Part shown: piece after piece, positions 1 through 64,000 of the stretch
Position numbering within the stretch: the stretch's first letter is position 1
How the letters are laid out: every line of letters starts with the position of its first letter
DNA from: Allobosea sp.
GTDB lineage: Bacteria > Pseudomonadota > Alphaproteobacteria > Rhizobiales > Beijerinckiaceae
Assembly: GCF_017308075.1 (NCBI RefSeq)
Contig: NZ_JAFKFX010000026.1
Span: 216,900-280,899 of the forward strand
Length of the DNA stretch: 64,000 nucleotides
Direction: 5' to 3'
Notes under the pieces: model-generated
What the model saw: the letters and a program-made list of their open reading frames with translations, nothing else
Told to the model about the DNA's origin: nothing
Database searches by the model: none
Position numbers and translations under genes: made by a program

Positions 1-2015
1 TCGGCGCCAGCCTGCATTCGACCAAGGTGCTGACGAACTATGCCAATCCCGAGCAGGCGATCATCGATGGCGTGCTGCAGGTGGCTGATATCGCCGGCAT
101 CGGCATCGGCGAGATCGACATCATCATCCACGGCACGACGCTGGCGACCAATGCGCTGATCGAGCGCAAGGGCGCGCGCACCGCCTTCATCACCACCAAG
201 GGCTTCCGCGACGTCATCGAGATGCGGACGGAAAGCCGCTTCGAGCAATATGATCTCGACATCGTCCTGCCGCCGCCCCTGGTCGAGCGCAGCCACCGCC
301 TCGTGCTCGACGAGCGCATCGGGGCCGATGGCAGCGTCCACAAGGCGCCGGACCCGGCCGAGATCGAGGCGCTGGCCGAGCGCATCGTCGCCGGCGGCTA
401 TGACAGCGTCGCGATCGGCTTCATCCATTCCTATCTCAACGACGCGCATGAGCAGGCGATGCGCGCGGCGCTCCTCGCCCGCGCGCCGGGGCTGGCGGTC
501 TCGATCTCGGCCGAGGTCTCGCCGCAGATGCGCGAGTTCCAGCGTTTCAACACCGTCTGCGCCAATGCCTATGTGAAGCCGCTGATGGCGTCCTATCTCA
601 ACCGGCTGGTCGACCGGCTGCGCGAGGCCGGCGCCTCCTGCCCGGTCTTCATGATGCATTCCGGGGGCGGCATCATCAGCGTCGAGAGCGCCGCCGAGTT
701 CCCGGTGCGGCTGCTCGAATCCGGCCCGGCCGGCGGAGCGATCTTCGCCGCCCATATCGCGGCAGGCCACGGGCTCGACCAGGTCCTGTCCTATGACATG
801 GGCGGCACCACCGCGAAGATCTGCCTGATCGAGCAGCAGGTGCCGAAGACCGCCAAGACCTTCGAGGTCGCCCGTACCTACCGCTTCAAGAAGGGCAGCG
901 GCATGCCGATCTCGATCCCGGTGATCGAGATGGTCGAGATCGGCGCCGGCGGCGGCTCGATCGCCACCGTCGACTCGATGCGCCAGATCCGCGTCGGGCC
1001 GCACAGCGCCGGTTCCGAGCCCGGCCCGGCCTGCTATCAGCGCGGCGGCGACCGGCCGACCGTCACCGATGCCGACCTCCTGCTCGGCAAGCTCGACGCC
1101 GAGGATTTCGCCGGCGGCAGCATCAGGCTCTCGAGCGAGGCCTCGCGCCAGGCGTTGCGCCGCGATATCGGCGAGAAGCTCGGCATCGACGAGGCGACCG
1201 CCTCCTTCGGCCTCTGCGAGATCGTCGACGAGAACATGACCAACGCCGCCCGCATGCATGCGGTGGAGAGCGGCAAGGAGCTCTCGGGCTTCACCATGAT
1301 CGCCTTCGGCGGCGCCGCGCCGCTGCACGCGGCGCGGCTCTGCGACAAGCTCGGCATCGACAAGCTCCTGGTGCCGCCCGGCGCCGGCGTCGGCTCGGCG
1401 ATCGGCTTCCTGCGCGCGCCTTTCGGCTTCGAATCGGTGCGCAGCGCCTATCTCCGGCTCAGCCGCTTCGACGCGGAGCGGATCAACCAGGTGCTGAGGG
1501 AGCTGGCCGAGGAGGCGACCGCCTTCGTCCATGCCGGCGCGCCCGGCATCGCGCCGGCGCTCGAATGCGTCGCCTATATGCGCTATGTCGGCCAGGGCTG
1601 GGAGATTCCGGTCGCGATCGCGATCCGCGACTATGGTCCGGGTGACGGCGATCACTTCCGCAGGCAGTTCGACGAGGCCTATGAGGGCCTGTTCGACCGG
1701 CTGATCGACGGGCTCGACATCGAGATCGTCAGCTGGTCGCTGCGCGCGAGCTCGCCGACCCCGCCGGCACCGGCGGTCGGCGGCGTGCCCTCCGGCCGCA
1801 GCGTTGCCGGCGACGCCCCGCGCCAGCTCTTTGACGCCGCCGCCGACGGCTTCGTCCCGGCCGCGATCGTCTCCCGCGCCTCGCTTCGTCCCGGCGACCG
1901 GGTCGCCGGACCGGCGATCGTCACCGAGCGCGAGACCACCACAATCGTGACGTCGGGGCGCGAGGCGGTGATGCAGGCCGATGGCTGCCTGCTGCTCAGC
2001 CTGAAGACCGCCTGA
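1..2015 (+). CDS. hyuA: hydantoinase/oxoprolinase family protein, subunit A (5' end outside window)
   Basis: ATP-dependent hydrolase/carboxylase subunit of the HyuA / 5-oxoprolinase / acetophenone-carboxylase family, which phosphorylates and opens lactam, hydantoin or related carbonyl substrates together with subunit B. The frame is already open at base 3 (GASLHSTKVLTNY), so the usual N-terminal DVGGTFTD stretch lies left of the window and the GTG at 27 is not the true start. Seen here: the GTTLATNALIER motif of the N-terminal hydantoinase domain, SYDMGGTTAKICLI and GAGGGSIA of the ATPase core, AFGGAAPLHA, and a C-terminal GPAIVTERETT stretch. The B subunit follows 24 bp downstream and an aminotransferase after that. 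Substrate unknown; the location beside pyridine catabolism genes makes a lactam possible. Confidence 0.9.
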   Translation, partial: GASLHSTKVLTNYANPEQAIIDGVLQVADIAGIGIGEIDIIIHGTTLATNALIERKGARTAFITTKGFRDVIEMRTESRFEQYDLDIVLPPPLVERSHRLVLDERIGADGSVHKAPDPAEIEALAERIVAGGYDSVAIGFIHSYLNDAHEQAMRAALLARAPGLAVSISAEVSPQMREFQRFNTVCANAYVKPLMASYLNRLVDRLREAGASCPVFMMHSGGGIISVESAAEFPVRLLESGPAGGAIFAAHIAAGHGLDQVLSYDMGGTTAKICLIEQQVPKTAKTFEVARTYRFKKGSGMPISIPVIEMVEIGAGGGSIATVDSMRQIRVGPHSAGSEPGPACYQRGGDRPTVTDADLLLGKLDAEDFAGGSIRLSSEASRQALRRDIGEKLGIDEATASFGLCEIVDENMTNAARMHAVESGKELSGFTMIAFGGAAPLHAARLCDKLGIDKLLVPPGAGVGSAIGFLRAPFGFESVRSAYLRLSRFDAERINQVLRELAEEATAFVHAGAPGIAPALECVAYMRYVGQGWEIPVAIAIRDYGPGDGDHFRRQFDEAYEGLFDRLIDGLDIEIVSWSLRASSPTPPAPAVGGVPSGRSVAGDAPRQLFDAAADGFVPAAIVSRASLRPGDRVAGPAIVTERETTTIVTSGREAVMQADGCLLLSLKTA

Positions 2016-2039
2016 GTCCGAGACGAGAGGAGCGAAACC

Positions 2040-3674
2040 ATGGCCACCAGCGCCCTGTCCGACGTCCGCATGCAGATCATGTGGAATCGCCTGATCTCCG
2101 TCGTCGAGGAGCAGGCGGTGACGTTGATCCGCACCGCCTTCAGCACCTCGGTGCGCGAATCCGGCGATCTCTCCGCCGGCGTCTTCAACCGTGCCGGGCT
2201 GATGATCGCCCAGGCGGTGACCGGCACGCCCGGCCACGTCAACGCCATGGCGGAGGCGGTCGGCCACTTCATCCGCGACATCGGCGAGGAGAACATCTTC
2301 GAGGGCGATGTCTACATCACCAACGATCCCTGGAAGGGCACCGGCCACCTCCACGATTTCACGGTGGTGACGCCGTCCTTCCGCAAGGGTGTGCTGGTCG
2401 GCTATTTCGCCTGCACGGCGCATGTCGTCGACGTCGGCGGGCGCGGCTTCGGGCCGGATGCCAACGAGGTCTATGAAGAGGGCATCTTCATCCCGATCAT
2501 GAAGTTCGCCGAGCGTGGCAAGGTCAATCGCGACCTCGTCAACATCCTGCGCAACAATGTCCGCGAGGCGCATCAGGTCGTCGGCGACGTCTATTCGCTC
2601 GCCGCCTGCAACGACACCGGCCACAAGCGGCTGATGGACATGATGGAGGAGTTCCGGATCGGCGATCTGGAGGCACTCGCCGATTTCGTGATCGAGCGCA
2701 GCCATGCCGCCACCATGGAGAAGATCGCGGCCCTGCCGCATGGCGTCTACGACAATGTCATGCGCGTCGACGGCTATGGCAGCCCGATCGACATCGCGGT
2801 GACGATCACCGTCGACGGCAACGGCATCGGTACGGATTTCGCCGGCACCTCGCCGCCGAGCCCGAAGGGCATCAACGTCCCGCTGATCTATACCGTCGCC
2901 TATGCGTGCTACGGGCTGAAATGCTCGATCGCGCCGGAGATCCCGAACAATGCCGGCTCGCTGGCGCCGTTCAGGATCACCGCGCCGGAGGGCTGCATCC
3001 TCAACGTCAAGCATCCGGCTCCGGTCGCGGTGCGCCATGTGCTCGGCCATTTCGTGCCGGATGCGGTGCTCGGCGCGGTCCACAAGATGCTGCCCGGCAA
3101 GATCCCGGCCGAAGGCTCCGGCGCGCTCTGGAACCTGCATCTTTCCGCCAGGCCGCTCGGCGGCGATGACGCTCCCGAGGGCGGCGGCCAGCGCGCCGAG
3201 GTGCTGCTCTTCAACAGCGGCGGCGGCGGCGCCCGGCCCGGCGTTGACGGGCTCAGCGCCACCGCTTTCCCGAGCGGCATCCACACCATGTCGATCGAGG
3301 CGACCGAGCATGTCGGCCCGGTGATCTTCTGGCGCAAGGAATTGCGCGAGGGCTCCGGCGGCGCAGGCAAGCGGCGCGGCGGGCTCGGCCAGGTGGTCGA
3401 GATCAGCGCGACCAAGGGCCACGAATTCCATTTCAACGCCATGTTCGACCGCGTCGCCCATCCGGCGCGCGGCCGCGAGGGCGGGCAGGACGGCGCGCCG
3501 GGCTCGGTGTCGCTCGACGACGGCACCAAGCTACAGGCCAAGGGGCGCCAGCATGTCCCGGCCGGACGCCGGCTCGTGCTGCAACTGCCCGGCGGCGGTG
3601 GCTATGGCGCGCCGGCCGAGCGCGAGAAGGCGGCGGCCGAGCGCGACCTCGCCTTCGGCTACGTCAAGGTCTGA
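2040..3674 (+). CDS. hyuB: hydantoinase B/oxoprolinase family protein
   Basis: Partner subunit of the upstream HyuA-like protein; 544 residues, a normal length for the family. Typical features are the N-terminal SVVEEQAVTLIRTAF, a central NDPWKGTGHLHDF stretch close to the metal/substrate site, and the C-terminal glycine-rich LQLPGGGGYG tail. The ATG at 2040 follows a GAGAGGAGCG ribosome site. It sits between hyuA (24-bp gap) and the aminotransferase (20-bp gap), so the three genes look co-transcribed. The pair should form a heteromeric cytosolic enzyme that spends ATP on lactam or amide chemistry; the precise substrate cannot be read from the sequence. Confidence 0.9.
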   Translation: MATSALSDVRMQIMWNRLISVVEEQAVTLIRTAFSTSVRESGDLSAGVFNRAGLMIAQAVTGTPGHVNAMAEAVGHFIRDIGEENIFEGDVYITNDPWKGTGHLHDFTVVTPSFRKGVLVGYFACTAHVVDVGGRGFGPDANEVYEEGIFIPIMKFAERGKVNRDLVNILRNNVREAHQVVGDVYSLAACNDTGHKRLMDMMEEFRIGDLEALADFVIERSHAATMEKIAALPHGVYDNVMRVDGYGSPIDIAVTITVDGNGIGTDFAGTSPPSPKGINVPLIYTVAYACYGLKCSIAPEIPNNAGSLAPFRITAPEGCILNVKHPAPVAVRHVLGHFVPDAVLGAVHKMLPGKIPAEGSGALWNLHLSARPLGGDDAPEGGGQRAEVLLFNSGGGGARPGVDGLSATAFPSGIHTMSIEATEHVGPVIFWRKELREGSGGAGKRRGGLGQVVEISATKGHEFHFNAMFDRVAHPARGREGGQDGAPGSVSLDDGTKLQAKGRQHVPAGRRLVLQLPGGGGYGAPAEREKAAAERDLAFGYVKV

Positions 3675-3694
3675 GCGGAGCGGGATCGGTCTCG

Positions 3695-4900
3695 ATGCAG
3701 TATCAGAGCACGCGCGCCGGGCTGATCAAGCCCTCGCCCTCCATGGCGATCTCGATCGAGGCAAGGCGGATGACGGCGGCCGGCGTTCCGGTCGTCGATC
3801 TCAGCCTGGGCGAGCCCGATTTCGCGACGCCGCCGCATGTTCTCGCGGCGGCAGCCGCGGCGATGCGGCGTGGTGAGACGCGCTACACTGCAGCCGACGG
3901 CACGCCCGAGCTGAAGGACGCGATCGTCCTGAAGTTCAGCCGCGAGAACGGGCTTTCTTTCCAGCGTGGCGAGGTGACCGCCGCCAATGGCGCCAAGCAG
4001 ATCATCTTCAATGCGCTGCTGGCGACGCTGGAGCCGGGCGACGAGGTGCTGGTGCCGGCGCCTTACTGGGTCTCCTATACCGACATGGTGCTGCTGCTCG
4101 GCGGCGAGCCCAAGGTGCTGCCTTGCCCGGTCGAGGACGATTTCAAGCTGACGCCGGAGGCGCTCGACCGGGCCCTGACCAAGAAGACCCGCTGGGTGAT
4201 GTTCAACGCGCCGAACAATCCCTGCGGCGCCGCCTATAGCCGCGAGGAGCTCGCCGCGCTCGGCGCGGTGCTGGCGCGGCATCCGCAGGTGCTCGTCATG
4301 TCCGACGAGATCTACGAGCACATCAACTACACGCAGACGCCGTTCTGCTCCTTCCTGACCGCCTGCCCCGAGCTGCGCGAGCGGCTGCTCATCGTCAACG
4401 GCGTCTCCAAGACCTATGCGATGACCGGCTGGCGCATCGGCTACGCCGCGGGTCCGGCGCCGCTGATCGCCACCATGGCCAAGATCCAGTCGCAGAGCAC
4501 CTCGAACCCCTGCTCGATCGCCCAGGCGGCGGCCGTGGCGGCGCTGACCGGGCCGCAGGACTTCGTGGCGCAGGCGGTCGGGGAATACCGCGCGCGCAAG
4601 GATCTCGTCACCGAGGGGCTGAACGCGATCGCCGGCCTGAAGACGCGTTCGCCGGAAGGCGCCTTCTATGCCTATCCGGAATGCTCGGCCCTGCTCGGCC
4701 GGCGCACGCCGGCCGGCAAGGTCATCGCCGACGACACCGATCTCGTCTCCTATCTGCTGAGCGAGGGTCATGTCGCCGTGGTCCAGGGCTCGGCCTATGG
4801 GCTGGAGCCCTATTTCCGGGTGTCTTTCGCGACCTCGCGCGAGCAGCTGACGACCGCGATCGAGCGCATAGGCGACGCCGTGAAACGGCTGGAGCCCTGA
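3695..4900 (+). CDS. class I/II PLP-dependent aminotransferase (AspAT-like)
   Basis: Fold-type I pyridoxal-phosphate aminotransferase of 401 residues, closest in style to the aspartate aminotransferase I-gamma group. Visible motifs are LGEPDF near the N-terminus, the NAPNNPCGA segment, SDEIYEHI (the PLP-pyridine-N aspartate), and NGVSKTYAMTGWRIGYAAG, whose lysine should form the Schiff base. It probably moves an amino group between an acidic or neutral amino acid and a 2-oxo acid in the cytosol. It lies 20 bp after hyuB, which suggests it processes the product of that enzyme pair. Substrate specificity cannot be assigned. Confidence 0.85.
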   Translation: MQYQSTRAGLIKPSPSMAISIEARRMTAAGVPVVDLSLGEPDFATPPHVLAAAAAAMRRGETRYTAADGTPELKDAIVLKFSRENGLSFQRGEVTAANGAKQIIFNALLATLEPGDEVLVPAPYWVSYTDMVLLLGGEPKVLPCPVEDDFKLTPEALDRALTKKTRWVMFNAPNNPCGAAYSREELAALGAVLARHPQVLVMSDEIYEHINYTQTPFCSFLTACPELRERLLIVNGVSKTYAMTGWRIGYAAGPAPLIATMAKIQSQSTSNPCSIAQAAAVAALTGPQDFVAQAVGEYRARKDLVTEGLNAIAGLKTRSPEGAFYAYPECSALLGRRTPAGKVIADDTDLVSYLLSEGHVAVVQGSAYGLEPYFRVSFATSREQLTTAIERIGDAVKRLEP

Positions 4901-5019
4901 CCTCCGCCCTTGGTCGGGGGCGGGCAAGGCAAGATTCGATTGAAAACCCCACGCCGGGAGGCCAGATAGCAGGGACGGGCCGTTGCCCGCCTTTGCGATC
5001 GCTATCCCGGCGGTCGCGA

Positions 5020-5033
5020 CACCGTATCCGGTG
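5020..5033. promoter_or_regulatory. inverted repeat upstream of the MarR gene
   Basis: A CACCG-N4-CGGTG inverted repeat ends 19 bp before the ATG of the MarR-family gene. MarR proteins often autoregulate through short palindromes close to their own start, so this is a candidate autoregulatory operator. It does not resemble the GTATAC-centred palindromes of the pyridine cluster. Confidence 0.3.
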
Positions 5034-5052
5034 AGGATAAGGGGATTGCTGA

Positions 5053-5511
5053 ATGTCGGGGTCCGACCCTTCCCACGCCATCGCGGCCGAGCCCGAAGCG
5101 GAGAGCTACGACCTCTCCGAACAGGTCGGCTTCATCCTGCGCCAGGCGATCCAGCGCCATGTCTCGCTGTTCAACGAGATCATGGGGCCGGAACTGACGC
5201 CGACGCAGTGGGCGGTGCTGTCGCGGCTCTATCTCGAAGGCGGCAGCTCGCAGAATCTGCTCGGGCGCCAGACGGCGATGGACGCGGCGACGATCAAGGG
5301 CGTGGTCGACCGGCTGATCAAGCGCAAGCTGGTGCACACCACTGCCGACCCCGATGACGGGCGGCGCGTCATCGTGCAGCTGACCGAGGCCGGCCGGGCC
5401 TATACCCGCGAATTGATGCCGAAGGCCGAGACCGTCACCAAGGTGACGCTGGCGCCGCTGGCGACGAGCCAGCGCACGACGCTGCTCTCGCTGCTTAAGC
5501 AGTTGCGCTGA
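5053..5511 (+). CDS. MarR family transcriptional regulator
   Basis: Winged-helix regulator of 152 residues with the MarR architecture: an N-terminal dimerisation helix, TPTQWAVLSRLYLEG, the recognition region GRQTAMDAATIKGVVDRLIKRKLV, and the wing TADPDDGRRVIVQLTEAG. The ATG at 5053 follows an AAGGGG ribosome site. It is convergent with the phosphorylase/kinase fusion (20 bp apart). MarR-type regulators (NicR, BpsR) control nicotinate degradation in pseudomonads and Bordetella and respond to 6-hydroxynicotinate. That makes this gene the best in-window candidate for the cluster regulator, although the RTTYGTRTACRAAY palindromes found downstream would also suit a GntR protein encoded elsewhere. 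Confidence 0.88.
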   Translation: MSGSDPSHAIAAEPEAESYDLSEQVGFILRQAIQRHVSLFNEIMGPELTPTQWAVLSRLYLEGGSSQNLLGRQTAMDAATIKGVVDRLIKRKLVHTTADPDDGRRVIVQLTEAGRAYTRELMPKAETVTKVTLAPLATSQRTTLLSLLKQLR

Positions 5512-5530
5512 GAAGAGAGGGCTCCTCAGC

Positions 5531-7573
5531 CTATCTGATCACGAAGCAGGCGCTCTGCGCCGCCAGCGCCCGTGCCTCCTCGAGATCGCTCGAGGCGCTG
5601 GCATGGATCGCAAAGAGCGGATCGCCGATCGCGACGCTGTCGCCGACGCTGCGGCGGAGATCGATGCCGGCGGCCTTGTCGAAAGGCGCGCCGGCGCGCC
5701 GGGCAATGCCGGCGACGGCCCAGCCATCGATCTCGGTGACCGTGCCGGCCTGCTCGGCGCGAACGGTATGGACCAGCAGCCCCGGCATCACCGGCGGCTC
5801 GCGGCGTCCCTGCGCCGTGACGATGCGCTCGAAGGCCGACCGCGCCGCGCCCGAGCGCAGCAATTCTTCGGCGCGCGCGCGTCCGGCCTCGACCGAACGC
5901 AGCGCCGGGTCCCAGGCCAGGATGCGGCCGGCGAAGAACAGCGCCTTGGCGACGAGATCGGCGGGGGCCTGCGGGTCGTTGTCGAGCGCCCAGGCGACGT
6001 CGCGGCATTCCAGCGCCGGGCCGATGCCGCGCCCGATCGGCCGGGTGCCATCGGTCGGGAAGGCCTCGACGACGAGGCCGAGCCCGCGCCCGACCGTCTC
6101 GAACAGGGCGGCGAGATCGGCGGCCTCGTCCTGCGATTTAAGCTTGGCGCGCGGGCCATAGGGCAGGTCGACGATCACATGGGTCGAGCCGGCCGTCTTC
6201 TTCTTCGACAGGATCGAGGCGACGGACCAGCGATTGGAATCGATGCCGAGCGGCCGTGTGATCGCGTTCATCACGTCGTCGACGACGGAATGGTTCAGCC
6301 GGCCGTTCCAGGCGATGCAGGCGCGGGCTTTCTCGACGCAGGCGCGCAGTTCCGCCGGGGTGAGCTCGACATCGGCGAGCGCCTCCATCGCATCGGCCGT
6401 GCCGGCGGCCGAGGTGATGGCGCGCGACGAGGTCTTCGGCATCAGGAAGGCGCCATGGGCGGCGATGATCGGCACCACGATCAGCGTGATCCGGCTGCCG
6501 GGAATGCCGCCCATCGAATGCTTGTCGACAACGATCTTGTCGGACCAGCTGATCTGCTGGGCGAAACGGGTGCGGACGCGGGCGAGCGAGACGACCTCGT
6601 CATCGCTGAGCTTCTGCGTCGCCGCGACGAGGAAGGCCGCGACCTCGCCATCGGGATAGCGGGATTCGACGATGTCGCGGATCAGCGTGTGATACTGCGC
6701 CTCCGAGAGCGCCCCGCCCTGGATCTTGCGAGTCAGTGCGGCGCGGCTTTCCGGCGAGGGTGTACGCCGGATCGAGACCTCAGTGCCCTCGGCCAGGCCG
6801 AGCTCGGCAAAGGCCTCGCTGGACAGGCCGATCTCGTCGGGGGCGAGCGCGGCGGGCAGGTCCGCGACCTGGATGTCGGAGCGGATGCTGGCGCCGGCGC
6901 CGGTGATCTCGATCCGACCCGGCCCGAGATAGTCGAAACCGTTGACGAGCTCGCCCTTGGCCGGGAGCCAGGCGCAATGGGCCCGCCCGGCGAAGACCGG
7001 CAGGCGGCGCAGGCGCAAGGTGTTGGCGGCCGATTCGACTGCGGCGACGAAGCGCTCGATCCCGGTTTCCGGGCTCTGATCATTGCAGACGGTGACCGTG
7101 CGGATGCCGTCCGGCCAGGGCTCGACCTTGCGGGCGAGCCTGTCGCCTATGGCGTTGCCCTGCTCGCGGCCGCGTCCGGCGATGCGGGCCGCCAGGATCT
7201 CGGCCGGTGCCGTGACCTCGACGATGACGAAACGCGGCAGCAGCGCCGCCAGTTCGGCGATGACGGCGCGCGAGCCATTGGCGATGACGTGGCGGCCGTT
7301 CTCGATCGCGCCCAGCAGGCTACGGGGCAGGCCATAGCGCAGGCCATGGGCGCTCCAGCCGATGAGGAAATCGCCTGCGGCCTCGCGTGCCGCGAATTCG
7401 GCATCCGTCGCCGCCTCATGCGCCTCGCCGGGCGAGCCGGCGGGGCGGGTGATGACGCGCCTGGCGAAGACATAGCGCCCGGTTGGCTCCAGGACCTGCC
7501 TGGCGCCGTCGATCAAGGTGTCCTTGCCGCCGCCGCTGGGGCCGACGACAAAGAAGAACGTTCCCGGGCGCAT
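5531..7573 (-). CDS. fusion: PhnN-like ribose 1,5-bisphosphokinase + AMP-phosphorylase-type (thymidine phosphorylase family) enzyme
   Basis: 680-residue two-enzyme fusion. Residues 1-185 are a PhnN/guanylate-kinase-like domain with the P-loop GPSGGGKDT (11-19), expected to make PRPP from ribose 1,5-bisphosphate and ATP. Residues about 188-272 match the extra N-terminal domain of archaeal AMP phosphorylases. From about 280 on is the phosphorylase core, with DKHSMGGIPGSR (350-361), TSSRAITSAAGTAD (381-394) and a C-terminal barrel-sandwich region. That family converts a nucleoside 5'-monophosphate and phosphate to base and ribose 1,5-bisphosphate, exactly the kinase domain's substrate. The start at 7573 is chosen because the P-loop domain begins there; upstream codons lie in the nadC-like gene. 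That gene ends 7 bp before, so the two should be one transcript under the palindrome at 8488. Confidence 0.88.
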   Translation of the reverse strand: MRPGTFFFVVGPSGGGKDTLIDGARQVLEPTGRYVFARRVITRPAGSPGEAHEAATDAEFAAREAAGDFLIGWSAHGLRYGLPRSLLGAIENGRHVIANGSRAVIAELAALLPRFVIVEVTAPAEILAARIAGRGREQGNAIGDRLARKVEPWPDGIRTVTVCNDQSPETGIERFVAAVESAANTLRLRRLPVFAGRAHCAWLPAKGELVNGFDYLGPGRIEITGAGASIRSDIQVADLPAALAPDEIGLSSEAFAELGLAEGTEVSIRRTPSPESRAALTRKIQGGALSEAQYHTLIRDIVESRYPDGEVAAFLVAATQKLSDDEVVSLARVRTRFAQQISWSDKIVVDKHSMGGIPGSRITLIVVPIIAAHGAFLMPKTSSRAITSAAGTADAMEALADVELTPAELRACVEKARACIAWNGRLNHSVVDDVMNAITRPLGIDSNRWSVASILSKKKTAGSTHVIVDLPYGPRAKLKSQDEAADLAALFETVGRGLGLVVEAFPTDGTRPIGRGIGPALECRDVAWALDNDPQAPADLVAKALFFAGRILAWDPALRSVEAGRARAEELLRSGAARSAFERIVTAQGRREPPVMPGLLVHTVRAEQAGTVTEIDGWAVAGIARRAGAPFDKAAGIDLRRSVGDSVAIGDPLFAIHASASSDLEEARALAAQSACFVIR

Positions 7574-7580
7574 GGTCTGA

Positions 7581-8414
7581 TCAGGCTTCGTCGAGGCCGA
7601 TGTCGACGGCGGGTGCCGACTGGGTGATCTTGCTGGTCGAGATATAGTCGACGCCGGTCTGGGCGATCGGACCGATCGTGTCGATGCGGATGCCACCGGA
7701 GGCCTCGACCTTGGCGCGGCCGGCGATCAGCCCGACCGCCTTGGTCATGTCGGCGACCGACATGTTGTCGAGCATGATCACATCGGCGCCGGCTTTGACG
7801 GCCTCCTCGACCTGTTCGAGCCGGTCGCATTCGACCTCGAGCTTGGTCAGCACCGGCAGCGTCTTGCGGGCGCGCTCGACGGCGGCGGTGATGCTGCCGC
7901 ACACGGCGATATGATTGTCCTTGATCATCACGCCGTTATCGAGGCCGAGGCGATGATTGAGGCCGCCGCCGCAGGTCACGGCATGCTTCTCCATCATGCG
8001 CAGGCCGGGCGTGGTCTTGCGGGTGTCGATCAGCCGCGCCTTGGTGCCGGCGATGGCGGCGACATAGCGCGCGGTCTCGTTGGCGATGCCCGAAAGGCGC
8101 TGGGCGATGTTGAGCGCGGTGCGCTCGGCGGTCAGCACGCTGCGCGCGGCGCCTTCGATCTCCATCAGGATGGCGCCCTTCTCGACCTTGTCGCCATCCT
8201 TGACCAGCAGCTTCACCTTGAGCTCGGGATCGTAGCGCTTGAAGACACGGGCGGCGACCTCGATGCCGGCGACGATCATCGGCTCGCGGGCGTTCATGTG
8301 GAACTTACCGGTCTCGTCCGGCTCGATCATGACCTGCACGGTCAGGTCGCAGGCGCCGATATCCTCGGTCAGCCAGAGATCGATCAGGCGATCCGTCGCA
8401 AAGCTGTCGTACAT
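7581..8414 (-). CDS. nadC: carboxylating nicotinate-nucleotide diphosphorylase (quinolinate phosphoribosyltransferase)
   Basis: 277-residue enzyme of the NadC family: quinolinate + PRPP gives nicotinate mononucleotide, CO2 and PPi. Motifs seen: TEDIGACDLT near the N-terminus, TAERTALNIAQRLSGIA, the basic RKTTPGLRMMEKHAV, GGGLNHRLGLDNGVMIKDNH, and the PRPP-binding barrel end KVEASGGI. It is the first gene of a two-gene minus-strand unit with the kinase/phosphorylase fusion. No nadA or nadB is near, and a cluster palindrome lies 74 bp upstream, so it appears to be a catabolic paralogue co-regulated with nicotinate degradation, not the housekeeping NAD gene. A ModD-like relative is a weaker alternative. 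Confidence 0.88.
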   Translation of the reverse strand: MYDSFATDRLIDLWLTEDIGACDLTVQVMIEPDETGKFHMNAREPMIVAGIEVAARVFKRYDPELKVKLLVKDGDKVEKGAILMEIEGAARSVLTAERTALNIAQRLSGIANETARYVAAIAGTKARLIDTRKTTPGLRMMEKHAVTCGGGLNHRLGLDNGVMIKDNHIAVCGSITAAVERARKTLPVLTKLEVECDRLEQVEEAVKAGADVIMLDNMSVADMTKAVGLIAGRAKVEASGGIRIDTIGPIAQTGVDYISTSKITQSAPAVDIGLDEA

Positions 8415-8487
8415 CGAAACCCCTCCTCGGGCGTGATCGCCTTGACCTTTTCCCGCGGAATCGGTCGGCCGATCCGAAGGTAAATTT

Positions 8488-8501
8488 ATTTGTATACGAA
8501 T
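8488..8501. promoter_or_regulatory. cluster operator 1 (GTATAC palindrome) before nadC
   Basis: ATTTGTATACGAAT, a 14-bp palindrome with one mismatched pair, 74 bp upstream of the nadC-like start. It belongs to a set of six similar sites in this window (consensus about RTTYGTRTACRAAY) placed before every unit of the pyridine-carboxylate region. Confidence 0.65.
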
Positions 8502-8718
8502 AATAACAGTCGATTTTTCGGGCTGTCAATCAGAGCTGGATAGCGGCAAGCGGGCCGCCTGTCTCGCCGGGTGCCGGGCTTTTGGCTCATCGCGCGAGCA
8601 AGCGAAGAAAACCCAGGCTGTGGCGGCTTTAGCAGGCCTGCGCGCTTCTGCCCGGCCCGGTGGCTGGACCCCGTCCGGGCAGAGTGCCGACTTGACAGCC
8701 GGGCAACCATGCGCCACC

Positions 8719-8738
8719 ATCATTTGTATACAAATGAT
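8719..8738. promoter_or_regulatory. cluster operator 2 (20-bp perfect palindrome) before 6-hydroxynicotinate reductase
   Basis: ATCATTTGTATACAAATGAT is a perfect 20-bp palindrome ending 29 bp before the reductase ATG. Its closeness to the start suits a repressor. It is the longest and most symmetric of the six sites. Confidence 0.72.
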
Positions 8739-8767
8739 ATGGCCGGAAGTGACGGCGAGGGTTGACG

Positions 8768-10258
8768 ATGAGCCTGGAGGAAACGGCCACGGCCACGGCC
8801 GCCGACGACAAGATTCGCTGCGATGCCTGTCCGGTCATGTGCTACATCAAGCCGGGCGCGGTCGGTGCCTGCGACCGCTATGGCAATGTCGACGGCAATC
8901 TCGTCCGGGTCGATCCGCATGTGATGCTCGACCGCACCATCGATCAGGGCGGCGAGTTGGTTTCCTTCGCCGGCCCGCGTGAATGGGATGGCGACATCCT
9001 GCACCAGCCCGGCACCTTCGTCACGGCGATCGGCGCCGGCACGACCTATCCCGACTACAAGCCCGCGCCCTTTATCGTCTCTTCCGAGGTCGACGGCGTC
9101 GACATGGTCACCGTCGTGACCGAGGGCATCTTCAGCTATTGCGGCGTCAAGGTGAAGATCGACACCGACCGCTTCCTCGGCCCGGAGACCGCGATCGTGC
9201 GCGTCGAGGGCGAGGCGGTCGGCCATGTCACTTCGGGCGAATACGGCTCACAGATGCTGTCGCTCGGCGGCGTTCACCACCTGACCGGCGGCTCGAAGAA
9301 GGAGGGCCGCGTCACCTGCGACGCGCTGCTCCAGCTCAGCAACGGCAAGGCGGTCGAGCTTACGATCGATGGCGGCGAGACCGTCATCGTCCAGGCCGGC
9401 AAGCCGCCGATCGTCAACGGCGTCGAGGAAAGCCGGATGCGCGTCGGCTGCGGCTCGGCGACGATCGGCATCTTCGCCAAGCAATGGCATGGCAAGGTCG
9501 ACGAGGTCGTGGTCGTCGACGACCACATCACCGGCGTGCTCTCGGAGCACCAGGCCGGCAAGCTGCTCGGCATGCCGGCGACGGGCCTGAAGATGAAGGG
9601 GCGGCGCTCGACGCCCGGCCGCTATTTCCAGGTCGCGCAACCCGGCACCGGCTGGGGCGGTACCAATATCAGCGATCCCCTGACCATTCTCGGGCCGTTC
9701 GATCCGAAGGTCGCCTATCCCGGCCTGCGCCTGCTGATGGTCTCGACCACCGGCGAGCACGCCGCCTATTACGAGCTCGACGAGAAGCTCGTACCGGTCG
9801 AGATGCAGATGCCGGAGCGGCTGGTCGAGCCGGTCGAGCGCATCGCCGAGAATTGCGAGCCGGCGCTTTCGACCGTGCTGTTTATCGGCGGCGCCGGCGG
9901 TTCGCTGCGGGCCGGCGTCACCGAGAATCCCGTCAGGCTGACGCGCTCGGTCAAGGACGCGCTGACCTATGTCACCTGCGGCGGCGCACCGGTCTATATC
10001 TGGCCGGGCGGCGGCATCACCTTCATGGTCGACGTCACCCGCCTGCCCGAGAACGCCTTCGGCTATGTGCCGACGCCGGCCCTGGTCGCGCCGCTCGAAT
10101 TCACCATGAAGCTCTCCGACTATCAGGAGCTCGGCGGGCATATGGACCATGTCCGGCCGCTTTCTGAGCTCAACGCCGACGGCCGGCTGAAGCTGCCGCA
10201 GCGGCTCGACAATCCCTGGCCGCTGGCGCCGGAGCGGATACGCCGCTCGCACGGCTGA
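8768..10258 (+). CDS. hnr: 6-hydroxynicotinate reductase
   Basis: 496-residue iron-sulfur flavoprotein family known from nicotinate fermentation in Eubacterium barkeri, where reduced ferredoxin converts 6-hydroxynicotinate to 1,4,5,6-tetrahydro-6-oxonicotinate. The N-terminus carries a Cx2Cx3Cx9C cluster motif (Cys 18, 21, 25, 35) able to bind [4Fe-4S]. A CGSAT stretch (228-232) resembles the flavinylation target of ApbE-type transferases. The ATG at 8768 is preferred over the TTG two codons earlier because a GAGG site is 8 bp upstream. The UPF0280 gene follows after 3 bp, then two AA_synth genes: one operon. Ferredoxin and its reductase are encoded at 18096-19258 and could supply electrons. 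Confidence 0.85.
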   Translation: MSLEETATATAADDKIRCDACPVMCYIKPGAVGACDRYGNVDGNLVRVDPHVMLDRTIDQGGELVSFAGPREWDGDILHQPGTFVTAIGAGTTYPDYKPAPFIVSSEVDGVDMVTVVTEGIFSYCGVKVKIDTDRFLGPETAIVRVEGEAVGHVTSGEYGSQMLSLGGVHHLTGGSKKEGRVTCDALLQLSNGKAVELTIDGGETVIVQAGKPPIVNGVEESRMRVGCGSATIGIFAKQWHGKVDEVVVVDDHITGVLSEHQAGKLLGMPATGLKMKGRRSTPGRYFQVAQPGTGWGGTNISDPLTILGPFDPKVAYPGLRLLMVSTTGEHAAYYELDEKLVPVEMQMPERLVEPVERIAENCEPALSTVLFIGGAGGSLRAGVTENPVRLTRSVKDALTYVTCGGAPVYIWPGGGITFMVDVTRLPENAFGYVPTPALVAPLEFTMKLSDYQELGGHMDHVRPLSELNADGRLKLPQRLDNPWPLAPERIRRSHG

Positions 10259-10261
10259 GCG

Positions 10262-11149
10262 ATGTTCGAGCCCCCCTCCGCGCGCCTGCTGCCAGACGGC
10301 AAGCGCCTGCTGCTCCAGCAGGGGCCGATCGACCTCGTCGTCGAGGCGACCGGCCCGGCGGCGGCGGTCGAGGCGGCCTATCGGGCGGCGATGCGGCGCT
10401 TCGACGGGCTGCTCGCGGAGCTCTGCGGCGAGCTTGCCCTGCTACGCTCGCCGGTGCGGGCGAACAGCCCGGTTCCGGAAGGGCCGGTCGCCCGGCGGAT
10501 GCATCAGGCGGTCGCCCCCTTCGCCGGCAGGATCTTCATCACGCCGATGGCTGCTGTTGCCGGCTCGGTGGCGCAGGAAATCCTCGACGTCATGGTCGAG
10601 GCTGCGCCGCTGGCGCGTGCCTATGTCAATAATGGCGGCGACATCGCCCTGCATCTGGCCGATGGCGAGGCCTTCCGGATCGGCCTTGTGGAACGTCCGG
10701 ACCGGCCAAATCTCTTCGCCACCGCCAGCATCGCCGCCCGCGATCCGGTGCGCGGCATCGCGACCTCCGGCTATCTCGGCCGCAGCTTTTCACTGGGCAT
10801 CGCCGAGGCGGTGACCGTGCTCGCCCCGAGCGCCGCCATGGCCGATGCGGCCGCGACCGTGATCGCCAATGCGATCGACCTGCCGGGCCATGCTGCGATC
10901 GAGCGCCTGCCGGCCGAGGCCATCCAGGTCGACAGCGATCTCGGCGCGCGCCTCGTCACCCGCAAGGTCGGACCGCTGACCGAGACCGAAATCGAAACGG
11001 CGCTCGCAGCCGGCCTCGCCGAGGCGCAGCACCTGCGCGGAGCCGGCCTGATCGTCGCCGCCGCGATGCATCTTCAGGGCGTGAGCCGGGCTCTCGCCAC
11101 GCCTATGATCCTTCAAGAACAAGCCGAGAGGAGACTTGCCCGTGCCTGA
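10262..11149 (+). CDS. UPF0280 family protein (ApbE-related fold)
   Basis: 295 residues of the UPF0280 family, distantly related to ApbE flavin transferases and biochemically uncharacterised as far as I know. Visible blocks include AYVNNGGDIALHL (compare the ApbE segment with NxGGDI), GIATSGYLGRSFSLGIAEAVTVLA and ADAAATVIANAID. The gene lies 3 bp after the 6-hydroxynicotinate reductase gene and overlaps the next by 8 bp, so it is tightly coupled to the reductase. The most economical inference is a flavin-attachment or maturation role for the reductase, but no catalytic residue assignment can be made from sequence alone. Confidence 0.8.
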   Translation: MFEPPSARLLPDGKRLLLQQGPIDLVVEATGPAAAVEAAYRAAMRRFDGLLAELCGELALLRSPVRANSPVPEGPVARRMHQAVAPFAGRIFITPMAAVAGSVAQEILDVMVEAAPLARAYVNNGGDIALHLADGEAFRIGLVERPDRPNLFATASIAARDPVRGIATSGYLGRSFSLGIAEAVTVLAPSAAMADAAATVIANAIDLPGHAAIERLPAEAIQVDSDLGARLVTRKVGPLTETEIETALAAGLAEAQHLRGAGLIVAAAMHLQGVSRALATPMILQEQAERRLARA

Positions 11150-11726
11150 GATCGTCGTGCGGAAATATGCCGTGACCGTGGAGGAGATCTTTCACGAGGG
11201 CGGCCCGGCCGCGTCCGTGCCGCTGAAGCGCGGCGCGGCGCTGGCGGTGATCGCCAATCCTTACGCCGGTCGCTATGTCGAGGACATCCAGGGCTTCATG
11301 GATGATCTCAAGCCCTTCGGCCTCGCCATGGCGCGGCGCCTGCTCGCGGCGATGGGCGGCGACGTCAAGGCGATCCAGGGCTATGGCAAGGGTGCCATCG
11401 TCGGCGCCGCCGGCGAGATCGAGCATGGCGCGCTCTGGCATGTGCCGGGTGGCTATGCGATGCGCGAACTGCTGGGGGACGCCAAGGCGATCGTGCCTTC
11501 GACCAAGAAGGTCGGCGGGCCGGGCACGCGGCTCGATATTCCGGTCACCCATGTCAACGCCTCCTATGTCCGCAGCCATTTCGACGCCTTCGAGATCGGC
11601 ATCACCGACGCGCCCAGGGCCGACGAACTGCTGCTCGCGCTGGTGATGACGACGGGTTCACGCATCCATGCCCGCGTCGGCGGCCTGAAGGCGAGCGAGA
11701 TCAAGGGCGAGGACGGGCTGAGATGA
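11142..11726 (+). CDS. AA_synth family protein, copy 1
   Basis: 194-residue member of the so-called amino acid synthesis (AA_synth) family, whose biochemical role is not established. The GTG at 11142 is chosen over the TTG at 11136: the GAGAGGAG site then sits 8 bp away and the length equals that of the next gene. Conserved blocks shared with copy 2 are AVIANPYAGRY, QGYGKGAIVG, IVPSTKKVGGPGTRLDIP, ASYVRSHFDAFEIGITDAPRADE and ARVGGL..EIKGEDGLR. It overlaps the UPF0280 gene and copy 2 (4 bp), so it is translated with the reductase operon. It may act on an intermediate of the reduced pyridine pathway. Confidence 0.8.
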   Translation: MPEIVVRKYAVTVEEIFHEGGPAASVPLKRGAALAVIANPYAGRYVEDIQGFMDDLKPFGLAMARRLLAAMGGDVKAIQGYGKGAIVGAAGEIEHGALWHVPGGYAMRELLGDAKAIVPSTKKVGGPGTRLDIPVTHVNASYVRSHFDAFEIGITDAPRADELLLALVMTTGSRIHARVGGLKASEIKGEDGLR

Positions 11727-12307
11727 AGGCTTCCATCCGCAAGATCGTCACCATACTCGACGAGACCCATTCCGAGATGGGCCAGCCCGTCGCGCCGGCG
11801 ATCCGCCGGGTCGCGGCGGTGGCGGTGATCGCCAATCCCTTCGCCGGCAAATACCAGCCCGATCTCTCCGAGCTGATCGAGATCGGCGAGGAGCTCGGCG
11901 ACCTGCTCGGCCGCTATGCGCTGAAGGCGCTCGGCATCGAGGGCGAGGCCGTGCAGGGCTATGGCAAGGCCGCCGCCGTCGGTGAGGACGGCGAATATGA
12001 GCATGCGGCGGCGATCCTGCACCCGAAGCTCGGCGCGCCGCTGCGCAAGCTGCTCGGCAAGGCGCCGGCTCTGATCCCGTCCTCGAAGAAGCGCGGTTCG
12101 CTCGGCGTCGTCCTCGACATTCCGCTCGGCCACAAGGCCGGCGCCTATGTCCGCAGCCATTTCGACGGCATGGAGGTCCGCATTCCCGATGCGCCGCGCG
12201 CCGGCGAGATCGTCGTCGCGGTGGCGCTGACCAGCGGCGGTCGCCCGCTGCCGCGCGTCGGCGGCCTGACCCATGACGAGGTCAAGGGCGAGGACGGGCT
12301 GCGCTGA
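11723..12307 (+). CDS. AA_synth family protein, copy 2
   Basis: 194-residue paralogue of the preceding gene, overlapping it by ATGA. The same blocks recur: AVIANPFAGKYQ, QGYGKAAAVGEDG, LIPSSKKRGSLGVVLDIPLGHKAGAYVRSHFDGMEVRIPDAPRAGE and PRVGGLTHDEVKGEDGLR. The shared order and identical length show a tandem duplication, and the divergence between them suggests a heteromer or two different substrates. It is the last gene of the reductase operon; the intergenic repeat at 12345 follows. Function unknown. Confidence 0.8.
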   Translation: MKASIRKIVTILDETHSEMGQPVAPAIRRVAAVAVIANPFAGKYQPDLSELIEIGEELGDLLGRYALKALGIEGEAVQGYGKAAAVGEDGEYEHAAAILHPKLGAPLRKLLGKAPALIPSSKKRGSLGVVLDIPLGHKAGAYVRSHFDGMEVRIPDAPRAGEIVVAVALTSGGRPLPRVGGLTHDEVKGEDGLR

Positions 12308-12344
12308 GAGGCGTCCACGTTTCAGATTGGCGCTCGAAACTCCA

Positions 12345-12425
12345 TGTCATGCTCGCCCTTGTGGCGAGCATCCGCGTGTTGAGCGAAGGAAGATGCGGAT
12401 GGCCGGAACAAGCCCGACCATGACG
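12345..12425. repeat. intergenic palindromic repeat, family A, copy 1
   Basis: About 80 bp made of two hairpins. The first is GCTCGCC-CTTGT-GGCGAGC; the second is an imperfect stem around ATGGCCGG/CCGACCAT with AACAAG in the loop. An ATCCGC/GCGGAT pairing joins the arms. The same design recurs at 16623. It lies between two convergent operons, where it may also act as a transcription end. Confidence 0.65.
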
Positions 12426-12433
12426 TCGAGTGG

Positions 12434-15400
12434 TCAGCGTCCGGCTTTCCGCGCCTTCGTGACCGCCTCTTCAATCCCCTCCCAGCCCGGCTTCCCCCGG
12501 GCGAAGCGGCCGCGCAGATAGCCGGCGAGCTCGGCGATCTGGCGGTCGTCGAGCGCCGTCGCGAAGGAGGGCATCGAGCCGATGCCATGCTGGCCGCCTT
12601 CCAGCAGCATGTTGACGAGATTGGTCGGCGTCGCGGCATGGAGCTTCGAGGACAGGCCGAGCGCCGGCCCGGCATTGACCAGCGCCGCCGTGCGACCGGG
12701 CTCGTGGCAGGCGGCGCAGGCGCCCTGATAGAGGCGTGCGACCGGCGAGGTCGCGGGATTTGCCGCGGCGCTGGTGGCGAGCTCGATCCGGCTGGCGCGG
12801 GCTTCGATCTCGGCGTCCGGCAGCGGCTCGCTGAGTGAGGCGAGATAGCTCGCCATCGCCTTGATATCGGCATCCGGCAGCTCTTTGAGCTCCGCGATCA
12901 CCGGCGCCATCGGCCCGGCTGCGGCGCCGTGATGCTGCGAGGTTCCGGTGCGCAGATAAGCGTAGAGTTCGGCCTCGCTCCAGGGTAGCGGCCCGGCCGA
13001 GATCCTGGTCAGGGCCGGCGCCTCCCAGCCCTCGGCCTCGCCACCGGAAAGATAGGCGCGGCCGCCGCGCTCGGCGCCGAGCGCGTTGCGCGGCGTGTGG
13101 CAGGCGCCGCAATGGCCGAGCCCGTCGACGAGATAGCGGCCGCGATTCCACTCGTCCGAGCGGGCTGGTTCCGGCTTGAGCTCGCCCTGCGGCCGGAACA
13201 GCAGGTTCCAACCGGCTAACAGCGGGCGCAGATTGACGGGGAAGACCATCCGGCTCGGCTGGTTCTCCTGCCTGACCGCCGGCTGCGACATCAGGAAGGC
13301 GTAGAGCGCCTGGAGGTCGGCCTCGCTGGTTTTCGCGTAGCTCGCATAGGGGAAGGCCGGGTAGAGATGGCGGCCGTCGCGGTGGATGCCGGCGCGCATC
13401 GCCCGCTCGAAGGCCGGATAGGACCAGTTGCCGATGCCGGTTTCCGGATCGGGTGTGATGTTGGTGGTCATCACCATGCCGAAAGGCGTCTCGAGCGCGA
13501 GACCGCCGGCATAGGGCACGCCGTCCTTCACCGTATGGCAGACGGCGCAGGCGCCGAGCGCCGCGAGCTGGCGGCCTCTCTCGATCGTCGCCGCCGACCA
13601 GGTCGCGGGATCGGGCCGGGCGATCGGAGCGATCGACGGCGCGAGCGCGAAGGAGGCGGCGGCGAAGGTCGCTGCACCGGCAAAGGCGGCGCCGAGCTTG
13701 CTCCACAGGCCGAAGCGGCGGGATTTGGCGGAAAGCTGCGGCGCGGCCGGTGCTGACGGCGGTAAGCGCCCGAGGCCGGCGAGCACGCGCTCGGGCGTCA
13801 GCGGCAATTCGCGAAAGCGCACGCCGGTCGCGTCAAAGACGGCGTTGACGATGGCGGCGGCGCTGGGGACGGAAGCCGACTCGCCGGCGCCGAGTGGCGC
13901 CTCGTGCTGCTTGTCGAGGAGCAGCACGTCGATCGCCGGCAGTTCCGGGAAGGTCAGGACGGGGTAGGCGCCCCAGTCGCGGGCGGCGACGGCGGTGGTC
14001 TGCGAGAAGCTCACCTCCTCGCGCAGCACACGACTGGTCGACTGCAGGACATTGCCATGGACCTGATGGGTGACGCCGGCTGGGTTGACGACCATGCCGG
14101 TGTCCTGGCCGACGGTGACGCGGCTGACCGTGACCTCGCCGGTCGTGCGGTTGACCGCGACATCGGCGACCCAGGCGGCCCAGGCGGCGCCGACGCCCGG
14201 CCAGCTGCCATGGACATAGCGCGCCTGCGCGAAGCCGCGGCCGCGCAGGATCTCGCCATATTCCTCCATGCGCGGGCCGATATGCGGCTGCCAATTGGCG
14301 CGTTCGGCGGTGGCACGCGTCAGCTCGGCGGCGCGCTCGTCATTGATGTGGCGCAGGCGGAACTCGACGGGGTCGACGCCGGCCTCATGGGCGAGCTCGT
14401 CGATATAGCTCTCATGGGCGAAGACGTTGGGCATGGCCGAGACGCCGCGCAGCCAGGATGCGCGGACGATCGGCGGCATGTCATAGGCCGTCAGCCGCAT
14501 GTTCTCGTAGTCGTAGGAGGGCACCGCGGTGCGGTCGCCCATGCGCAGCGTCGCCGGCTGGTTCGGGATCCGCCCGGTCAGCAGCAGCGCGAGCGTCGGC
14601 GCCGCGTTCGACGGATACCAGGTGTGGAAGTCATAGGCCGGCAGCGAGCCGCCGGGGCCGAGGCCGCCCTTGATGTCGATCAGCTGGGCGGCGCCCTTCG
14701 GCTCCCAGAGATGTTCCTGCTCGCGGGTGAGCTGGACGCGCACCGGGGCGCCGACGGCGCGCGAGAGCAGCACCGCATCGGCGGCGACGTCGTCGGCGCA
14801 GTTGCGACCATAGCAGCCGGCGGCTTCGTGGCGGATGATGTCGATCTGCTCGCGCGGCAGGCCGGTGAGCACGGCGAGGTCGTTCTGCAGCGGAAACGGG
14901 TTCTGGCTGCCGCTCCAGACGGTGACGCCGTCGGCGCGCACATCGGCGACGGCGCAGGACGGGCCGATCGAGCCATGCATGTGGTAGGGCCAGACATAGG
15001 TGCGGTCGAGCCGCTTCTCGAGCTTGCCGAGCGCAGTTTCGACATCGCCTTCGTCGACCAGCAGGCGCGGCGTCGAGGGATGAGTGCGCAGGGCCTGGGC
15101 GACATCGGAGAGGTCCGGCGGCGTGAACGAGCGCCACTCGGCCTTCAGGGCGAGCGCCGCTTCCGCCGCCTGCTCCTCGCGCTCGGCGACGATGCCGATG
15201 AAATCGCCCTCGACGACGAGGGCGCGGATGCCGGGAATGCCGGCGAGCGAGTCGCGATCGACTGCGATCAGGCTGCGCCCGACGAAGTCGCCGGCATCCA
15301 TGCCGGAATAGGGCGGGCGGACGACACGGCCATGCAGCATGCCGGGCACGCGCACGTCATGGACATAAACGAAGCTGCCATCGACCTTGGCGGGGATGTC

Positions 15401-15997
15401 GACCCGCGCCACCGATCGGCCGATCAGCCTGTGATGGTCGATCGGCTTGAACTGCGCGCTCTCGGCCAGCGGCAGCAGCAGGCGCTCATTGGCGAGCAGC
15501 GTGTCGAGTCCGATCGCCGGGATGTCGGCCTCGCCGCGATAGAGCCGGCCGTCGCGCAGGCTGATCTCATCCTCGCTGCAGGTAAGCGCCGCGGCGGCGA
15601 GCCCGATCAGCCTTGTGCGGATCTGGGTCGCGCCGATCCGCATCGCCACCGAGGTGACCTGGATCGTCTCGCTGGCGATGGTCGCGCCCTGGTCGGGGGT
15701 ATCGGCGGTGTCACCGAGTACCATCTCGACGGCCTCGAAGGGAAAGTCGAGCTCCTCCGCCACCATCTGGGCGAGCGCGGTGCGGATGCCGGTGCCGAGA
15801 TCGACATGGCCGGAAAAGGCGAGAATGCGCCCTTCGGCCGTGAGGCAGACATGCAGGTCGAGCGCGTCTTCGGAACTGTCCCCGGCGGGCGCGCCCTTGC
15901 GCGGCGCGACGACGGCGATGATCCCGCCGCGCCGCAGCAGCGCCCGGCGGGAGAGGGGAGGCGGCGGCGCGCTGTCGTTCATCGCGCTGTGGTTCAT
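12434..15997 (-). CDS. nicB: nicotinate dehydrogenase large subunit: molybdopterin oxidoreductase fused to a three-heme cytochrome c
   Basis: 1187-residue protein of the NicB / isoquinoline-1-oxidoreductase type. The first ~750 residues are a xanthine-dehydrogenase-like molybdenum domain, preceded by an RRALLRRG twin-arginine-like leader. A hydrophobic segment near the middle joins it to a C-terminal cytochrome c part with three heme sites, CAVCH, CGACH and CAACH. With the 2Fe-2S subunit next to it, it would hydroxylate nicotinate at C6 using water and hand electrons to the cytochrome c pool, not to NAD. Its start overlaps the stop of the small subunit by 4 bp. This layout matches the aerobic Pseudomonas NicAB enzyme; another N-heterocycle is possible, but the neighbours favour nicotinate. 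Confidence 0.88.
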   Translation of the reverse strand: MNHSAMNDSAPPPPLSRRALLRRGGIIAVVAPRKGAPAGDSSEDALDLHVCLTAEGRILAFSGHVDLGTGIRTALAQMVAEELDFPFEAVEMVLGDTADTPDQGATIASETIQVTSVAMRIGATQIRTRLIGLAAAALTCSEDEISLRDGRLYRGEADIPAIGLDTLLANERLLLPLAESAQFKPIDHHRLIGRSVARVDIPAKVDGSFVYVHDVRVPGMLHGRVVRPPYSGMDAGDFVGRSLIAVDRDSLAGIPGIRALVVEGDFIGIVAEREEQAAEAALALKAEWRSFTPPDLSDVAQALRTHPSTPRLLVDEGDVETALGKLEKRLDRTYVWPYHMHGSIGPSCAVADVRADGVTVWSGSQNPFPLQNDLAVLTGLPREQIDIIRHEAAGCYGRNCADDVAADAVLLSRAVGAPVRVQLTREQEHLWEPKGAAQLIDIKGGLGPGGSLPAYDFHTWYPSNAAPTLALLLTGRIPNQPATLRMGDRTAVPSYDYENMRLTAYDMPPIVRASWLRGVSAMPNVFAHESYIDELAHEAGVDPVEFRLRHINDERAAELTRATAERANWQPHIGPRMEEYGEILRGRGFAQARYVHGSWPGVGAAWAAWVADVAVNRTTGEVTVSRVTVGQDTGMVVNPAGVTHQVHGNVLQSTSRVLREEVSFSQTTAVAARDWGAYPVLTFPELPAIDVLLLDKQHEAPLGAGESASVPSAAAIVNAVFDATGVRFRELPLTPERVLAGLGRLPPSAPAAPQLSAKSRRFGLWSKLGAAFAGAATFAAASFALAPSIAPIARPDPATWSAATIERGRQLAALGACAVCHTVKDGVPYAGGLALETPFGMVMTTNITPDPETGIGNWSYPAFERAMRAGIHRDGRHLYPAFPYASYAKTSEADLQALYAFLMSQPAVRQENQPSRMVFPVNLRPLLAGWNLLFRPQGELKPEPARSDEWNRGRYLVDGLGHCGACHTPRNALGAERGGRAYLSGGEAEGWEAPALTRISAGPLPWSEAELYAYLRTGTSQHHGAAAGPMAPVIAELKELPDADIKAMASYLASLSEPLPDAEIEARASRIELATSAAANPATSPVARLYQGACAACHEPGRTAALVNAGPALGLSSKLHAATPTNLVNMLLEGGQHGIGSMPSFATALDDRQIAELAGYLRGRFARGKPGWEGIEEAVTKARKAGR

Positions 15998-16488
15998 GGC
16001 GTGCCCGTCTCGCCGGTCCGGGCGCGCGCGACGGCGAGCATCACGGCCCTGACGATCTCGACATGGGTGCCGCAGCGGCAGAGATTATAGCGCAGCGCCT
16101 CGCGGACCTGCGCCTCGCTCGGCGCCGGGTTGACGGCCAGGAAGGCCTTGGCGGTCATGATCATGCCGTTGATGCAGTAGCCGCATTGCGCGGCCTGGGC
16201 GTCGATGAAGGCCTGCTGGACCGGATCGGGGCCCGCGCTGCCAGCGAGTCCTTCGAGCGTGACGATCTCGCGCTCTTCCGCCAGCCGGACCGGCAGGGCG
16301 CAGGCGCGGGCGGCGATGCCATCGATCAGCACGGTGCAGGCGCCGCATTCGCCGAGGCCGCAGCCGAATTTCGGGCCGTTCAGCGAAAGGTCGTTGCGCA
16401 GGAAGAAGAGCAGGGGGGTATGCGGCTCGCCCTCGACGAGGTGATCGGCGCCATTGACGCGCAGGGCGAAGCGCCGCGTCGTTCTCAT
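15994..16488 (-). CDS. nicA: nicotinate dehydrogenase small subunit, 2Fe-2S protein
   Basis: 164-residue two-cluster [2Fe-2S] subunit of molybdenum hydroxylases. The plant-type ferredoxin motif CGLGECGACTVLIDG and the second-cluster motif QCGYCINGMIM ... NLCRCGTH are complete. It passes electrons from the molybdenum site to the heme domains of the large subunit. The ATG at 16488 is chosen because the ferredoxin fold starts right after it; the open frame upstream runs into the palindrome region. The first gene of the nicAB unit, it has operator 3 centred about 66 bp upstream. Confidence 0.88.
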   Translation of the reverse strand: MRTTRRFALRVNGADHLVEGEPHTPLLFFLRNDLSLNGPKFGCGLGECGACTVLIDGIAARACALPVRLAEEREIVTLEGLAGSAGPDPVQQAFIDAQAAQCGYCINGMIMTAKAFLAVNPAPSEAQVREALRYNLCRCGTHVEIVRAVMLAVARARTGETGTP

Positions 16489-16547
16489 GGCTCGTCCGGG
16501 CGGGGCGAGGCGCCTTTGATCGCGATTGTCGTCACGTGACCCAAATC

Positions 16548-16561
16548 GTTCGCATACGAAT
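16548..16561. promoter_or_regulatory. cluster operator 3 before nicAB
   Basis: GTTCGCATACGAAT, 60 bp upstream of the nicA start. It fits the RTTYGTRTACRAAY pattern with a C in place of the sixth-position T. Confidence 0.55.
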
Positions 16562-16622
16562 GAGAATAAGTACAAGTTGCGGCGCGCGGCAAGCGGGATT
16601 TGACGCGGGGGAAGTGCGTCGC

Positions 16623-16719
16623 CGTCATGCTCGCCCTCGTGGCGAGCATCCACGTCCTGAACACGCCCTCGCCGATGGAAGCGAAGACGTGGATGGTCGG
16701 CACAAGGCCGACCATGCGG
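16623..16719. repeat. intergenic palindromic repeat, family A, copy 2
   Basis: Second copy of the element at 12345. Hairpin one is GCTCGCC-CTCGT-GGCGAGC; hairpin two is a perfect 9-bp stem ATGGTCGGC-ACAAG-GCCGACCAT. An outer ATCCACGTC/GACGTGGAT pairing folds the arms together. The nicAB unit is thus flanked by the two copies. Confidence 0.65.
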
Positions 16720-16739
16720 TATGGGGCGTGGACCCCCGC

Positions 16740-17936
16740 TCAGTGCTGGACGGAGGGGATCTTCTCGGCCGGCGGGGTGTTGCGGCTGATGCCGCTGCGG
16801 ACGATGCCGTCGATCACGATCATGCCGATGCCGGGCAGGTCGCCGAGCTGGATCGAGTCGAGGAAGTTCCTGCCGGCGGAATGCTGGGCCTTGTCCATGA
16901 AGACGAAATCGGCGCTGCGCCCGACCTCGATCAGCCCGCAATCGAGGCTGCGCATCCGCGCCGTGTTGCCGGTGGCGAAGCAGAAGGCCACTTCAGCCGG
17001 GACATCGCCGAGCGAGGACAGCATCGAGACCATGCGGACGATGCCGAGCGGCTGGACGCCGGAGCCGGCGGGGCCGTCGGTGCCGAGGATGACGCGCTGC
17101 AATTCGCCCATTTCGCGGGCGACGCGCAGCGTGTAGAGCGCGGCGCGCTCATTGCCGTTATGGACGAGTTCGAGGCCGCGCTTGCAGCCCTCGCAGATGC
17201 AGCGGATCTCCTTGTCGGGCAAGGCGGTATGGCCGCCATTGATATGGCCGACGACATCGGTGTCGGCCTCGAGCACCACGTCGGCACCGATCAGGCCGGA
17301 GCCGGGAATCGAGGGGCCGCCGGTGTGGATAGTCGACTGAATCCCATATTTGCGGGCCCAGGCCACCATCTGCTTGGCCCGCGCGCCGTCCTTGACGCCG
17401 CCGAGGCCGACCTCGCCGAGCAGCTTCACGCCGGCATCGGCCAGGTCCTTGAAGTCCTGCTCGACCATGCCGGGCTCGATCACCGGCGCGCCGGCATGGA
17501 TCTTGACGCCGCCGGGGCGAAAGGCGGTGAAGGCGCGCTGGGCATAGATCGCCATGGCCTTGAGCCCGACAATGTCCTTGGGCCGGCCGGGGGTGTGGAC
17601 CTCGCCGGCCGAGATCATGGTGGTGACGCCGCCATGCATGGTCGAATCGATCCAGCCGATCTGGTTCTGGCGCGGCGTCCAGTCGCCGGCGACGGGGTGG
17701 ACATGGCTGTCGATCAGGCCGGGCGAGAGCACGGTGCCGTTGGCGTCGATGACGGTGTCGGCCTGGTCGGTGTCGAGATCCTTGAAGCGGCCGACCGCGG
17801 CGATCCTGCCGCCGATGGCGACGAGCGTGTCGGCGTCCAGGATCGGGCGCTCAATGTCGCCGGAGAGCATCAAGCCGATATTCTTGATCACCAGCTTGTG
17901 GTTGGCGCCGACCGTCGCCGTCTGCAGTTCAGCCAT
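16740..17936 (-). CDS. ena: enamidase (amidohydrolase superfamily)
   Basis: 398-residue amidohydrolase resembling the enamidase of Eubacterium barkeri (about 385 residues), which hydrolyses 1,4,5,6-tetrahydro-6-oxonicotinate to 2-formylglutarate and ammonia. Metal-site motifs are GLIDSHVHP (His 78 and 80), a GEVGLGG glutamate, IHTGG, GHINGG and ILGTDGPAGSG. It would act in the cytosol on the product of 6-hydroxynicotinate reductase. The ATG at 17936 is preferred over upstream starts because the protein fold begins there and a GGGGCGG site precedes it. Operator 4 lies between it and the divergent ferredoxin gene. A different cyclic amide as substrate cannot be excluded. Confidence 0.85.
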   Translation of the reverse strand: MAELQTATVGANHKLVIKNIGLMLSGDIERPILDADTLVAIGGRIAAVGRFKDLDTDQADTVIDANGTVLSPGLIDSHVHPVAGDWTPRQNQIGWIDSTMHGGVTTMISAGEVHTPGRPKDIVGLKAMAIYAQRAFTAFRPGGVKIHAGAPVIEPGMVEQDFKDLADAGVKLLGEVGLGGVKDGARAKQMVAWARKYGIQSTIHTGGPSIPGSGLIGADVVLEADTDVVGHINGGHTALPDKEIRCICEGCKRGLELVHNGNERAALYTLRVAREMGELQRVILGTDGPAGSGVQPLGIVRMVSMLSSLGDVPAEVAFCFATGNTARMRSLDCGLIEVGRSADFVFMDKAQHSAGRNFLDSIQLGDLPGIGMIVIDGIVRSGISRNTPPAEKIPSVQH

Positions 17937-18034
17937 CTCGTTCCGCCCCGTAAGCCTTCGCCGCCTCCTGTGAGGCCTGCGATATCCTCTCCGTCCCGAT
18001 CCCGATTGACAAGTGTGATCGAAGGCGGCATATC

Positions 18035-18048
18035 GTTTGTGTACTAAC
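18035..18048. promoter_or_regulatory. cluster operator 4 between ena and ferredoxin genes
   Basis: GTTTGTGTACTAAC lies in the 159-bp divergent region, 98 bp from the enamidase start and 47 bp from the ferredoxin start. One site could serve both directions and would tie the ferredoxin/reductase pair to the pyridine regulon. Confidence 0.55.
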
Positions 18049-18095
18049 AAGTTTTGCATCTGCCTTCCCAGCCTGTCAAGCGGCAAGGATCACGC

Positions 18096-18425
18096 ATGGC
18101 CTTTGCAGTCACCAGCGCCTGCATCCGTTGCAAATACATGGATTGCGTCGAGGTCTGTCCCGTCGACTGCTTCTATGAAGGCGAGAACATGCTCGTCATC
18201 CATCCTGACGAGTGCATCGATTGCGGCGTCTGCGAGCCGGAATGCCCGGCCGAGGCGATCGTCGCCGACAATGCCGAGGGGGCGGCCGCGTGGCTCGCGC
18301 TCAACGCCAGGCTGGCGCCGCTCTGGCCGAACATCACCGAGAAGCGCGATCCGCCGGCCGATGCGGATGATTGGAAGGGAATACCGGACAAACTCGACCT
18401 TCTTTCCGAACGCGCGGCGATGTGA
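18096..18425 (+). CDS. fdxA: seven-iron ferredoxin (FdxA type)
   Basis: 109-residue ferredoxin with the N-terminal cysteine pattern of 7Fe ferredoxins ([3Fe-4S] plus [4Fe-4S]): Cys 9, 12, 17, 21 and 25, then [12 protein letters not shown] at 40-51, and the usual C-terminal tail. The ATG at 18096 is used because the conserved start [14 protein letters not shown] begins there; an upstream ATG adds 14 unconserved residues. With the ferredoxin-NADP reductase 59 bp downstream it forms a two-gene unit ending in a strong terminator. Likely role: carrying electrons from NADPH to 6-hydroxynicotinate reductase. Confidence 0.9.
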
Positions 18426-18484
18426 TAGCTGCCTGCCTGCGTTCGATGATCGGCTTTTTCCTGGGCTAACCGAGGAACGACGAG

Positions 18485-19258
18485 ATGAGCAATTTCTACG
18501 AGGAGCGCGTGCTCAGCGTCCATCACTGGACCGATACGCTCTTCAGCTTCACGACGACCCGCGACACGACGTTCCGCTTCAAGAACGGCCAGTTCACGAT
18601 GATCGGCATCAAGGTCGACGAGAAGCCGTTGCTGCGCGCCTATAGCGTCGTCAGCACCAATTACGACGAGAACCTCGAATTCTTCTCGATCAAGGTGCCG
18701 GACGGGCCGCTGACCTCGCGCCTGCAGAACCTCAAGGTCGGCGACCCCATCATCGTCGGCAAGAAGGCGACGGGCACGCTGGTGCTCGACAATCTCAAGG
18801 ACGGCAAGCGCCTGTTCCTGCTCGGCACCGGCACCGGCCTTGCGCCCTTCCTGTCGCTGATCCGCGATCCCGAGACCTATGAGCGCTATGAGAAGGTGGT
18901 GCTGGTGCATGGCTGCCGGCAGGTGGCCGAGCTCGCCTATGGCGAACAGATCACCCAGCACCTGCCCAATGACGAGTTCCTCGGCGAGATGATCCGCGAG
19001 CAGCTGATCTACTATCCGACGGTGACGCGCGAGCCCTTCCGCAATCGTGGCCGCATCACCGATCTGCTGACCTCGGGCCAGCTCTTCGAGGATATCGGCC
19101 TGGGCCCGTTCGATCCCGCCAGCGACCGCTTCATGCTCTGCGGCAGCCCGCAAATGCTGGTCGACCTCAAGAAGATCTTCGAGGACCATGGCATGGAAGA
19201 AGGCAACCATGGCGAGGCCGGCGACTATGTGATCGAGCGCGCCTTCGTCGAGCGCTGA
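18485..19258 (+). CDS. fpr: ferredoxin--NADP(+) reductase
   Basis: 257-residue FAD enzyme of the bacterial Fpr type. The FAD-binding LRAYSVVS segment, the NADP-binding GTGTGLAPFLSLI motif, CGSPQM and the C-terminal YVIERAFVER tail are all present, and the length is standard. It exchanges electrons between NADPH and ferredoxin in the cytosol. The neighbouring ferredoxin and the divergent operator suggest that in this cluster it runs toward ferredoxin reduction, replacing the fermentation-derived reduced ferredoxin of the anaerobic pathway. ATG at 18485 after GAGGAACGACG. Confidence 0.92.
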   Translation: MSNFYEERVLSVHHWTDTLFSFTTTRDTTFRFKNGQFTMIGIKVDEKPLLRAYSVVSTNYDENLEFFSIKVPDGPLTSRLQNLKVGDPIIVGKKATGTLVLDNLKDGKRLFLLGTGTGLAPFLSLIRDPETYERYEKVVLVHGCRQVAELAYGEQITQHLPNDEFLGEMIREQLIYYPTVTREPFRNRGRITDLLTSGQLFEDIGLGPFDPASDRFMLCGSPQMLVDLKKIFEDHGMEEGNHGEAGDYVIERAFVER

Positions 19259-19282
19259 ACCGCCCGATTGAGCGGCAGATAA

Positions 19283-19326
19283 AAAGCAAGCGGCCGGCCC
19301 CGTCATGGGCCGGCCGCTTTGCTTTG
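19283..19326 (+). terminator. Rho-independent terminator after fpr
   Basis: Long inverted repeat, AAAGCAAGCGGCCGGCCC and GGGCCGGCCGCTTTGCTTT, around a six-base CGTCAT loop, with T-rich 3' arm. It begins 24 bp after the fpr stop. Confidence 0.85.
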
Positions 19327-19651
19327 TCGGCACCACTTTTCCTCTGACAGCTCATCCCGGGCGGCCAGGGGAAGAGCAGGGAGCTATCCTTTGCCGGGAA
19401 GGCTCAGGAGCCGGTTCGAGGATGGCAGCCCGTTTTCCTGAGGAGCTGCGGCGCAGCGTCTCGAAGCCTGCTCCCGATGGCTTCAGGTCCCCTGAAGCAT
19501 CCTTCGCGATGCCATCCCTGGCGGAATGGCTCCGCAGGATCAGGCCCGTCTGAAATCGCAAGACGGGTTCTCGGAGCTGGATGCCGGAGCGGCACAGTTT
19601 TCCGCCGATCCGGTCTGACGAAGAGGGCCGAGGGCAGGGCCGCCGCCCGAC
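19327..19651. other. intergenic stretch without a gene
   Basis: 325 bp between the fpr terminator and the 3' end of the transporter operon. It contains imperfect palindromic pieces such as TCAGGTCCCCTGA and a GCTGCGGCGCAGC stem, which look like remnants of intergenic repeats. No conserved reading frame is visible. Confidence 0.5.
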
Positions 19652-20383
19652 CTAGCGATGTGTCAGCTGGCGGTTGAACAGCATCATCAGGCTGTTGCAG
19701 CTCACCGCGAAGACGGTCAGCAGGAGCGCGATCGCCATGATCGTGTCGATCTGGCCGAGATTGATGGCGCTGGTCAGAAGGAAGCCGAGACCGCGCTGCG
19801 AGGCGAACATCTCGCCGATCAGCACGCCGAGCAGGGTCAGCGAAAAGCCGAGGCGCACGCCCGAGATGATCTCCGGCAGGATCGCCGGCAGGATCACGGT
19901 GAAGGCCGATTGCGAAGGCGAAAGGCGCATCACCTGCGAGGTGCGCCGGTAGACCGGCTTCATCTGGCGGATCGCGTTCATCGAGAACAGGGTGATCGGG
20001 ATCAGCCCGTGCATCACGCCGAAGGCGATCTTGGCGGAGATGCCGAGGCCGAAGCAGAGCAGCACCAGCGGGTAGAGCACGACCTTGGGGATAGAATAGA
20101 GCGTGGTCAGGATCGGCTCGGCGACGTTGCCGGCGAGCTTGCGGACCCCGAGTACGATGCCGAGGCTGATGCCGCCGAGCAGCGAGAGGAGGAAAGCGGC
20201 GACGAAGGCCCGCATCGTTTCGCTGATGTTGAGCCAGAACTCGCCGGTGCCGAGCAGCGAGCCGAGCTTGACGACGGTCTGCAATGGCGAGGCGATGGCC
20301 GAGGAGCCGACGAGGAGATGGAAGCCCTGCCAGAGCAGGATGAAGGTCAAAAGGACGATGAGAGTGCCGGCGAGTCTGGGCAT
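19652..20383 (-). CDS. ABC transporter permease (SsuC/TauC type), distal
   Basis: 243-residue inner-membrane permease with about six transmembrane segments and the cytoplasmic EAA-like loop near SGVRLGFSLTLLGVLIGEMF. It belongs to the nitrate/sulfonate/taurine importer class (BPD_transp_1). It is the last gene of a four-gene minus-strand unit (binding protein, ATPase, permease, permease) and 9 bp from the other permease. The unit carries a pyridine-cluster operator at its promoter, so import of nicotinate, quinolinate or a related acid is the likely task. Confidence 0.88.
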   Translation of the reverse strand: MPRLAGTLIVLLTFILLWQGFHLLVGSSAIASPLQTVVKLGSLLGTGEFWLNISETMRAFVAAFLLSLLGGISLGIVLGVRKLAGNVAEPILTTLYSIPKVVLYPLVLLCFGLGISAKIAFGVMHGLIPITLFSMNAIRQMKPVYRRTSQVMRLSPSQSAFTVILPAILPEIISGVRLGFSLTLLGVLIGEMFASQRGLGFLLTSAINLGQIDTIMAIALLLTVFAVSCNSLMMLFNRQLTHR

Positions 20384-20392
20384 GGCGTCACC

Positions 20393-21139
20393 TCACCGCT
20401 GGCGGCGCGCCTGGAGGCGCCGGTCGATCATGTTGAGGATCGTGTTGACGATGGTGACGGTCACCAGCACGAGCAGGATCAGCGCGTACATGTGCCCGTT
20501 CTCGAACAGGTTGTAGGCATAGGCGATGGCGTAGCCGATCCCGGCGCCCGAGAGGATGAACTCCGAGGCGATCACTCCGATGAAGGAATAGGCGACCGAA
20601 AGCTTCACGCCGGTGAAGAGATAAGGCAGCGTCGCCGGCAGCTCGACGAGGAGCGCGGTCTTGGCCCGCGACATCCGGTAGATCTGCGCCGTCTTGCGCA
20701 GCACGCGCGGAATCCGGTCGAGCCCGTTCAGCGTCGCGGTGATCATCGAGACCACGGCGAGCAGCACGGCGATCGCGATGATCGAGGCCGAGCCGACGCC
20801 GAAGAGCGTGATGAAGATCGGATAGAAGACGAAGGTCGGGACGGCATAATAGCTCGCCAGAAGCGGCTCGAGCGCATGGCGCAGCGCCGGCAGCGAGTAG
20901 ATGATCAGGCCGGCGACGAAGCCGAGCACGATCGAGAGCGCCGTCGAGATGGCGATGTTGGTGAAGGTCGTCCGGATATCGGCCGAGAACTGGCCGGTGC
21001 GCAGGATCTCGGCGAGCTCGACCACCATCTGCGAGGGCGCCAGCATCACCATGCGGGGGATGACGCCGACCCGGCAGAGCAGCTCGACCAGGAGGATCAT
21101 CGTCGCGACGACGATCAGGCGCAGCCATTTTTCCGACAT
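20393..21139 (-). CDS. ABC transporter permease (SsuC/TauC type), proximal
   Basis: 248-residue paralogous permease with N-terminal membrane anchor, five or six hydrophobic segments, and the loop TGVKLSVAYSFIGVIASEFILS that contacts the ATPase. It lies 3 bp after the ATPase gene. Two distinct permeases in one operon imply a heterodimeric channel, which is less usual in this importer class, where one gene often supplies a homodimer. Confidence 0.88.
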   Translation of the reverse strand: MSEKWLRLIVVATMILLVELLCRVGVIPRMVMLAPSQMVVELAEILRTGQFSADIRTTFTNIAISTALSIVLGFVAGLIIYSLPALRHALEPLLASYYAVPTFVFYPIFITLFGVGSASIIAIAVLLAVVSMITATLNGLDRIPRVLRKTAQIYRMSRAKTALLVELPATLPYLFTGVKLSVAYSFIGVIASEFILSGAGIGYAIAYAYNLFENGHMYALILLVLVTVTIVNTILNMIDRRLQARRQR

Positions 21140-21142
21140 GGC

Positions 21143-21988
21143 TCAGCTCTTCCCGGCCGACATGATCTTCAGCGCCTCGACGCGCAGCTTCTCCCAGAGC
21201 CGGGCGGTGATGTCGCCGAAATGCGGGGTCGAGACCACGCGGCTGTCGCGGTCGCGCTCCCAGCCGGTTTCGACGAAGTCGATGAAGGTGCCCGGCCTGG
21301 TCGACATCACGCCGACCCGGTCGGACAGCATCGCCGCCTCGTCGAGGGCGTGGGTGATCAGCAGCACCGTGGCCGAGGTTTCGCGCCAGAGCCGCAGCAA
21401 TTCGTCGCCCATCAAGAGGCGGGTCTGCTGGTCGAGCGCGCCGAAGGGCTCGTCGAGCAGGATCAGCCTGGGCTGCATCACCAGGGTGCGGGCGATGCAG
21501 ACCCGCTGGCGCATGCCGCCGGAGAGCTGGGCCGGAAAGGAGGCCGCGAAGTCCTTCAGCCCCATGAAGCCGATGGCATAGTCGACGCGGCGCTGGATCT
21601 CGGCCGGGTCGACGCCGGCGCGCCGGAGCCCGAAGGCGACGTTGTCGCGGACATTGAGCCAGGGAAAGGAGGCGTCCTCCTGGAAGACGACGCCGACCCC
21701 GTCGGGCACGCCGTTGACCGGCTTGCCCTCGAAATGCGCCGTGCCGGCCTGCGGGGCGCTGAGCCCCGCAAGAATGTCGAGCAAGGTCGACTTGCCACAG
21801 CCCGAGGGGCCGACGACCGAGAAGAATTCGCCCTTGGCGAGATCCAGATCGATCGGTCCGAGCGCGTGCAGGGTCGACTTCGGCAGCTGGAAGATCCGCG
21901 TGACGCCGCGCAGCGTCGCATGGGCTTCAACGGGCGCCGGTTGCTGCTTGAGTGTCACGACCTTGGCGCCCGCTGCGGCCGGGTTCAT
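21143..21988 (-). CDS. ABC transporter ATP-binding protein (SsuB/TauB type)
   Basis: 281-residue ATPase with Walker A GPSGCGKST, signature LSGGMRQRV, Walker B LILLDEPFGALD and the switch histidine in LLITHAL. The ATG at 21988 overlaps the stop of the binding-protein gene (ATGA), while the longer open frame upstream is only a shadow of that gene. It energises the two permeases of this operon. Confidence 0.92.
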   Translation of the reverse strand: MNPAAAGAKVVTLKQQPAPVEAHATLRGVTRIFQLPKSTLHALGPIDLDLAKGEFFSVVGPSGCGKSTLLDILAGLSAPQAGTAHFEGKPVNGVPDGVGVVFQEDASFPWLNVRDNVAFGLRRAGVDPAEIQRRVDYAIGFMGLKDFAASFPAQLSGGMRQRVCIARTLVMQPRLILLDEPFGALDQQTRLLMGDELLRLWRETSATVLLITHALDEAAMLSDRVGVMSTRPGTFIDFVETGWERDRDSRVVSTPHFGDITARLWEKLRVEALKIMSAGKS

Positions 21989-22962
21989 TGCTTGGCCTGC
22001 AGATCGGCAGGCAGGAAGGATTTGTCGAGCACGGTCGACCAGTCGATGTCGTTCTTGACCTCGCCGATCAGCTTCAGGCCTTCGACGATACGGTTGAGCT
22101 CGGTGATGCTGAACTCGCCCTCGCTCCACATCTTCGGGCCGATCATGTTGTCGACGGCTTCCTTGGCGACTGCCGGCTCGAGCTTGTAGAGCTTCTCGAT
22201 GATCTTGGCGGTCTCGGCCGGGTCCTTGTAGATCGCCTGCACGCCGGCGCGGCGGCCCGCGATGATCGCCTTGAGCTTGTCGGGGTGCTCCTGCGCGAAT
22301 TTGCGGGTGGTGATGCCGACCGAGGTGGTCATCGGCTTCAGGATGTCGCCGGCCTTGTAGACCGTGCGGTACTTGTCCTTGCGGATGATCGAGAGCGGCT
22401 CGATCAGCACCGAGCCGGCGATCGCGCCCTGCTCGAGCATGGTCAGCGCCGGGACATAGCCGCCGGCGGCGACGCGCTGAACCTTGGCCTGGTCGATGCC
22501 CTTCTCTTTCAGGACCATCAGGAAGAGCATTTCCGAGACGGATTTCGGCGAGGTGATCGCGACCTTCTTGCCGACCAGATCCTCGACGCTCTTCACCTCG
22601 GAGTTCGGCATGGTGACCATCGAGGCCTCGGCGACGCTGCGCGTCCCGGTGTTGACGATGACGAGGTCGAGCCCCTGAGCCTTGGCGGCGAGCGCCGCGG
22701 AGACCGCGACCTCGCCATAGGGCGTCGCGCTGGCGAGGATGTTCCGGACCGTGGTGCCGCCGCCGCCGGAGCCGATGATGCCGGTGATGTCGATGCCGGC
22801 CTGCTTGAACAGCCCCTTCTCCATCGCGACCGCATAGGGTGCGCCATAGAGGCTCGCGCCCCATTGCGTCACGGAAATCTCCTCGGCGCGCACCGGCGCC
22901 TGCAGGCAAAGCATCGTGACCGCAGCAGCCGCGAACTGCCGGAAACCAAAGAAATCCGTCAT
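21985..22962 (-). CDS. ABC transporter substrate-binding protein (NMT1/SsuA-like)
   Basis: 325-residue periplasmic binding protein with a signal peptide (hydrophobic FAAAAVTMLCLQAPVRA, cleavage probably after VRA) and the two-lobe NMT1/THI5-like fold (GLFKQAGIDI, KVAITSPKSVSEML). The ATG at 22962 has a GGGAGAGAG site; an upstream frame would reach into the operator. First gene of the importer operon, operator 5 is 64 bp upstream. Co-regulation suggests a pyridine carboxylate ligand, but the family also binds sulfonates, nitrate and pyrimidine precursors. Confidence 0.88.
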   Translation of the reverse strand: MTDFFGFRQFAAAAVTMLCLQAPVRAEEISVTQWGASLYGAPYAVAMEKGLFKQAGIDITGIIGSGGGGTTVRNILASATPYGEVAVSAALAAKAQGLDLVIVNTGTRSVAEASMVTMPNSEVKSVEDLVGKKVAITSPKSVSEMLFLMVLKEKGIDQAKVQRVAAGGYVPALTMLEQGAIAGSVLIEPLSIIRKDKYRTVYKAGDILKPMTTSVGITTRKFAQEHPDKLKAIIAGRRAGVQAIYKDPAETAKIIEKLYKLEPAVAKEAVDNMIGPKMWSEGEFSITELNRIVEGLKLIGEVKNDIDWSTVLDKSFLPADLQAKQ

Positions 22963-23025
22963 GCCTCTCTCCCGATAAGGTCCATGCCTGCGATTGTTAT
23001 CGTTCCAGCATGCTGCCAAAATTTC

Positions 23026-23039
23026 ATTTGTATACAAAT
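23026..23039. promoter_or_regulatory. cluster operator 5 before the importer operon
   Basis: ATTTGTATACAAAT, a perfect 14-bp palindrome identical to the core of operator 2, 64 bp upstream of the binding-protein ATG. It links transport to the pyridine regulon. Confidence 0.68.
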
Positions 23040-23306
23040 AACGATCTCAGCATGAGGAAATCTTGTCAAGCGGGTAAGGAGCGAGAATCCGCCGGTCTGG
23101 AAGCCGAATTTGGCGGGCGTGGCCGGATGCGGCGCGAGCGGAATCTTCGCCATATCGCAGCCGATATGGTGCCAATTCAATGCTGAAAGCTCCTTTGGAT
23201 CGGCGCGGGGCGCGGCGCCGGAATCGCCGTGTGGCAACGGCGTCAGCATCGGGGGCGACGCCGCGTCTGGCAAGCCCGAATGGGGGGGCGCGGCGGAATT
23301 GATATT

Positions 23307-23320
23307 GTTCGTGTACGAAC
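23307..23320. promoter_or_regulatory. cluster operator 6, no adjacent start codon
   Basis: GTTCGTGTACGAAC matches the consensus, with a G in the centre. It lies 35 bp beyond the 3' end of the GNAT-like gene and 345 bp upstream of the importer operon. No gene starts next to it. Confidence 0.5.
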
Positions 23321-23354
23321 TATCTGGATTTGGGCGATGGCCGGCCGGCAGCGC

Positions 23355-23804
23355 TCAGCTGCGGGGGCACGCCCGCAGCGTGACCCGATCGAGCGCATAG
23401 CCGGCGCGCGCCAGGCTGCGATCGTCGAAGGTCGCGACCGAGACCGGTTCGAGGTCGAGCAGGACGGCAGGCAGTCCGAGTTCGGCCGCCAGTTTGCCGG
23501 CGAAGCGCATCATGGCCCGCATCGGTACCGAGCCCGGGAGCCTGGCCGTGGCGAGTTCGCTGATCTGCAGCGTCGCCTCGTCGCGCAGCGAGCGCTGCAC
23601 GGCGAAGGCGAAGATCGCATGGATGCAGCCGCGGGCATCTTCGAGGACGACGAGGCCGCGCCGGCCGTCCTTGGCGCTGAAGGAGCGCAGATAGCGCGTC
23701 CACTGCGCCTTGCTGATATCGGGATGGAACATGGCGACGAGCTGGTAGGCCCGGCCCGCTTCCGCCGCTCCAATCCGCCGTGCTTGCAGGATATCCTCGG
23801 TCAC
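23355..23804 (-). CDS. GNAT-like hypothetical protein
   Basis: 149 residues with a predicted alternating alpha/beta pattern (AYQLVAMFHPDI, RGLVVLEDARGCIHAIFAFAVQ, LQISELATARL, MMRFAGKLAAELGLPAVLLDLEP) that resembles an acetyltransferase fold, but I do not recognise a close family. The GTG at 23804 is chosen because GGAGGGG lies 9 bp upstream, and because the longer frame would overlap the FNR box at 23860, which should be promoter DNA. It is divergent from the Fnr regulator and may therefore be induced by low oxygen. Confidence 0.65.
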   Translation of the reverse strand: MTEDILQARRIGAAEAGRAYQLVAMFHPDISKAQWTRYLRSFSAKDGRRGLVVLEDARGCIHAIFAFAVQRSLRDEATLQISELATARLPGSVPMRAMMRFAGKLAAELGLPAVLLDLEPVSVATFDDRSLARAGYALDRVTLRACPRS

Positions 23805-23859
23805 CTTGTCACGCCCCTCCCAGGCAGGTGGAGAGGACAGGTGCGGCATCCCGCCCGCA

Positions 23860-23873
23860 TTGATCCGTATCAA
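23860..23873. promoter_or_regulatory. FNR/FixK box between GNAT-like gene and fnr
   Basis: TTGATCCGTATCAA, a perfect TTGAT-N4-ATCAA site in the divergent region, 56 bp from the GNAT-like start and 80 bp from the fnr start. It may activate the GNAT-like gene and autoregulate fnr. Confidence 0.85.
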
Positions 23874-23953
23874 TTACAAATCTAGGGTTTGATGCATGAC
23901 TATTCCCCGGGTCGGCGTGCCCGCCATGCGGGGGCGTAGTGAGGTGAGACGCC

Positions 23954-24676
23954 GTGGATTGCACTGTTTTGGCTTGTGCCCAGCAACGCCCCCAGAAGGC
24001 GGGTTGCCAGAGTTGTGGCATTCGCCCGATGAGCATCTGCGCCTGCCTGGCCTATGACGAGCTCGCTCTGCTCGATGCGCTGGCGCACCCCGTCACCTTC
24101 GGTGCCAAGGAAACGCTGTTCGTTCAGGGCCAGCCGGCCGAGGCGGTCTACAACATCACCGGCGGCACGGTGCGGCTCTACAAGCTCCTGCCCGACGGGC
24201 GCCGGCAGATCGTCGGCTTCGCCCTGCCCGGCGACTTCCTCGGCCTGGCGATGCGCGACGCCTTCGGCTTCTCGGCCGATGCGATCGAGACCGTCACCGC
24301 CTGCGCCTTCCCCCGTTCGGCCTATTCGGCGCTGGTCGACGCCAAGCCGCATCTGCTGCGCCGCCTGCACGACTATGCCACGCATGAGCTGACCCTGGCG
24401 CATGAGCAGATGCTGCTGCTCGGCCGCCGCAATGCCGAAGAGCGGCTGGTCTGCTTCCTGCTGACGATGCGCGAGCGCTGGACGAGGCTCGGACGCTCCT
24501 CGGCGACGGTCGAGCTGCCGATGAGCCGGCAGGATATCGCCGATTTCCTCGGACTGACGATCGAGACGGTCAGCCGAACCTTCAGCAAGCTCGCCAAGAG
24601 CCGCAAGATCCTGATCGTGCCCGATGGCGTGCGTCTGCTCGACATCGAGGGCATGACGAATCTCGCCGCGGCCTGA
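23954..24676 (+). CDS. fnrN: FnrN-type Crp/Fnr oxygen-responsive regulator
   Basis: 240-residue regulator with an N-terminal cysteine cluster (Cys 18, 21, 29, 31) and a central Cys 117, matching the [4Fe-4S] ligands of FNR, so it should sense oxygen directly. A cyclic-nucleotide-like beta barrel follows, and the helix-turn-helix MSRQDIADFLGLTIETVSR carries the E..SR pattern that reads TTGAT sites. The cbb3 oxidase operon with its own FNR box follows 270 bp downstream. It should activate the oxidase genes under low oxygen. The start at 23954 keeps all cysteines. Confidence 0.9.
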   Translation: MDCTVLACAQQRPQKAGCQSCGIRPMSICACLAYDELALLDALAHPVTFGAKETLFVQGQPAEAVYNITGGTVRLYKLLPDGRRQIVGFALPGDFLGLAMRDAFGFSADAIETVTACAFPRSAYSALVDAKPHLLRRLHDYATHELTLAHEQMLLLGRRNAEERLVCFLLTMRERWTRLGRSSATVELPMSRQDIADFLGLTIETVSRTFSKLAKSRKILIVPDGVRLLDIEGMTNLAAA

Positions 24677-24853
24677 AGACTCCATCGCCTAAGGGAGATC
24701 GCGCCGGTCTGGCCTCTCCGGCGGGCTGAATGCGTTGCGGCGGCGATGGGCCTGCCGCGGCGTTTCGCTGCGGTGCAAAATGACCGCGAGCCCGGCGCCG
24801 ACTGGCGCCGTTCCTTCGAAAAACATCAGTATCCTCAGACGCTGCAGGGTCAG

Positions 24854-24867
24854 TTGATCTGTATCAA
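24854..24867. promoter_or_regulatory. FNR/FixK box of ccoNOQP
   Basis: TTGATCTGTATCAA, a perfect site 79 bp upstream of the chosen ccoN start, at a distance suited to class II activation of the oxidase operon. Confidence 0.88.
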
Positions 24868-24946
24868 GGCCGAGCGGCGCGCGCGGGAGTAACTCCCTCG
24901 CTGGGCGGCGTCCGTGTTGCGCTGCAGCGAGAAGAAAGGGTGTCGC

Positions 24947-26614
24947 ATGGCGGCGATAGGCTATCCGATCCGGCGGGCCACGGTAGGAGAGATAGGCGGG
25001 ATGGTGATCGCGGCCGCGGCCGTGCTGCCGCTGATCCTGATCGCTGCGATGACCGAGGACCGTGGGTACGCTTTCCATGCAGCCCTCGGGGCGCTGGCGG
25101 CGCTGGGGTCCGTGTTCCTGATCGCGAACCGCTGCTTCCGGCCCGGCCAGGTTCCGGCGCCGCAGGAGATCGGCGGCCGGCCGAACTACAATATGGAGCC
25201 GGTCAAGTTCGCGACCGTCGCGGCGATGGTCTGGGGCATCGCCGGCTTCACCGTGGGGCTGATCATCGCCCTGCAGCTCGCCTTCCCCGACCTCAATTTC
25301 GACCTGCCCTGGATCAATTTCGGCCGGCTCCGGCCGCTGCACACCTCGGCGGTGATCTTCGCCTTCGGCGGCAACGTGCTGATCGGCACCTCGTTCTACG
25401 TGGTCCAGCGCACCAGCCATGCCCGCCTCGCCGGCGATCTCTCGCCCTGGTTCGTGGTGCTCGGCTACAACCTCTTCATCGTCATCGCCGGCACCGGCTA
25501 TCTGCTCGGCATTACGCAGAGCAAGGAATACGCCGAGCCGGAATGGTATGCCGATCTCTGGCTGACCGCGGTCTGGGTCGTCTATCTCCTGGTCTTCCTG
25601 GGGACGCTGGCCAAGCGCAAGGAGCCGCATATCTATGTGGCGAACTGGTTCTATCTCGGCTTCATCCTGACCATCGCCGTCCTGCATGTCGGCAACAACC
25701 TGGCCTGGCCGGTCTCGGTGCTGTCGCCGAAGTCCTATGTGCTCTGGTCGGGCGTTCAGGACGCGATGTTCCAGTGGTGGTACGGTCACAACGCCGTCGG
25801 CTTCTTCCTGACCGCTGGCTTCCTGGCGATCATGTACTATTTCGTGCCGAAGCGTGCGGAGCGGCCGGTCTACAGCTACCGGCTCTCGATCATCCACTTC
25901 TGGGCGCTGATCTTCCTCTATATCTGGGCCGGTCCGCACCATCTGCACTACACCGCTCTGCCGGACTGGGCGCAGACGCTCGGCATGACCTTCTCGATCA
26001 TGCTGTGGATGCCCTCCTGGGGCGGCATGATCAACGGGCTGATGACGCTGTCGGGGGCCTGGGACAAGCTGCGCACCGATCCGGTCCTGCGGATGATGGT
26101 CGTCTCGCTCGCCTTCTACGGCATGTCGACCTTCGAGGGCCCGCTGATGTCGATCAAGGCGGTCAACTCGCTGTCGCACTACACCGACTGGACCATCGGC
26201 CACGTCCATTCCGGCGCGCTCGGCTGGGTCGCCTACGTCTCCTTCGGCGCGATCTACTGCCTCGTGCCCTGGCTGTGGAACCGCAAGGGTCTGTATTCGC
26301 TCAAGCTGGTGAACTGGCACTTCTGGGTCTCGACGCTCGGCATCGTGCTCTACATCTCGGCGATGTGGGTCTCGGGCATCATGCAGGGCCTGATGTGGCG
26401 GGCCTATACCTCGCTCGGCTTCCTCGAATACTCGTTCATCGAGACGGTCGCGGCGATGAAACCCTATTACGTGATCCGTGCGATGGGCGGCGGCCTCTTC
26501 CTGGCCGGCGCGCTGATCATGGCCTTCAACCTCTGGATGACGGTGAGGAGCGACGCGGTCGGCGCGTCGCAGCGCGAGCCCGCGCCCGATCCGCAGCTCG
26601 TCCCCGCCCAGTAA
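24947..26614 (+). CDS. ccoN: cytochrome c oxidase cbb3-type subunit I
   Basis: Catalytic heme-copper subunit, 555 residues, that reduces O2 with high affinity in the inner membrane. Histidine ligands sit in [38 protein letters not shown] and [17 protein letters not shown], and more than twelve hydrophobic segments are present. An N-terminal extension of about 70 residues with one or two extra membrane segments precedes the common core, as in other alphaproteobacterial forms. The ATG at 24947 is preferred over 24914 because AAAGGG stands upstream. First gene of ccoNOQP. Confidence 0.95.
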
Positions 26615-26626
26615 GGAGCCTGTCCC

Positions 26627-27397
26627 ATGTCGAGCCTCGACGCCCCCAAGCAGGCGCCGCGCCAGTCGCTGTGGTCGAAGCACAAGATCTTCGAGACCAA
26701 TTCGATCATCCTGGTGATCGGGGTGCTGATCGTGATCTCGATCGGCGGATTGGTCGAGATCGCGCCGCTCTTCTATCTGCGCAACACGATCGAGAAGGTC
26801 GAGGGCATGCGGCCCTATACGCCGCTGGAGCTCGCCGGCCGCGCGATCTATGTGCGCGAGGGCTGCTATAACTGCCACAGCCAGATGATCCGGCCGCTGC
26901 GCGACGAGATCGAGCGCTACGGGCATTATTCGCTGGCTGCGGAGAGCATGTACGACAAGCCGTTCCAGTGGGGCTCGAAGCGGACCGGGCCCGACCTCGC
27001 CCGCGTCGGCGGCAAGTACTCCGACGAATGGCAGCTCGCCCATCTCAACCGGCCGCGCGATCTCGTGCCGCAGTCGATCATGCCGGGCTATCCCTTCCTG
27101 GCGAAGACCGAGCTGAACTACAACGACATCGCCAACCATCTGCGCGCCAACCGTGCCGGCGGCGTGCCCTATACCGACGAGATGATCGAGGATGCCAAGC
27201 GCGACCTCGAGGCGCAGGCGACGCCCGACCATCCGCGCGCCGCGGAGCTGGAGAAGCGCTATCCGAAGGCGCAGATCCGCGATTTCGACGGCGATGCCCA
27301 GAAGATCAGCGAGGCCGATGCCCTGATCGCCTATCTGCAGGTGCTCGGCACGCTGGTCGACTTCAAGCTCTACGACGACAAAGCCAACATCCGGTGA
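26627..27397 (+). CDS. ccoO: cytochrome c oxidase cbb3-type subunit II (mono-heme)
   Basis: 256-residue membrane-anchored cytochrome c. One N-terminal transmembrane helix ([18 protein letters not shown]) is followed by the heme site [12 protein letters not shown], conserved in CcoO, and by an IMPGYPFL segment with a methionine that may be the axial ligand. It passes electrons from CcoP to the catalytic subunit. It lies 12 bp after ccoN. Confidence 0.95.
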
Positions 27398-27405
27398 GCA
27401 CCGTC

Positions 27406-27564
27406 ATGACGACATCGACCTATGCCTGGCTCGCCCATTTCGCCCAGTCGACCGGGGTCCTCTATTTCATGGGCCTGTTCCTGGCGATCTGCGCCTACGC
27501 CTTCTGGCCGAGCAACCGCGCCCGCTTCGAGGAAGCGGCCCGCACCCCCCTGCGGGAGGACTGA
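27406..27564 (+). CDS. ccoQ: cbb3-type oxidase small subunit CcoQ
   Basis: 52-residue protein with a single membrane helix (GVLYFMGLFLAICAYAFW) followed by the PSNRARFEEAARTPL tail typical of CcoQ/FixQ. The ATG at 27406 is chosen; a GTG at 27394 overlapping the ccoO stop is the alternative. It lies between ccoO and ccoP and stabilises the oxidase. Confidence 0.9.
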   Translation: MTTSTYAWLAHFAQSTGVLYFMGLFLAICAYAFWPSNRARFEEAARTPLRED

Positions 27565-27567
27565 ACC

Positions 27568-28452
27568 ATGGCGGACCACAAGAGCACGCCGCAGATCGAC
27601 GCCGCGACCGGCCAGTCGACCACCGGCCATGATTGGGACGGCATCCAGGAGCTGAACACGCCCTTGCCGCGCTGGTGGCTCGGCATCTTCTACGCCACGA
27701 TCATCTGGTCGATCGGCTACTGGATCGTCTACCCGGCCTGGCCGCTGGTGACCGACGCGACCAAGGGCGTGATCGGCTATGCCTCGCGCATCGAGATCTC
27801 CCAGGACCTGGCGCTGATGAAGCAGGAGCGCGCGGCCCAGTCCAAGGGGCTGACGGAAGCCTCCTTCGAGCAGATCAAGGCCAATCCGGAGCTGTTCCGC
27901 ATCGCCATGGCGCAGGGCAAGGCCGCCTTCGGCGACAATTGCGCCGCCTGCCACGGCGTCGGCGGCGGCGGAGCCAAGGGCTACCCGAACCTCAATGACG
28001 ACGACTGGCTCTGGGGCGGCTCCTTCGCCGAAATCCAGAAGACGCTGGAGCACGGCATCCGCTTCGCCGGCGATCCCGATACGCGCGTCAGCCAGATGCC
28101 GGCCTTCGGCCGCGAGAAGATGCTGGACGCCGCGCAGATCCGCGCCGTCGCCAACCATGTCCGCTCGATCGCCGGCCTGTCGACCGAGCCGAAGGCCGAC
28201 CTCGGCGGCGGCGCCAAGCTCTTTGCGGACAACTGCGCCGCCTGCCATGGCGACCAGGGCAAGGGTAATCGCGAAATGGGGGCACCCGACCTGACCGACG
28301 CGATCTCGCTCTACGGCATGGACATGGCGTCGCTGACCGAGACGATCGCCAACAGCCGCAACGGTGTGATGCCGGCCTGGAACCAGCGCCTCGACCCGAC
28401 GACGATCAAGGCGCTGACCGTCTACGTGCATTCGCTGGGCGGGGGTCAGTAA
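27568..28452 (+). CDS. ccoP: cytochrome c oxidase cbb3-type subunit III (di-heme)
   Basis: 294-residue di-heme cytochrome c. An N-terminal segment with TPLPRWWLGIFYATIIWSIGYW anchors it, followed by two CAACHG heme sites (NCAACHGVGGGG and NCAACHGDQGKG) and the methionines SQMPAF and VMPAWN. It accepts electrons from soluble cytochrome c in the periplasm and gives them to CcoO. It is 3 bp from ccoQ. Electrons from NicB in this window could enter here by way of cytochrome c. Confidence 0.95.
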   Translation: MADHKSTPQIDAATGQSTTGHDWDGIQELNTPLPRWWLGIFYATIIWSIGYWIVYPAWPLVTDATKGVIGYASRIEISQDLALMKQERAAQSKGLTEASFEQIKANPELFRIAMAQGKAAFGDNCAACHGVGGGGAKGYPNLNDDDWLWGGSFAEIQKTLEHGIRFAGDPDTRVSQMPAFGREKMLDAAQIRAVANHVRSIAGLSTEPKADLGGGAKLFADNCAACHGDQGKGNREMGAPDLTDAISLYGMDMASLTETIANSRNGVMPAWNQRLDPTTIKALTVYVHSLGGGQ

Positions 28453-28453
28453 G

Positions 28454-29890
28454 ATGTCAGCTGCCGACGCAGACGACCTGCCACTCTTCGCTCCGTCGAA
28501 GAAGGTCTATCCTCAGAGCGTCTCCGGCCCTTACCGGAGAGTGAAATGGGGCATTCTGGTCCTCTGCCTCGGCATCTACTACCTGCTGCCCTTCCTGCGC
28601 TGGGACCGCGGTCCGAATCTGCCGAACCAGGCGGTTCTGGCCGATATCGCCAATAACCGCTTCTATTTCTTCTTCATCGAGATCTGGCCGCAGGAGGTCT
28701 ACTACTTCACGGGGCTGCTGATCCTGGCAGCCTTCATGCTGTTCCTGATGAATGCGGTCGCGGGCCGGATGTGGTGCGGCTATCTCTGCCCGCAGACGGT
28801 CTGGACCGATCTCTTCCTCGTGGTCGAGCGCTTCTTCGAAGGCGACCGCCGCGAGCGGATCAAGCGCGACGAAGCGCCTTGGTCCTTCGACAAGGCCTGG
28901 CGCAAGACCGCCAAGCACGCGGTCTGGCTGGTGATCGCCTGGTGGACCGGCGGCGCCTGGGTGCTCTACTTTGCCGATGCGCCGACCCTGGTGAAGGAGC
29001 TTGCGACCTTCACCGCGCCGCTCTCGGCCTATGTCTGGATCGCGATCCTGACCTTCACCACCTATACGCTGGCCGGGATCATGCGCGAGCAGGTCTGCAC
29101 CTATATGTGCCCCTGGCCGCGCATCCAGGCGGCGCTAACCGATGACGACGCGCTCAACGTCACCTATCGCTATGATCGCGGCGAGCCGCGCGTCTCGATC
29201 AAGCAGGCCCAGCGCCTGCGCAGCACCGGCGCGCCGGCCGGCGATTGCATCGACTGCAACCAGTGCGTCGCGGTCTGCCCGACCGGGATCGACATCCGTG
29301 ACGGGGCGCAGATGGACTGCATCCAGTGCGGGCTGTGCATCGACGCCTGCAACACGGTGATGGCCAAGGTCGGCTATCCCGCCGGGCTGATCGCCTACGA
29401 CACCGACGACAACGTCAAGCGGCGGCAGGCCGGGCAGAAGCCGGTTTACCGGCCGATCCGCGCCCGCACCCTGACCTATGCCGCGCTCATCCTGGTGGTC
29501 GGCAGCGCGATGATCTACCAGCTCGCGACACGCCAGATGGCCGATATCTCGGTTCTGCACGAACGCTCGCCGCTGTTCGTCAAGCTCAGCGACGGCTCGA
29601 TCCGCAACAGCTACACCGTCCGTCTGCTCAACAAGCGGCCGGAGGCGCGGCCCTTCGCGCTGACGGTGTCGGGGCCGGCGGGGGCGCGCATCGAGGTGGT
29701 CGAGGCGCAGGCGACGGCGGATCCGCGGCCGATCGTGACGGTCGAGGCCGACAGCTCGCGCGAGGTCCGCGCTTTGGTCACCGTGCCGGCCGATGTCCAT
29801 CTCGACAAGTCGCAACCGATCACCATCACCGCCTCGGATCTCTTCGCCGGCGAAGTCGTGCGGGCCGAGGATCACTTCATGGCGCCTTAG
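28454..29890 (+). CDS. ccoG: cytochrome c oxidase accessory protein CcoG
   Basis: 478-residue membrane ferredoxin-like protein (FixG/RdxA family). It has N-terminal membrane helices, the WCGYLCPQTVWTD motif, a CTYMCPWPRIQ segment, and two [4Fe-4S] motifs, CIDCNQCVAVCPTG and CIQCGLCIDACN, then a C-terminal immunoglobulin-like periplasmic domain. The family reduces Cu(II) during copper delivery to cbb3 oxidase. It starts 1 bp after ccoP, so it may also be read from the ccoN promoter. Confidence 0.93.
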   Translation: MSAADADDLPLFAPSKKVYPQSVSGPYRRVKWGILVLCLGIYYLLPFLRWDRGPNLPNQAVLADIANNRFYFFFIEIWPQEVYYFTGLLILAAFMLFLMNAVAGRMWCGYLCPQTVWTDLFLVVERFFEGDRRERIKRDEAPWSFDKAWRKTAKHAVWLVIAWWTGGAWVLYFADAPTLVKELATFTAPLSAYVWIAILTFTTYTLAGIMREQVCTYMCPWPRIQAALTDDDALNVTYRYDRGEPRVSIKQAQRLRSTGAPAGDCIDCNQCVAVCPTGIDIRDGAQMDCIQCGLCIDACNTVMAKVGYPAGLIAYDTDDNVKRRQAGQKPVYRPIRARTLTYAALILVVGSAMIYQLATRQMADISVLHERSPLFVKLSDGSIRNSYTVRLLNKRPEARPFALTVSGPAGARIEVVEAQATADPRPIVTVEADSSREVRALVTVPADVHLDKSQPITITASDLFAGEVVRAEDHFMAP

Positions 29891-29941
29891 CGCCGAACTT
29901 CCTCGGGCGGGCGCGCAGTCGGCGCCGGCCCGAGGCCCGAT

Positions 29942-29955
29942 CTGATCGGGATCAA
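29942..29955. promoter_or_regulatory. FNR/FixK box before ccoH
   Basis: CTGATCGGGATCAA, one base away from the TTGAT-N4-ATCAA consensus, 70 bp before the ccoH start. It gives the ccoHIS unit its own oxygen-controlled promoter. Confidence 0.7.
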
Positions 29956-30025
29956 AGCGTTGAGGCAGGGTCCATGCGAAATCTTCGCTCCGAGGCTTTC
30001 CCGTTCCTGCCCTAGCGAGAGCTCC

Positions 30026-30571
30026 ATGTCCTGCTGCGGAGGCTTTGCCATGCCGATCGACCTGCCAGCCCTGCCGCCGGCGCCTCGCGCGCCGTTCAGG
30101 CTCAGCGGCCGCTTCGTGCTCTTCGCGATGATCGGCTTCTTCGCAGTGGTCGCCGGGGTGAACGCGGTGATGATGACGATCGCGATCCGGACCATGCCGG
30201 GCGTCGACGTGAAAAGCGCCTACGAGACCAGCCAGCGCTTCAATCAGGAGATCGCCCGGATGCGGGCGCAGGGCGAGCGTGGCTGGCATGTCGATGCCGA
30301 CCTGCGGCGGGAAGGCGGTGCCGAGGTGGTGGCCGTGAGCTTCGCGGACAAGTCCGGGCAGCCGGTCGTTGGGCTGTCCGTCGATGTCAGGCTGGAGCAT
30401 CCGGCGCGGCGCGGCAGCGACCGGCAGGTCGTGCTCGCCGAGATCGCGCCCGGGCGCTATCAGGCGCAGCTGTCGGACCTGCCCGCCGGGGCCTGGACGC
30501 TGGTGCTGAGCGCCCAGCGCGACGGCGCCGCCGTCTTCGACACCCGCAGCCGCGTGATGCTGAAGGACTGA
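30026..30571 (+). CDS. ccoH: cbb3 oxidase assembly protein CcoH (FixH)
   Basis: 181-residue FixH-family membrane protein. One transmembrane helix (GRFVLFAMIGFFAVVAGVNAVMM) is followed by KSAYETSQRFNQEI and a periplasmic beta-rich domain, as in the family. It helps assemble or stabilise the cbb3 complex. The start at 30026 follows GCGAGAGCTCC; a second ATG at 30050 is also possible. It is directly followed by ccoI (3 bp). Confidence 0.9.
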   Translation: MSCCGGFAMPIDLPALPPAPRAPFRLSGRFVLFAMIGFFAVVAGVNAVMMTIAIRTMPGVDVKSAYETSQRFNQEIARMRAQGERGWHVDADLRREGGAEVVAVSFADKSGQPVVGLSVDVRLEHPARRGSDRQVVLAEIAPGRYQAQLSDLPAGAWTLVLSAQRDGAAVFDTRSRVMLKD

Positions 30572-30574
30572 GCC

Positions 30575-32782
30575 ATGGCTGAAGGCCAGGACCTCTCGAT
30601 CTTCGTCCGGCACGGCACTGGCGGCGTCGCCGGCATGGAGCTCGCCGTCGACGGCATACGCTGCGCCGGCTGTATGCACGCGATCGAGCGCGGCCTGGCC
30701 GGGCAGTCGGGCATTCTGAGCGCGCGCGTCAATCTCGCCCTCAAGCGCGTCACCGTCGAATGGCGCGAGGGGGCATTGCGGCCGGAGGCGGTGATCTCCG
30801 GCCTCGCCGCGCTCGGTTTCAAGGCCTATCCCTTCCTGCCGAGCACCGAGCGCGAGGCCTCGCAGCAGGAGGACAAGCGGCTGCTGCGCTATCTCGGCGT
30901 CGCCGGTTTCGCCTCGATGAACATCATGCTGCTGTCGGTCTCGGTCTGGTCGGGTACCGGCAACGACATCAATCCGGTCACCCGGGATTTCTTCCACTGG
31001 CTCTCGGCGCTGATCGCGCTGCCGACGGCGGCCTATGCCGGCCGGCCCTTCTTCGAGAGCGCGCTGCGGGCGCTGCGGGCCGGCGCCGTCAACATGGACG
31101 TGCCGATCATGCTCGGCATCGTTCTGGCGCTCGGCATGTCGGTCATCGTCACGCTGAACCATGGCGAGCACGCCTATTTCGACGGCGTGGTGATGCTGAT
31201 CTTCTTCCTCCTGATCGGGCGCTATCTCGACCAGCTGATGCGGCGGCGCACACGCGACCTCGCCGGCAATCTCGCGGCGCTCAAAGCCGAGACGGCGACG
31301 AGGCTGGCGGCCGACGGCAGCAGCGTCATCGTGCCGATCGCCGCGATCGCGCCGGGCGATCTCGTGCTGGTGCGGCCGGGCGAGCGGGTCAGCGTTGACG
31401 GGCTGGTCGAGGCGGGAGCCTCCGATCTCGACCAGAGCCTCGTGACCGGCGAGACCGCACCGGTCTCGGTCGCCGCCGGCGGGCGTGTGCATGCCGGCAC
31501 GCTCAATCTCTCGGGCCTGCTGACGATCCGGGTCGAGGCGGCCGGTGCGGGGACCCTGCTCTCGGAGATCGACCGGCTGATGGCACAGGCGGTCGAGAGC
31601 CGCTCGCGCTATGTCCGGCTCTCCGACCGGGCGGCGAGGCTCTATGCCCCCGTCGTGCATGCGACCGCGCTCGCGACCTTCCTCGGCTGGATGCTGTTCG
31701 GCCTCGCCTGGCACCAGGCGCTGATCATCGCGATCACCGTCTTGATCATCACCTGCCCCTGCGCGCTCGGTCTCGCGATCCCGGCGGTGCAGGTCGTCGC
31801 CGCGGCGGCGCTGTTCCGGCGCAAGGTCATGCTCAAGCAGGGCGATGCGCTGGAGCGCCTCGCCGAGGTCGACACGGTGGTCTTCGACAAGACGGGAACC
31901 TTGACCCTGCCGGAACCCGGGCTCAGCAATCGCGAGGCGATCGACCCTGAAATCCTCGCGGCTGCCGGCGCGCTGGCGGCTGCGAGCCGGCATCCGCTGG
32001 CACGCCCGATCGCGGCCGCAGCCGGCGAACCGCGCCCGCTCGGGACGGTGCGGGAACATCACGGGGTGGGGCTGAGCGCCGTGGTCGACGATGTCGAGAT
32101 GCGTCTCGGCAGCATAGCTTTCTGTGGCGCCGAAGCCGAAGCAGCGGCCGTGTCCGCAGCCTATCCCGCGGCCTCGCTGATCGCCTGGCGCCATGGCTCG
32201 CGCTGCGCCGTCTTCGCCGTCGACCAGCATTTGCGCCCCGACGCGGCGGCGAGCATCCGCGAATTGCGGGCGCTCGGCCTCGACGTCGTCATCCTCTCCG
32301 GCGATCGGGTCGATGCGGTCGCGCCACTCGCCGGCCAGCTCGGCATCGCGGCCTTCAAGGCCGGGCAGCGGCCGGACGAGAAGATCGCCGAGCTTGAGCG
32401 GCTTGCGGCCGGCGGCCGTCGGACGCTGATGGTCGGCGACGGGCTGAACGATGCGCCGGCCCTGGCACGCGCACACGCCTCGATGTCGCCGATCAGCGCG
32501 ACCCAGCTGGCGCAGGCCTCTGCCGACATCGTCTTCCTCGGCGAGGAGCTGGCACCGGTCGCCGCGAGCCTGCGCATCGCGCGCAAGGCGCGCCGGCTGA
32601 TGGTGCAGAATCTCTGGTTTGCGGTGCTATACAATGCCATCGCCGTGCCGATCGCGATCGCCGGCTTCGCGACCCCGCTGGTGGCGGCGGTGGCGATGTC
32701 GGGCTCGTCCCTGGTCGTCACGCTCAACGCCTTGCGGGCCGGCCGCCAGCCGGCTGCCGCCAGTCACGGGAGCAACGCATGA
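30575..32782 (+). CDS. ccoI: copper-translocating P-type ATPase CcoI (FixI)
   Basis: 735-residue P1B-ATPase that exports copper toward cbb3 oxidase assembly. An N-terminal heavy-metal domain (GIRCAGCMHAIERG, Cys 30 and 33), eight membrane helices, the CPCALGLA metal motif, TGETAPV, DKTGTLTLPEP with the phosphorylated aspartate, an SRHPLA HP motif, and GDGLNDAPAL are all intact. It overlaps ccoS by 4 bp. Confidence 0.94.
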   Translation: MAEGQDLSIFVRHGTGGVAGMELAVDGIRCAGCMHAIERGLAGQSGILSARVNLALKRVTVEWREGALRPEAVISGLAALGFKAYPFLPSTEREASQQEDKRLLRYLGVAGFASMNIMLLSVSVWSGTGNDINPVTRDFFHWLSALIALPTAAYAGRPFFESALRALRAGAVNMDVPIMLGIVLALGMSVIVTLNHGEHAYFDGVVMLIFFLLIGRYLDQLMRRRTRDLAGNLAALKAETATRLAADGSSVIVPIAAIAPGDLVLVRPGERVSVDGLVEAGASDLDQSLVTGETAPVSVAAGGRVHAGTLNLSGLLTIRVEAAGAGTLLSEIDRLMAQAVESRSRYVRLSDRAARLYAPVVHATALATFLGWMLFGLAWHQALIIAITVLIITCPCALGLAIPAVQVVAAAALFRRKVMLKQGDALERLAEVDTVVFDKTGTLTLPEPGLSNREAIDPEILAAAGALAAASRHPLARPIAAAAGEPRPLGTVREHHGVGLSAVVDDVEMRLGSIAFCGAEAEAAAVSAAYPAASLIAWRHGSRCAVFAVDQHLRPDAAASIRELRALGLDVVILSGDRVDAVAPLAGQLGIAAFKAGQRPDEKIAELERLAAGGRRTLMVGDGLNDAPALARAHASMSPISATQLAQASADIVFLGEELAPVAASLRIARKARRLMVQNLWFAVLYNAIAVPIAIAGFATPLVAAVAMSGSSLVVTLNALRAGRQPAAASHGSNA

Positions 32783-32988
32783 ACATCCTGATCGTGCTGA
32801 TGCCGCTCGCGCTCGCTTTGGGGCTGACCGGGCTCGCGGCCTTCTTCTGGAGCATGCGCACCGGCCAGTACAGCGACATGGAAGGGCCGGGCTGGCGCAT
32901 CCTCGACGATGACGACCTCGCCACGGAGCCGGTCGCGGCCGAGGCGGCGGCCGATCAGCGGGGCGCGGCTCCGCGGCAGCGCTCGTAG
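32779..32988 (+). CDS. ccoS: cbb3 oxidase assembly protein CcoS
   Basis: 69-residue protein with one N-terminal membrane helix (ILIVLMPLALALGLTGLAAFFW) followed by GQYSDMEGPGWRILDDDD, the conserved CcoS region. It is needed for heme and copper insertion into the catalytic subunit. The tail after that motif is longer than in many homologues. Last gene of the cco cluster. Confidence 0.9.
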   Translation: MNILIVLMPLALALGLTGLAAFFWSMRTGQYSDMEGPGWRILDDDDLATEPVAAEAAADQRGAAPRQRS

Positions 32989-33006
32989 GTTCTCTCGAAA
33001 CCTCTC

Positions 33007-33114
33007 CGTCATCCCGGCCATAGCGAAGCGGAGCGCCGGGATCCATCGCAAAGCTCCGCAGCCCTATGATGAAGCCCGGAGCGGCGCCGCTCGCGCGGCT
33101 TGTCCGGAATGACG
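33007..33114. repeat. intergenic palindromic repeat, family B, copy 1
   Basis: About 108 bp with terminal inverted ends CGTCATCCCGG and CCGGAATGACG and an inner GGGATCCATCGCAAAGC segment. It matches the design of the element at 54847. It lies between ccoS and the convergent kinase gene. Confidence 0.6.
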
Positions 33115-33204
33115 AGGCCGCTGCGCCGACGTTCAGCGGCCTTTCCCCATCTTTTCAATGAAAGCTCGGCTGACCGGCGCGCTCTCAGGCGGCGCCAGCG
33201 CTCC

Positions 33205-35124
33205 TCAGTCGAGCAATTCGCGAAGCCGCGTGGCCAGCTCTCGCGCCGTATAGGGCTTCTTCAGCCAGCCAGCTTCGGCGAGATCGCGCCCGGGGAGGCC
33301 GGGCTCGGCATAGCCGGAGGTGAACAGCACCTTGATCTCGGGCCGCAGCAGGCGCGCTTCCTTGGCGAGCTCGTCGCCGAGCATGCCGCCGGGCATGACG
33401 ATGTCGGTGAAGAGCAGGCCGATCCCCGGATGCTCCCCGAGCAGCGTGAGGGCCTGCGCGCCGGTCGCGGCCTCGATCACGCGATAGCCCTCGGTTTCGA
33501 GCCGCGCGACGGCGACGCGCCGCACCCTGGCATCGTCCTCGACCACCAGGATCAGCTCGCGGCTCTGCGGCTGGCTGGCCGGGGGCGGCGCTTCCTCCGG
33601 CGGTGGCGCTGGATCGGCTTGAGCCGGCGCGGCGGCCGGCAGGAAGAGCTGCAGCGTCGTGCCCTTGCCGAGCACGCTCCGGAGCTGGAGATCGCCGCCC
33701 GACTGGCGGGCGAAGCCATAGACCATGCTGAGCCCGAGCCCGCTGCCGGCGCCGACGCTCTTGGTGGTGAAGAAGGGCTCGAAGGCGCGCTGCTGCACCT
33801 CGGCGCTCATGCCGAAGCCGGTATCGGAGACGCTGAGCAGGACATAATCGCCGATCCGCAGTTGCGGATGGTTCTGGGCATAGTCGGCATCGAGCCGCGT
33901 GCGCGTGATCTCGACGGTGAGACGGCCGCCGCGCGGCATCGCATCGCGGGCGTTGAGCGCGAGATTGAGGAGTGCGTTCTGCAACTGGGCGGTGTCGACC
34001 AAAGCGGTGTGGCCGGCGCCGGTCACCACCGTGCGCAATTCGATCGCCTCGCCGAGCGTGCGTCGCAGCAGGTCGGCGAAGTTCGAGACCAGCCTGCCGA
34101 TATCGGTGAGCTTGGGCGTGAGGGTCTGGCGCCGTCCGAAGGCGAGCAGCTGCCCGGTCAGCTTGGCGCCGTCCTCGGCGGCGTCCTGGGCCTCGCGCAG
34201 CAGCACGCCCAGCTCATTGTCCTCCAGGCGCCGCTCGATCATTTCGAGATTGCCGCTGATCACCGTCAGCAGATTGTTGAAATCATGGGCGATCCCGCCG
34301 GTGAGCTGGCCGACCGCTTCCATCTTCTGGGCCTGGCGCAGTTCCTCCTCCATCCGATGCCGGCTGGTCAGATCGCGGATGAAGCCGGTGAAGATGCGCT
34401 TGCCATTGGCAGCGGCCTCGCCGATGGCGAGCTCCATCGGAAAAGTGGTGCCGTCCTTGCGCTGGCCGGTGACGACGCGGCCGAAGCCGATAATGCGGCG
34501 CTCGCCGGTCGCGACATAGCGCGCGATGTAACCGTCATGCCGGTCGCGGTCGGGATTGGGCATGAGCATCCGGACATTGCGGCCGCAGACCTCATCGGCG
34601 GCGTAGCCGAACAGCTTCTCCGCCGCCTTGCTGAAGGAGATCATCTCGCCGACATCGTCGATCACGACCATCGCCTCGGGCACGGTCTCGAGGATCGAAC
34701 GTAGATGCGATTCGCGCGCGGCGAGATCGTCCTGCGCGTATTTGAGGTCGCTGATGTCGATGTTCTGGGCGACGACCACCGGCTCGGCTTCCCCGTCCGG
34801 CAAGAGCACGACACAGCGGCTGGCGACGAAGACGGGCCGGCCGCTGCGATGGTTCTGCCTCAGCTCGCCATGCCAGCTGCCCTGTTCGCGCAGCTCATGG
34901 GAAATCGCCGCCGCCGCGCCCTCGGCGACGGTGCCGAGCAGTTCGCCGACATGGCGGCCGATGGCTTCCTCGGCGTCCCAGCCATAGAGCTGCGCGCAAC
35001 CGGCGGTCCAGCGCAGGATCCGGCCGTCGAGCGCGTGGACGATCAGGTTGGCGCCGTCGAGGATCCGGACGAGCTCGTCGATGCTTTCCCAGCTCGTTCC
35101 GGTGGGGGGGATTGCTCTGGTCAT
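33205..35124 (-). CDS. fixL: hybrid FixL-type heme PAS sensor histidine kinase with receiver domain
   Basis: 639-residue soluble hybrid kinase. PAS 1 spans about 14-127. PAS 2 (about 138-255) carries the FixL heme signature: proximal His 196 in DRHDGYIARY and the ligand-side Arg 216 in IIGFGRVVTG, so it should bind heme and sense O2. Then follow the HisKA domain (AHDFNN, His 280), the HATPase (NLALNARDAM, GSGLGLSMVYGF) and a C-terminal receiver (VEDD; TDIVMPGG; KKPY). The start at 35124 is chosen because the upstream frame overlaps the fixK-like gene. The neighbours, a FixK and an OmpR-type regulator, match the hFixL-FxkR-FixK set described in Rhizobium etli. Confidence 0.88.
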   Translation of the reverse strand: MTRAIPPTGTSWESIDELVRILDGANLIVHALDGRILRWTAGCAQLYGWDAEEAIGRHVGELLGTVAEGAAAAISHELREQGSWHGELRQNHRSGRPVFVASRCVVLLPDGEAEPVVVAQNIDISDLKYAQDDLAARESHLRSILETVPEAMVVIDDVGEMISFSKAAEKLFGYAADEVCGRNVRMLMPNPDRDRHDGYIARYVATGERRIIGFGRVVTGQRKDGTTFPMELAIGEAAANGKRIFTGFIRDLTSRHRMEEELRQAQKMEAVGQLTGGIAHDFNNLLTVISGNLEMIERRLEDNELGVLLREAQDAAEDGAKLTGQLLAFGRRQTLTPKLTDIGRLVSNFADLLRRTLGEAIELRTVVTGAGHTALVDTAQLQNALLNLALNARDAMPRGGRLTVEITRTRLDADYAQNHPQLRIGDYVLLSVSDTGFGMSAEVQQRAFEPFFTTKSVGAGSGLGLSMVYGFARQSGGDLQLRSVLGKGTTLQLFLPAAAPAQADPAPPPEEAPPPASQPQSRELILVVEDDARVRRVAVARLETEGYRVIEAATGAQALTLLGEHPGIGLLFTDIVMPGGMLGDELAKEARLLRPEIKVLFTSGYAEPGLPGRDLAEAGWLKKPYTARELATRLRELLD

Positions 35125-35140
35125 CCGGCCTCGCGAGGAA

Positions 35141-35902
35141 TCAATGGGGCCAGGCGGCCTGCCGGGCCGCGTCAGTGTCGCACGGCCGAATATCGGCCTG
35201 GCTGTCGGCGCCGGCAAGCCGGGCGAGCGTCGCCGGGCGGCGGATGGACAGGGCATGGCGCCCCTCCGGCGCGATCACGCCGCGCTGGGTCAGATTGGTG
35301 AAGGTCCGCGAGACCGTCTCTATGGTGAGGCCGAGATGGTCGGCAATGTCGGTACGGCTCATCGGCAGAGGGATCGTGGCTGCCGGATTGCCGCCCTCGG
35401 CAGCGCGCTGCATCTGCCGCAGCAGGAAGCCGCAGACCCGTTCTTCGGCACCCCGGCGGGCGAGCAGCATCGTCTGCTCCTGCGCAGCGGCGACCTCCTC
35501 GCAGAGCGCGGCGATGAATTCGCGCGTCAGGGCAGGCGACGCGTCGGTGAGGGTGCGGAAGCGGCAGCGTTCGATCCGGCGCAGCCTGACCTCGTTCACC
35601 GCCTCCGCAGTGGCCTGGCAATGCGCGTCGGGTGCGAGGCCGATGATGTCGCCCTCCTGCGCGAAGCCGACGATGATCCGGCGCCCGTCGGGCAGGATGC
35701 GGTACAGACGCAGCACGCCCTTCAGCACCTCGAAGACATGCCGCGACCGGTCGCCCTGCCAGAACAGCGTCGCGCCGGGCTCGACGCTCTCGAGCGGCTG
35801 GCCCGAGAACAGGCCGTGCAGGCTCGGCACGTCCGGCGCGCCGGCAAGGATCGGGGCGCGCCCCGGCAGCTGGGAAACCGCACTTGCAATGATCATTGCC
35901 AC
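35141..35902 (-). CDS. fixK: FixK-type Crp/Fnr regulator
   Basis: 253-residue Crp/Fnr-family activator lacking the N-terminal cysteine cluster, so not an oxygen sensor itself; the helix-turn-helix MSRTDIADHLGLTIETVSR should read TTGAT-N4-ATCAA boxes. Candidate targets are the boxes at 23860, 24854 and 29942. The GTG at 35902 has GGAGG 8 bp upstream, better than the ATG two codons later. Its stop is 16 bp before the hybrid FixL start, so both are one unit. A K-box-like repeat lies 85 bp upstream. Confidence 0.87.
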   Translation of the reverse strand: MAMIIASAVSQLPGRAPILAGAPDVPSLHGLFSGQPLESVEPGATLFWQGDRSRHVFEVLKGVLRLYRILPDGRRIIVGFAQEGDIIGLAPDAHCQATAEAVNEVRLRRIERCRFRTLTDASPALTREFIAALCEEVAAAQEQTMLLARRGAEERVCGFLLRQMQRAAEGGNPAATIPLPMSRTDIADHLGLTIETVSRTFTNLTQRGVIAPEGRHALSIRRPATLARLAGADSQADIRPCDTDAARQAAWPH

Positions 35903-35986
35903 CGTCTTCGCCTCCGATCCGATGGTAGCAATTGAACCTGCTCGCGTGACGCCGGAACGATGCGCGTGTTACCGTGCGTAGAGAAT

Positions 35987-36002
35987 TGCAACGGATTGTA
36001 AC
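35987..36002 (-). promoter_or_regulatory. K-box-like tandem repeat upstream of fixK
   Basis: On the minus strand the sequence is GTTACA-ATCC-GTTGCA, a direct repeat of a GTTACA-type hexamer with 4 bp between. From memory, FxkR of Rhizobium etli binds GTTACA-N4-GTTACA before fixK. The site lies in the divergent region between fixK and the response regulator gene. Confidence 0.6.
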
Positions 36003-36037
36003 AGCCTTGGCCCGCCCGCCTGCCGCCCGATCTTGCC

Positions 36038-36769
36038 ATGGCTGAGCCGCAGAGCCGCGCCGAGCACATCCTCGTCGTCGACGACGACGCGCGCATCCGG
36101 CAGATGCTGATCCGCTATTTCGAGGGCGAGGGCTATCGCGTCAGCGCCGTCGGCGACGGCCGTGGCATGCGCGAGACCCTGCAGCGCGGCGGGGTCGACA
36201 TCGTCCTGCTCGATCTCGTCCTGCCCGGTGGCGAGGACGGGCTGATGCTGGCGCGCGAGATCCGGGCCGGCTCCGACCTGCCGATCATCATGCTGACCGG
36301 CCGCGACGATGTCGTCGACCGGATCGTCGGGCTCGAGATCGGCGCCGACGACTACATTCCCAAGCCGTTCCATCTGCGCGAGGTGCTGGCCCGGCTGCGG
36401 ACGGTGCTGCGCCGGCGGCCGCGTGCCGAGGTGCCTGCGCCGAAGACCGATGGCGAGCTGATCCGCTTCGACGGCTGGCAGCTCGATCTGGCCCGGCGGC
36501 AGCTGCTCGACCCCGCCGGCGCCGAGATCATGCTGACCACCGGCGAGTTTGACATTCTGGCGGTCCTCGCCGGCCATCCCGGACGGGTGTTCTCGCGCGA
36601 CATGCTGATGGAGCGCACCCGCGGGCGGATGCTTGAAGCCTTCGACCGGTCGATCGACGCGCAGATCGCCAGGCTGCGCAAGAAGGTCGAGCCCGATGCG
36701 AAGGCGCCGGCCCTGATCAAGTCGGTGCGCGGCGTCGGCTATGTCTTCACCGGCAAGCCGGAGGGCTGA
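36038..36769 (+). CDS. fxkR: OmpR/PhoB-type response regulator (FxkR-like)
   Basis: 243 residues. The receiver domain has acidic residues VVDDD, the phospho-acceptor aspartate in LLDLVLPGGEDG, the T/S switch in MLTGRDD and the lysine in YIPKPFH. A winged-helix output domain follows (TTGEFDILAVLAGHPGRVFSRDMLME; IKSVRGVGYVF). No partner kinase gene other than the hybrid FixL is adjacent. It is divergent from fixK and likely activates it through the K-box-like repeat; it probably takes phosphate from hybrid FixL. Confidence 0.85.
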   Translation: MAEPQSRAEHILVVDDDARIRQMLIRYFEGEGYRVSAVGDGRGMRETLQRGGVDIVLLDLVLPGGEDGLMLAREIRAGSDLPIIMLTGRDDVVDRIVGLEIGADDYIPKPFHLREVLARLRTVLRRRPRAEVPAPKTDGELIRFDGWQLDLARRQLLDPAGAEIMLTTGEFDILAVLAGHPGRVFSRDMLMERTRGRMLEAFDRSIDAQIARLRKKVEPDAKAPALIKSVRGVGYVFTGKPEG

Positions 36770-36801
36770 GGCCTTCCGGCTGCCGCTGCGGCCGGTATCA
36801 C

Positions 36802-37473
36802 TCAGCCTGTCGCGGCGGCCATCGCGCTGAGACCGAGCGCCCGTGCCAGGCCGGTCATGTCCGGCAGGACCGGGATCGCCGGCGGGAACGGGTTGGCGAT
36901 GTCTTCGGCGACGATGCCGACGAAGGGCATGCCCATGCCCCGGGCGGCGTCGAATTCGGTGGTCGAATCGCCGATCGCGACCATGCGGCGGGGATCATGG
37001 CCATATTCGGCGGTGAGCGCGGCGAAGGCGGCGGGCTTCAAGGTCGGCGCGCCGATCACGCGCTGGAAGAAATGGCGCAGGCCGCGGCGCTCGACGATCG
37101 CCTCGAGCTCCTCCTGGGGCGTGCCGGAGACCAGATGCAGCGGCAGGCGCTGAGCGATGTCGTTCAGGAAGTCGAGAGCGCCGGGGATCAGCCGGCAGGC
37201 GACGACCTTCTCATAGACGATGGTGCGGTAGCGTTCGGCCAGTGCCTCGATCCCGGCCGGGTCGGTCTGGCGACCGAACAGCGCCGCCTCGAAATAGCGG
37301 AACTTCTCGCGTCGGCTGACGCCGCCATGGGCATGGTAATAGCGGTCGATGGCGGCAAGCTGCTCCGGCGTTGCGTCGGCATAGACGTCCTGGAAAGCCT
37401 GCGATTTGATCGCGACGGAGTCGACGATGACCCCGTCGAAATCGAAAACGATGCTCACTGGCACGAGCTGCAT
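36802..37473 (-). CDS. HAD family hydrolase (phosphoglycolate-phosphatase-like)
   Basis: 223-residue HAD phosphatase with motif I FDFDGVIVDS, motif II LVSGTP, motif III lysine in APTLKP and motif IV AIGDSTTEFDAA, and a helical cap typical of the phosphoglycolate/beta-phosphoglucomutase group. It hydrolyses a small phosphate ester in the cytosol; the substrate is unknown. The ATG at 37473 is used because the conserved fold begins there; the longer frame upstream is antisense to the ATPase promoter region. Divergent from the P-type ATPase gene. Confidence 0.85.
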   Translation of the reverse strand: MQLVPVSIVFDFDGVIVDSVAIKSQAFQDVYADATPEQLAAIDRYYHAHGGVSRREKFRYFEAALFGRQTDPAGIEALAERYRTIVYEKVVACRLIPGALDFLNDIAQRLPLHLVSGTPQEELEAIVERRGLRHFFQRVIGAPTLKPAAFAALTAEYGHDPRRMVAIGDSTTEFDAARGMGMPFVGIVAEDIANPFPPAIPVLPDMTGLARALGLSAMAAATG

Positions 37474-37698
37474 GTCGTCTTCCGCTCCCTTGCGCGCTCC
37501 GCCGGCTGCAATCCGTTCCTGCTTCGGGAACGTGCCTTCCGGGACGCCTTTGTGTCGATCGATCGGGATGCTGTCGGGGCCGCCGGCAGCCCGGTCCCGG
37601 ATGGTGTCCAGTTCGCCCTTGACGCCGTTCGGGTCAAGCGCTGCCGCGTATCCGCGTTGCGCGGGGCGGGCCGTAGGAAAATCCGGGCGCCTGTGACA

Positions 37699-39624
37699 AT
37701 GCTCGCCGAACGATCCATGGGAGCGTCGGCGGTGTCGGAGACGGAAATCGGCAGGCGGGACGTCGCGGCCGGGCGCGAGAAGAGCCAGCACCTCGGCCTC
37801 GCCGGTTTCTGGCGCGAGCGGCTGGATCTCGCGCTGGTCGCGGTTGCGCTCTCGGGCCTAGCCATCGGTGGTGTTCTCTGGTGGCATGGCGCCGAGGCGG
37901 GCTGGGTCTGGACGCTCGCCACGCTCCCGGTTCTCGCCGCCCTGCTCGTGCAGATCGTCGGCTCGCTGCGCCGGGGCGATGTCGGGCTCGACATCGTCGC
38001 GGCCCTGTCGATGAGCGCCGCATTGCTCTTCGGCGAGCCGCTCGCCGGCAATGTCGTCGCGCTGATGTATGCCGGCGGACAATTGCTCGAAGCCTATGCG
38101 CAAGGGCGGGCGCGGCGGGAGATGTCGGCGCTGCTCGGCCGCGTCGCCTTCACCGCGATGCGCTATCGCGATGGCGGGCTGGAGGAGGTGGCGACCGCCG
38201 AGCTGCGCCAGGGCGATCGCCTGCTGATCCGCACCGGCGACGTGCTGCCGGTCGACGGGCATGTCGCCGCGGGCGCCGCAGTGCTCGACCTTTCGGCGCT
38301 GACCGGCGAATCGCTGCCGCAGACCCTCGAACGCGGGATGGAGGCACTGAGCGGCGCGACCCTGGTCGGCGCGCCCTTCGACCTGATCGCCAGCCGGCCG
38401 GCGGCGGAAAGCACCTATGCCGGCATCGTCCGGCTGGTCGAGCAGGCGCAGGCGAGCAAGGCGCCGATGGCGCGCCTCGCCGATCGCTATGCCATCGGCT
38501 TCCTCCTACTGACGCTGGCCATCGCCGGCGCCGCCTGGCTCCTCAGCGGCGATCCGATCCGGGCCCTCGCGGTGCTGGTGGTGGCGACGCCTTGTCCGCT
38601 GATCCTCGCCGTGCCCGTCGCGATCATCTCCGGCATCTCGAAGAGCGCCCGCAAGGGCGCCCTGGTCAAGGATGGCGGCGTGCTGGAAGCGCTGGCCCGC
38701 ATCCGGATCGCCGTGCTCGACAAGACCGGGACGGTGACGCAGGGCCGGCCGACGATCATCGGCATCCGCGCCGTCAACGGCTTCTCGCCGGACGAGGTGC
38801 TGGGGCTGGCGGCGAGCCTCGACCAGGCCTCGGCGCATGTCGTCGCGACCTCGCTGATCAAGGCGGCGAGCGAAGCCGGTCTGGCGCTGCTGCCGCCGAC
38901 CGAGATCGCGGAGACGCCCGGCAAGGGGATCGAGGGCAAGGTCGGCGAGCGCCGCGTCGCGATCGGCGGCGGCGGCTATGTCGGGCGACGCAGCACGGGC
39001 GGCGATGCCGATGCGCTCGCCGCCGATGCGCCGCCGGGCACGCTGATGGTCGCTATTGCCGCCGATGGCTTGCTGGCCGGCATCATCCTGCTGCAGGACC
39101 AGCTCCGCGACGATGCGCGGGAGACGCTCGAAACCCTGCGCCGGGCCGGTGTCGAGCGGATCGTGCTCGCCTCCGGCGATGTCGGCGAGATCGCGCGCGC
39201 CGTCGGGGCCAGCCTCGGGGTCGATGCCGTGCTCGGCGATCTGACGCCCGAGGGCAAGGTCGCGGTCATCCGGGATGAAGAGCGGGCCGGGCCGGTGATG
39301 ATGGTCGGCGACGGCGTCAACGACGCCCCGGCTCTGGCGGCTGCGAGCGTCGGCGTCGCCATGGGTGCGCGCGGCGCCGCGGCCTCCTCGGAGGCGGCGG
39401 GCGTCGTGCTGCTGGTCGATGCGCTGGAGCCGTTGGCGAAGGCGCTCGCCTCGGCCCGGCGGACGCGGATGATCGCCCTGCAGAGCGTCTTCGTCGGGCT
39501 CGGGCTCTCCGTGCTCGGCATGCTGGTCGCGGCTTTCGGCTATCTGCCGCCGGTCCAGGGCGCGCTGTTCCAGGAGGCGATCGACATCGTCGTGATCCTC
39601 AATGCCCTGCGCGCGCTGCGCTAG
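37699..39624 (+). CDS. heavy-metal P1B-type ATPase with TPC motif
   Basis: 641-residue metal-pumping ATPase. It has the actuator TGESLPQ, phosphorylation site DKTGTVTQGRP, hinge GDGVNDAPAL and about seven membrane helices, but no N-terminal CxxC metal domain. The membrane metal motif is ATPCPLI (TPC) instead of CPC, and the usual HP dipeptide is replaced by SAHVVA. That places it outside the classical Cu and Zn pumps, nearer to P1B-5-like nickel/cobalt or uncharacterised groups. The start is uncertain: ATG 37699, ATG 37717, or GTG 37732, the last with GGGAG 8 bp upstream. It overlaps the next convergent gene by 4 bp. Confidence 0.85.
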   Translation: MLAERSMGASAVSETEIGRRDVAAGREKSQHLGLAGFWRERLDLALVAVALSGLAIGGVLWWHGAEAGWVWTLATLPVLAALLVQIVGSLRRGDVGLDIVAALSMSAALLFGEPLAGNVVALMYAGGQLLEAYAQGRARREMSALLGRVAFTAMRYRDGGLEEVATAELRQGDRLLIRTGDVLPVDGHVAAGAAVLDLSALTGESLPQTLERGMEALSGATLVGAPFDLIASRPAAESTYAGIVRLVEQAQASKAPMARLADRYAIGFLLLTLAIAGAAWLLSGDPIRALAVLVVATPCPLILAVPVAIISGISKSARKGALVKDGGVLEALARIRIAVLDKTGTVTQGRPTIIGIRAVNGFSPDEVLGLAASLDQASAHVVATSLIKAASEAGLALLPPTEIAETPGKGIEGKVGERRVAIGGGGYVGRRSTGGDADALAADAPPGTLMVAIAADGLLAGIILLQDQLRDDARETLETLRRAGVERIVLASGDVGEIARAVGASLGVDAVLGDLTPEGKVAVIRDEERAGPVMMVGDGVNDAPALAAASVGVAMGARGAAASSEAAGVVLLVDALEPLAKALASARRTRMIALQSVFVGLGLSVLGMLVAAFGYLPPVQGALFQEAIDIVVILNALRALR

Positions 39625-39995
39625 AGACGGGTGGATGCGCTTCCGGACAGAATGGCCAGTGCCTGCGGAGACAGCGGCGCCTCGAAGCGCCGCAGCACCT
39701 CGATCACGGCCCGCAGCATGTCGGGCCCGGCGAAGCTCACGGTGAAATCGCGCCAGCCCCGCTTCGGCACGAAGGTCAGCTTCCGACCGAGGCGGCGGTC
39801 GAGCGCGATCACGGCGAGCTCGTCATAGCGCAGGCGGTGCCAGCGCAGGACCCTGACGGTCACGCCCTCGGCGTCGAGGGTCAGGGCCGGAAACAGCGCA
39901 TTATGGCTGAGGGCGAGCAGCGGCACCCCGCGCAGCCCGCTGAAGCTCGCCAGCGGCGTGAACTTCAGGGCCTTCATCTGCTCCCCGCCAGTCAT
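39621..39995 (-). CDS. hypothetical protein, small PH-like
   Basis: 124 residues of unknown function. The sequence alternates short beta strands with a final helix (VTVRVLRWHRLRYDELAVIAL, RKLTFVPKRG, DFTVSFAG, MLRAVIEVLRRFEAP), like small PH-type domains. Start at 39995 or, six codons later, 39977. It lies 14 bp after the stop of the glutamate synthase homologue and is probably co-transcribed with it. Confidence 0.6.
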   Translation of the reverse strand: MTGGEQMKALKFTPLASFSGLRGVPLLALSHNALFPALTLDAEGVTVRVLRWHRLRYDELAVIALDRRLGRKLTFVPKRGWRDFTVSFAGPDMLRAVIEVLRRFEAPLSPQALAILSGSASTRL

Positions 39996-40009
39996 CGGCC
40001 GGAGGCGCC

Positions 40010-41623
40010 TCAGGCCCTGATCGCGTCGAAGCTCTCGGCGCTCGCGAGCTTCCAGGCAGAGGCATAGAACTCGCCGTCGACGCCCTTCTCGAGCAAGCAA
40101 CCCGGCTCGAGGAAGCGGTGGAGCTGCGAGAACAGCTTGATTTCGGTCGTGCTGGTGCGCCGCACCAGATGATGCGGTCCCAGCTCCGAAGGATGGCTGA
40201 CGCCGGCGGCGGCGAGCATCTCGGCGAGCGCTTTCAAGGTGTTGCGGTGGAAATTGTGCACGCGCTGGGCCTTGTCGGGCACGACGAGGGCACGCTGGCG
40301 CAGCGCGTCCTGCGTGGCGACACCCGTCGGGCAGCGATTGGTATGGCAGCTCTGCGACTGGATGCATCCGATGGCGAACATGAAGCCGCGCGCCGAATTG
40401 ACCCAGTCGGCGCCGATGGCGAGGACGCTCGCCATATCGAAGGCGCTGACCACCTTGCCGCTGGCGCCGAGGCGGATGCGGCTGCGCAGATTGGTGCCGA
40501 CCAGCGTGTTGTGGACGAAGAGCAGGCCCTCGCGCAGCGGAACGCCGAGATGATCGGTGAACTCGACGGGCGCTGCGCCGGTGCCGCCCTCGGCGCCGTC
40601 GACGACGATGAAGTCGGGCAGGATGCCGGTGGCGAGCATCGCCTTGACGATGCCCATGAATTCCCAGGGGTGGCCGAGGCAGAGCTTGAAGCCGACCGGC
40701 TTGCCGCCCGACAATTCGCGTAAGCGCGCGATGAACTGCATCATTTCGATCGGTGTCGAGAAGGCGCTGTGACGCGCGGGCGAGACGCAGGTCACGCCCT
40801 CCGGAACGCCGCGGGTGAGAGCGATCTCGCGGCTGACCTTGTGGGCCGGAAGGATGCCGCCATGGCCGGGCTTGGCGCCCTGGCTGAGCTTGATCTCGAC
40901 CATCTTGACCTGCGGATCGCGCGCCTGTGCGGCGAAGCGCTCGGGGTCGAAATGACCGTCCGCGGTGCGGCAGCCGAAATAGCCGCTGCCGAGCTCCCAG
41001 ATCAGGTCGCCGCCATTCTCGCGGTGATAGGGGCTGATGCTGCCTTCGCCGGTGTCATGGGCGAAACCGCCGAGCTTGGCGCCGCGGTTCAGCGCCCGGA
41101 TCGCATTGGCGCTGAGCGAGCCGAAGCTCATCGCCGAGATGTTCAGCACCGAGCCGGAATAGGGCTGGGTGCATTGCGGCCCGCCGATCTCGATACGGAA
41201 GCCCGCGGGATCGCCGACTGCGGCCGGTCGCATCGAATGGCCGATGAACTCGTAGCCACCGGCATAGACGTCGACCATGGTGCCGAAGGGGCGGTCGCCA
41301 TCCTCGTTCTTGGCGCGGGCATAGATCAGCGAGCGCTGGCTGCGCGAGAAGGGCAGCCGATCGTCGTCGCTTTCGAGCAGATATTGCCGGATCTCCGGGC
41401 GGATGCCTTCGACGAGATAGCGGATATGGCCGAGGATCGGATAATTGCGCAGTACCGCATGCTGCGTCTGCACGAGATCATAAAGGCCGATCAGCGCGAG
41501 GATGCCGGCAAGCAGGGTCAAGGGCCAGAGCCAGGACCAGAGCGGCAGCAGCAGGAGCGAACCGAGCGCGACGGCGATGCAGCCGGCGAGGGCGGCGTAG
41601 CGATTGAACAGCGAAATAGGCAA
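40010..41623 (-). CDS. FMN-binding glutamate synthase family protein
   Basis: 537-residue membrane-anchored relative of the synthase domain of GltB, without the glutaminase domain. N-terminal hydrophobic segments (ALAGCIAVALGSLLLLPLW and WPLTLLAGILALIGLY) precede an FMN-binding barrel (LNISAMSFGSLS, GGILPAHKVS, VDGAEGGTGAAP) and a cysteine motif Cx5Cx4C for [3Fe-4S] (CIQSQSCHTNRCPTG). The start is a TTG at 41623 preceded by a GAGG site; it restores the usual family length. The biological reaction of this stand-alone group is not firmly known. Confidence 0.85.
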   Translation of the reverse strand: MPISLFNRYAALAGCIAVALGSLLLLPLWSWLWPLTLLAGILALIGLYDLVQTQHAVLRNYPILGHIRYLVEGIRPEIRQYLLESDDDRLPFSRSQRSLIYARAKNEDGDRPFGTMVDVYAGGYEFIGHSMRPAAVGDPAGFRIEIGGPQCTQPYSGSVLNISAMSFGSLSANAIRALNRGAKLGGFAHDTGEGSISPYHRENGGDLIWELGSGYFGCRTADGHFDPERFAAQARDPQVKMVEIKLSQGAKPGHGGILPAHKVSREIALTRGVPEGVTCVSPARHSAFSTPIEMMQFIARLRELSGGKPVGFKLCLGHPWEFMGIVKAMLATGILPDFIVVDGAEGGTGAAPVEFTDHLGVPLREGLLFVHNTLVGTNLRSRIRLGASGKVVSAFDMASVLAIGADWVNSARGFMFAIGCIQSQSCHTNRCPTGVATQDALRQRALVVPDKAQRVHNFHRNTLKALAEMLAAAGVSHPSELGPHHLVRRTSTTEIKLFSQLHRFLEPGCLLEKGVDGEFYASAWKLASAESFDAIRA

Positions 41624-41748
41624 GGCGGCCGGACCTCGTGAAGAATGCGTCCCCGTTGCAGGGCGCGGCCGAGCCTCGGACAAAAAGGCGGGCAGGACAA
41701 TGCCCCAGCGCGCCAGGCCAGTGCGGCGGTGATGTCGGCGCGGCCGCC

Positions 41749-42705
41749 TCAGGCCGGGTGGACCAGTCGAAAGCCCATATGGCTGGTGCTCGAATCCGGG
41801 GCCGAGCCGATGCGGGCGGCGATCCGGTAGCGATGGCAATAGGAGCGGTGACAGAGGAAGGACCCCCCTTTCAGCACCTGCCGGCGCTCGCTTGCCGCCT
41901 CACGGTTGAGCTGCTGGGCGGCCCGCTTCAGCGAGCGGACGCGGAAGGGCTCGGCACACCATTCCCAGACATTGCCGCACATATTGTAAAGCCCGTAGCC
42001 ATTGGGCGTGAAGGAGCGGGCCGGGGCCGTGCCGCGATGTCCGTCGGCGCCGCTATCGGCCTTCGGAAAGCTGCCCTGCCAGATATTGCAGGGGAAGGGT
42101 CCCTGATCGCCGGGCTCATCGTCGCCCCAGGGATAGAGTGCACCCTGCAGACCGCCGCGGGCGGCGTGTTCCCATTGCGCCTCGCTCGGCAGGCGCCCGC
42201 CCGCCCAGCCGGCGAAGGCCAGCGCGTCGCGATGCGAGACATGCACGACCGGATGGTCCATGCGCTGCTCGATCGTCGATCCCGGCCCCGCCGGTTGCCG
42301 CCAGCTCGCGCCGTCGACACGGCACCACCAGGGCGCGCCCCCCGGGCGCTGCAGATCGCCGGCAGGCCCGACGACATCGCGCTCGAAGACGAAGGACCAG
42401 CCATATTCCTCGGCCTCGCTGACATAGCCGGTCGCGGCGACGAAGGCGGCGAAGCGGGCATTGGTCACGGCCGCCTCGTCCATCCGGTAGGCCGGCAGCT
42501 CAGCGAAGCGCCGCGGTCCCTCGCCGTCGACGGGAAAAAGCGGCCGATCGGTGCCGATCTCGGCGCGCCCGGCCGGGATCGCCACCGTGACGGTCTCGTC
42601 GCGGCCCGCTCCCAAGGGCAGCGGCGCCATGCCGGCTGCTCTCGCGGCAGGCGGTCGTGCGCCCGAAACGCTGCAGCAGCCCGGTTTGGGCCCGGTCGTC
42701 GTCAA
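41749..42705 (-). CDS. formylglycine-generating enzyme family protein
   Basis: 318-residue SUMF1/FGE-fold protein. Both redox cysteines of true formylglycine-generating enzymes are present (Cys 285 and 290 in LCHRSYCHRYR), together with NMCGNVWEWCAEPF and GRLPSEAQWEHAARGG. It should therefore oxidise a cysteine in sulfatases to formylglycine, using copper and O2. A TTG at 42705 with GGAG 7 bp upstream is the best start. No sulfatase is encoded in this window, so its client lies elsewhere. Confidence 0.85.
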   Translation of the reverse strand: MTTTGPKPGCCSVSGARPPAARAAGMAPLPLGAGRDETVTVAIPAGRAEIGTDRPLFPVDGEGPRRFAELPAYRMDEAAVTNARFAAFVAATGYVSEAEEYGWSFVFERDVVGPAGDLQRPGGAPWWCRVDGASWRQPAGPGSTIEQRMDHPVVHVSHRDALAFAGWAGGRLPSEAQWEHAARGGLQGALYPWGDDEPGDQGPFPCNIWQGSFPKADSGADGHRGTAPARSFTPNGYGLYNMCGNVWEWCAEPFRVRSLKRAAQQLNREAASERRQVLKGGSFLCHRSYCHRYRIAARIGSAPDSSTSHMGFRLVHPA

Positions 42706-42805
42706 AGCGGATCTCCGTTGTCGGTCGATGATCCTGGCCTCGGCAGCAATCCGTGTCGGCCCCTGTCAAGGCCGGCGGCCGGAACCATGTCGCGCTCCGC
42801 CGGGC

Positions 42806-43222
42806 TCAGGGCAGCTTGTGGTTCTCGAAGAAGCCGTCGAGCGGGATCTGCGTCTCCTTCTCGAAATCATCCATCGCCTCGAGGAGGCGCTGGCGATAGC
42901 TCAGCAGAGCGAGGAGAATCTGGGCGGCATCGCGCGACAGGCCGTAGCGCGACCAGCTCTCGGCCGTGCGCTGTTCGAGCCCGATGCGGGTGCCGAAGGC
43001 CTCGATGCTGTCGAAGCCGAGGCCGCGCACCACGTCGAGCAGTTCCTCCGCGCTCATTCGCGGCTTGACCAGATGCGAATGCACCCGCTCGAGCACGAGG
43101 CGTACATCCGAGGGCCGGAATTGCAGCGAATGGCGCGCGAGTTGCTGCAGATTGCCGCCTGGTCTCGACGCTCCCGTGCCGATCGTCCGGCGCGGTCCGC
43201 CGCCCTCGCGCCGCTCAGTCAT
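42806..43222 (-). CDS. hypothetical protein
   Basis: 138 residues, not recognised. The N-terminal 35 residues are basic and glycine-rich. The rest is helical, with RIGLEQRTAESWSRYGLSRDAAQILLALL looking like a helix-turn-helix. It overlaps the SorC regulator gene by 8 bp, so it is translated with it and may take part in its control. Confidence 0.55.
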   Translation of the reverse strand: MTERREGGGPRRTIGTGASRPGGNLQQLARHSLQFRPSDVRLVLERVHSHLVKPRMSAEELLDVVRGLGFDSIEAFGTRIGLEQRTAESWSRYGLSRDAAQILLALLSYRQRLLEAMDDFEKETQIPLDGFFENHKLP

Positions 43223-44195
43223 GCTTCTGCCCCATATTCGCCAACAGCGCGTCGGCCGCGCTTTCGTCGGTTATCAGGACGCGTGCCGCGCTGGCTCGCA
43301 GCGCTGCCCGGATGGCCGGGGCCTTGTTGGCGCCGCCGCCGGCGATCGCGACCAGTCCGATCCCGGTCAGATCGGATGGACTCACTGCCATGATACGCCG
43401 GTTCACCGGGTGGTCCACCGGTCTGCCCTCGGCGTCGATGAAATGGCAGAGCAGGTCGCCGACCGCACCGGCGGCGCGCAGCGATTCAAGATCCGATTCC
43501 GGTACGAGCCCCTCGCGGAACAGCGTCGAATCCCGCCCGAGGCTGCCGATGCTGAGCAGGGCGACATCGGCGGCGCGGGCCCGGTCGCGCAAAGCGCGCA
43601 GGGTCGGCTCGCGCCAGAGCGCATCGCGAATCTCGGCGCTCGAGACGAAGACCGGCGCGGTCAGCTGGAAGCAGTCGGCACCGAACATGTCGGCGACGCG
43701 GCGCGCCACGGCGGAGGGGTTGATGCTGCGTGAATGGGTCAGCCCCCCCAGCAGCGAGACCACCGACATCGCCTCGATCTGGCGCGGCTGCATGCCGCGC
43801 AGCGCCTGGTGCAGGGTTTCGCCCCAACCGACGGCGAGTGACATGCTGTCCTTTAGCATGTCCGACAGCCAGAGCCCGGCGGCATAGCCGACCAGGGCGG
43901 GGACGTTGGCGGCATCGCGGGCCGCAGGCACGACGATCGCCTCGTCCAGGCCGAAAACCGTGACCAGGCCGCGCTCCAATGCGGCCTGCCTGGCCGAGCG
44001 CGCATCGATGCGGATGCGGACGATGCCTTCATTGCGTGCCGCCGCGAGGATGCGAACGACCTTGACCCGGCTCAGCCCGAGCGCTTCGGCGATCTGCTCC
44101 TGGGTCAGGCCCTCGACATAATAGAGCCAGGCCGCGCGAACCTTGGCGTCCGCGACCAGCTCCGTTGTCGCCCGGGCTTCCTCTTCCAGCGCCAT
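43215..44195 (-). CDS. SorC/DeoR-type sugar-binding transcriptional regulator
   Basis: 326 residues. An N-terminal helix-turn-helix (YYVEGLTQEQIAEALGLSRVKVVRILAAARNEG) is joined to a SorC effector domain (AVGWGETLHQAL, VVSLLGGL, AAGAVGDLLCHFID, GIGLVAIAGGGANKAPAIRAAL). Such proteins respond to phosphorylated sugars or polyols. It is divergent from the DRL/AcoABC-like operon and a GAACATATGTTC palindrome lies between them. It should repress or activate that operon according to its own phosphorylated intermediate. ATG at 44195. Confidence 0.88.
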   Translation of the reverse strand: MALEEEARATTELVADAKVRAAWLYYVEGLTQEQIAEALGLSRVKVVRILAAARNEGIVRIRIDARSARQAALERGLVTVFGLDEAIVVPAARDAANVPALVGYAAGLWLSDMLKDSMSLAVGWGETLHQALRGMQPRQIEAMSVVSLLGGLTHSRSINPSAVARRVADMFGADCFQLTAPVFVSSAEIRDALWREPTLRALRDRARAADVALLSIGSLGRDSTLFREGLVPESDLESLRAAGAVGDLLCHFIDAEGRPVDHPVNRRIMAVSPSDLTGIGLVAIAGGGANKAPAIRAALRASAARVLITDESAADALLANMGQKHD

Positions 44196-44317
44196 GAAGT
44201 TCCCGTCGTTTCCTCGTCGTCGCGCCGCACCATCGCTTCCCGGCGGCGGTTCGGCAATCCCGGCGCGATCCTGATCGCTTGACAGTACCGACGCAATGAC
44301 CTTTTGTCTGGTTGAAT

Positions 44318-44329
44318 GAACATATGTTC
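44318..44329. promoter_or_regulatory. palindromic operator candidate for the SorC regulator
   Basis: GAACATATGTTC is a perfect 12-bp palindrome, 38 bp before the DRL-like start and 122 bp from the regulator start. TGAACA..TGTTC half sites suit SorC/DeoR regulators. Confidence 0.55.
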
Positions 44330-44366
44330 CAAGGATCCATCCTTCCCGGGAGGAGATGAGCGGACG

Positions 44367-45722
44367 ATGGCGGCAGCATTTTCGCCTCCGATGGGTGCGT
44401 CGCCGACGGCCGGGCTGACCTTGGCCGAGGCGCTGGAGCAGCGCGAGCGGGCCGGCAGGCCGGTCCGCGTCGGGCTGATCGGCGCCGGCCAGATGGGCAC
44501 CGATATCGTCGTGCAGATCGCGCAGATGCCCGGCATCGCGATCGCCGCGGTTGCCGACATCGCGCCGGAGCGCGTGGTGCAGGCGGCGGCGCTCGCCGGC
44601 TCGGCCGCCGAGACCGTCTCCGACGCGGCCGGGATCGAAACCGCCCAGCGCAAGGGCCGCATCGCCGCGACGACCTCGCTCGACCTCGTCTGCAATTCGC
44701 CGGTCGTCGACGTGATCATCGACGCGACCGGCAATCCCGAGGCCGGCTCGCGTGTCGCGCTCGCTGCGATCGCGGCGCGCAAGCACATCGTGATGATGAA
44801 TGTCGAGGCCGACATCACCATCGGCTCCTATCTCGCCGCCGAGGCGGCGAAGGCCGGGGTGGTCTACACGCTCGGTGCTGGCGACGAGCCTGCGGCGGCG
44901 ATGGAGCTGATCAATTTCGTCCGCGCCATGGGCTATCCGGTCGTCGCCGCCGGCAAGGGCAAGAACAACCCGTTCCGGATCGAGGCGGTGCCGGCCGACT
45001 ATGTCGAGGAAGCGACCCGGCGGAACATGAATCCGCGCATGCTGGTCGAGTTCGTCGACGGCTCGAAGACCATGGTCGAGATGGTCGCGATCGCCAATGC
45101 CTGCGGCTTCGTGCCCGACATTCCGGGCATGCACGGCCCGGAGGCGCCGCGCGCCGAGCTGCAGAACTATTTCTGTCCGAAGGAGGAGGGCGGCCTGCTC
45201 TCGCGCAAGGGCGTCGTCGATTTCACTGTCGCCAAGGGCGTCGCGCCCGGCGTGTTCTGCGTCGCCGAGATGCGCCATCCCAGGGTGCGCGAGCGGATGA
45301 GCGACCTGCATCTCGGGCCGGGACCGTATTATTCCTTCTTCCGGCCCTATCACCTGACCAGCCTGGAAGTGCCGCTCTCGGCGGCAGCTGCCGCGCTGTT
45401 CGGGCTGTCCCATATGCGTCCGCTGCCGGTGCCGAGCGCCGAGGTTGGCTGCGTCGCCAAGCGCGACCTTGCGGTCGGCGAGACGCTCGATGCGATCGGC
45501 GAATATGCCTATCGCGGCTTTGCCCTGTCGCGGGCCGATGCGCAGGCGCGCAATGCGCTGCCGATCGGGCTCGCCCAGGGCGCGACGATGACGCGGGCGG
45601 TACGCAAGGGCGAGTTGATCACGCTGGCCGATGCCACGCCCGATCAACGCCTGAAGATCGTCGAGGTGCGACGGGCGCAGGACGCGATGGTCGCCGCGCT
45701 CGGCGGGGGAATGCAGGCATGA
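44367..45722 (+). CDS. DXP-reductoisomerase-like (DRL) family NAD(P)-dependent oxidoreductase with SAF domain
   Basis: 451 residues. The N-terminal Rossmann fold ([14 protein letters not shown], glycines 39-44) is followed by a homoserine-dehydrogenase-like region ([40 protein letters not shown]), the conserved GKGKNNPF and [22 protein letters not shown] blocks, and a C-terminal SAF domain. This arrangement recalls the DRL enzyme of Brucella, which interconverts 1-deoxyxylulose 5-phosphate and methylerythritol 4-phosphate. Here it leads a catabolic-looking operon, so the oxidative direction or a related branched polyol is more likely. ATG 44367 follows GGGAGGAG. It overlaps the next gene by 4 bp. 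Confidence 0.82.
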
Positions 45723-46741
45723 ACGACATGAAGACAGGTTCTGCGCAGACGGCGCGGCCGAACCAGCGGCCGGAGCTCGCGGCGCTCGACGATGCGACGC
45801 TGCGTACCGCGCTGACCCGGATGCACCTGATCCGGAAGTTCGAGGAGGCGGCCGAGGCGAGCTATATGCGCGGGCTGATCCACGGCACGATGCATCTCTC
45901 GATCGGCCAGGAGGCGAGCGCGGTCGGCACGACCCTGCCGCTGCAGGCGCAGGACTACATCCTCTCGACCCATCGCGGCCATGGCCACTGCATCGCGCGC
46001 GGCGCCGAGCCGAAGCTGATGTTCGCCGAGTTCTTCGGCAAGGAGACCGGCTACTGCAAGGGCCGCGGCGGCTCGATGCACATCGCCGATGTCGAGGGTG
46101 GCAATCTCGGCGCCAACGGCATCGTCGGCGGCGGCCTGCCGATCGCGGTCGGCGTCGGCATGAGCATCAAGGCGCAGAAGAACGGCCGGGTCTGCATGGT
46201 CTTCTTCGGCGACGGCGCCTCGAACGAGGGCGCCTTCCACGAGGCGCTCAACATGGCCTCGATCTGGAAGCTGCCGGTCGTCTTCGTCTGCGAGAACAAC
46301 AAATACGGGATGTCGATGGACATCGCCCGCGCCATGGCGGTCGCCAATGTCGCCGACCGGGCGAGCGCCTATGCCATGCCGGGCCATTGCCTCGACGGCA
46401 ACGATCTCGCCGGCGTCGCCGCGGTGGCGCGAGAAGCGGTCGAGCGGGCTCGCCAGGGCGGCGGCCCCTCGCTGATCGAGTGCAAGACCTATCGCTGGCG
46501 TGGCCATTCCAAGAGCGACCGCAATCTCTACCGCAGCAAGGAAGAGATCGAGGAATGGCGGGCGCAGGATCCGATCCGGCGGCTCGAGGACGAACTCAAG
46601 GCCCATGACCGGTTCGACGCTGCCGCGCTGATGAAGCTCGAAGAGGACGCCCAGCGCGAGATCGATGCCGCCGTCGAGTTCGCCCGGACCTGCCCGGACC
46701 CCGATCCGAAAGACCTGACCCGTGACGTCTATGCCATCTGA
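45719..46741 (+). CDS. thiamine-diphosphate dehydrogenase E1 alpha (acetoin/pyruvate dehydrogenase-like)
   Basis: 340 residues with the E1-alpha pattern: [16 protein letters not shown], the THRGHGH active-site loop, [10 protein letters not shown], and the ThDP/Mg motif [17 protein letters not shown] ... ENN. With the beta subunit it would attack the carbonyl of a 2-oxo acid or an acyloin (CH3-CO-CHOH-R), forming an acyl-lipoyl group on E2. The position after a DRL-like enzyme rather than in a pyruvate dehydrogenase operon favours an acyloin-type substrate. It overlaps both neighbours. Confidence 0.88.
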
Positions 46742-47753
46742 GCTGATCGAAGCGCCCGCGGAGCTGCGCGAGCTTTCCTATGCCGAGGCCGTGCGCGAGG
46801 CGCTGGCCCAGGCGATGGAGGCCGACAGCCGAGTCTTCCTGTTCGGCGAGGATGTCGGCGTCTATGGCGGCGCCTTCGGCGTCTCCGGCGATCTCGTCCA
46901 CCGCTTCGGCGCCGAGCGCGTCATCGACACGCCGATCAGCGAGCTCGGCATCGCCGGGGCGGCGGTCGGCGCCGCGATCACCGGCATGCGGCCGGTCGTC
47001 GAGATCCAGTTCTCGGATTTCGTCACGCTCGCCATGGAGCAGCTGGTCAACCAGGCGGCGAAGATCCGCTTCATGTTCGGCGGCAAGGCGAGCGTGCCGA
47101 TGGTGGTGCGCCTGCCCGGCGGCTCGGGCACCGGGGCCGCGGCCCAGCACAGCCAGAGCCTGGAAGCCTGGTTCGCCCATGTGCCGGGGCTGAAGGTCTT
47201 GCAGCCGAGCACGCCGCACGATGCCAAGGGCATGCTGCTGGCGGCGATCGACGATCCGAACCCCGTGATGATCTTCGAGCACAAGCTGCTCTACAAGACC
47301 AAGGGCCATGTCCCGGCCGAGCCCTATCGCGTGCCGATCGGCAAGGCGGCGATCCGCCGCGAAGGTACCGACATCACCATCGTCGGCTCCTCGATCATGG
47401 CGCTGAAGGCGCAGGCGGCCGCCGCCCGGCTTGCGGATGAAGGCGTCTCGGCGGAGGTGATCGACCTGCGCTCGATCCGCCCGATCGACTTCACCACGAT
47501 CGCCGAGAGCGTGCGCAAGACCCACCGGCTGATGGTGGTCTATGAGGGCGTCAAGACCATGGGCATCGGCGCGGAGATTTCCGCCATGATCGCCGAGAGC
47601 GAGGTCTTCGACTTCCTCGACGCGCCGATCGTCCGCCTCGGCGGAGTCGATGCGCCAATCCCCTATAATCCGGTGCTGGAGAAGGCGGCGGTGCCGCAAG
47701 AGGACGACATCTTCGCCGCCGCGCTCAACCTCCTGCGCCGCGGAGAGGCCTGA
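46731..47753 (+). CDS. thiamine-diphosphate dehydrogenase E1 beta
   Basis: 340 residues of the transketolase-like E1-beta fold: [63 protein letters not shown] and a C-terminal [11 protein letters not shown] domain. It overlaps the alpha gene by 11 bp; a GTG at 46722 is a possible earlier start. It pairs with the alpha subunit to make the E1 heterotetramer. Confidence 0.88.
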
Positions 47754-48994
47754 TGCCAGTCGAGGTCATCCTCCCCAAGGTCGACATGGACATGGAGACC
47801 GGCACGATCGAGGCCTGGCACGTCAAGGAGGGCGATCAGGTCCGCCAGGGCGAAACGATCTTCGAGATCGGCACCAACAAGGCGGTGATGGAGGTCGAGG
47901 CGCCGGCGAGCGGGGCCATCCGCCGCATCCGGGCCGAGACCGGCATCGCCATCGCAGTCGGCACGCCCGTCGCCTGGATCTATCTCGACGGCGAGACGCA
48001 GGATGCGGCACCGGCGGCAAAGCCTGCGGCGATGCCCGCTTCGCAGCCCTCCGCCACGGCCACAGTCGTTGCGAACCAGGCGAGCAATGGCGTCGCTGCC
48101 GGCGCTGTTCCAGTGGGCTTGCGCGCCACGCCTCTCGCACGCCGCGTCGCGCGCCAGAACGGCATCGACCTCAGGGCCATTGCCGGCTCCGGTCCACGCG
48201 GGCGGATCGGCGAGGCCGATGTCCGCAGCCATATCGCTGCGGTGGCAGCTCCCGCACCGGTCGCAGTCGATGGTGCCGCCGCGACCTGCCGCAGCGCCGA
48301 AGCCCCGGCCGACACGCTGAAGCCCTTCTCCGCCATTCGCCGCATCGTCGCGACGCGGCTTTCGGAGAGCATGCGCACGGCGCCGCATTTCTATCTCTCC
48401 AGCGAAATCGAGATGAGCGCCGCGCAGGCGCTTCTGCGCCGGCTCGCCGCCAGGCATGAGCGGCTCGGCGCGCCGAAGCCGAGCCTGACCGTGCTGATCG
48501 CCCGGATCGCCGCCGGCGTGCTCGGCCATCACCCGCTGCTCAACGCCTCGGCGGAAGGCGAGGCGACGCGCTTCCATCAGCGCATCGATGTCGGCATCGC
48601 CATGGAGCGCGAAGGCGATCTCGTCGTGCCGGTGTTGCGCGACGCCGGCACGATGGACATGCCGGCCATGGCGCGGGAGTTCGCGCGGCTGCGCGAGGGC
48701 GTCGCCAAGCGCAGCCTGACGCCGGCCGAGCTCGGCGGCGGAACCTTCACTATTTCCAATCTCGGCATGTACGGCGTCGACAGCTTCACGGCGATCATCA
48801 ACCCGCCGCAGGGCGCGATCCTGGCCGTCGGCCGCACGGTCGAGAAGCCAGTCGGACGGGACGGGCAGATCGTGCTGCGGCCGATGGCGAACTTCACCCT
48901 GTCATCGGACCATCGCATCATCGACGGAGTGACGGCGGCGCGCTTCATGGCCGATCTGCGCGAGGCACTGGAGAATCCGGAAGTTCTCCTGTGA
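47753..48994 (+). CDS. dihydrolipoamide acyltransferase E2
   Basis: 413 residues: an N-terminal lipoyl domain with the lipoylated lysine in EIGTNKAVMEVEA, an alanine-rich linker, a peripheral-subunit (E3) binding domain (TPLARRVARQNGIDLRAIAGSG), and the catalytic domain ending in SSDHRIIDGVTAARFM. It transfers the acyl group to CoA, giving acetyl-CoA if the substrate is an acetoin-like ketone. Start and E1-beta stop overlap by one base (TGATG). No E3 gene is nearby, so a shared lipoamide dehydrogenase must be used. Confidence 0.9.
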   Translation: MPVEVILPKVDMDMETGTIEAWHVKEGDQVRQGETIFEIGTNKAVMEVEAPASGAIRRIRAETGIAIAVGTPVAWIYLDGETQDAAPAAKPAAMPASQPSATATVVANQASNGVAAGAVPVGLRATPLARRVARQNGIDLRAIAGSGPRGRIGEADVRSHIAAVAAPAPVAVDGAAATCRSAEAPADTLKPFSAIRRIVATRLSESMRTAPHFYLSSEIEMSAAQALLRRLAARHERLGAPKPSLTVLIARIAAGVLGHHPLLNASAEGEATRFHQRIDVGIAMEREGDLVVPVLRDAGTMDMPAMAREFARLREGVAKRSLTPAELGGGTFTISNLGMYGVDSFTAIINPPQGAILAVGRTVEKPVGRDGQIVLRPMANFTLSSDHRIIDGVTAARFMADLREALENPEVLL

Positions 48995-49122
48995 TGAAAG
49001 CCGAGAGCTGCGCTACAGACCCGATGCGGCGGCCGAAACGACGATCCGCTACCCGACAGTGACGAAGATCGTCCGGCGTCCTAAGGCGGCAAGGACGACG
49101 AAGACAACGGAGGAGACAGAAA

Positions 49123-50115
49123 ATGACCCAGACCAGACGCAGCCTCGTCATCGCCGCGCTCGGCGGCTTCCTGGCCGTAAGCCCCGCCTTCGCCCAGGCG
49201 CCGGCGGGCAAGCTCGTGCTCTACACCTCGCAGCCGGAGAAGGACGCGGCGCAGACGACGGCCGCCTTCAAGAAGGCCTATCCCAAGGTCGAGGTCGAAA
49301 TCTTCCGCTCCGGCACCACGGAAGTCATGGGCAAGCTTGCGGCCGAGATCTCGGCCGGCCAGCCGCGCGCCGACGTGCTGCTGATCGCCGATGCGGCGAG
49401 CATGGAGATCCTGAAGAAGGATGGCCGCCTGCTCGCCTATTCCGGCGCCAAGGTCGACGGGCTGCAGCCCGGCTCGTTCGACGCTGACAAGACCTATTTC
49501 GGCTCGAAGCTGATCACCACCGGCATCGCCGTCAACACCGGCGCCAAGACCCGCCCGACCTCGTGGAACGATCTCGGCAATCCCGAGCTGAAGGGCCAGA
49601 TCTCGATGCCGAGCCCGCTCTATTCGGGCGCCGCCGCGATCATGCTCTCGACCATGACGGCGAGGCCCGATCTCGGCTGGAAGCTGTTCGAGCAGCTCAA
49701 GGCCAACGAGGCCGTCGCGGTGCGCGGCAATGGCGCCGTGCTGCGCGCCGTCGCCAGCGGCGAGAAGACCTATGGCGTGCTGGTCGACTTCATGGCCTTC
49801 AACGCCAAGGCCCAGGGCTCGCCGGTCGAGTTCATCTTCCCGAAGGAAGGCGCCCCCGCGGTCACCGAGCCGGTCGCGATCCTGAAGACGACCAAGAACG
49901 AGGCGGCTTCGAAGGCCTTCGTCGATTTCATCCTCTCGGATGAGGGCCAGAAGCTCGCGCTCACCATGGGCTATATCCCGGCCAAGCCGAGCGTCGGCTC
50001 GCCGTCCTGGCTGCCGGCCGGCACCAAGATCAACGTCATGGCCTCGGATATCGCGGCCGTGGTCAAGGCGACCGAGGCCGACAAGGCCCGCTTCGCCACC
50101 ATGTTCGGCAACTGA
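49123..50115 (+). CDS. ABC transporter substrate-binding protein (Fe3+/AfuA type)
   Basis: 330-residue periplasmic protein with a signal peptide (RRSLVIAALGGFLAVSPAFAQA) and the type II fold of the ferric-iron/2-aminoethylphosphonate/sugar-phosphate class: LVLYTSQPEKDA, ADVLLIADAASMEIL, GIAVNTGAK. The lack of an obvious tyrosine pair of classical ferric binding, and the operon company, point to an organic anion, perhaps a sugar or polyol phosphate as in AfuABC. It lies 128 bp after the E2 gene with no clear terminator between. Confidence 0.85.
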   Translation: MTQTRRSLVIAALGGFLAVSPAFAQAPAGKLVLYTSQPEKDAAQTTAAFKKAYPKVEVEIFRSGTTEVMGKLAAEISAGQPRADVLLIADAASMEILKKDGRLLAYSGAKVDGLQPGSFDADKTYFGSKLITTGIAVNTGAKTRPTSWNDLGNPELKGQISMPSPLYSGAAAIMLSTMTARPDLGWKLFEQLKANEAVAVRGNGAVLRAVASGEKTYGVLVDFMAFNAKAQGSPVEFIFPKEGAPAVTEPVAILKTTKNEAASKAFVDFILSDEGQKLALTMGYIPAKPSVGSPSWLPAGTKINVMASDIAAVVKATEADKARFATMFGN

Positions 50116-50125
50116 GACCGGCCCC

Positions 50126-51838
50126 ATGTCCCTAGTGGATGCTGCCACGACGCGTACGCGCGTCGTGGAGACCGGTCTCCTCTGGGGACTCGTCCTGCTC
50201 GTCGCGGCGCTGTCGCTGCTGCCGATCGGCCGGCTGGTCTTTGAGGGGCTGGCGCCGGGCGGCGCGCTCTCGACCTCCTCGCTCGGCAAGGTCCTCGCCA
50301 GCCAGACCACCTGGACGGCGACGGCAAACAGCCTGGTCACCGCCATCGCCGGCACCGTGCTCGCGGTTCTGCTCGGCGGCACGGTGGCGCTGCTGACGAC
50401 GCTGACCGATATCCGCGCCCGCAACGCCTTCACCTTCTGCTTCGTGCTGCCGCTGATGATCGCGCCGCAGGTCACGGCACTGGCCTGGCTGCAGCTCTTC
50501 GGCCCGTCGAGCACGCTGCTCAAGCTGATCGGCATGGCGCCGCCGCTCGGCAGCAGGAACCCGCTCTATTCGCGCGAGGGCATCATCCTGCTGCTCGGGC
50601 TGCAATACGCGCCGCTGGTCTTCCTGACCCTGCGCGCCGGCCTGCGCGCCTTGCCGAAGGAGCTGATCGAGGCCGGCCTCGCCGCCGGGGCGAGCCCGCT
50701 CACCGTGCTGCGCACCGTCGTACTGCCCCTGATGACGCCGCCGCTGATCGCCGGCATCGCGCTCTGCTTCGTCTCTAGCCTCGGGAATTTCGGCATTCCG
50801 GCCTTTCTCGGCATTCCCGGCAATTTCCTGGTGCTGCCGACGCTGATCTATCAGCGCCTCGCCGGGCTCGGCCCGGGCGTGCTCTCGGAGGTCGCGATCC
50901 TCTCGCTGCTGATCGGCCTCATCGCCATGGTCGGCATCCTGCTGCAGGATTTCATGCTGCGCCGGCGCGATTTCCGGATCACCACCACGTCGAGCGCGGC
51001 GCGGCCTTTCGAGCTCGGGCGCTGGCGCGCACCGGTCGAGATCCTGCTCTGGACCGTCGCGATCCTGATCCTGGCGCTGCCCTTTCTCGGCCTGATCACG
51101 ACCTCGCTGATCCCGGCCTTCGGCGTGCCGCTCAATGCAAAAACCGCGACGCTCGCCAACTATGCCTATGTGCTGCTTGAGCATGCCGCCTCGAAGCGCG
51201 CCTTCGTCAATAGCTTCCTGATGTCGGGCGCCGCCGCGATCCTGATCGTGGTGATCTGCGTGCCGCTCGCCTATTTCATCGTCTGGAAGAAGTCGCGGCT
51301 CTTACGCCTGCTCAACGTCGCTGCCGAGCTGCCCTATGCGATGCCGGGCGTGGTGCTCGCCATCGCCGCGATCCTGCTCTTCCTGAAGCCGCTGCCGCTG
51401 CTCGGCTTCTCGCTCTACAACACGATCTGGATCATCGTCTTCGCCTATCTCGCGCGCTTCCTGGTGCTCGGTCTGCGCCCGATCATCAGCGGCTATCTGC
51501 AGCTCGATCGGACGCTGGAGGAAGCCGCCCAGATCGCCGGTGCCGGGCTGCTACGCCGGCTCGTCACCATCATCTTCCCGCTGGTCGCGCCGGCGGCGGT
51601 GGCGGGTGCGCTGCTGATCTTTCTGACCGCCTTCAACGAGCTCACCGTCTCGGCCCTGCTTTGGTCGTCCGGTACGGAGACGCTCGGCGTGGTGGTGTTC
51701 TCCTTCGAGCAGGGCGGCGACTCGACCTATGCCTCGGCACTGGCGGCGGTGACGGTCCTCGTCACCATCGGGCTGATGCTCTCGACCCTGCTCTTCGCCA
51801 AGAAACTGCCACAGGGAGTGCTGCCGTGGCGCGACTGA
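50126..51838 (+). CDS. ABC transporter permease (two-domain, FbpB/AfuB type)
   Basis: 570-residue inner-membrane protein made of two fused permease halves, about twelve helices, each with an EAA-like loop (LIEAGLAAGASPLTVLRTVVLP and LEEAAQIAGAGLLRRLVTIIFP). This double permease is typical of the ferric/sugar-phosphate importer class. The ATG at 50126 is 10 bp after the binding-protein stop; the longer frame upstream is a shadow. It overlaps the ATPase gene by 13 bp. Confidence 0.9.
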   Translation: MSLVDAATTRTRVVETGLLWGLVLLVAALSLLPIGRLVFEGLAPGGALSTSSLGKVLASQTTWTATANSLVTAIAGTVLAVLLGGTVALLTTLTDIRARNAFTFCFVLPLMIAPQVTALAWLQLFGPSSTLLKLIGMAPPLGSRNPLYSREGIILLLGLQYAPLVFLTLRAGLRALPKELIEAGLAAGASPLTVLRTVVLPLMTPPLIAGIALCFVSSLGNFGIPAFLGIPGNFLVLPTLIYQRLAGLGPGVLSEVAILSLLIGLIAMVGILLQDFMLRRRDFRITTTSSAARPFELGRWRAPVEILLWTVAILILALPFLGLITTSLIPAFGVPLNAKTATLANYAYVLLEHAASKRAFVNSFLMSGAAAILIVVICVPLAYFIVWKKSRLLRLLNVAAELPYAMPGVVLAIAAILLFLKPLPLLGFSLYNTIWIIVFAYLARFLVLGLRPIISGYLQLDRTLEEAAQIAGAGLLRRLVTIIFPLVAPAAVAGALLIFLTAFNELTVSALLWSSGTETLGVVVFSFEQGGDSTYASALAAVTVLVTIGLMLSTLLFAKKLPQGVLPWRD

Positions 51839-52905
51839 AGATCGACCGGGCCCGCAAATATTTCGGGTCCTATACGGCGCTCGACGACGTCTCCATCGAT
51901 GTCGAGGATGGCGAGTTCATTGCGGTGCTCGGCCCTTCCGGCTGCGGCAAGACCACGCTGCTGCGCCAGATCGCCGGCTTCGACAAGCTCGATGGCGGCG
52001 AAATCACCATTGGCGACCGGCTGCTCTCCTCGCCCGAGCGGCATGTGCCGCCGGAGCATCGCAAGCTCGGCATCGTCTTCCAGTCCTATGCGCTCTGGCC
52101 GCATATGAGCGTGGCGGAAAACGTCGCCTATGGGTTGACGGTCGCCGGCGTGCGCGACCCCGAGCGTGCAAGGCGCGTCGCCGCGGCGCTCGATCTCGTC
52201 GGCCTCACCGGCTTTGCCGAACGGCGCCCGGGCCTGCTTTCGGGCGGCCAGCGCCAGCGCGTCGCTTTGGCGCGCTGCCTCGTCACCGAGCCGTCGCTGG
52301 TGCTGCTCGACGAGCCGCTCGCCAATCTCGACGTGCATCTGCGCGCCTCGATGGAGGAGGAGTTCTCGCGCTTCCACGAGCGCACCGGCACGACCATGGT
52401 CTACATCACCCATGACCAGGCCGAGGCGATGGCGCTGGCCGACCGGATCGCGGTGATGGACCGCGGCCGGCTGCTCCAGCTTGCCAGCCCCTCGCTGCTC
52501 TATCGCGAGCCGGCGAACACCACGGTGGCAGGCTTCATCGGCGAGGGTATGGTGCTGCCGGCGCGCCTGCTTTCGAAGCCTGAGGCGGGGCATTGCAAGG
52601 TCGATGTGCTCGGCGTCGAAGCGGTGATGCGCTGCCGGTCCGACCAGCCGGCGATCGCGCAGGCCAAGATCTGTCTGCGGGCCCGCGACTTCTCGATCGC
52701 TCCGGGTGCGGGCGGCCTCGCCGCGCGCGTCGAGCGCCTGTCCTATCAGGGCGGCTATTTCCGCATGGAGGTGCGCCCGCTGGCGAGCGAGGAGACCGTG
52801 CTGCATCTTGACGCGCCCGAGCCGGTGCCGGCCGCACCCGGCGAAACGATACGTCTCGATATCAGGGATGGCTGGGTCATTCCGGAGCCGGAACTCGCGG
52901 CATGA
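51826..52905 (+). CDS. ABC transporter ATP-binding protein (FbpC/AfuC/PotA type)
   Basis: 359 residues with Walker A GPSGCGKTT, signature LLSGGQRQRV, Walker B LVLLDEPLANLD and switch histidine in YITHDQAEAM, plus a C-terminal TOBE-like regulatory domain. The GTG at 51826 gives the expected MARLKIDRARKYFG start and overlaps the permease stop. It overlaps the metallo-hydrolase gene by 4 bp. Confidence 0.92.
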   Translation: MARLKIDRARKYFGSYTALDDVSIDVEDGEFIAVLGPSGCGKTTLLRQIAGFDKLDGGEITIGDRLLSSPERHVPPEHRKLGIVFQSYALWPHMSVAENVAYGLTVAGVRDPERARRVAAALDLVGLTGFAERRPGLLSGGQRQRVALARCLVTEPSLVLLDEPLANLDVHLRASMEEEFSRFHERTGTTMVYITHDQAEAMALADRIAVMDRGRLLQLASPSLLYREPANTTVAGFIGEGMVLPARLLSKPEAGHCKVDVLGVEAVMRCRSDQPAIAQAKICLRARDFSIAPGAGGLAARVERLSYQGGYFRMEVRPLASEETVLHLDAPEPVPAAPGETIRLDIRDGWVIPEPELAA

Positions 52906-54050
52906 AGCTCAGAATTCACGGCGGTGTCGGCGAGAAGGGCCGCACCTGCATCGGCGTCGCGCATGGCACGACCCGGCTTCTGCTCGATGTCGGGGTCGAT
53001 ACCAGCGCGCCGCGCGGGCCGGGCTACTATCCGGCGATCTCGCCGGAGGAGCTGGCCGCCACCGAGGCGATCATCGTCACCCATGCGCATGAGGACCATA
53101 TCGGGGCGCTCGGCTGGTGTCTGGCCAACGGGTTTTCCGGCCGGATCCTGATGACGGCCGAGGCTGCCGCCGAAACCGATGCGACGCTGCAGGCCTATGC
53201 CACGGCCGAGGAACGAGCGCTCGCCCAGGCGGTGAGGTTCGAGATCATCGAGGCGGGCAAGCCCTTCCGGCTCGGGTCTATCGCGATCGAGACCGGGCGC
53301 AGCGGCCATGTCGTCGGCGGGGTCTGGTGCCATCTGAGCGCCGATGGCCGCCGGCTCGGCTATTGCGGCGATGTGGTGCCGGCGAGCCCGGTCTTCGCGA
53401 TGGACGCGATGCCGCCCTGCGACCTTCTCCTGCTCGACGCCTCCTATGGCGAGGACCGGGTGCCGGCCTGGGAACGCGGCCTCGCCGTGACGCGCTGGCT
53501 CGAGGCGCAGCCGGGCGGCGCCGTGCTGCCGACGCCGCTTTCCGGCCGCTCCGTCGAGCTGATCGCGCTGATCGACACGCCGATCGCGATCCATCCTTCG
53601 ATGCAGGCGCCGCTGGCGCTGCAGATCGCCGCGACGCAATGGCTGGTTCCGGGCATTGCCGACGAATTATCGCGCAAGCTCGCGGGTGCGCTGCTCTGGC
53701 GCGAAGGCGACAAGCTGCCGAAGGCGGCGCTGCTCTGCCATGACGGGATGGGGCTGGCCGGCCCCTCGGCGGCCGCCCTCGCGCAGGCCCGGACGGAGGG
53801 CCAGCCGGTCCTGCTCACCGGGCATGTGCCGAAAGGCAGCCCTGGCGATGCCCTGCTGGCGGCGGGCAAGGCGCAATGGCTGCGCTTCCCGACCCATCCG
53901 ACCCTGCCCGAGAATGCCGCGCTCGCCGCCGCCAATGGCGCACCGGTTGTGCTGGCCCATTCCTGCGACGCCGCCACGGCGCGTGCACTGGCCCGCAGCA
54001 TTCCGGGCCTCAACCCTACACCCAAGCCGGGCGACATCATCGAGATCTGA
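52902..54050 (+). CDS. metallo-beta-lactamase-fold hydrolase
   Basis: 382-residue MBL-fold protein with the metal motif HAHEDHIG (His 61, His 63, Asp 65, His 66), further metal-site candidates in SGHVVGG and YCGDVV, LLLDASYGED, a beta-CASP-like insert and a C-terminal TGHVPKGSPGD. Such proteins cleave phosphoesters, often phosphodiesters or RNA. Encoded between an importer ATPase (4-bp overlap) and surE (9 bp), it probably acts on an imported phosphorylated compound. Substrate unknown. Confidence 0.8.
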   Translation: MKLRIHGGVGEKGRTCIGVAHGTTRLLLDVGVDTSAPRGPGYYPAISPEELAATEAIIVTHAHEDHIGALGWCLANGFSGRILMTAEAAAETDATLQAYATAEERALAQAVRFEIIEAGKPFRLGSIAIETGRSGHVVGGVWCHLSADGRRLGYCGDVVPASPVFAMDAMPPCDLLLLDASYGEDRVPAWERGLAVTRWLEAQPGGAVLPTPLSGRSVELIALIDTPIAIHPSMQAPLALQIAATQWLVPGIADELSRKLAGALLWREGDKLPKAALLCHDGMGLAGPSAAALAQARTEGQPVLLTGHVPKGSPGDALLAAGKAQWLRFPTHPTLPENAALAAANGAPVVLAHSCDAATARALARSIPGLNPTPKPGDIIEI

Positions 54051-54059
54051 GGCTGAACC

Positions 54060-54818
54060 ATGCGTATCCTGATCGCCAATGACGACGGTATCGACGCGCC
54101 GGGCATCGCCCTGCTGCGCCGCGCCGCCGCGCGCCTCTGGTCCGATGTCTGGGTCGTGGCGCCGGAGCGCAAATGGACGGCGGCGAGCCACCATCTCTCT
54201 TTAGACCGCGACCTCGTGCTGACGCGGCGCGAAAACCAGGTCTACGCGCTCTCGGGCACGCCGGCCGATTGCGTCGTCGGCGCCATGACCGTGCTGTTCC
54301 GCGATGGCGGCCGGCCGGACCTCCTGCTCTCGGGCGTCAATCATGGCCGCAATACCGGTGAGGACGCGGCCTATTCCGGCACGCTCTCGATCGCGCGCGA
54401 GGCCTGTTTCTGGGGCGTGCCGGCGATCGGCCTGTCGCGGGTCAAGGAGGGTGGCTATGGCGAGGAGGACGTCGCGGCGCTTACGGCCCTGCTCGCCAGT
54501 CTGTGGGCGCGGCGTGGGCAGTGGGCGCGCGAGGGCGCCTGGCTCAGCGTCAACCTCCCCAAGACCTTGCCTGCCGAGATCGGGCTGGCCCGGATCGGCC
54601 GCGACAAGATCGCCGGCGCTGCCGACATCGTCGCGGACGATCCCGAGCGCACGGTCTGGCGGATCAGGCGCGGCCGGCCGCAGAGCAGCCAGCCCGGCGA
54701 CGAGAATTCACTGATCGACGCCGGCAAGATTGCGATCGTCCGGCATTGCTGGACCGACGGCGCGCCGCTCGACGAGAGCCTGGCGCAGGAGCTCAACGCG
54801 GAGCTCGGGCAGGGCTAG
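54060..54818 (+). CDS. surE: 5'/3'-nucleotidase SurE family phosphatase
   Basis: 252-residue SurE-fold phosphatase. The metal site IANDDGIDAPG (Asn 7, Asp 8, Asp 9), the ALSGTPADCV segment and LSGVNHGRNTGEDAAYSGTLSIAREA are intact. SurE proteins remove phosphate from nucleotides and other small phosphates. Its usual neighbour pcm is absent; instead it ends an importer/dehydrogenase operon, suggesting a specialised paralogue that dephosphorylates an intermediate. Confidence 0.88.
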   Translation: MRILIANDDGIDAPGIALLRRAAARLWSDVWVVAPERKWTAASHHLSLDRDLVLTRRENQVYALSGTPADCVVGAMTVLFRDGGRPDLLLSGVNHGRNTGEDAAYSGTLSIAREACFWGVPAIGLSRVKEGGYGEEDVAALTALLASLWARRGQWAREGAWLSVNLPKTLPAEIGLARIGRDKIAGAADIVADDPERTVWRIRRGRPQSSQPGDENSLIDAGKIAIVRHCWTDGAPLDESLAQELNAELGQG

Positions 54819-54846
54819 CCTTTAGCGCATTTGCTGGAATCCAGAA

Positions 54847-54942
54847 CGTCATCCCGGGCTTGCCCCAGGATCCATCGTAAAGCGCGATAGCCCTAAGGTG
54901 GATCCCGGATCTGCGCCGCTTCGCCGCTTGTCCGGGATGACG
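54847..54942. repeat. intergenic palindromic repeat, family B, copy 2
   Basis: About 96 bp bounded by CGTCATCCCGG and CCGGGATGACG, with inner GGATCCATCGTAAAGC, as in the element at 33007. It lies between the convergent surE and B12-uptake operons. Confidence 0.65.
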
Positions 54943-55008
54943 AAGCTCCTGCTGGACAGATCAGCCGGCTCGAACACGCGTTCGGACCCGCCGGTCGCCG
55001 GCCTTCCT

Positions 55009-56022
55009 TCAGCCATGGCCGTAATCGTCTGCCGCGGCCGCTGCCTCGTCGCCATCGCCGGTCTCGCGTTCGAGCAGGGCGGTCCAGCTTGCCGCCGGTG
55101 CATGTCCGCTCTGGAGCATCTGGCGCAGCAGCACCCTCGCGGCGTGCCGGGCGAAACGGTCATCCGGGATCGCGGCCGCATCGGCCGGAGCTCCGGAGGC
55201 CATGGCGGCCGCGAGCCGTGACTTCAGGGCGAGCAGGCGGACATCGCCGTACTCGCCGAGCATGGCCTGGAAGGCGTCATGGGCCTGTTGGTCCCAGGGG
55301 CGGCGATGGCCGAGGCCATCCTTGAGCGGATGGGCCGGCACGAGATGGGCGCAAGGCACGAAGCCGTCTGGCACCGGCTCGGTCGCGGCATGGGTGCGGC
55401 CGGAGCGCAGCAGCTTCGGCAGGACATGGGTGTGCGGGCCTTCGGGGCTCTTGCCGTCGGCCGGCGGGATCGGCTGGTAGACCTCGCAGCGGCCGAAGCG
55501 CGCCATGAAGACGCGATGCGGCCCGGCGGCGACGATCGCGGCCATGGCGGGATTGCCGGACTCGAACAGCGAGCGCCCTGCCGCCGCGCGTAAGGTCCCG
55601 ATCAGGCCGGGATCGGCGGTGCGGATGCAGATATCGGCCTGCAAGGTGCCGAGCCCCATGTCGAACAGGATGCCGTCCCGGTCCTGTGGCCGGAGCGCCT
55701 CGCTGTCGGGCCCGAGCTCGGTCAGGACCGTACGGCGGTTCATGGCGCAGGCATCGGCCGGCAGGCAGAGCGAGATGCGGTGGCTCCAGCTCTGGCCGAT
55801 CGCGGTCTCCGAGGCGAAGAGCCGGACGGCAGAGAGATCGCCGAAGCCGACGCCGCCACGTGCGGTCGTCGCGGCGAGCCGGCCGGGCTCGTCGGTCAGG
55901 ACGAAAGCCTCGTCCGGATCGCGCTGGAACTCGGCGATGGCGCCGAAGGTGCCGAGATTCCATTGCGAACTCTGCGTCCGCAACTGCTCGCGGATGAAGC
56001 CGGTGATGTCGCGCTTGGTCAT
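55009..56022 (-). CDS. unknown protein encoded last in the B12-uptake operon
   Basis: 337 residues with no family I can name. The first half contains WNLGTFGAIAEFQRDPDE, RISLCLPADACAMNRRTVLTELGPDSEALR and DMGLGTLQADICIRT; the second half has VPAHPLKDGLGHRRPWDQQAHDAFQAMLGEYGDV and an alanine-rich helical end. No signal peptide or membrane helix is visible, so it is probably cytosolic. Its start overlaps the stop of the ATPase gene by 4 bp, making it a translationally coupled member of the riboswitch-controlled operon and hence likely linked to corrinoid use. Confidence 0.75.
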   Translation of the reverse strand: MTKRDITGFIREQLRTQSSQWNLGTFGAIAEFQRDPDEAFVLTDEPGRLAATTARGGVGFGDLSAVRLFASETAIGQSWSHRISLCLPADACAMNRRTVLTELGPDSEALRPQDRDGILFDMGLGTLQADICIRTADPGLIGTLRAAAGRSLFESGNPAMAAIVAAGPHRVFMARFGRCEVYQPIPPADGKSPEGPHTHVLPKLLRSGRTHAATEPVPDGFVPCAHLVPAHPLKDGLGHRRPWDQQAHDAFQAMLGEYGDVRLLALKSRLAAAMASGAPADAAAIPDDRFARHAARVLLRQMLQSGHAPAASWTALLERETGDGDEAAAAADDYGHG

Positions 56023-56813
56023 GAGGCAGTCTCGTCTTTGCGGGGGATCGGTCGCCAGGGCAGGGCATAGGGCTGGCCGTCCTGTGCGCCGCGCGCGACC
56101 TCGATGCCGAAGGCCCGGGCGAGATTGGCGTCGTCGAGAACGGAATCGGGGGCGCCGTCGGCCAAGACGCGGCCTTGGTCGAGCAGGACGAGGCGGTCGC
56201 AGAAGCGGCCGGCGAGGCTGAGATCGTGCAGGACGACGACCACGCCGGCGCCGGCATGTGCGGTGCGCCGCAGCAGCGCCATCGCCTCGAGCTGATGGAG
56301 CGGGTCGAGCCCGGCGAGCGGCTCGTCCGCCAGCAGCATCCTGGCCTCGACCGCCAGCGCCCGCGCCAGCAGGACGCGCATGCGCTCTCCGCCGGAGAGG
56401 CTGTCGAGCGTGCGCTCGGTGAAGCCAGTGACATCGGCGGCCGCCATGGCGCGCGCGATCGCGGCGTGATCGGCTGCGTTCTGATCGGCGAAGGGGCGGC
56501 GATGCGGCAGCCGGCCGAGCGCAACGACGGCGCCGGCCCGCATCTGCCAGTGCACCGTGCCGCCCTGCGCCAGGAAGGCGATGCGCCTGGCCAACGTCTT
56601 GCGCCCGAGCGCCCTCGCGGTGAGGCCGTCATAGCGCAAGCTTCCGGCGTCGGCCGGAAGCAGGTCGGCGAGCACACGCAGCAAGGTCGTCTTGCCGGCG
56701 CCGTTCGGGCCGATCAGGCCGACCATCTCGCCAGCCCGCAAAGAAAGGTCGATGCCGCGCAGCACCAGTTTGCCGCCGAGGCTGACCGCGATGTCCCTGG
56801 CTTCGATCTGCAT
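56019..56813 (-). CDS. btuD: ABC transporter ATP-binding protein, B12/siderophore type
   Basis: 264 residues with Walker A GPNGAGKTT, signature LSGGERMRV, Walker B MLLADEPLAGLD and switch histidine VVVLHDLSLA. It powers the adjacent BtuC-like permease and overlaps it by one base (TGATG-type junction at 56813). The cobalamin riboswitch at the head of the operon indicates vitamin B12 as substrate. Confidence 0.88.
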   Translation of the reverse strand: MQIEARDIAVSLGGKLVLRGIDLSLRAGEMVGLIGPNGAGKTTLLRVLADLLPADAGSLRYDGLTARALGRKTLARRIAFLAQGGTVHWQMRAGAVVALGRLPHRRPFADQNAADHAAIARAMAAADVTGFTERTLDSLSGGERMRVLLARALAVEARMLLADEPLAGLDPLHQLEAMALLRRTAHAGAGVVVVLHDLSLAGRFCDRLVLLDQGRVLADGAPDSVLDDANLARAFGIEVARGAQDGQPYALPWRPIPRKDETAS

Positions 56814-57838
56814 CACGCCGCCCTCCGCATCCGCTGGATCAGGCTGAACAGGAAGGGTGCGCCGATCAGGGCAGTGACCACGCCGAGCTTGAGCTCGGGC
56901 CGGATCGGCATCAGCCGCAGGGCAATGTCGGCGGCGAGCGTCAGGATCGCGCCGCCGAGCCCAGAGACCAGCAGCAGCCGGCCGGGGCGATGCCCGACCA
57001 GCGGGCGCAGCAGATGCGGCACGACGAGCCCGACGAAGCCGATCGCGCCGGTGACGGCGACCGAGGCGCCGACCGCCAGCGCGGCACCGCCGATCAGCCG
57101 GGCGCGCAGCCAGCCGAGATCGAAGCCGAGGCTGCGGGCGGTGTCCTCGCCGAGGGTGAGCCCGTCGAGGGCGGTGGCGCTGGAGAGCAGCAGTGCCCAG
57201 CCGAGCAGCATCAGGGGCAGCACCAGCCAGATATGGGCCATGCTGCGGTCGGCGAGCGAGCCCATCAGCCAGAAGACGATCTCGAGCGCCGCATAGGGGT
57301 TCGGTGCGAGATTGAGCGCGAGCGAGGTCATCGCGCCGGCGAAGCTGTTGATCGCGACGCCGGCGAGGATCAGCGCCATGGTGCCGGCGCCGCGCCCGTT
57401 CAGAGCGTAGAGCAGGAGCGTCGCCAGCATCGCGCCGGCAATGCCACCGAGCGGCAAGGCGAGCAGGAAGGCGCCGGCGAAGCCGGAATAGAACATCGCC
57501 ACCGCGCCGAAGGCGGCGGCGCTGGAAATGCCGAGCAGGCCGGGCTCGGCCAGCGGGTTGCGGAGCAGCCCCTGCATCGCGGCGCCCGCCAAGCCGAGGC
57601 TGAAGCCGACGAGCGCGCCGAGCAAGGCGCGCGGCAGGCGCAACTCGACGAGAACCAGTGCCGGCAAGCTGGCGCGGCCGGCCAGCCAGTCGCTGAAAGC
57701 TGCGCCAAGGTCGAGATCCGCGTAGCCGACAGCGACCGAGAGCGCCGTCATGGCGAGGAGCAGGGCGGTCAGCAGCGCGACCAGAAAGCGATAGCGGCTG
57801 CGACTTTCCGTGGCGATGGCGGTGGCGGCGGGGTTCAC
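56813..57838 (-). CDS. btuC: ABC transporter permease, FecCD/BtuC type
   Basis: 341-residue permease with about ten membrane helices and the family motifs LPRALLGALVGFSLGLAGAAMQGLLRNPLAEPGLLGISSAA (described in parts: LAGAAMQG and NPLAEPGLLG), GAIGFVGLVVPHLLR and PIRPELKLGVVTALIGAPFLF. It carries cobalamin through the inner membrane. Overlaps the binding-protein gene by 4 bp. Confidence 0.88.
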   Translation of the reverse strand: MNPAATAIATESRSRYRFLVALLTALLLAMTALSVAVGYADLDLGAAFSDWLAGRASLPALVLVELRLPRALLGALVGFSLGLAGAAMQGLLRNPLAEPGLLGISSAAAFGAVAMFYSGFAGAFLLALPLGGIAGAMLATLLLYALNGRGAGTMALILAGVAINSFAGAMTSLALNLAPNPYAALEIVFWLMGSLADRSMAHIWLVLPLMLLGWALLLSSATALDGLTLGEDTARSLGFDLGWLRARLIGGAALAVGASVAVTGAIGFVGLVVPHLLRPLVGHRPGRLLLVSGLGGAILTLAADIALRLMPIRPELKLGVVTALIGAPFLFSLIQRMRRAA

Positions 57839-58707
57839 GGTCCGCTCCTGGGCTTGCGCGGCGCGGCGGCCGCATCGATCAGCATTTCGATGGCGTCGAT
57901 CACCGCCGGCCCGGCGCAGGTCCAGAGCCTGGAGGGCAGGGCGACGAGCCTCAGCCGGTCGCCGAGCCTGCCGATCAGCGGGTGGTTCAGGATCTCATGG
58001 GCGAGCGAGGGCGGGCCGCCCTCGCTGGTGTTGAGGATCAGGATGTCGGCCTCGCCGAGCGCCACGGTCTCCAGGGCGATCTGGCCGTAATTGTCGATGC
58101 CGAGCTCGGCGGCGAGGTTGACGAAGCCGGCTCTGGTCAGGATCTCGTCGACGAGCGAGCCGCGCCCGACGGTGAAGCCGTTCGGCCGCAGGACCAGCGC
58201 CTTTGGCCGCTCCTTGCCGATACGCTGCGCCAGGAACGCGAGGCGGGCGTCGATCTCGCCGATCAGGGCTTCGCCGCGGGCCGGCTCTCCGAGCAGCGCC
58301 GCCATCTCGGCGATCTGGGCCTTGACCCCGCCGAGGTCGCGCGGCACGCCGAATTCCCTGACCGGTGCGCCGACGCGCCTCAGCAGCGCGACGGTGTTGC
58401 GGGTGGTGAAGCTCCCGGCGATGACGAGATCGGGCCGGAAGGCCAGCAATTCCTCGACGAGGCCGTGATTGGCCGGGTACCGACGGGCCGCCTCTGCCAT
58501 ATTGGCGTTGCGCGGGTCCTGCGAGAGCCAGGTCACCGAGGCGATCGCCGCGGGATCGGCGAGGCGCAGCACGAGCTCGTCCGTGCACATGTTGAGCGAG
58601 ACGATGCGCTCCGGCCTCGCGCCCGCTGCCGGCGTAGCCGCGAGCACGAGGCTCGCGACCACGAGCGCTGCGCCGAGGGCGCGTTTGGAGCGGCGGTCCG
58701 CCATCAT
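57835..58707 (-). CDS. btuF: periplasmic B12-type substrate-binding protein
   Basis: 290 residues with a signal peptide (ALGAALVVASLVLAATPAAGA) and a helical-backbone-type binding fold: RIVSLNMCTDELVLRLAD, LLAFRPDLVIAGSF and the C-terminal domain DEILTRAGFVNLAAELG. It is placed between the receptor and permease genes with 4-bp overlaps on both sides. Heme or siderophore ligands are excluded mainly by the riboswitch. Confidence 0.85.
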   Translation of the reverse strand: MMADRRSKRALGAALVVASLVLAATPAAGARPERIVSLNMCTDELVLRLADPAAIASVTWLSQDPRNANMAEAARRYPANHGLVEELLAFRPDLVIAGSFTTRNTVALLRRVGAPVREFGVPRDLGGVKAQIAEMAALLGEPARGEALIGEIDARLAFLAQRIGKERPKALVLRPNGFTVGRGSLVDEILTRAGFVNLAAELGIDNYGQIALETVALGEADILILNTSEGGPPSLAHEILNHPLIGRLGDRLRLVALPSRLWTCAGPAVIDAIEMLIDAAAAPRKPRSGP

Positions 58708-60650
58708 CCGCCGAACGCGACCTTGACGCCACCGAAGGCGCCGAAGCCGGGCACGAGGAAGCCGACGGGGTTCTCCCAGCGCTTGTCGAACAGGTTGTCG
58801 ACGCGTCCGAAGACCGTGACCTTGTCGGTGGCCTTGTACTCGGCGGCGAGGTTGACCAGCGTCGCGCCCTTGGCCTTCAGGCGAGGCACCGAAAAGTCCC
58901 GGTTCCCGTCGACCCAGGGACCGACATAGATCAGCGTCGCGGAGAGGCTGAGCTTCTCCATCGGGGTCCAGGTGACGGTGCCGCTTGCCTTGTGACGCGG
59001 CCGGCGCAGCAGTCCCTGTTGCGCGACCTCATCCTTGGCGAGCGTGAAGGTGTAGTCGGCCCTGACACGCAACTGCTCGGAGATCTGCAGCGCGGCGAAG
59101 GACTCGACGCCCTTCGTCTCGGCCTTTCCGATATTGGCGTAGGAGTTGCGCGCCGCGTTGGTCGCGATCAGGTTCTGAATGTCGTTCTGGAACCAGGTCG
59201 CACCGAACTGAACGCGCCGGTCCAGAAGCGGCTGCTCGAAGCCGACGTCCCAGCCACGGCTTTCCTCCGGCTTGAGATTCGGGTTGCCGAAGAAGTTGAA
59301 GCCCGGCCGGTAGTCGATGAAGAGTTCGGCGAGCGTCGGCGCCTTGAAACCGGTGCCATAGCTCGCCTTCAGCTTGGTCTCGGTTCCTGGAACGATGTAG
59401 GCTGGCGCGATCCGGTAGGTGGTGTGGCCACCATAGCTGTCATCGTGGTCGTGACGGATGTTGGCGGCCAGGAAGAAGCGGTCGGCGACATTGCCCTGAT
59501 ATTCGAGATAGGCCGCCTTGTTGCCGTTCGAGGCCGTGAGGCTGGGGGTGTCCAGCCGCTCGCGCTCATAGGAGAGGCCGCCGATCAGCATGTGCCCCTT
59601 GGCGAGTTCGAGATCGCCCCGCCAATCGAGCTTGGTCCGCTCACCCAGATTCTCCGTCGGCAGGCCGAGGGCTCCGAATGCGTCGGGGGAGCGGTAGGAG
59701 CGATCCTGGTTCGAGTAGGACACGCCGAAGCGGTTCACAAAGCGACCTCCCAGCGGATCCCAGACCACCTCGCCGCGGGTGAAGGCCTGGGCGTAGTTCG
59801 AAAGCGATCGATAGGATGTCGGCCGGCTGGGGAAGCCGCTGTCATAGGTCGAGCGGAACTGCCCGTCGGTATAGCGGCCGACCCAGTTGACGCTGAGCGT
59901 GTCGGTCAAGGCGAAGCCGAGGCGGCTGGAGTAGCTATAGGCGTCATAGGCATTGGGCTTCACGCGCACGCCCGGCGGGATCAGGTTCGGCGGCACGGAA
60001 TCGGTCGAGTCCGAGCGCATATGGGAGACGTTGAAGGCGTAGTTGAAACGGTCGTCGCCGCCGCTGAAGCCTACGGCCTGGTTGAAGGTGCCGTGCGAGC
60101 CGGCCTCGACGCGCGCGGTCGCCTTTGGCGGCCCTTCGCCGCGCCTGGTGACGATCGAGATCACGCCGCCGATCGCGTTGGCGCCGTAGAGGCCGCTCTG
60201 CGGGCCGCGCAGCACCTCGATGCGCTCGACGTCGTCGGTCAGCATCGAGCCGAAATCGAAGGACCGGTTCGGCGTCGACGGGTCGTTGGCCTCCATGCCG
60301 TCGATCAGCACCTTGACGTGGTTCGAATTGGTGCCGCGCATGAACACCGAGGTCTGACCGCCAGGGCCGCCGATCTGGACGATGTTGAGGCCCGGCACGG
60401 CGGCGAGCGCCTGCGGCAGCGTCCGGCGCTGCTCGCGCTGGATCTGGTCGGCGGTGATGACGGTGACGGAGCTCGCGACCTCGCGTGCCGGGGTCGGCGT
60501 GCCGGTGGCGCTGACCACGACCTCGTCGAGCCGGATCGTTTCAGGTCCCGACTGGGCCCCGGCGGCAAGGGGGTTCAACGAGGTGCCGGCGAGCAGCAGG
60601 AAGGCGAACGGCAGGGGGCCGCGCAGGGCGGTCTGGGGGAAGGGGAGCAC
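58704..60650 (-). CDS. btuB: TonB-dependent receptor, BtuB type
   Basis: 648-residue outer-membrane receptor. A signal peptide (PFAFLLLAGTSLNPLAAGAQS) precedes a TonB box (ETIRLDEVVVSAT), a plug domain (GGPGGQTSVFMRGTNSNHVKVLIDGM, in parts VFMRGT and VLIDGM; RIEVLRGPQSGLYGANAIGGVISIVT region) and a 22-strand barrel ending in NLFDKRWENPVGFLVPGF. The GTG at 60650 is preferred because GAGG stands 8 bp upstream; the TTG at 60671 has no ribosome site. It leads the B12-uptake operon behind the riboswitch. Confidence 0.88.
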   Translation of the reverse strand: MLPFPQTALRGPLPFAFLLLAGTSLNPLAAGAQSGPETIRLDEVVVSATGTPTPAREVASSVTVITADQIQREQRRTLPQALAAVPGLNIVQIGGPGGQTSVFMRGTNSNHVKVLIDGMEANDPSTPNRSFDFGSMLTDDVERIEVLRGPQSGLYGANAIGGVISIVTRRGEGPPKATARVEAGSHGTFNQAVGFSGGDDRFNYAFNVSHMRSDSTDSVPPNLIPPGVRVKPNAYDAYSYSSRLGFALTDTLSVNWVGRYTDGQFRSTYDSGFPSRPTSYRSLSNYAQAFTRGEVVWDPLGGRFVNRFGVSYSNQDRSYRSPDAFGALGLPTENLGERTKLDWRGDLELAKGHMLIGGLSYERERLDTPSLTASNGNKAAYLEYQGNVADRFFLAANIRHDHDDSYGGHTTYRIAPAYIVPGTETKLKASYGTGFKAPTLAELFIDYRPGFNFFGNPNLKPEESRGWDVGFEQPLLDRRVQFGATWFQNDIQNLIATNAARNSYANIGKAETKGVESFAALQISEQLRVRADYTFTLAKDEVAQQGLLRRPRHKASGTVTWTPMEKLSLSATLIYVGPWVDGNRDFSVPRLKAKGATLVNLAAEYKATDKVTVFGRVDNLFDKRWENPVGFLVPGFGAFGGVKVAFGG

Positions 60651-60784
60651 GGAAGAAACCTCGGCGGTCAACGTTGTGGCACGTCACCGCGAACGCGATC
60701 TCCCGCCCGCACCCGAAAGGGTTGCGCGCAAGTGAACCAGCGATCGAAACACCCCGTCCGAACGTGTTCGCGTGTGACCACGAC

Positions 60785-60955
60785 TGACGGCAGGTCTCCT
60801 GGCTCGCGGGTCAGCGCCTTCTCACCGCCTTCCCAGGGCCGAGGCCCCAGTGGCGTATGGCGAAAGGCTCGCCGCTTACAGTTGCGGGGGCAGCCGCAGC
60901 ATGGGGTGGCGAGCCACCCGCACTGCGTTCCCTTTTGATCCCGTGAGGGAACCGT
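60785..60955 (-). ncRNA. cobalamin riboswitch
   Basis: Read on the minus strand, the region contains the classical B12 aptamer pieces: GGTTCCCTCACGGGA, GGGAACGCAGTGCGGGTGGC, the GCCCCCGCAACTGTAAGCGG core, GCCACTGGGGCCTCGGCCCTGGGAAGG split over two stems, and the B12 box AGCCAGGAGACCTGCC at 60789-60804. The aptamer ends about 135 bp before the btuB start. Cobalamin binding should switch off the uptake operon. Confidence 0.93.
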
Positions 60956-61036
60956 CGCGTTTACGAGTAGGGCGGGAATGAGGCGGCGTCAACGCGCGAT
61001 GAGAGCGGGGAGGGGCCGCGTGGCGCGACGAAGGGG

Positions 61037-61080
61037 TTGCAAGCTGTCATTATATATTATATGAAAATGTATATTGAATT
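61037..61080 (+). promoter_or_regulatory. AT-rich promoter/operator of the blh-bigR operon
   Basis: An island of A/T with TATATATTATAT and TGTATATTGAATTT in otherwise GC-rich DNA, directly upstream of blh. BigR regulators bind AT-rich palindromes at this position in Agrobacterium and Xylella; a TTGCAA element at 61037 may be the -35 region. Confidence 0.5.
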
Positions 61081-61099
61081 TCGAGCCACGGGAGCCGCC

Positions 61100-62398
61100 A
61101 TGAAAATCGTCGAGATATCCGAGAGGCTTGCGGTCGCTGGGCAGCCCTCCCTCGTCGACTTCAAGTCCCTCGCCGCGCGGGGTTTCAAGGCCATCGTCAA
61201 CGACCGTCCCGATGGCGAGGAACCGGGCCAGCCAGATTCGGCCGCCGAAAGGCAGGCGGCCACCGAGGCGGGCCTGGCCTACAGCTTCGTACCGGTGACC
61301 GGGACGACCATCACCCGGGCCGATGTCGAGGCCTTCCAGGCGGCGCTCGCCGCGGCGCCGGAGCCGGTGCTGGCGCATTGCCAGGGTGGTATGCGCTCCT
61401 TGACCCTGCATGTGCTCGGCGAGGTCCTGGGCGGACGGATGAGGGCCGAGGAGGTGCAGGGTTTCGGCGCACGCTTCGGCTTCGATCTTGCCGGCGCAAA
61501 AGCCTGGCTCGACCGCGAGGGCGCCCGCAGTCCGCAGGTCAAGGGCTTTTACGAGCCGCGCAGCGGCAGCGTGCAATATGTCGTCGCAGACCCGGCGACG
61601 GCGCGCTGTGCGATCATCGATCCCGTGCTCGATTTCGACGAGAAATCGGGCGCGACCGCGACCGTCAGTGCCGATACCATCCTCGCCTATGTCGCGCAGC
61701 AGGGCCTCACCGTCGAGTGGATTCTCGACACCCATCCGCATGCCGATCATTTCTCGGCCGCCGCCTATCTCAAGGCGAAGACCGGCGCGCCGACGGCGAT
61801 CGGCGCCGAGGTCGTCGCGGTTCAGCGTCTGTGGAAGGATTTCTACAACTGGCCGGATTTTCCGGCCGACGCCTCGCAATGGGACAAGGTCTTCGCGGCG
61901 GGCGAACGCTTCAGGCTCGGATCGCTCGAGGCGTCGGTGCTGTTCTCGCCGGGCCATACCCTGGCCTCGGTGAGCTATCTGATCGGCGATGCGGCCTTCG
62001 TCCACGACACGCTGTTCATGCCGGATTCCGGCACGGCGCGGGCGGATTTTCCCGGTGGCAGCGCCAAGGCGCTATGGGCTTCGATCGAGGCCATTCTCGC
62101 CTTGCCCGACGAGACGCGGCTGTTCACCGGCCATGACTATCGCCCGGGCGGCCGGGCAGCGCGCTGGGAGAGCACAGTCGGCGAGCAGAAGCGGGCCAAC
62201 CCGCATATCGCCGGCCAGGATGAAGCCTCCTTCGTGGCGCTGCGCCAAGCCCGGGACAAGACGCTGCCGATGCCGAAGCTGATCCTCCATGCCCTGCAGG
62301 TGAACATCAGGGGTGGCCGGCTGCCGGAGCCGGAAGGCAATGGCCGGCGTTATCTGAAGATCCCGCTCGACGCATTGCCGGGCGCGGTCTGGGGCTGA
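61100..62398 (+). CDS. blh: bifunctional DUF442/persulfide dioxygenase Blh
   Basis: 432 residues. The N-terminal 110 residues are the DUF442 (Blh) domain with a Cx4R loop, AHCQGGMRS (Cys 94, Arg 99), acting as a sulfur transferase. The C-terminal 300 residues are an ETHE1-like metallo-beta-lactamase domain (DTHPHADH, SPGHTLASVSY, FTGHDYRPGG) that oxidises glutathione persulfide to sulfite with O2. The ATG at 61100 has GGAG 6 bp upstream. First gene of the sulfide-detoxification operon with bigR and two transporter genes. Confidence 0.92.
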   Translation: MKIVEISERLAVAGQPSLVDFKSLAARGFKAIVNDRPDGEEPGQPDSAAERQAATEAGLAYSFVPVTGTTITRADVEAFQAALAAAPEPVLAHCQGGMRSLTLHVLGEVLGGRMRAEEVQGFGARFGFDLAGAKAWLDREGARSPQVKGFYEPRSGSVQYVVADPATARCAIIDPVLDFDEKSGATATVSADTILAYVAQQGLTVEWILDTHPHADHFSAAAYLKAKTGAPTAIGAEVVAVQRLWKDFYNWPDFPADASQWDKVFAAGERFRLGSLEASVLFSPGHTLASVSYLIGDAAFVHDTLFMPDSGTARADFPGGSAKALWASIEAILALPDETRLFTGHDYRPGGRAARWESTVGEQKRANPHIAGQDEASFVALRQARDKTLPMPKLILHALQVNIRGGRLPEPEGNGRRYLKIPLDALPGAVWG

Positions 62399-62404
62399 GA
62401 TGCG

Positions 62405-62737
62405 ATGACGATGCAAGCCGAACAGGCGAACACCAGGGCAGAGCTCGCCACCAAGGCAGGGGAGGTGGCGGAACTGCTGCGCACCCTCGCCAACCGCAAC
62501 CGGCTGATGCTGGTCTGCACCCTGGTCGAGGGCGAATATTCGGTCGGCCAGCTCGAGGAGATGCTCGGCATCCGCCAGCCGACCCTGTCGCAGCAGCTCA
62601 CCGTGCTGCGCGAGGCCGGGCTGGTCGAGACGCGCCGCGACGCCAAGCAGATCTTCTACCGGCTGACGGCGGCGAAGGCCGCGCGGCTGGTCGAGACGCT
62701 GCACCAGATCTTCTGTACTGAGGAGGCGCCGGAATGA
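62405..62737 (+). CDS. bigR: ArsR-family regulator BigR
   Basis: 110-residue winged-helix repressor: LLRTLANRNRLMLVCTLVEGEYSVGQLEEMLG and the recognition helix RQPTLSQQLTVLREAGLVETRRDAKQIFYRL. The two redox-sensing cysteines expected in BigR/SqrR correspond to Cys 39 (LVCTLVE) and the C-terminal FCTEE cysteine. Persulfide formation between them should lift repression of blh. It overlaps the next gene by 4 bp. Confidence 0.9.
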   Translation: MTMQAEQANTRAELATKAGEVAELLRTLANRNRLMLVCTLVEGEYSVGQLEEMLGIRQPTLSQQLTVLREAGLVETRRDAKQIFYRLTAAKAARLVETLHQIFCTEEAPE

Positions 62738-63144
62738 CGGTCTATCTGCCATCGCTCGCAGGAGGCATGCTGATCGGCCTGTCGGCCGTCATGCTGCTGC
62801 TCCTGAACGGTCGTGTCGCCGGGATCAGCGGCATTCTCGGACGGCTCGTGCTCGGCACGCAGGCCGCGACCAATGCGGCCTTCGTCATCGGGCTCCTCGT
62901 CGGGCCACCGCTCTACCGGCTCGCCACCGGGCAATGGCCAGCGGTGACGATCACGGCCTCGCTGCCGGTGATCGCGCTCGCCGGGCTCCTGGTCGGGTTC
63001 GGCACGCGGATGGGCTCGGGCTGCACCAGCGGTCACGGTATCGTCGGCCTCGCCCGGTTCTCGCCGCGCTCGGCGGTCGCGGTCGCGACCTTCCTTCTCG
63101 CCGGCATCGTCACCGTTACCCTGATGAGGCTCGCTGCGCCATGA
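62734..63144 (+). CDS. pmpA: YeeE/YedE family sulfur transporter, first half
   Basis: 136 residues, four or five membrane helices, with the family motif GTRMGSGCTSGHGIVGLARFSPRS containing the conserved cysteine that relays sulfur species. Together with the next gene it equals one full-length YeeE-type transporter, split into two proteins (PmpA/PmpB). It overlaps bigR and the second half by 4 bp each. Confidence 0.88.
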   Translation: MTVYLPSLAGGMLIGLSAVMLLLLNGRVAGISGILGRLVLGTQAATNAAFVIGLLVGPPLYRLATGQWPAVTITASLPVIALAGLLVGFGTRMGSGCTSGHGIVGLARFSPRSAVAVATFLLAGIVTVTLMRLAAP

Positions 63145-63572
63145 ACCGATTCGCGCAAGTGATCACCGCCCTGGCGGCGGGCACCGTCTTCGGCCTCGGC
63201 CTCGCCATGTCTGGCATGCTCGATCCTGCCCGGGTGCGTGGCTTCCTCGATCTCTTCGGGGCCTGGGATCCGAGTCTCGCCTTCGTGCTCGGCGGGGCGG
63301 TCATGGTCGCGCTCGTCGGCATGGCCGTGCTGAAGCGCCTGCGGCGCCCCGTCTTCGACGAGCAGTTCCATCTGCCGGCGACGTCACCGGTGGACCGGCG
63401 GCTGGTGCTGGGCTCGGCGATCTTCGGGGTGGGCTGGGGCATGGCCGGCTTCTGTCCGGGCCCGGCGCTGGCCTCGCTCTCGCTGGGGCTGGCCCCGGTC
63501 GCGCTTTTCGTGGTCGCCATGCTGGCCGGGATGACGCTGCATGACCGCGTCTGGTCGCGCAGGATGGGCTGA
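63141..63572 (+). CDS. pmpB: YeeE/YedE family sulfur transporter, second half
   Basis: 143 residues with four membrane helices and the matching motif GVGWGMAGFCPGPALASLSLG, which carries the second conserved cysteine. GLAMSGMLDPARVRGFLDLFGAWDPSLAFVLGGAV is the typical start region (in part MSGMLDPARVRGFLD). It pairs with the previous gene, probably moving thiosulfate or a related sulfur compound across the membrane. Last gene of the operon. Confidence 0.88.
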   Translation: MNRFAQVITALAAGTVFGLGLAMSGMLDPARVRGFLDLFGAWDPSLAFVLGGAVMVALVGMAVLKRLRRPVFDEQFHLPATSPVDRRLVLGSAIFGVGWGMAGFCPGPALASLSLGLAPVALFVVAMLAGMTLHDRVWSRRMG

Positions 63573-63801
63573 CGGTCAGTATGCTGGAGGCGGTGCCGGA
63601 CGCCGGCTCCGGCGGCAGCCCGGCGAGGTCTCGCACCATGGCGTCGGCCTCCCGGGCCGGCTGGCGGGAAAGGCCCGGCCGCGACCTTTAAAAAAAATCC
63701 GCGAAGAAAGTCGCGAGAACGGGGTTGCCAAGCGCGGCCCGACTCGCTAATTCGACATCCGTCAGCCGAACGCGGCTCCCGCCGTTCCGTTCCGTTGCCA
63801 C

Positions 63802-63878
63802 GCGCCCGTAGCTCAGCTGGATAGAGCATCAGACTACGAATCTGAGGGTCAGAGGTTCGAATCCTTTCGGGCGCGCCA
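63802..63878 (+). tRNA. tRNA-Arg (anticodon ACG)
   Basis: 77-nt cloverleaf: acceptor stem GCGCCCG/CGGGCGC, D-arm GCTCAGCTGGATAGAGC, anticodon loop GACTACGAATC with ACG at its centre, T-arm loop TTCGAAT, discriminator G and an encoded CCA end. A GC hairpin follows 38 bp downstream. Confidence 0.95.
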
Positions 63879-63906
63879 TTCACTGCTTTTCCTAGATAAT
63901 TTCCGG

Positions 63907-63953
63907 TTTTAGGACCGCCCCGAAAGGGGCGTTAGGACCGGTTTTTAGGACCG
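63907..63953. repeat. triple TTAGGACCG repeat downstream of tRNA-Arg
   Basis: TTTTAGGACCG at 63907 and 63943 and TTAGGACCG at 63932, three direct copies in 47 bp, just behind the tRNA 3' end. Such an arrangement resembles recombinase arm sites at a tRNA integration locus, but no integrase is visible before the window ends. Confidence 0.55.
63916..63931 (+). terminator. hairpin after tRNA-Arg
   Basis: CGCCCC-GAAA-GGGGCG, a six-pair stem with a GNRA loop. It could end the tRNA transcript, although no run of T follows directly; a GTTTTT stretch appears 10 bp later. Confidence 0.5.
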
Positions 63954-64000
63954 TTTCCCCGCAGCCATGAATGCGACCGAAGACGGTGCTTTCCACCGTG

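Follow-up and report, generated by a model that had tools for sequence, protein, structure and literature searches.

The stretch of DNA considered here, termed the window, comprises 64,000 nt from Allobosea sp. (assembly GCF_017308075.1, contig NZ_JAFKFX010000026.1, positions 216,900-280,899, forward strand). It contains a nadC gene next to a gene in which two enzyme domains are fused:

7581-8414, minus strand: nadC, carboxylating quinolinate phosphoribosyltransferase (TIGR00078)
5531-7573, minus strand: fusion gene, PhnN plus NMP-phosphorylase, 680 aa
7028-7573, minus strand: PhnN (ribose 1,5-bisphosphokinase) domain of the fusion, residues 1-182 (TIGR02322)
5531-7027, minus strand: NMP-phosphorylase-type domain of the fusion, residues 183-680 (NF003338/TIGR02645), with altered predicted base-pocket positions

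The nadC product matches TIGR00078 at 329.8 bits against a cut-off of 198.4, which assigns it to the NadC family, and a profile search reveals no other nadC in its genome. Paired NadCs share motifs with solved quinolinate enzymes, and the residues that we take to form the substrate-binding motif (R98, R132, K133, H154, R155, K165, E195 and D216) are invariant in all six of the paired NadCs that were aligned, of 17 found. In the fusion, residues 4-179 match the PhnN family TIGR02322 at 165.7 bits (cut-off 156) and retain the P-loop GPSGGGKDT, while residues 186-675 match NF003338 at 588.9 bits (cut-off 434); the cut-off of TIGR02645 is also exceeded (448.8 against 434.6). These matches and the coordinates confirm an earlier note on this DNA, which placed nadC 7 bp from a PhnN/phosphorylase fusion: positions 7574-7580 separate the nadC stop codon from the ATG of the fusion. 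An alternative GTG start, in a frame extending to 7696, overlaps nadC and is unlikely to be used.

Several other labels were set aside. The fusion is not filed as an AMP phosphorylase, because its TIGR03327 score of 390.7 bits falls below the curated cut-off of 535. A role in phosphonate use was rejected for the PhnN half, since no phosphonate gene occurs among the annotated window genes; a further PhnN-like match is found on this contig, at a distance of about 103 kb. A role of the module in anti-phage defence was likewise rejected, as the PADLOC matches are very weak (E 0.0035 for NadC and 0.001 for the fusion).

The pair is surrounded by genes of apparent nicotinate breakdown and transport:

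5053-5511, plus strand: MarR-family regulator
8762-10258, plus strand: hnr, 6-hydroxynicotinate reductase-like
12434-15997, minus strand: nicB-like, molybdopterin and cytochrome c domains
15994-16470, minus strand: nicA-like, 2Fe-2S
16740-18008, minus strand: amidohydrolase gene, start uncertain
19652-21128, minus strand: ABC permease region, two genes (BPD_transp_1 match at 19652-20383)
21143-21988, minus strand: ABC ATPase
21985-22962, minus strand: ABC substrate-binding protein, SsuA/NMT1 type

The gene at 8762-10258, which has no match in Pfam or NCBIfam, is presumably hnr (6-hydroxynicotinate reductase), and we take the amidohydrolase to be the likely enamidase of the hnr route. The second permease as drawn (20388-21128) has no family match, and its frame may be wrong.

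Three palindromes link these genes:

8486-8503, no strand assigned: operator palindrome of nadC-fusion, TTATTTGTATACGAATAA
8720-8737, no strand assigned: operator palindrome of hnr, TCATTTGTATACAAATGA
23024-23041, no strand assigned: operator palindrome of the ABC binding-protein gene

With up to three mismatches, the pattern ATTTGTATACAAAT has three matches in the window, at 8488 (nadC), 8722 (hnr) and, some 15 kb away, 23026 (the gene of the ABC binding protein), compared to 0.02 expected, and three matches were reached in none of 100 shuffles. A looser pattern gives one-mismatch sites at 16549 (in front of nicA), 23308 and 18036, the last of which separates the amidohydrolase gene from a ferredoxin gene. 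The palindrome that the earlier note saw as common to the pair and the nicotinate genes is thus borne out. The MarR-family regulator is predicted to bind these palindromes; its own gene has none in the window, where the best candidate has five mismatches.

The operator is also found in other genomes. Of the 14 pair loci in genomes, 11 have it at nadC or the transporter gene with up to two mismatches, and one-mismatch operators lie at unlinked nicotinate regions in five of these genomes (G878, G526, G214, G126 and G501), the shuffle control above referring to the window sites. This means that nadC-fusion, hnr and nic genes share an operator both in the window and elsewhere, as members of a nicotinate catabolic regulon would. 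Five pair loci (L106, L107, L108, L254 and L256) fall outside this shared-regulon reading because no operator match occurs at the pair; among them is that of G869, where the nic cluster does have a site.

Fusions were found in at least 16 genomes and, among the 30 plasmid records listed out of 113, on at least three plasmids. The genome searches scored the best 2 to 12 candidates per genome, and loci were drawn from part of the matches; further fusions may exist. Of the 16 fusion genomes, 12 have hnr and three more have a NicC-type gene (60% in G869, 65% in G740 and 100% in G795, the source of the query), while neither hnr nor a close NicC was found in G072. In G795 the pair sits inside the nic cluster itself. 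The outcome named in the earlier note as refuting, a pair confined mainly to genomes that lack nicotinate catabolism, is thus not what is seen: 15 of 16 fusion genomes have hnr or a close NicC. Within the class sample, hnr is present in 68 of 385 genomes. With the window's own genome left out, it occurs in 3/3 genomes with the fusion compared to 64/381 others (Fisher p 0.005) and to 15/55 with an unfused phosphorylase (p 0.026), both tests involving few independent genera and ignoring genome size.

The nadC gene lies directly upstream of 17 of the 19 fusions found, and adjoins none of the unfused phosphorylases at 47 loci examined (44 distinct places, flanks of up to 1.5 kb), several of which have, as read by eye, a PRPP-synthetase-like gene beside them. 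All 19 fusions fall on one side of a branch in the phosphorylase tree (SH-aLRT 100), and the 17 paired NadCs group in a single clade (94/87) in which Alpha- and Betaproteobacteria are mixed. Outside the Bosea type, 8 of the 12 pair loci have FRG- or SIR2-type genes nearby; these have no place in the best explanation, and their products may act on the NAD pool.

What the sequences show directly is the order of the genes, their families, the conserved motifs, the operator sites, the co-occurrence and the missing nadA match. Taken together they suggest a catabolic quinolinate funnel, and it is likely that the pair makes nicotinate via NaMN with reused PRPP, in both soil and marine bacteria. Quinolinate would be imported by an ABC, TAXI-TRAP, MFS or TctC-type carrier. 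NadC would then convert quinolinate and PRPP to NaMN, CO2 and PPi, so that the ring loses its 2-carboxylate. The phosphorylase half would cleave NaMN by phosphorolysis, yielding nicotinate and ribose 1,5-bisphosphate, from which the PhnN half would remake PRPP at the cost of ATP. In net terms, quinolinate + Pi + ATP would give nicotinate + CO2 + PPi + ADP, with PRPP as a regenerated activating group, and nicotinate would enter the hydroxynicotinate-reductase or the NicC route, which would share its MarR-type control with the pair. The earlier note's proposal of such a PRPP cycle is partly supported, as context, operators, missing nadA, transporters and base-pocket changes all fit it. From the sequences we infer the transported substrate, the operator-binding regulator, NaMN as the phosphorylase substrate and the direction of flux.

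The main alternative is quinolinate salvage, in which imported quinolinate becomes NaMN for NAD and the fusion only supplies PRPP from AMP or CMP via ribose 1,5-bisphosphate. Bordetella uses NadC without NadAB in this way (PMC11452294). The window's genome has a single nadC and no nadA match, which fits quinolinate salvage and led to the rejection of a housekeeping de novo NAD cluster; a match to 3-hydroxyanthranilate dioxygenase is absent too. A nadA match is absent from 9 of 14 pair genomes and present in five; six of the nine also have no TIGR03037 match over the cut-off. NaMN must be needed for NAD in G072 and G526, which have neither a nadA nor a PF04095 (pncB family) match, and PF04095 is also without a match in G126 and G214. 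In G126, G795 and G876, the paired NadC must serve NAD synthesis too, because nadA is present and there is no other nadC. However, salvage leaves unexplained why 10 of the 14 pair genomes carry a PF04095 (PncB-type) gene, why G501 and G740 have a second nadC close to nadA, why the pair has its operator in common with nicotinate catabolism, and why it lies within nic clusters that belong to two separate pathways (the window and G795).

Salvage also leaves unexplained the changed base-pocket positions of the phosphorylase half. In an alignment that excludes L256, Glu439 and Gln449 are each present in 45/45 unfused rows and 0/16 fused rows, while His428 and Asn436 are each present in 0/45 unfused and 16/16 fused rows. 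One further unfused row, from Patescibacteria (L051), also lacks Glu439 and Gln449. The roles of the DeoA residues used for this comparison are those we presume, and the DeoA position matching residue 439 shifts by one between two alignments. An AlphaFold model of the fusion (mean pLDDT 73) was left out of the pocket reading because its pLDDT is below 50 at residues 424-449, the region of interest. The fusions are thus predicted to differ from their unfused relatives in the base pocket, with a conserved Glu lost. On balance, salvage is unlikely.

Somewhat less probable is an overflow valve: in cells growing on nicotinate or quinolinate, the fusion, acting as a NaMN phosphorylase, would trim NaMN/NAD and recover PRPP, with quinolinate catabolism secondary. 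Two genomes of one genus (G100 and G064) have hnr and a fusion with the same pocket residues and no nadC match, which counts against the funnel and is what a valve would allow, and the FRG/SIR2-type neighbours could be accommodated. Yet a valve needs neither the nadC that adjoins most fusions nor a clustered transporter, and all 12 of the pair loci that are not of the Bosea type include a transporter gene, which belongs to one of four unrelated families depending on the host (ABC, TAXI-TRAP, MFS and TctC-type).

The TctC-type protein beside the Variovorax pair (L254) matches Bug27 (2qpq) at 457 bits, and Bug27 is described as binding quinolinate with a KD of 136 nM (PMC11452294). A Bug27 relative is found at L254 only. 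Homologues of the window's ABC substrate-binding protein cluster with nadC-fusion in L049, L102 and L256, and this protein is a predicted quinolinate receptor. It is very improbable that the substrate of NadC and the phosphorylase is some other pyridine, such as another dicarboxylate, or that the two differ in substrate and are linked only through PRPP: no ligand is readable from the closest solved relatives of the TAXI and NMT1-type binders, including that of the window, but the motif residues of solved quinolinate enzymes are conserved in NadC, and the Bug27 relative represents one of the carrier types.

Removal of the 2-carboxylate from a pyridine is chemically hard, and nucleotide formation solves this problem in NAD synthesis. 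In the catabolic funnel, PRPP would be a traceless, regenerated group: quinolinate is made a nucleotide solely to lose CO2 and is freed as nicotinate, while the ribosyl part is recharged by the fused kinase-phosphorylase, in a module that is horizontally spread with interchangeable transporters and, in many hosts, together with an FRG- or SIR2-type protein. This fuller picture seems somewhat better than an even prospect. If true, the nucleotide trick of NAD synthesis would be run catalytically for breakdown, a new metabolic logic, and quinolinate, a tryptophan breakdown product, would be a growth substrate through nicotinate. It would also assign a role to the fusion, which is entered in records simply as PhnN (phosphonate metabolism), and help to explain NadCs in genomes without nadA. 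No quinolinate-to-nicotinate route through NaMN was found in the literature searched, in which subscription journals are thinly covered, and we know of no other catabolic decarboxylation through a nucleotide cycle.

Parts of the module resemble known systems. The hnr and NicC routes, which start at nicotinate and not at quinolinate, provide the downstream route in all but one of the fusion genomes. The archaeal AMP phosphorylase pathway feeds an isomerase and RuBisCO. Its phosphorylase (4ga4-4ga6, pentose bisphosphate pathway) belongs to the same family and likely shares the product ribose 1,5-bisphosphate, whereas the fusion has PhnN as a partner domain, other base-pocket residues and a TIGR03327 score under the cut-off. 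The nearest relatives of the phosphorylase half are unfused bacterial NF003338-type enzymes, which differ in having no nadC nearby and in keeping Glu439 and Gln449. The Bordetella and Variovorax salvage systems resemble the module in having NadC apart from NadAB (in Bordetella with Bug69/Bug27), a clustered quinolinate-binding TctC protein, and nadC beside a gene named phnN. A nadC-phnN-bug27 arrangement has been noted in Variovorax and Jezberella (Sorci et al. 2024, PMC11452294), where phnN is taken as the PRPP supplier for NAD synthesis; neither “phosphorylase” nor “catabol-” occurs in the main text of that article. In Variovorax sp. SRS16, the gene named phnN encodes the PhnN and phosphorylase fusion.

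The pair is made up of two neighboring genes in the window:

7581-8414, minus strand: nadC, the upstream member of the pair
5531-7573, minus strand: fusion gene encoding 680 residues, starting 7 bp after nadC

In profile searches, the first 180 residues of the fusion match PhnN ribose 1,5-bisphosphokinase, and the remainder falls in the NF003338/TIGR02645 family, phosphorylases of archaeal type. The fusion stays below the curated cut-off for AMP phosphorylase, and therefore it is not named an AMP phosphorylase. The earlier note had described nadC lying 7 bp from a PhnN/AMP-phosphorylase-type fusion; the gap and the PhnN half stand, and the AMP phosphorylase model is not reached. The fusion of Bosea sp. 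WAO (locus L046) is 95% identical to that of the window, which marks the source as a Bosea-like bacterium. Divergent from the pair is hnr, a 6-hydroxynicotinate reductase-like gene grouped with a UPF0280-type gene and two AA_synth genes. Beyond this group are, in order, nicB-like, nicA-like, amidohydrolase, ferredoxin and ferredoxin-reductase-like genes, and then an ABC transporter. Positions 27-4900, ahead of a MarR gene, hold an aminotransferase gene (3695-4900) and two large genes that by eye resemble hydantoinase A/B.

In the proposed cycle, NadC would convert quinolinate and PRPP into nicotinate mononucleotide (NaMN), CO2 and PPi. The phosphorylase half would then split NaMN with Pi into nicotinate and ribose 1,5-bisphosphate, from which the PhnN half would regenerate PRPP, turning ATP into ADP. 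NaMN phosphorolysis should run downhill, since a pyridinium has an energy-rich glycosidic bond.

The pair was sought in overlapping genome samples at order (150), class (385) and phylum level (398), in one contig scan and in a plasmid collection. With the best few candidates per genome scored, the fusion occurs in at least 16 genomes and at least 3 plasmids. It has been found with nadC directly upstream, at a spacing of a few to about 35 bases, in 17 of 19 cases. Two genomes of one genus (G100 and G064) carry the fusion with no nadC match anywhere else in their sequence or beside it; at these loci (L035, L036) the fusion has the same pocket residues described below and is sited near cytochrome bc1-like genes. 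As a control, the 47 loci examined among those with an unfused phosphorylase (44 distinct places, flanks up to 1.5 kb) contained no nadC. Two of the 47 have separate PhnN-like genes beside the phosphorylase (L065:789-1343 and L066:3125-3658), which may represent the same kinase-phosphorylase pairing without fusion, and several of those read have a PRPP-synthetase-like gene.

In the phosphorylase tree, all 19 fusions fall on one side of a branch with SH-aLRT 100. The 17 paired NadCs form one clade (94/87), with Alpha- and Betaproteobacteria intermixed, in a tree that took in 20 of 93 background NadCs; a quick tree of all 93 and the 14 genome pairs also sets the paired NadCs apart (SH-aLRT 95). 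Among solo NadCs, the closest to this clade are L222 and L242 (99/99), from two small genomes of the window's own family, G042 and G147, which lack the fusion. The one-sided branch and the mixed-class clade argue that the pair is kept together and has moved between lineages. In one genome, G740, the fusion (L108:9075-10880) seems to be without most of the N-terminal domain of its phosphorylase half, profile positions 184-271 being unmatched. In another fusion genome, an unfused phosphorylase gene is overlapped at its start by a gene for a metallo-beta-lactamase-fold hydrolase (L032:14981-17883), and in several plasmid records the same two product names fall under one match; this arrangement possibly serves the breakdown of RNA-derived nucleotides.

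Alignment of the phosphorylases reveals a difference at the predicted base site. All 16 genome fusions have His at residue 428 and Asn at 436, with Thr, Asn or Val at 439 and Trp, Leu or Met at 449. In contrast, all 45 unfused rows have Glu at 439 and Gln at 449, with Leu, Met or Ile at 428 and never Asn at 436. Of the three plasmid fusions, the two that were checked fit the fused type. The Glu and Gln are present in an archaeal row (L050) and both absent from a Patescibacteria row (L051), which shows that these positions are not fixed across the whole superfamily. The fusions keep the residues aligned with DeoA His85, Ser186 and Lys190. Residue 436 aligns with DeoA Tyr168, and 439 with Arg171 or its neighbor, positions that contact the base in DeoA. 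The fusion phosphorylase thus appears to differ from its unfused relatives where the base would bind, and losing a conserved acidic residue would make sense for a carboxylate-bearing base. NaMN is the likely substrate, because the adjacent NadC makes it, a phosphorylase of this kind yields the sugar that the fused kinase uses, and the pocket residues are changed. In the genus without nadC, where the pocket is the same, the fusion may act on NaMN from another source.

The earlier note asked whether the pair tracks with hnr/nicAB in other genomes, and would have been refuted had most such genomes lacked nicotinate catabolism; hnr or a NicC-like gene is present in 15 of the 16 fusion genomes. The hnr gene is present in 12 of 16 fusion genomes versus 68 of 385 class-sample genomes. 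With the window's own genome removed, the class sample has hnr in 3/3 fused versus 64/381 other genomes (Fisher p 0.005) and versus 15/55 genomes with an unfused phosphorylase (p 0.026), both comparisons having small numbers and genome size uncontrolled. Three of the four fusion genomes without hnr have a NicC-like monooxygenase: G795 (the query source), G740 (65%) and G869 (60%). In G795 the order is nicB, MarR, SIR2-type gene, fusion, nadC, MFS, NicC, nicA, nicB; in G869 and G740 the nic genes lie away from the pair. In the sixteenth genome, G072 (92% complete), neither hnr nor a NicC-like gene was found, and fragments of AA_synth and amidohydrolase homologues are found next to the pair. Downstream of the fusion at locus L033 (12947-14722), AA_synth gene pieces occur together with a broken amidohydrolase homologue; an hnr-type cluster may once have stood there.

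A palindromic operator common to the pair and the nicotinate genes, proposed earlier, was recovered: three matches occur in the window versus 0.02 expected, one upstream of each of nadC, hnr and the ABC binding-protein gene. Copies that match less well precede nicA and lie between the amidohydrolase and ferredoxin genes. With up to two mismatches, the operator stands before nadC, a transporter gene or both at 11 of 14 genome pair loci, and was not found at the other three (L106, L107, L108). On the plasmids, the TAXI gene of L255 is preceded by a site with one mismatch, and no site was found at L254 or L256. By mismatch count alone, one-mismatch sites also occur at unlinked nicotinate regions of G878, G526, G214, G126 and G501, which have sites at their pair loci as well, and of G869, with none at its pair, and nadC-less G100; the corresponding region of G740 has no such site. 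The MarR gene has its own operator site in Bosea-type loci L047, L048 and L105, and none in the window or L046.

A published reading (PMC11452294) is quinolinate salvage for NAD with PRPP supply. There, Bordetella Bug27 is reported to bind quinolinate (KD 136 nM), with bug27 adjoining nadC and phnN in Variovorax and Jezberella. The Variovorax sp. SRS16 record labels the fusion simply phnN, and therefore the published phnN is probably the fusion; the TctC protein at this locus matches Bug27 at 457 bits. Outside the five Bosea-type loci, all 12 pair loci have a transporter gene:

TAXI-TRAP, six loci: L032, L033, L103, L104, L106, L255
window-type ABC, three loci: L049, L102, L256
MFS, two loci: L107, L108
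TctC, one locus: L254 (Variovorax sp. SRS16)

The window's ABC genes are 15 kb from the pair, yet carry the operator. The salvage reading suits several genomes. The window's own genome has one nadC and no match to nadA or 3-hydroxyanthranilate dioxygenase. No nadA match was found in 9 of 14 pair genomes, six of which also lack a TIGR03037 match over cut-off, in a search that gave four clear genes in the study set and a below-cut-off match in 1 of 14 control genomes. G126, G795 and G876 have nadA alongside a single nadC, the paired one, so the paired NadC there is not purely catabolic. A second nadC lies near nadA in G501 and G740, and G878 has a second, divergent nadC. A PncB-type (PF04095) gene in 10 of 14 pair genomes could allow NAD to be made from nicotinate. 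Under the proposed cycle NaMN could also drain to NAD, a branch that would suit genomes relying on the paired NadC alone for NaMN.

Of the 12 pair loci that are not of the Bosea type, 8 have a gene with an FRG or SIR2_2 domain no more than about 3.5 kb away, often adjacent:

FRG domain: L049:8012-8926, L104:4012-4893, L106:6595-7497, L108:12328-13104, L254:12484-13293, L256:13324-14088
SIR2_2 domain: L103:7622-8824, L107:7782-8984 (L107 gene overlapping the fusion end)

Similarity searches of the 47 unfused-phosphorylase loci found neither. All four FRG proteins tested matched the PADLOC candidate PDC-S15. PMC9503650 assigns Frg, a possible NADase, to the ADP-ribosyltransferase superfamily and counts sirtuin domains among those that consume NAD. 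These neighbors could serve in defense or affect the NAD pool.

Literature searches limited to open-access papers listed no quinolinate-to-nicotinate route via NaMN. If NaMN is not the substrate, the system would be a variant of quinolinate salvage; if it is, the proposed cycle is rated as new in logic, with each of its enzyme families already known.
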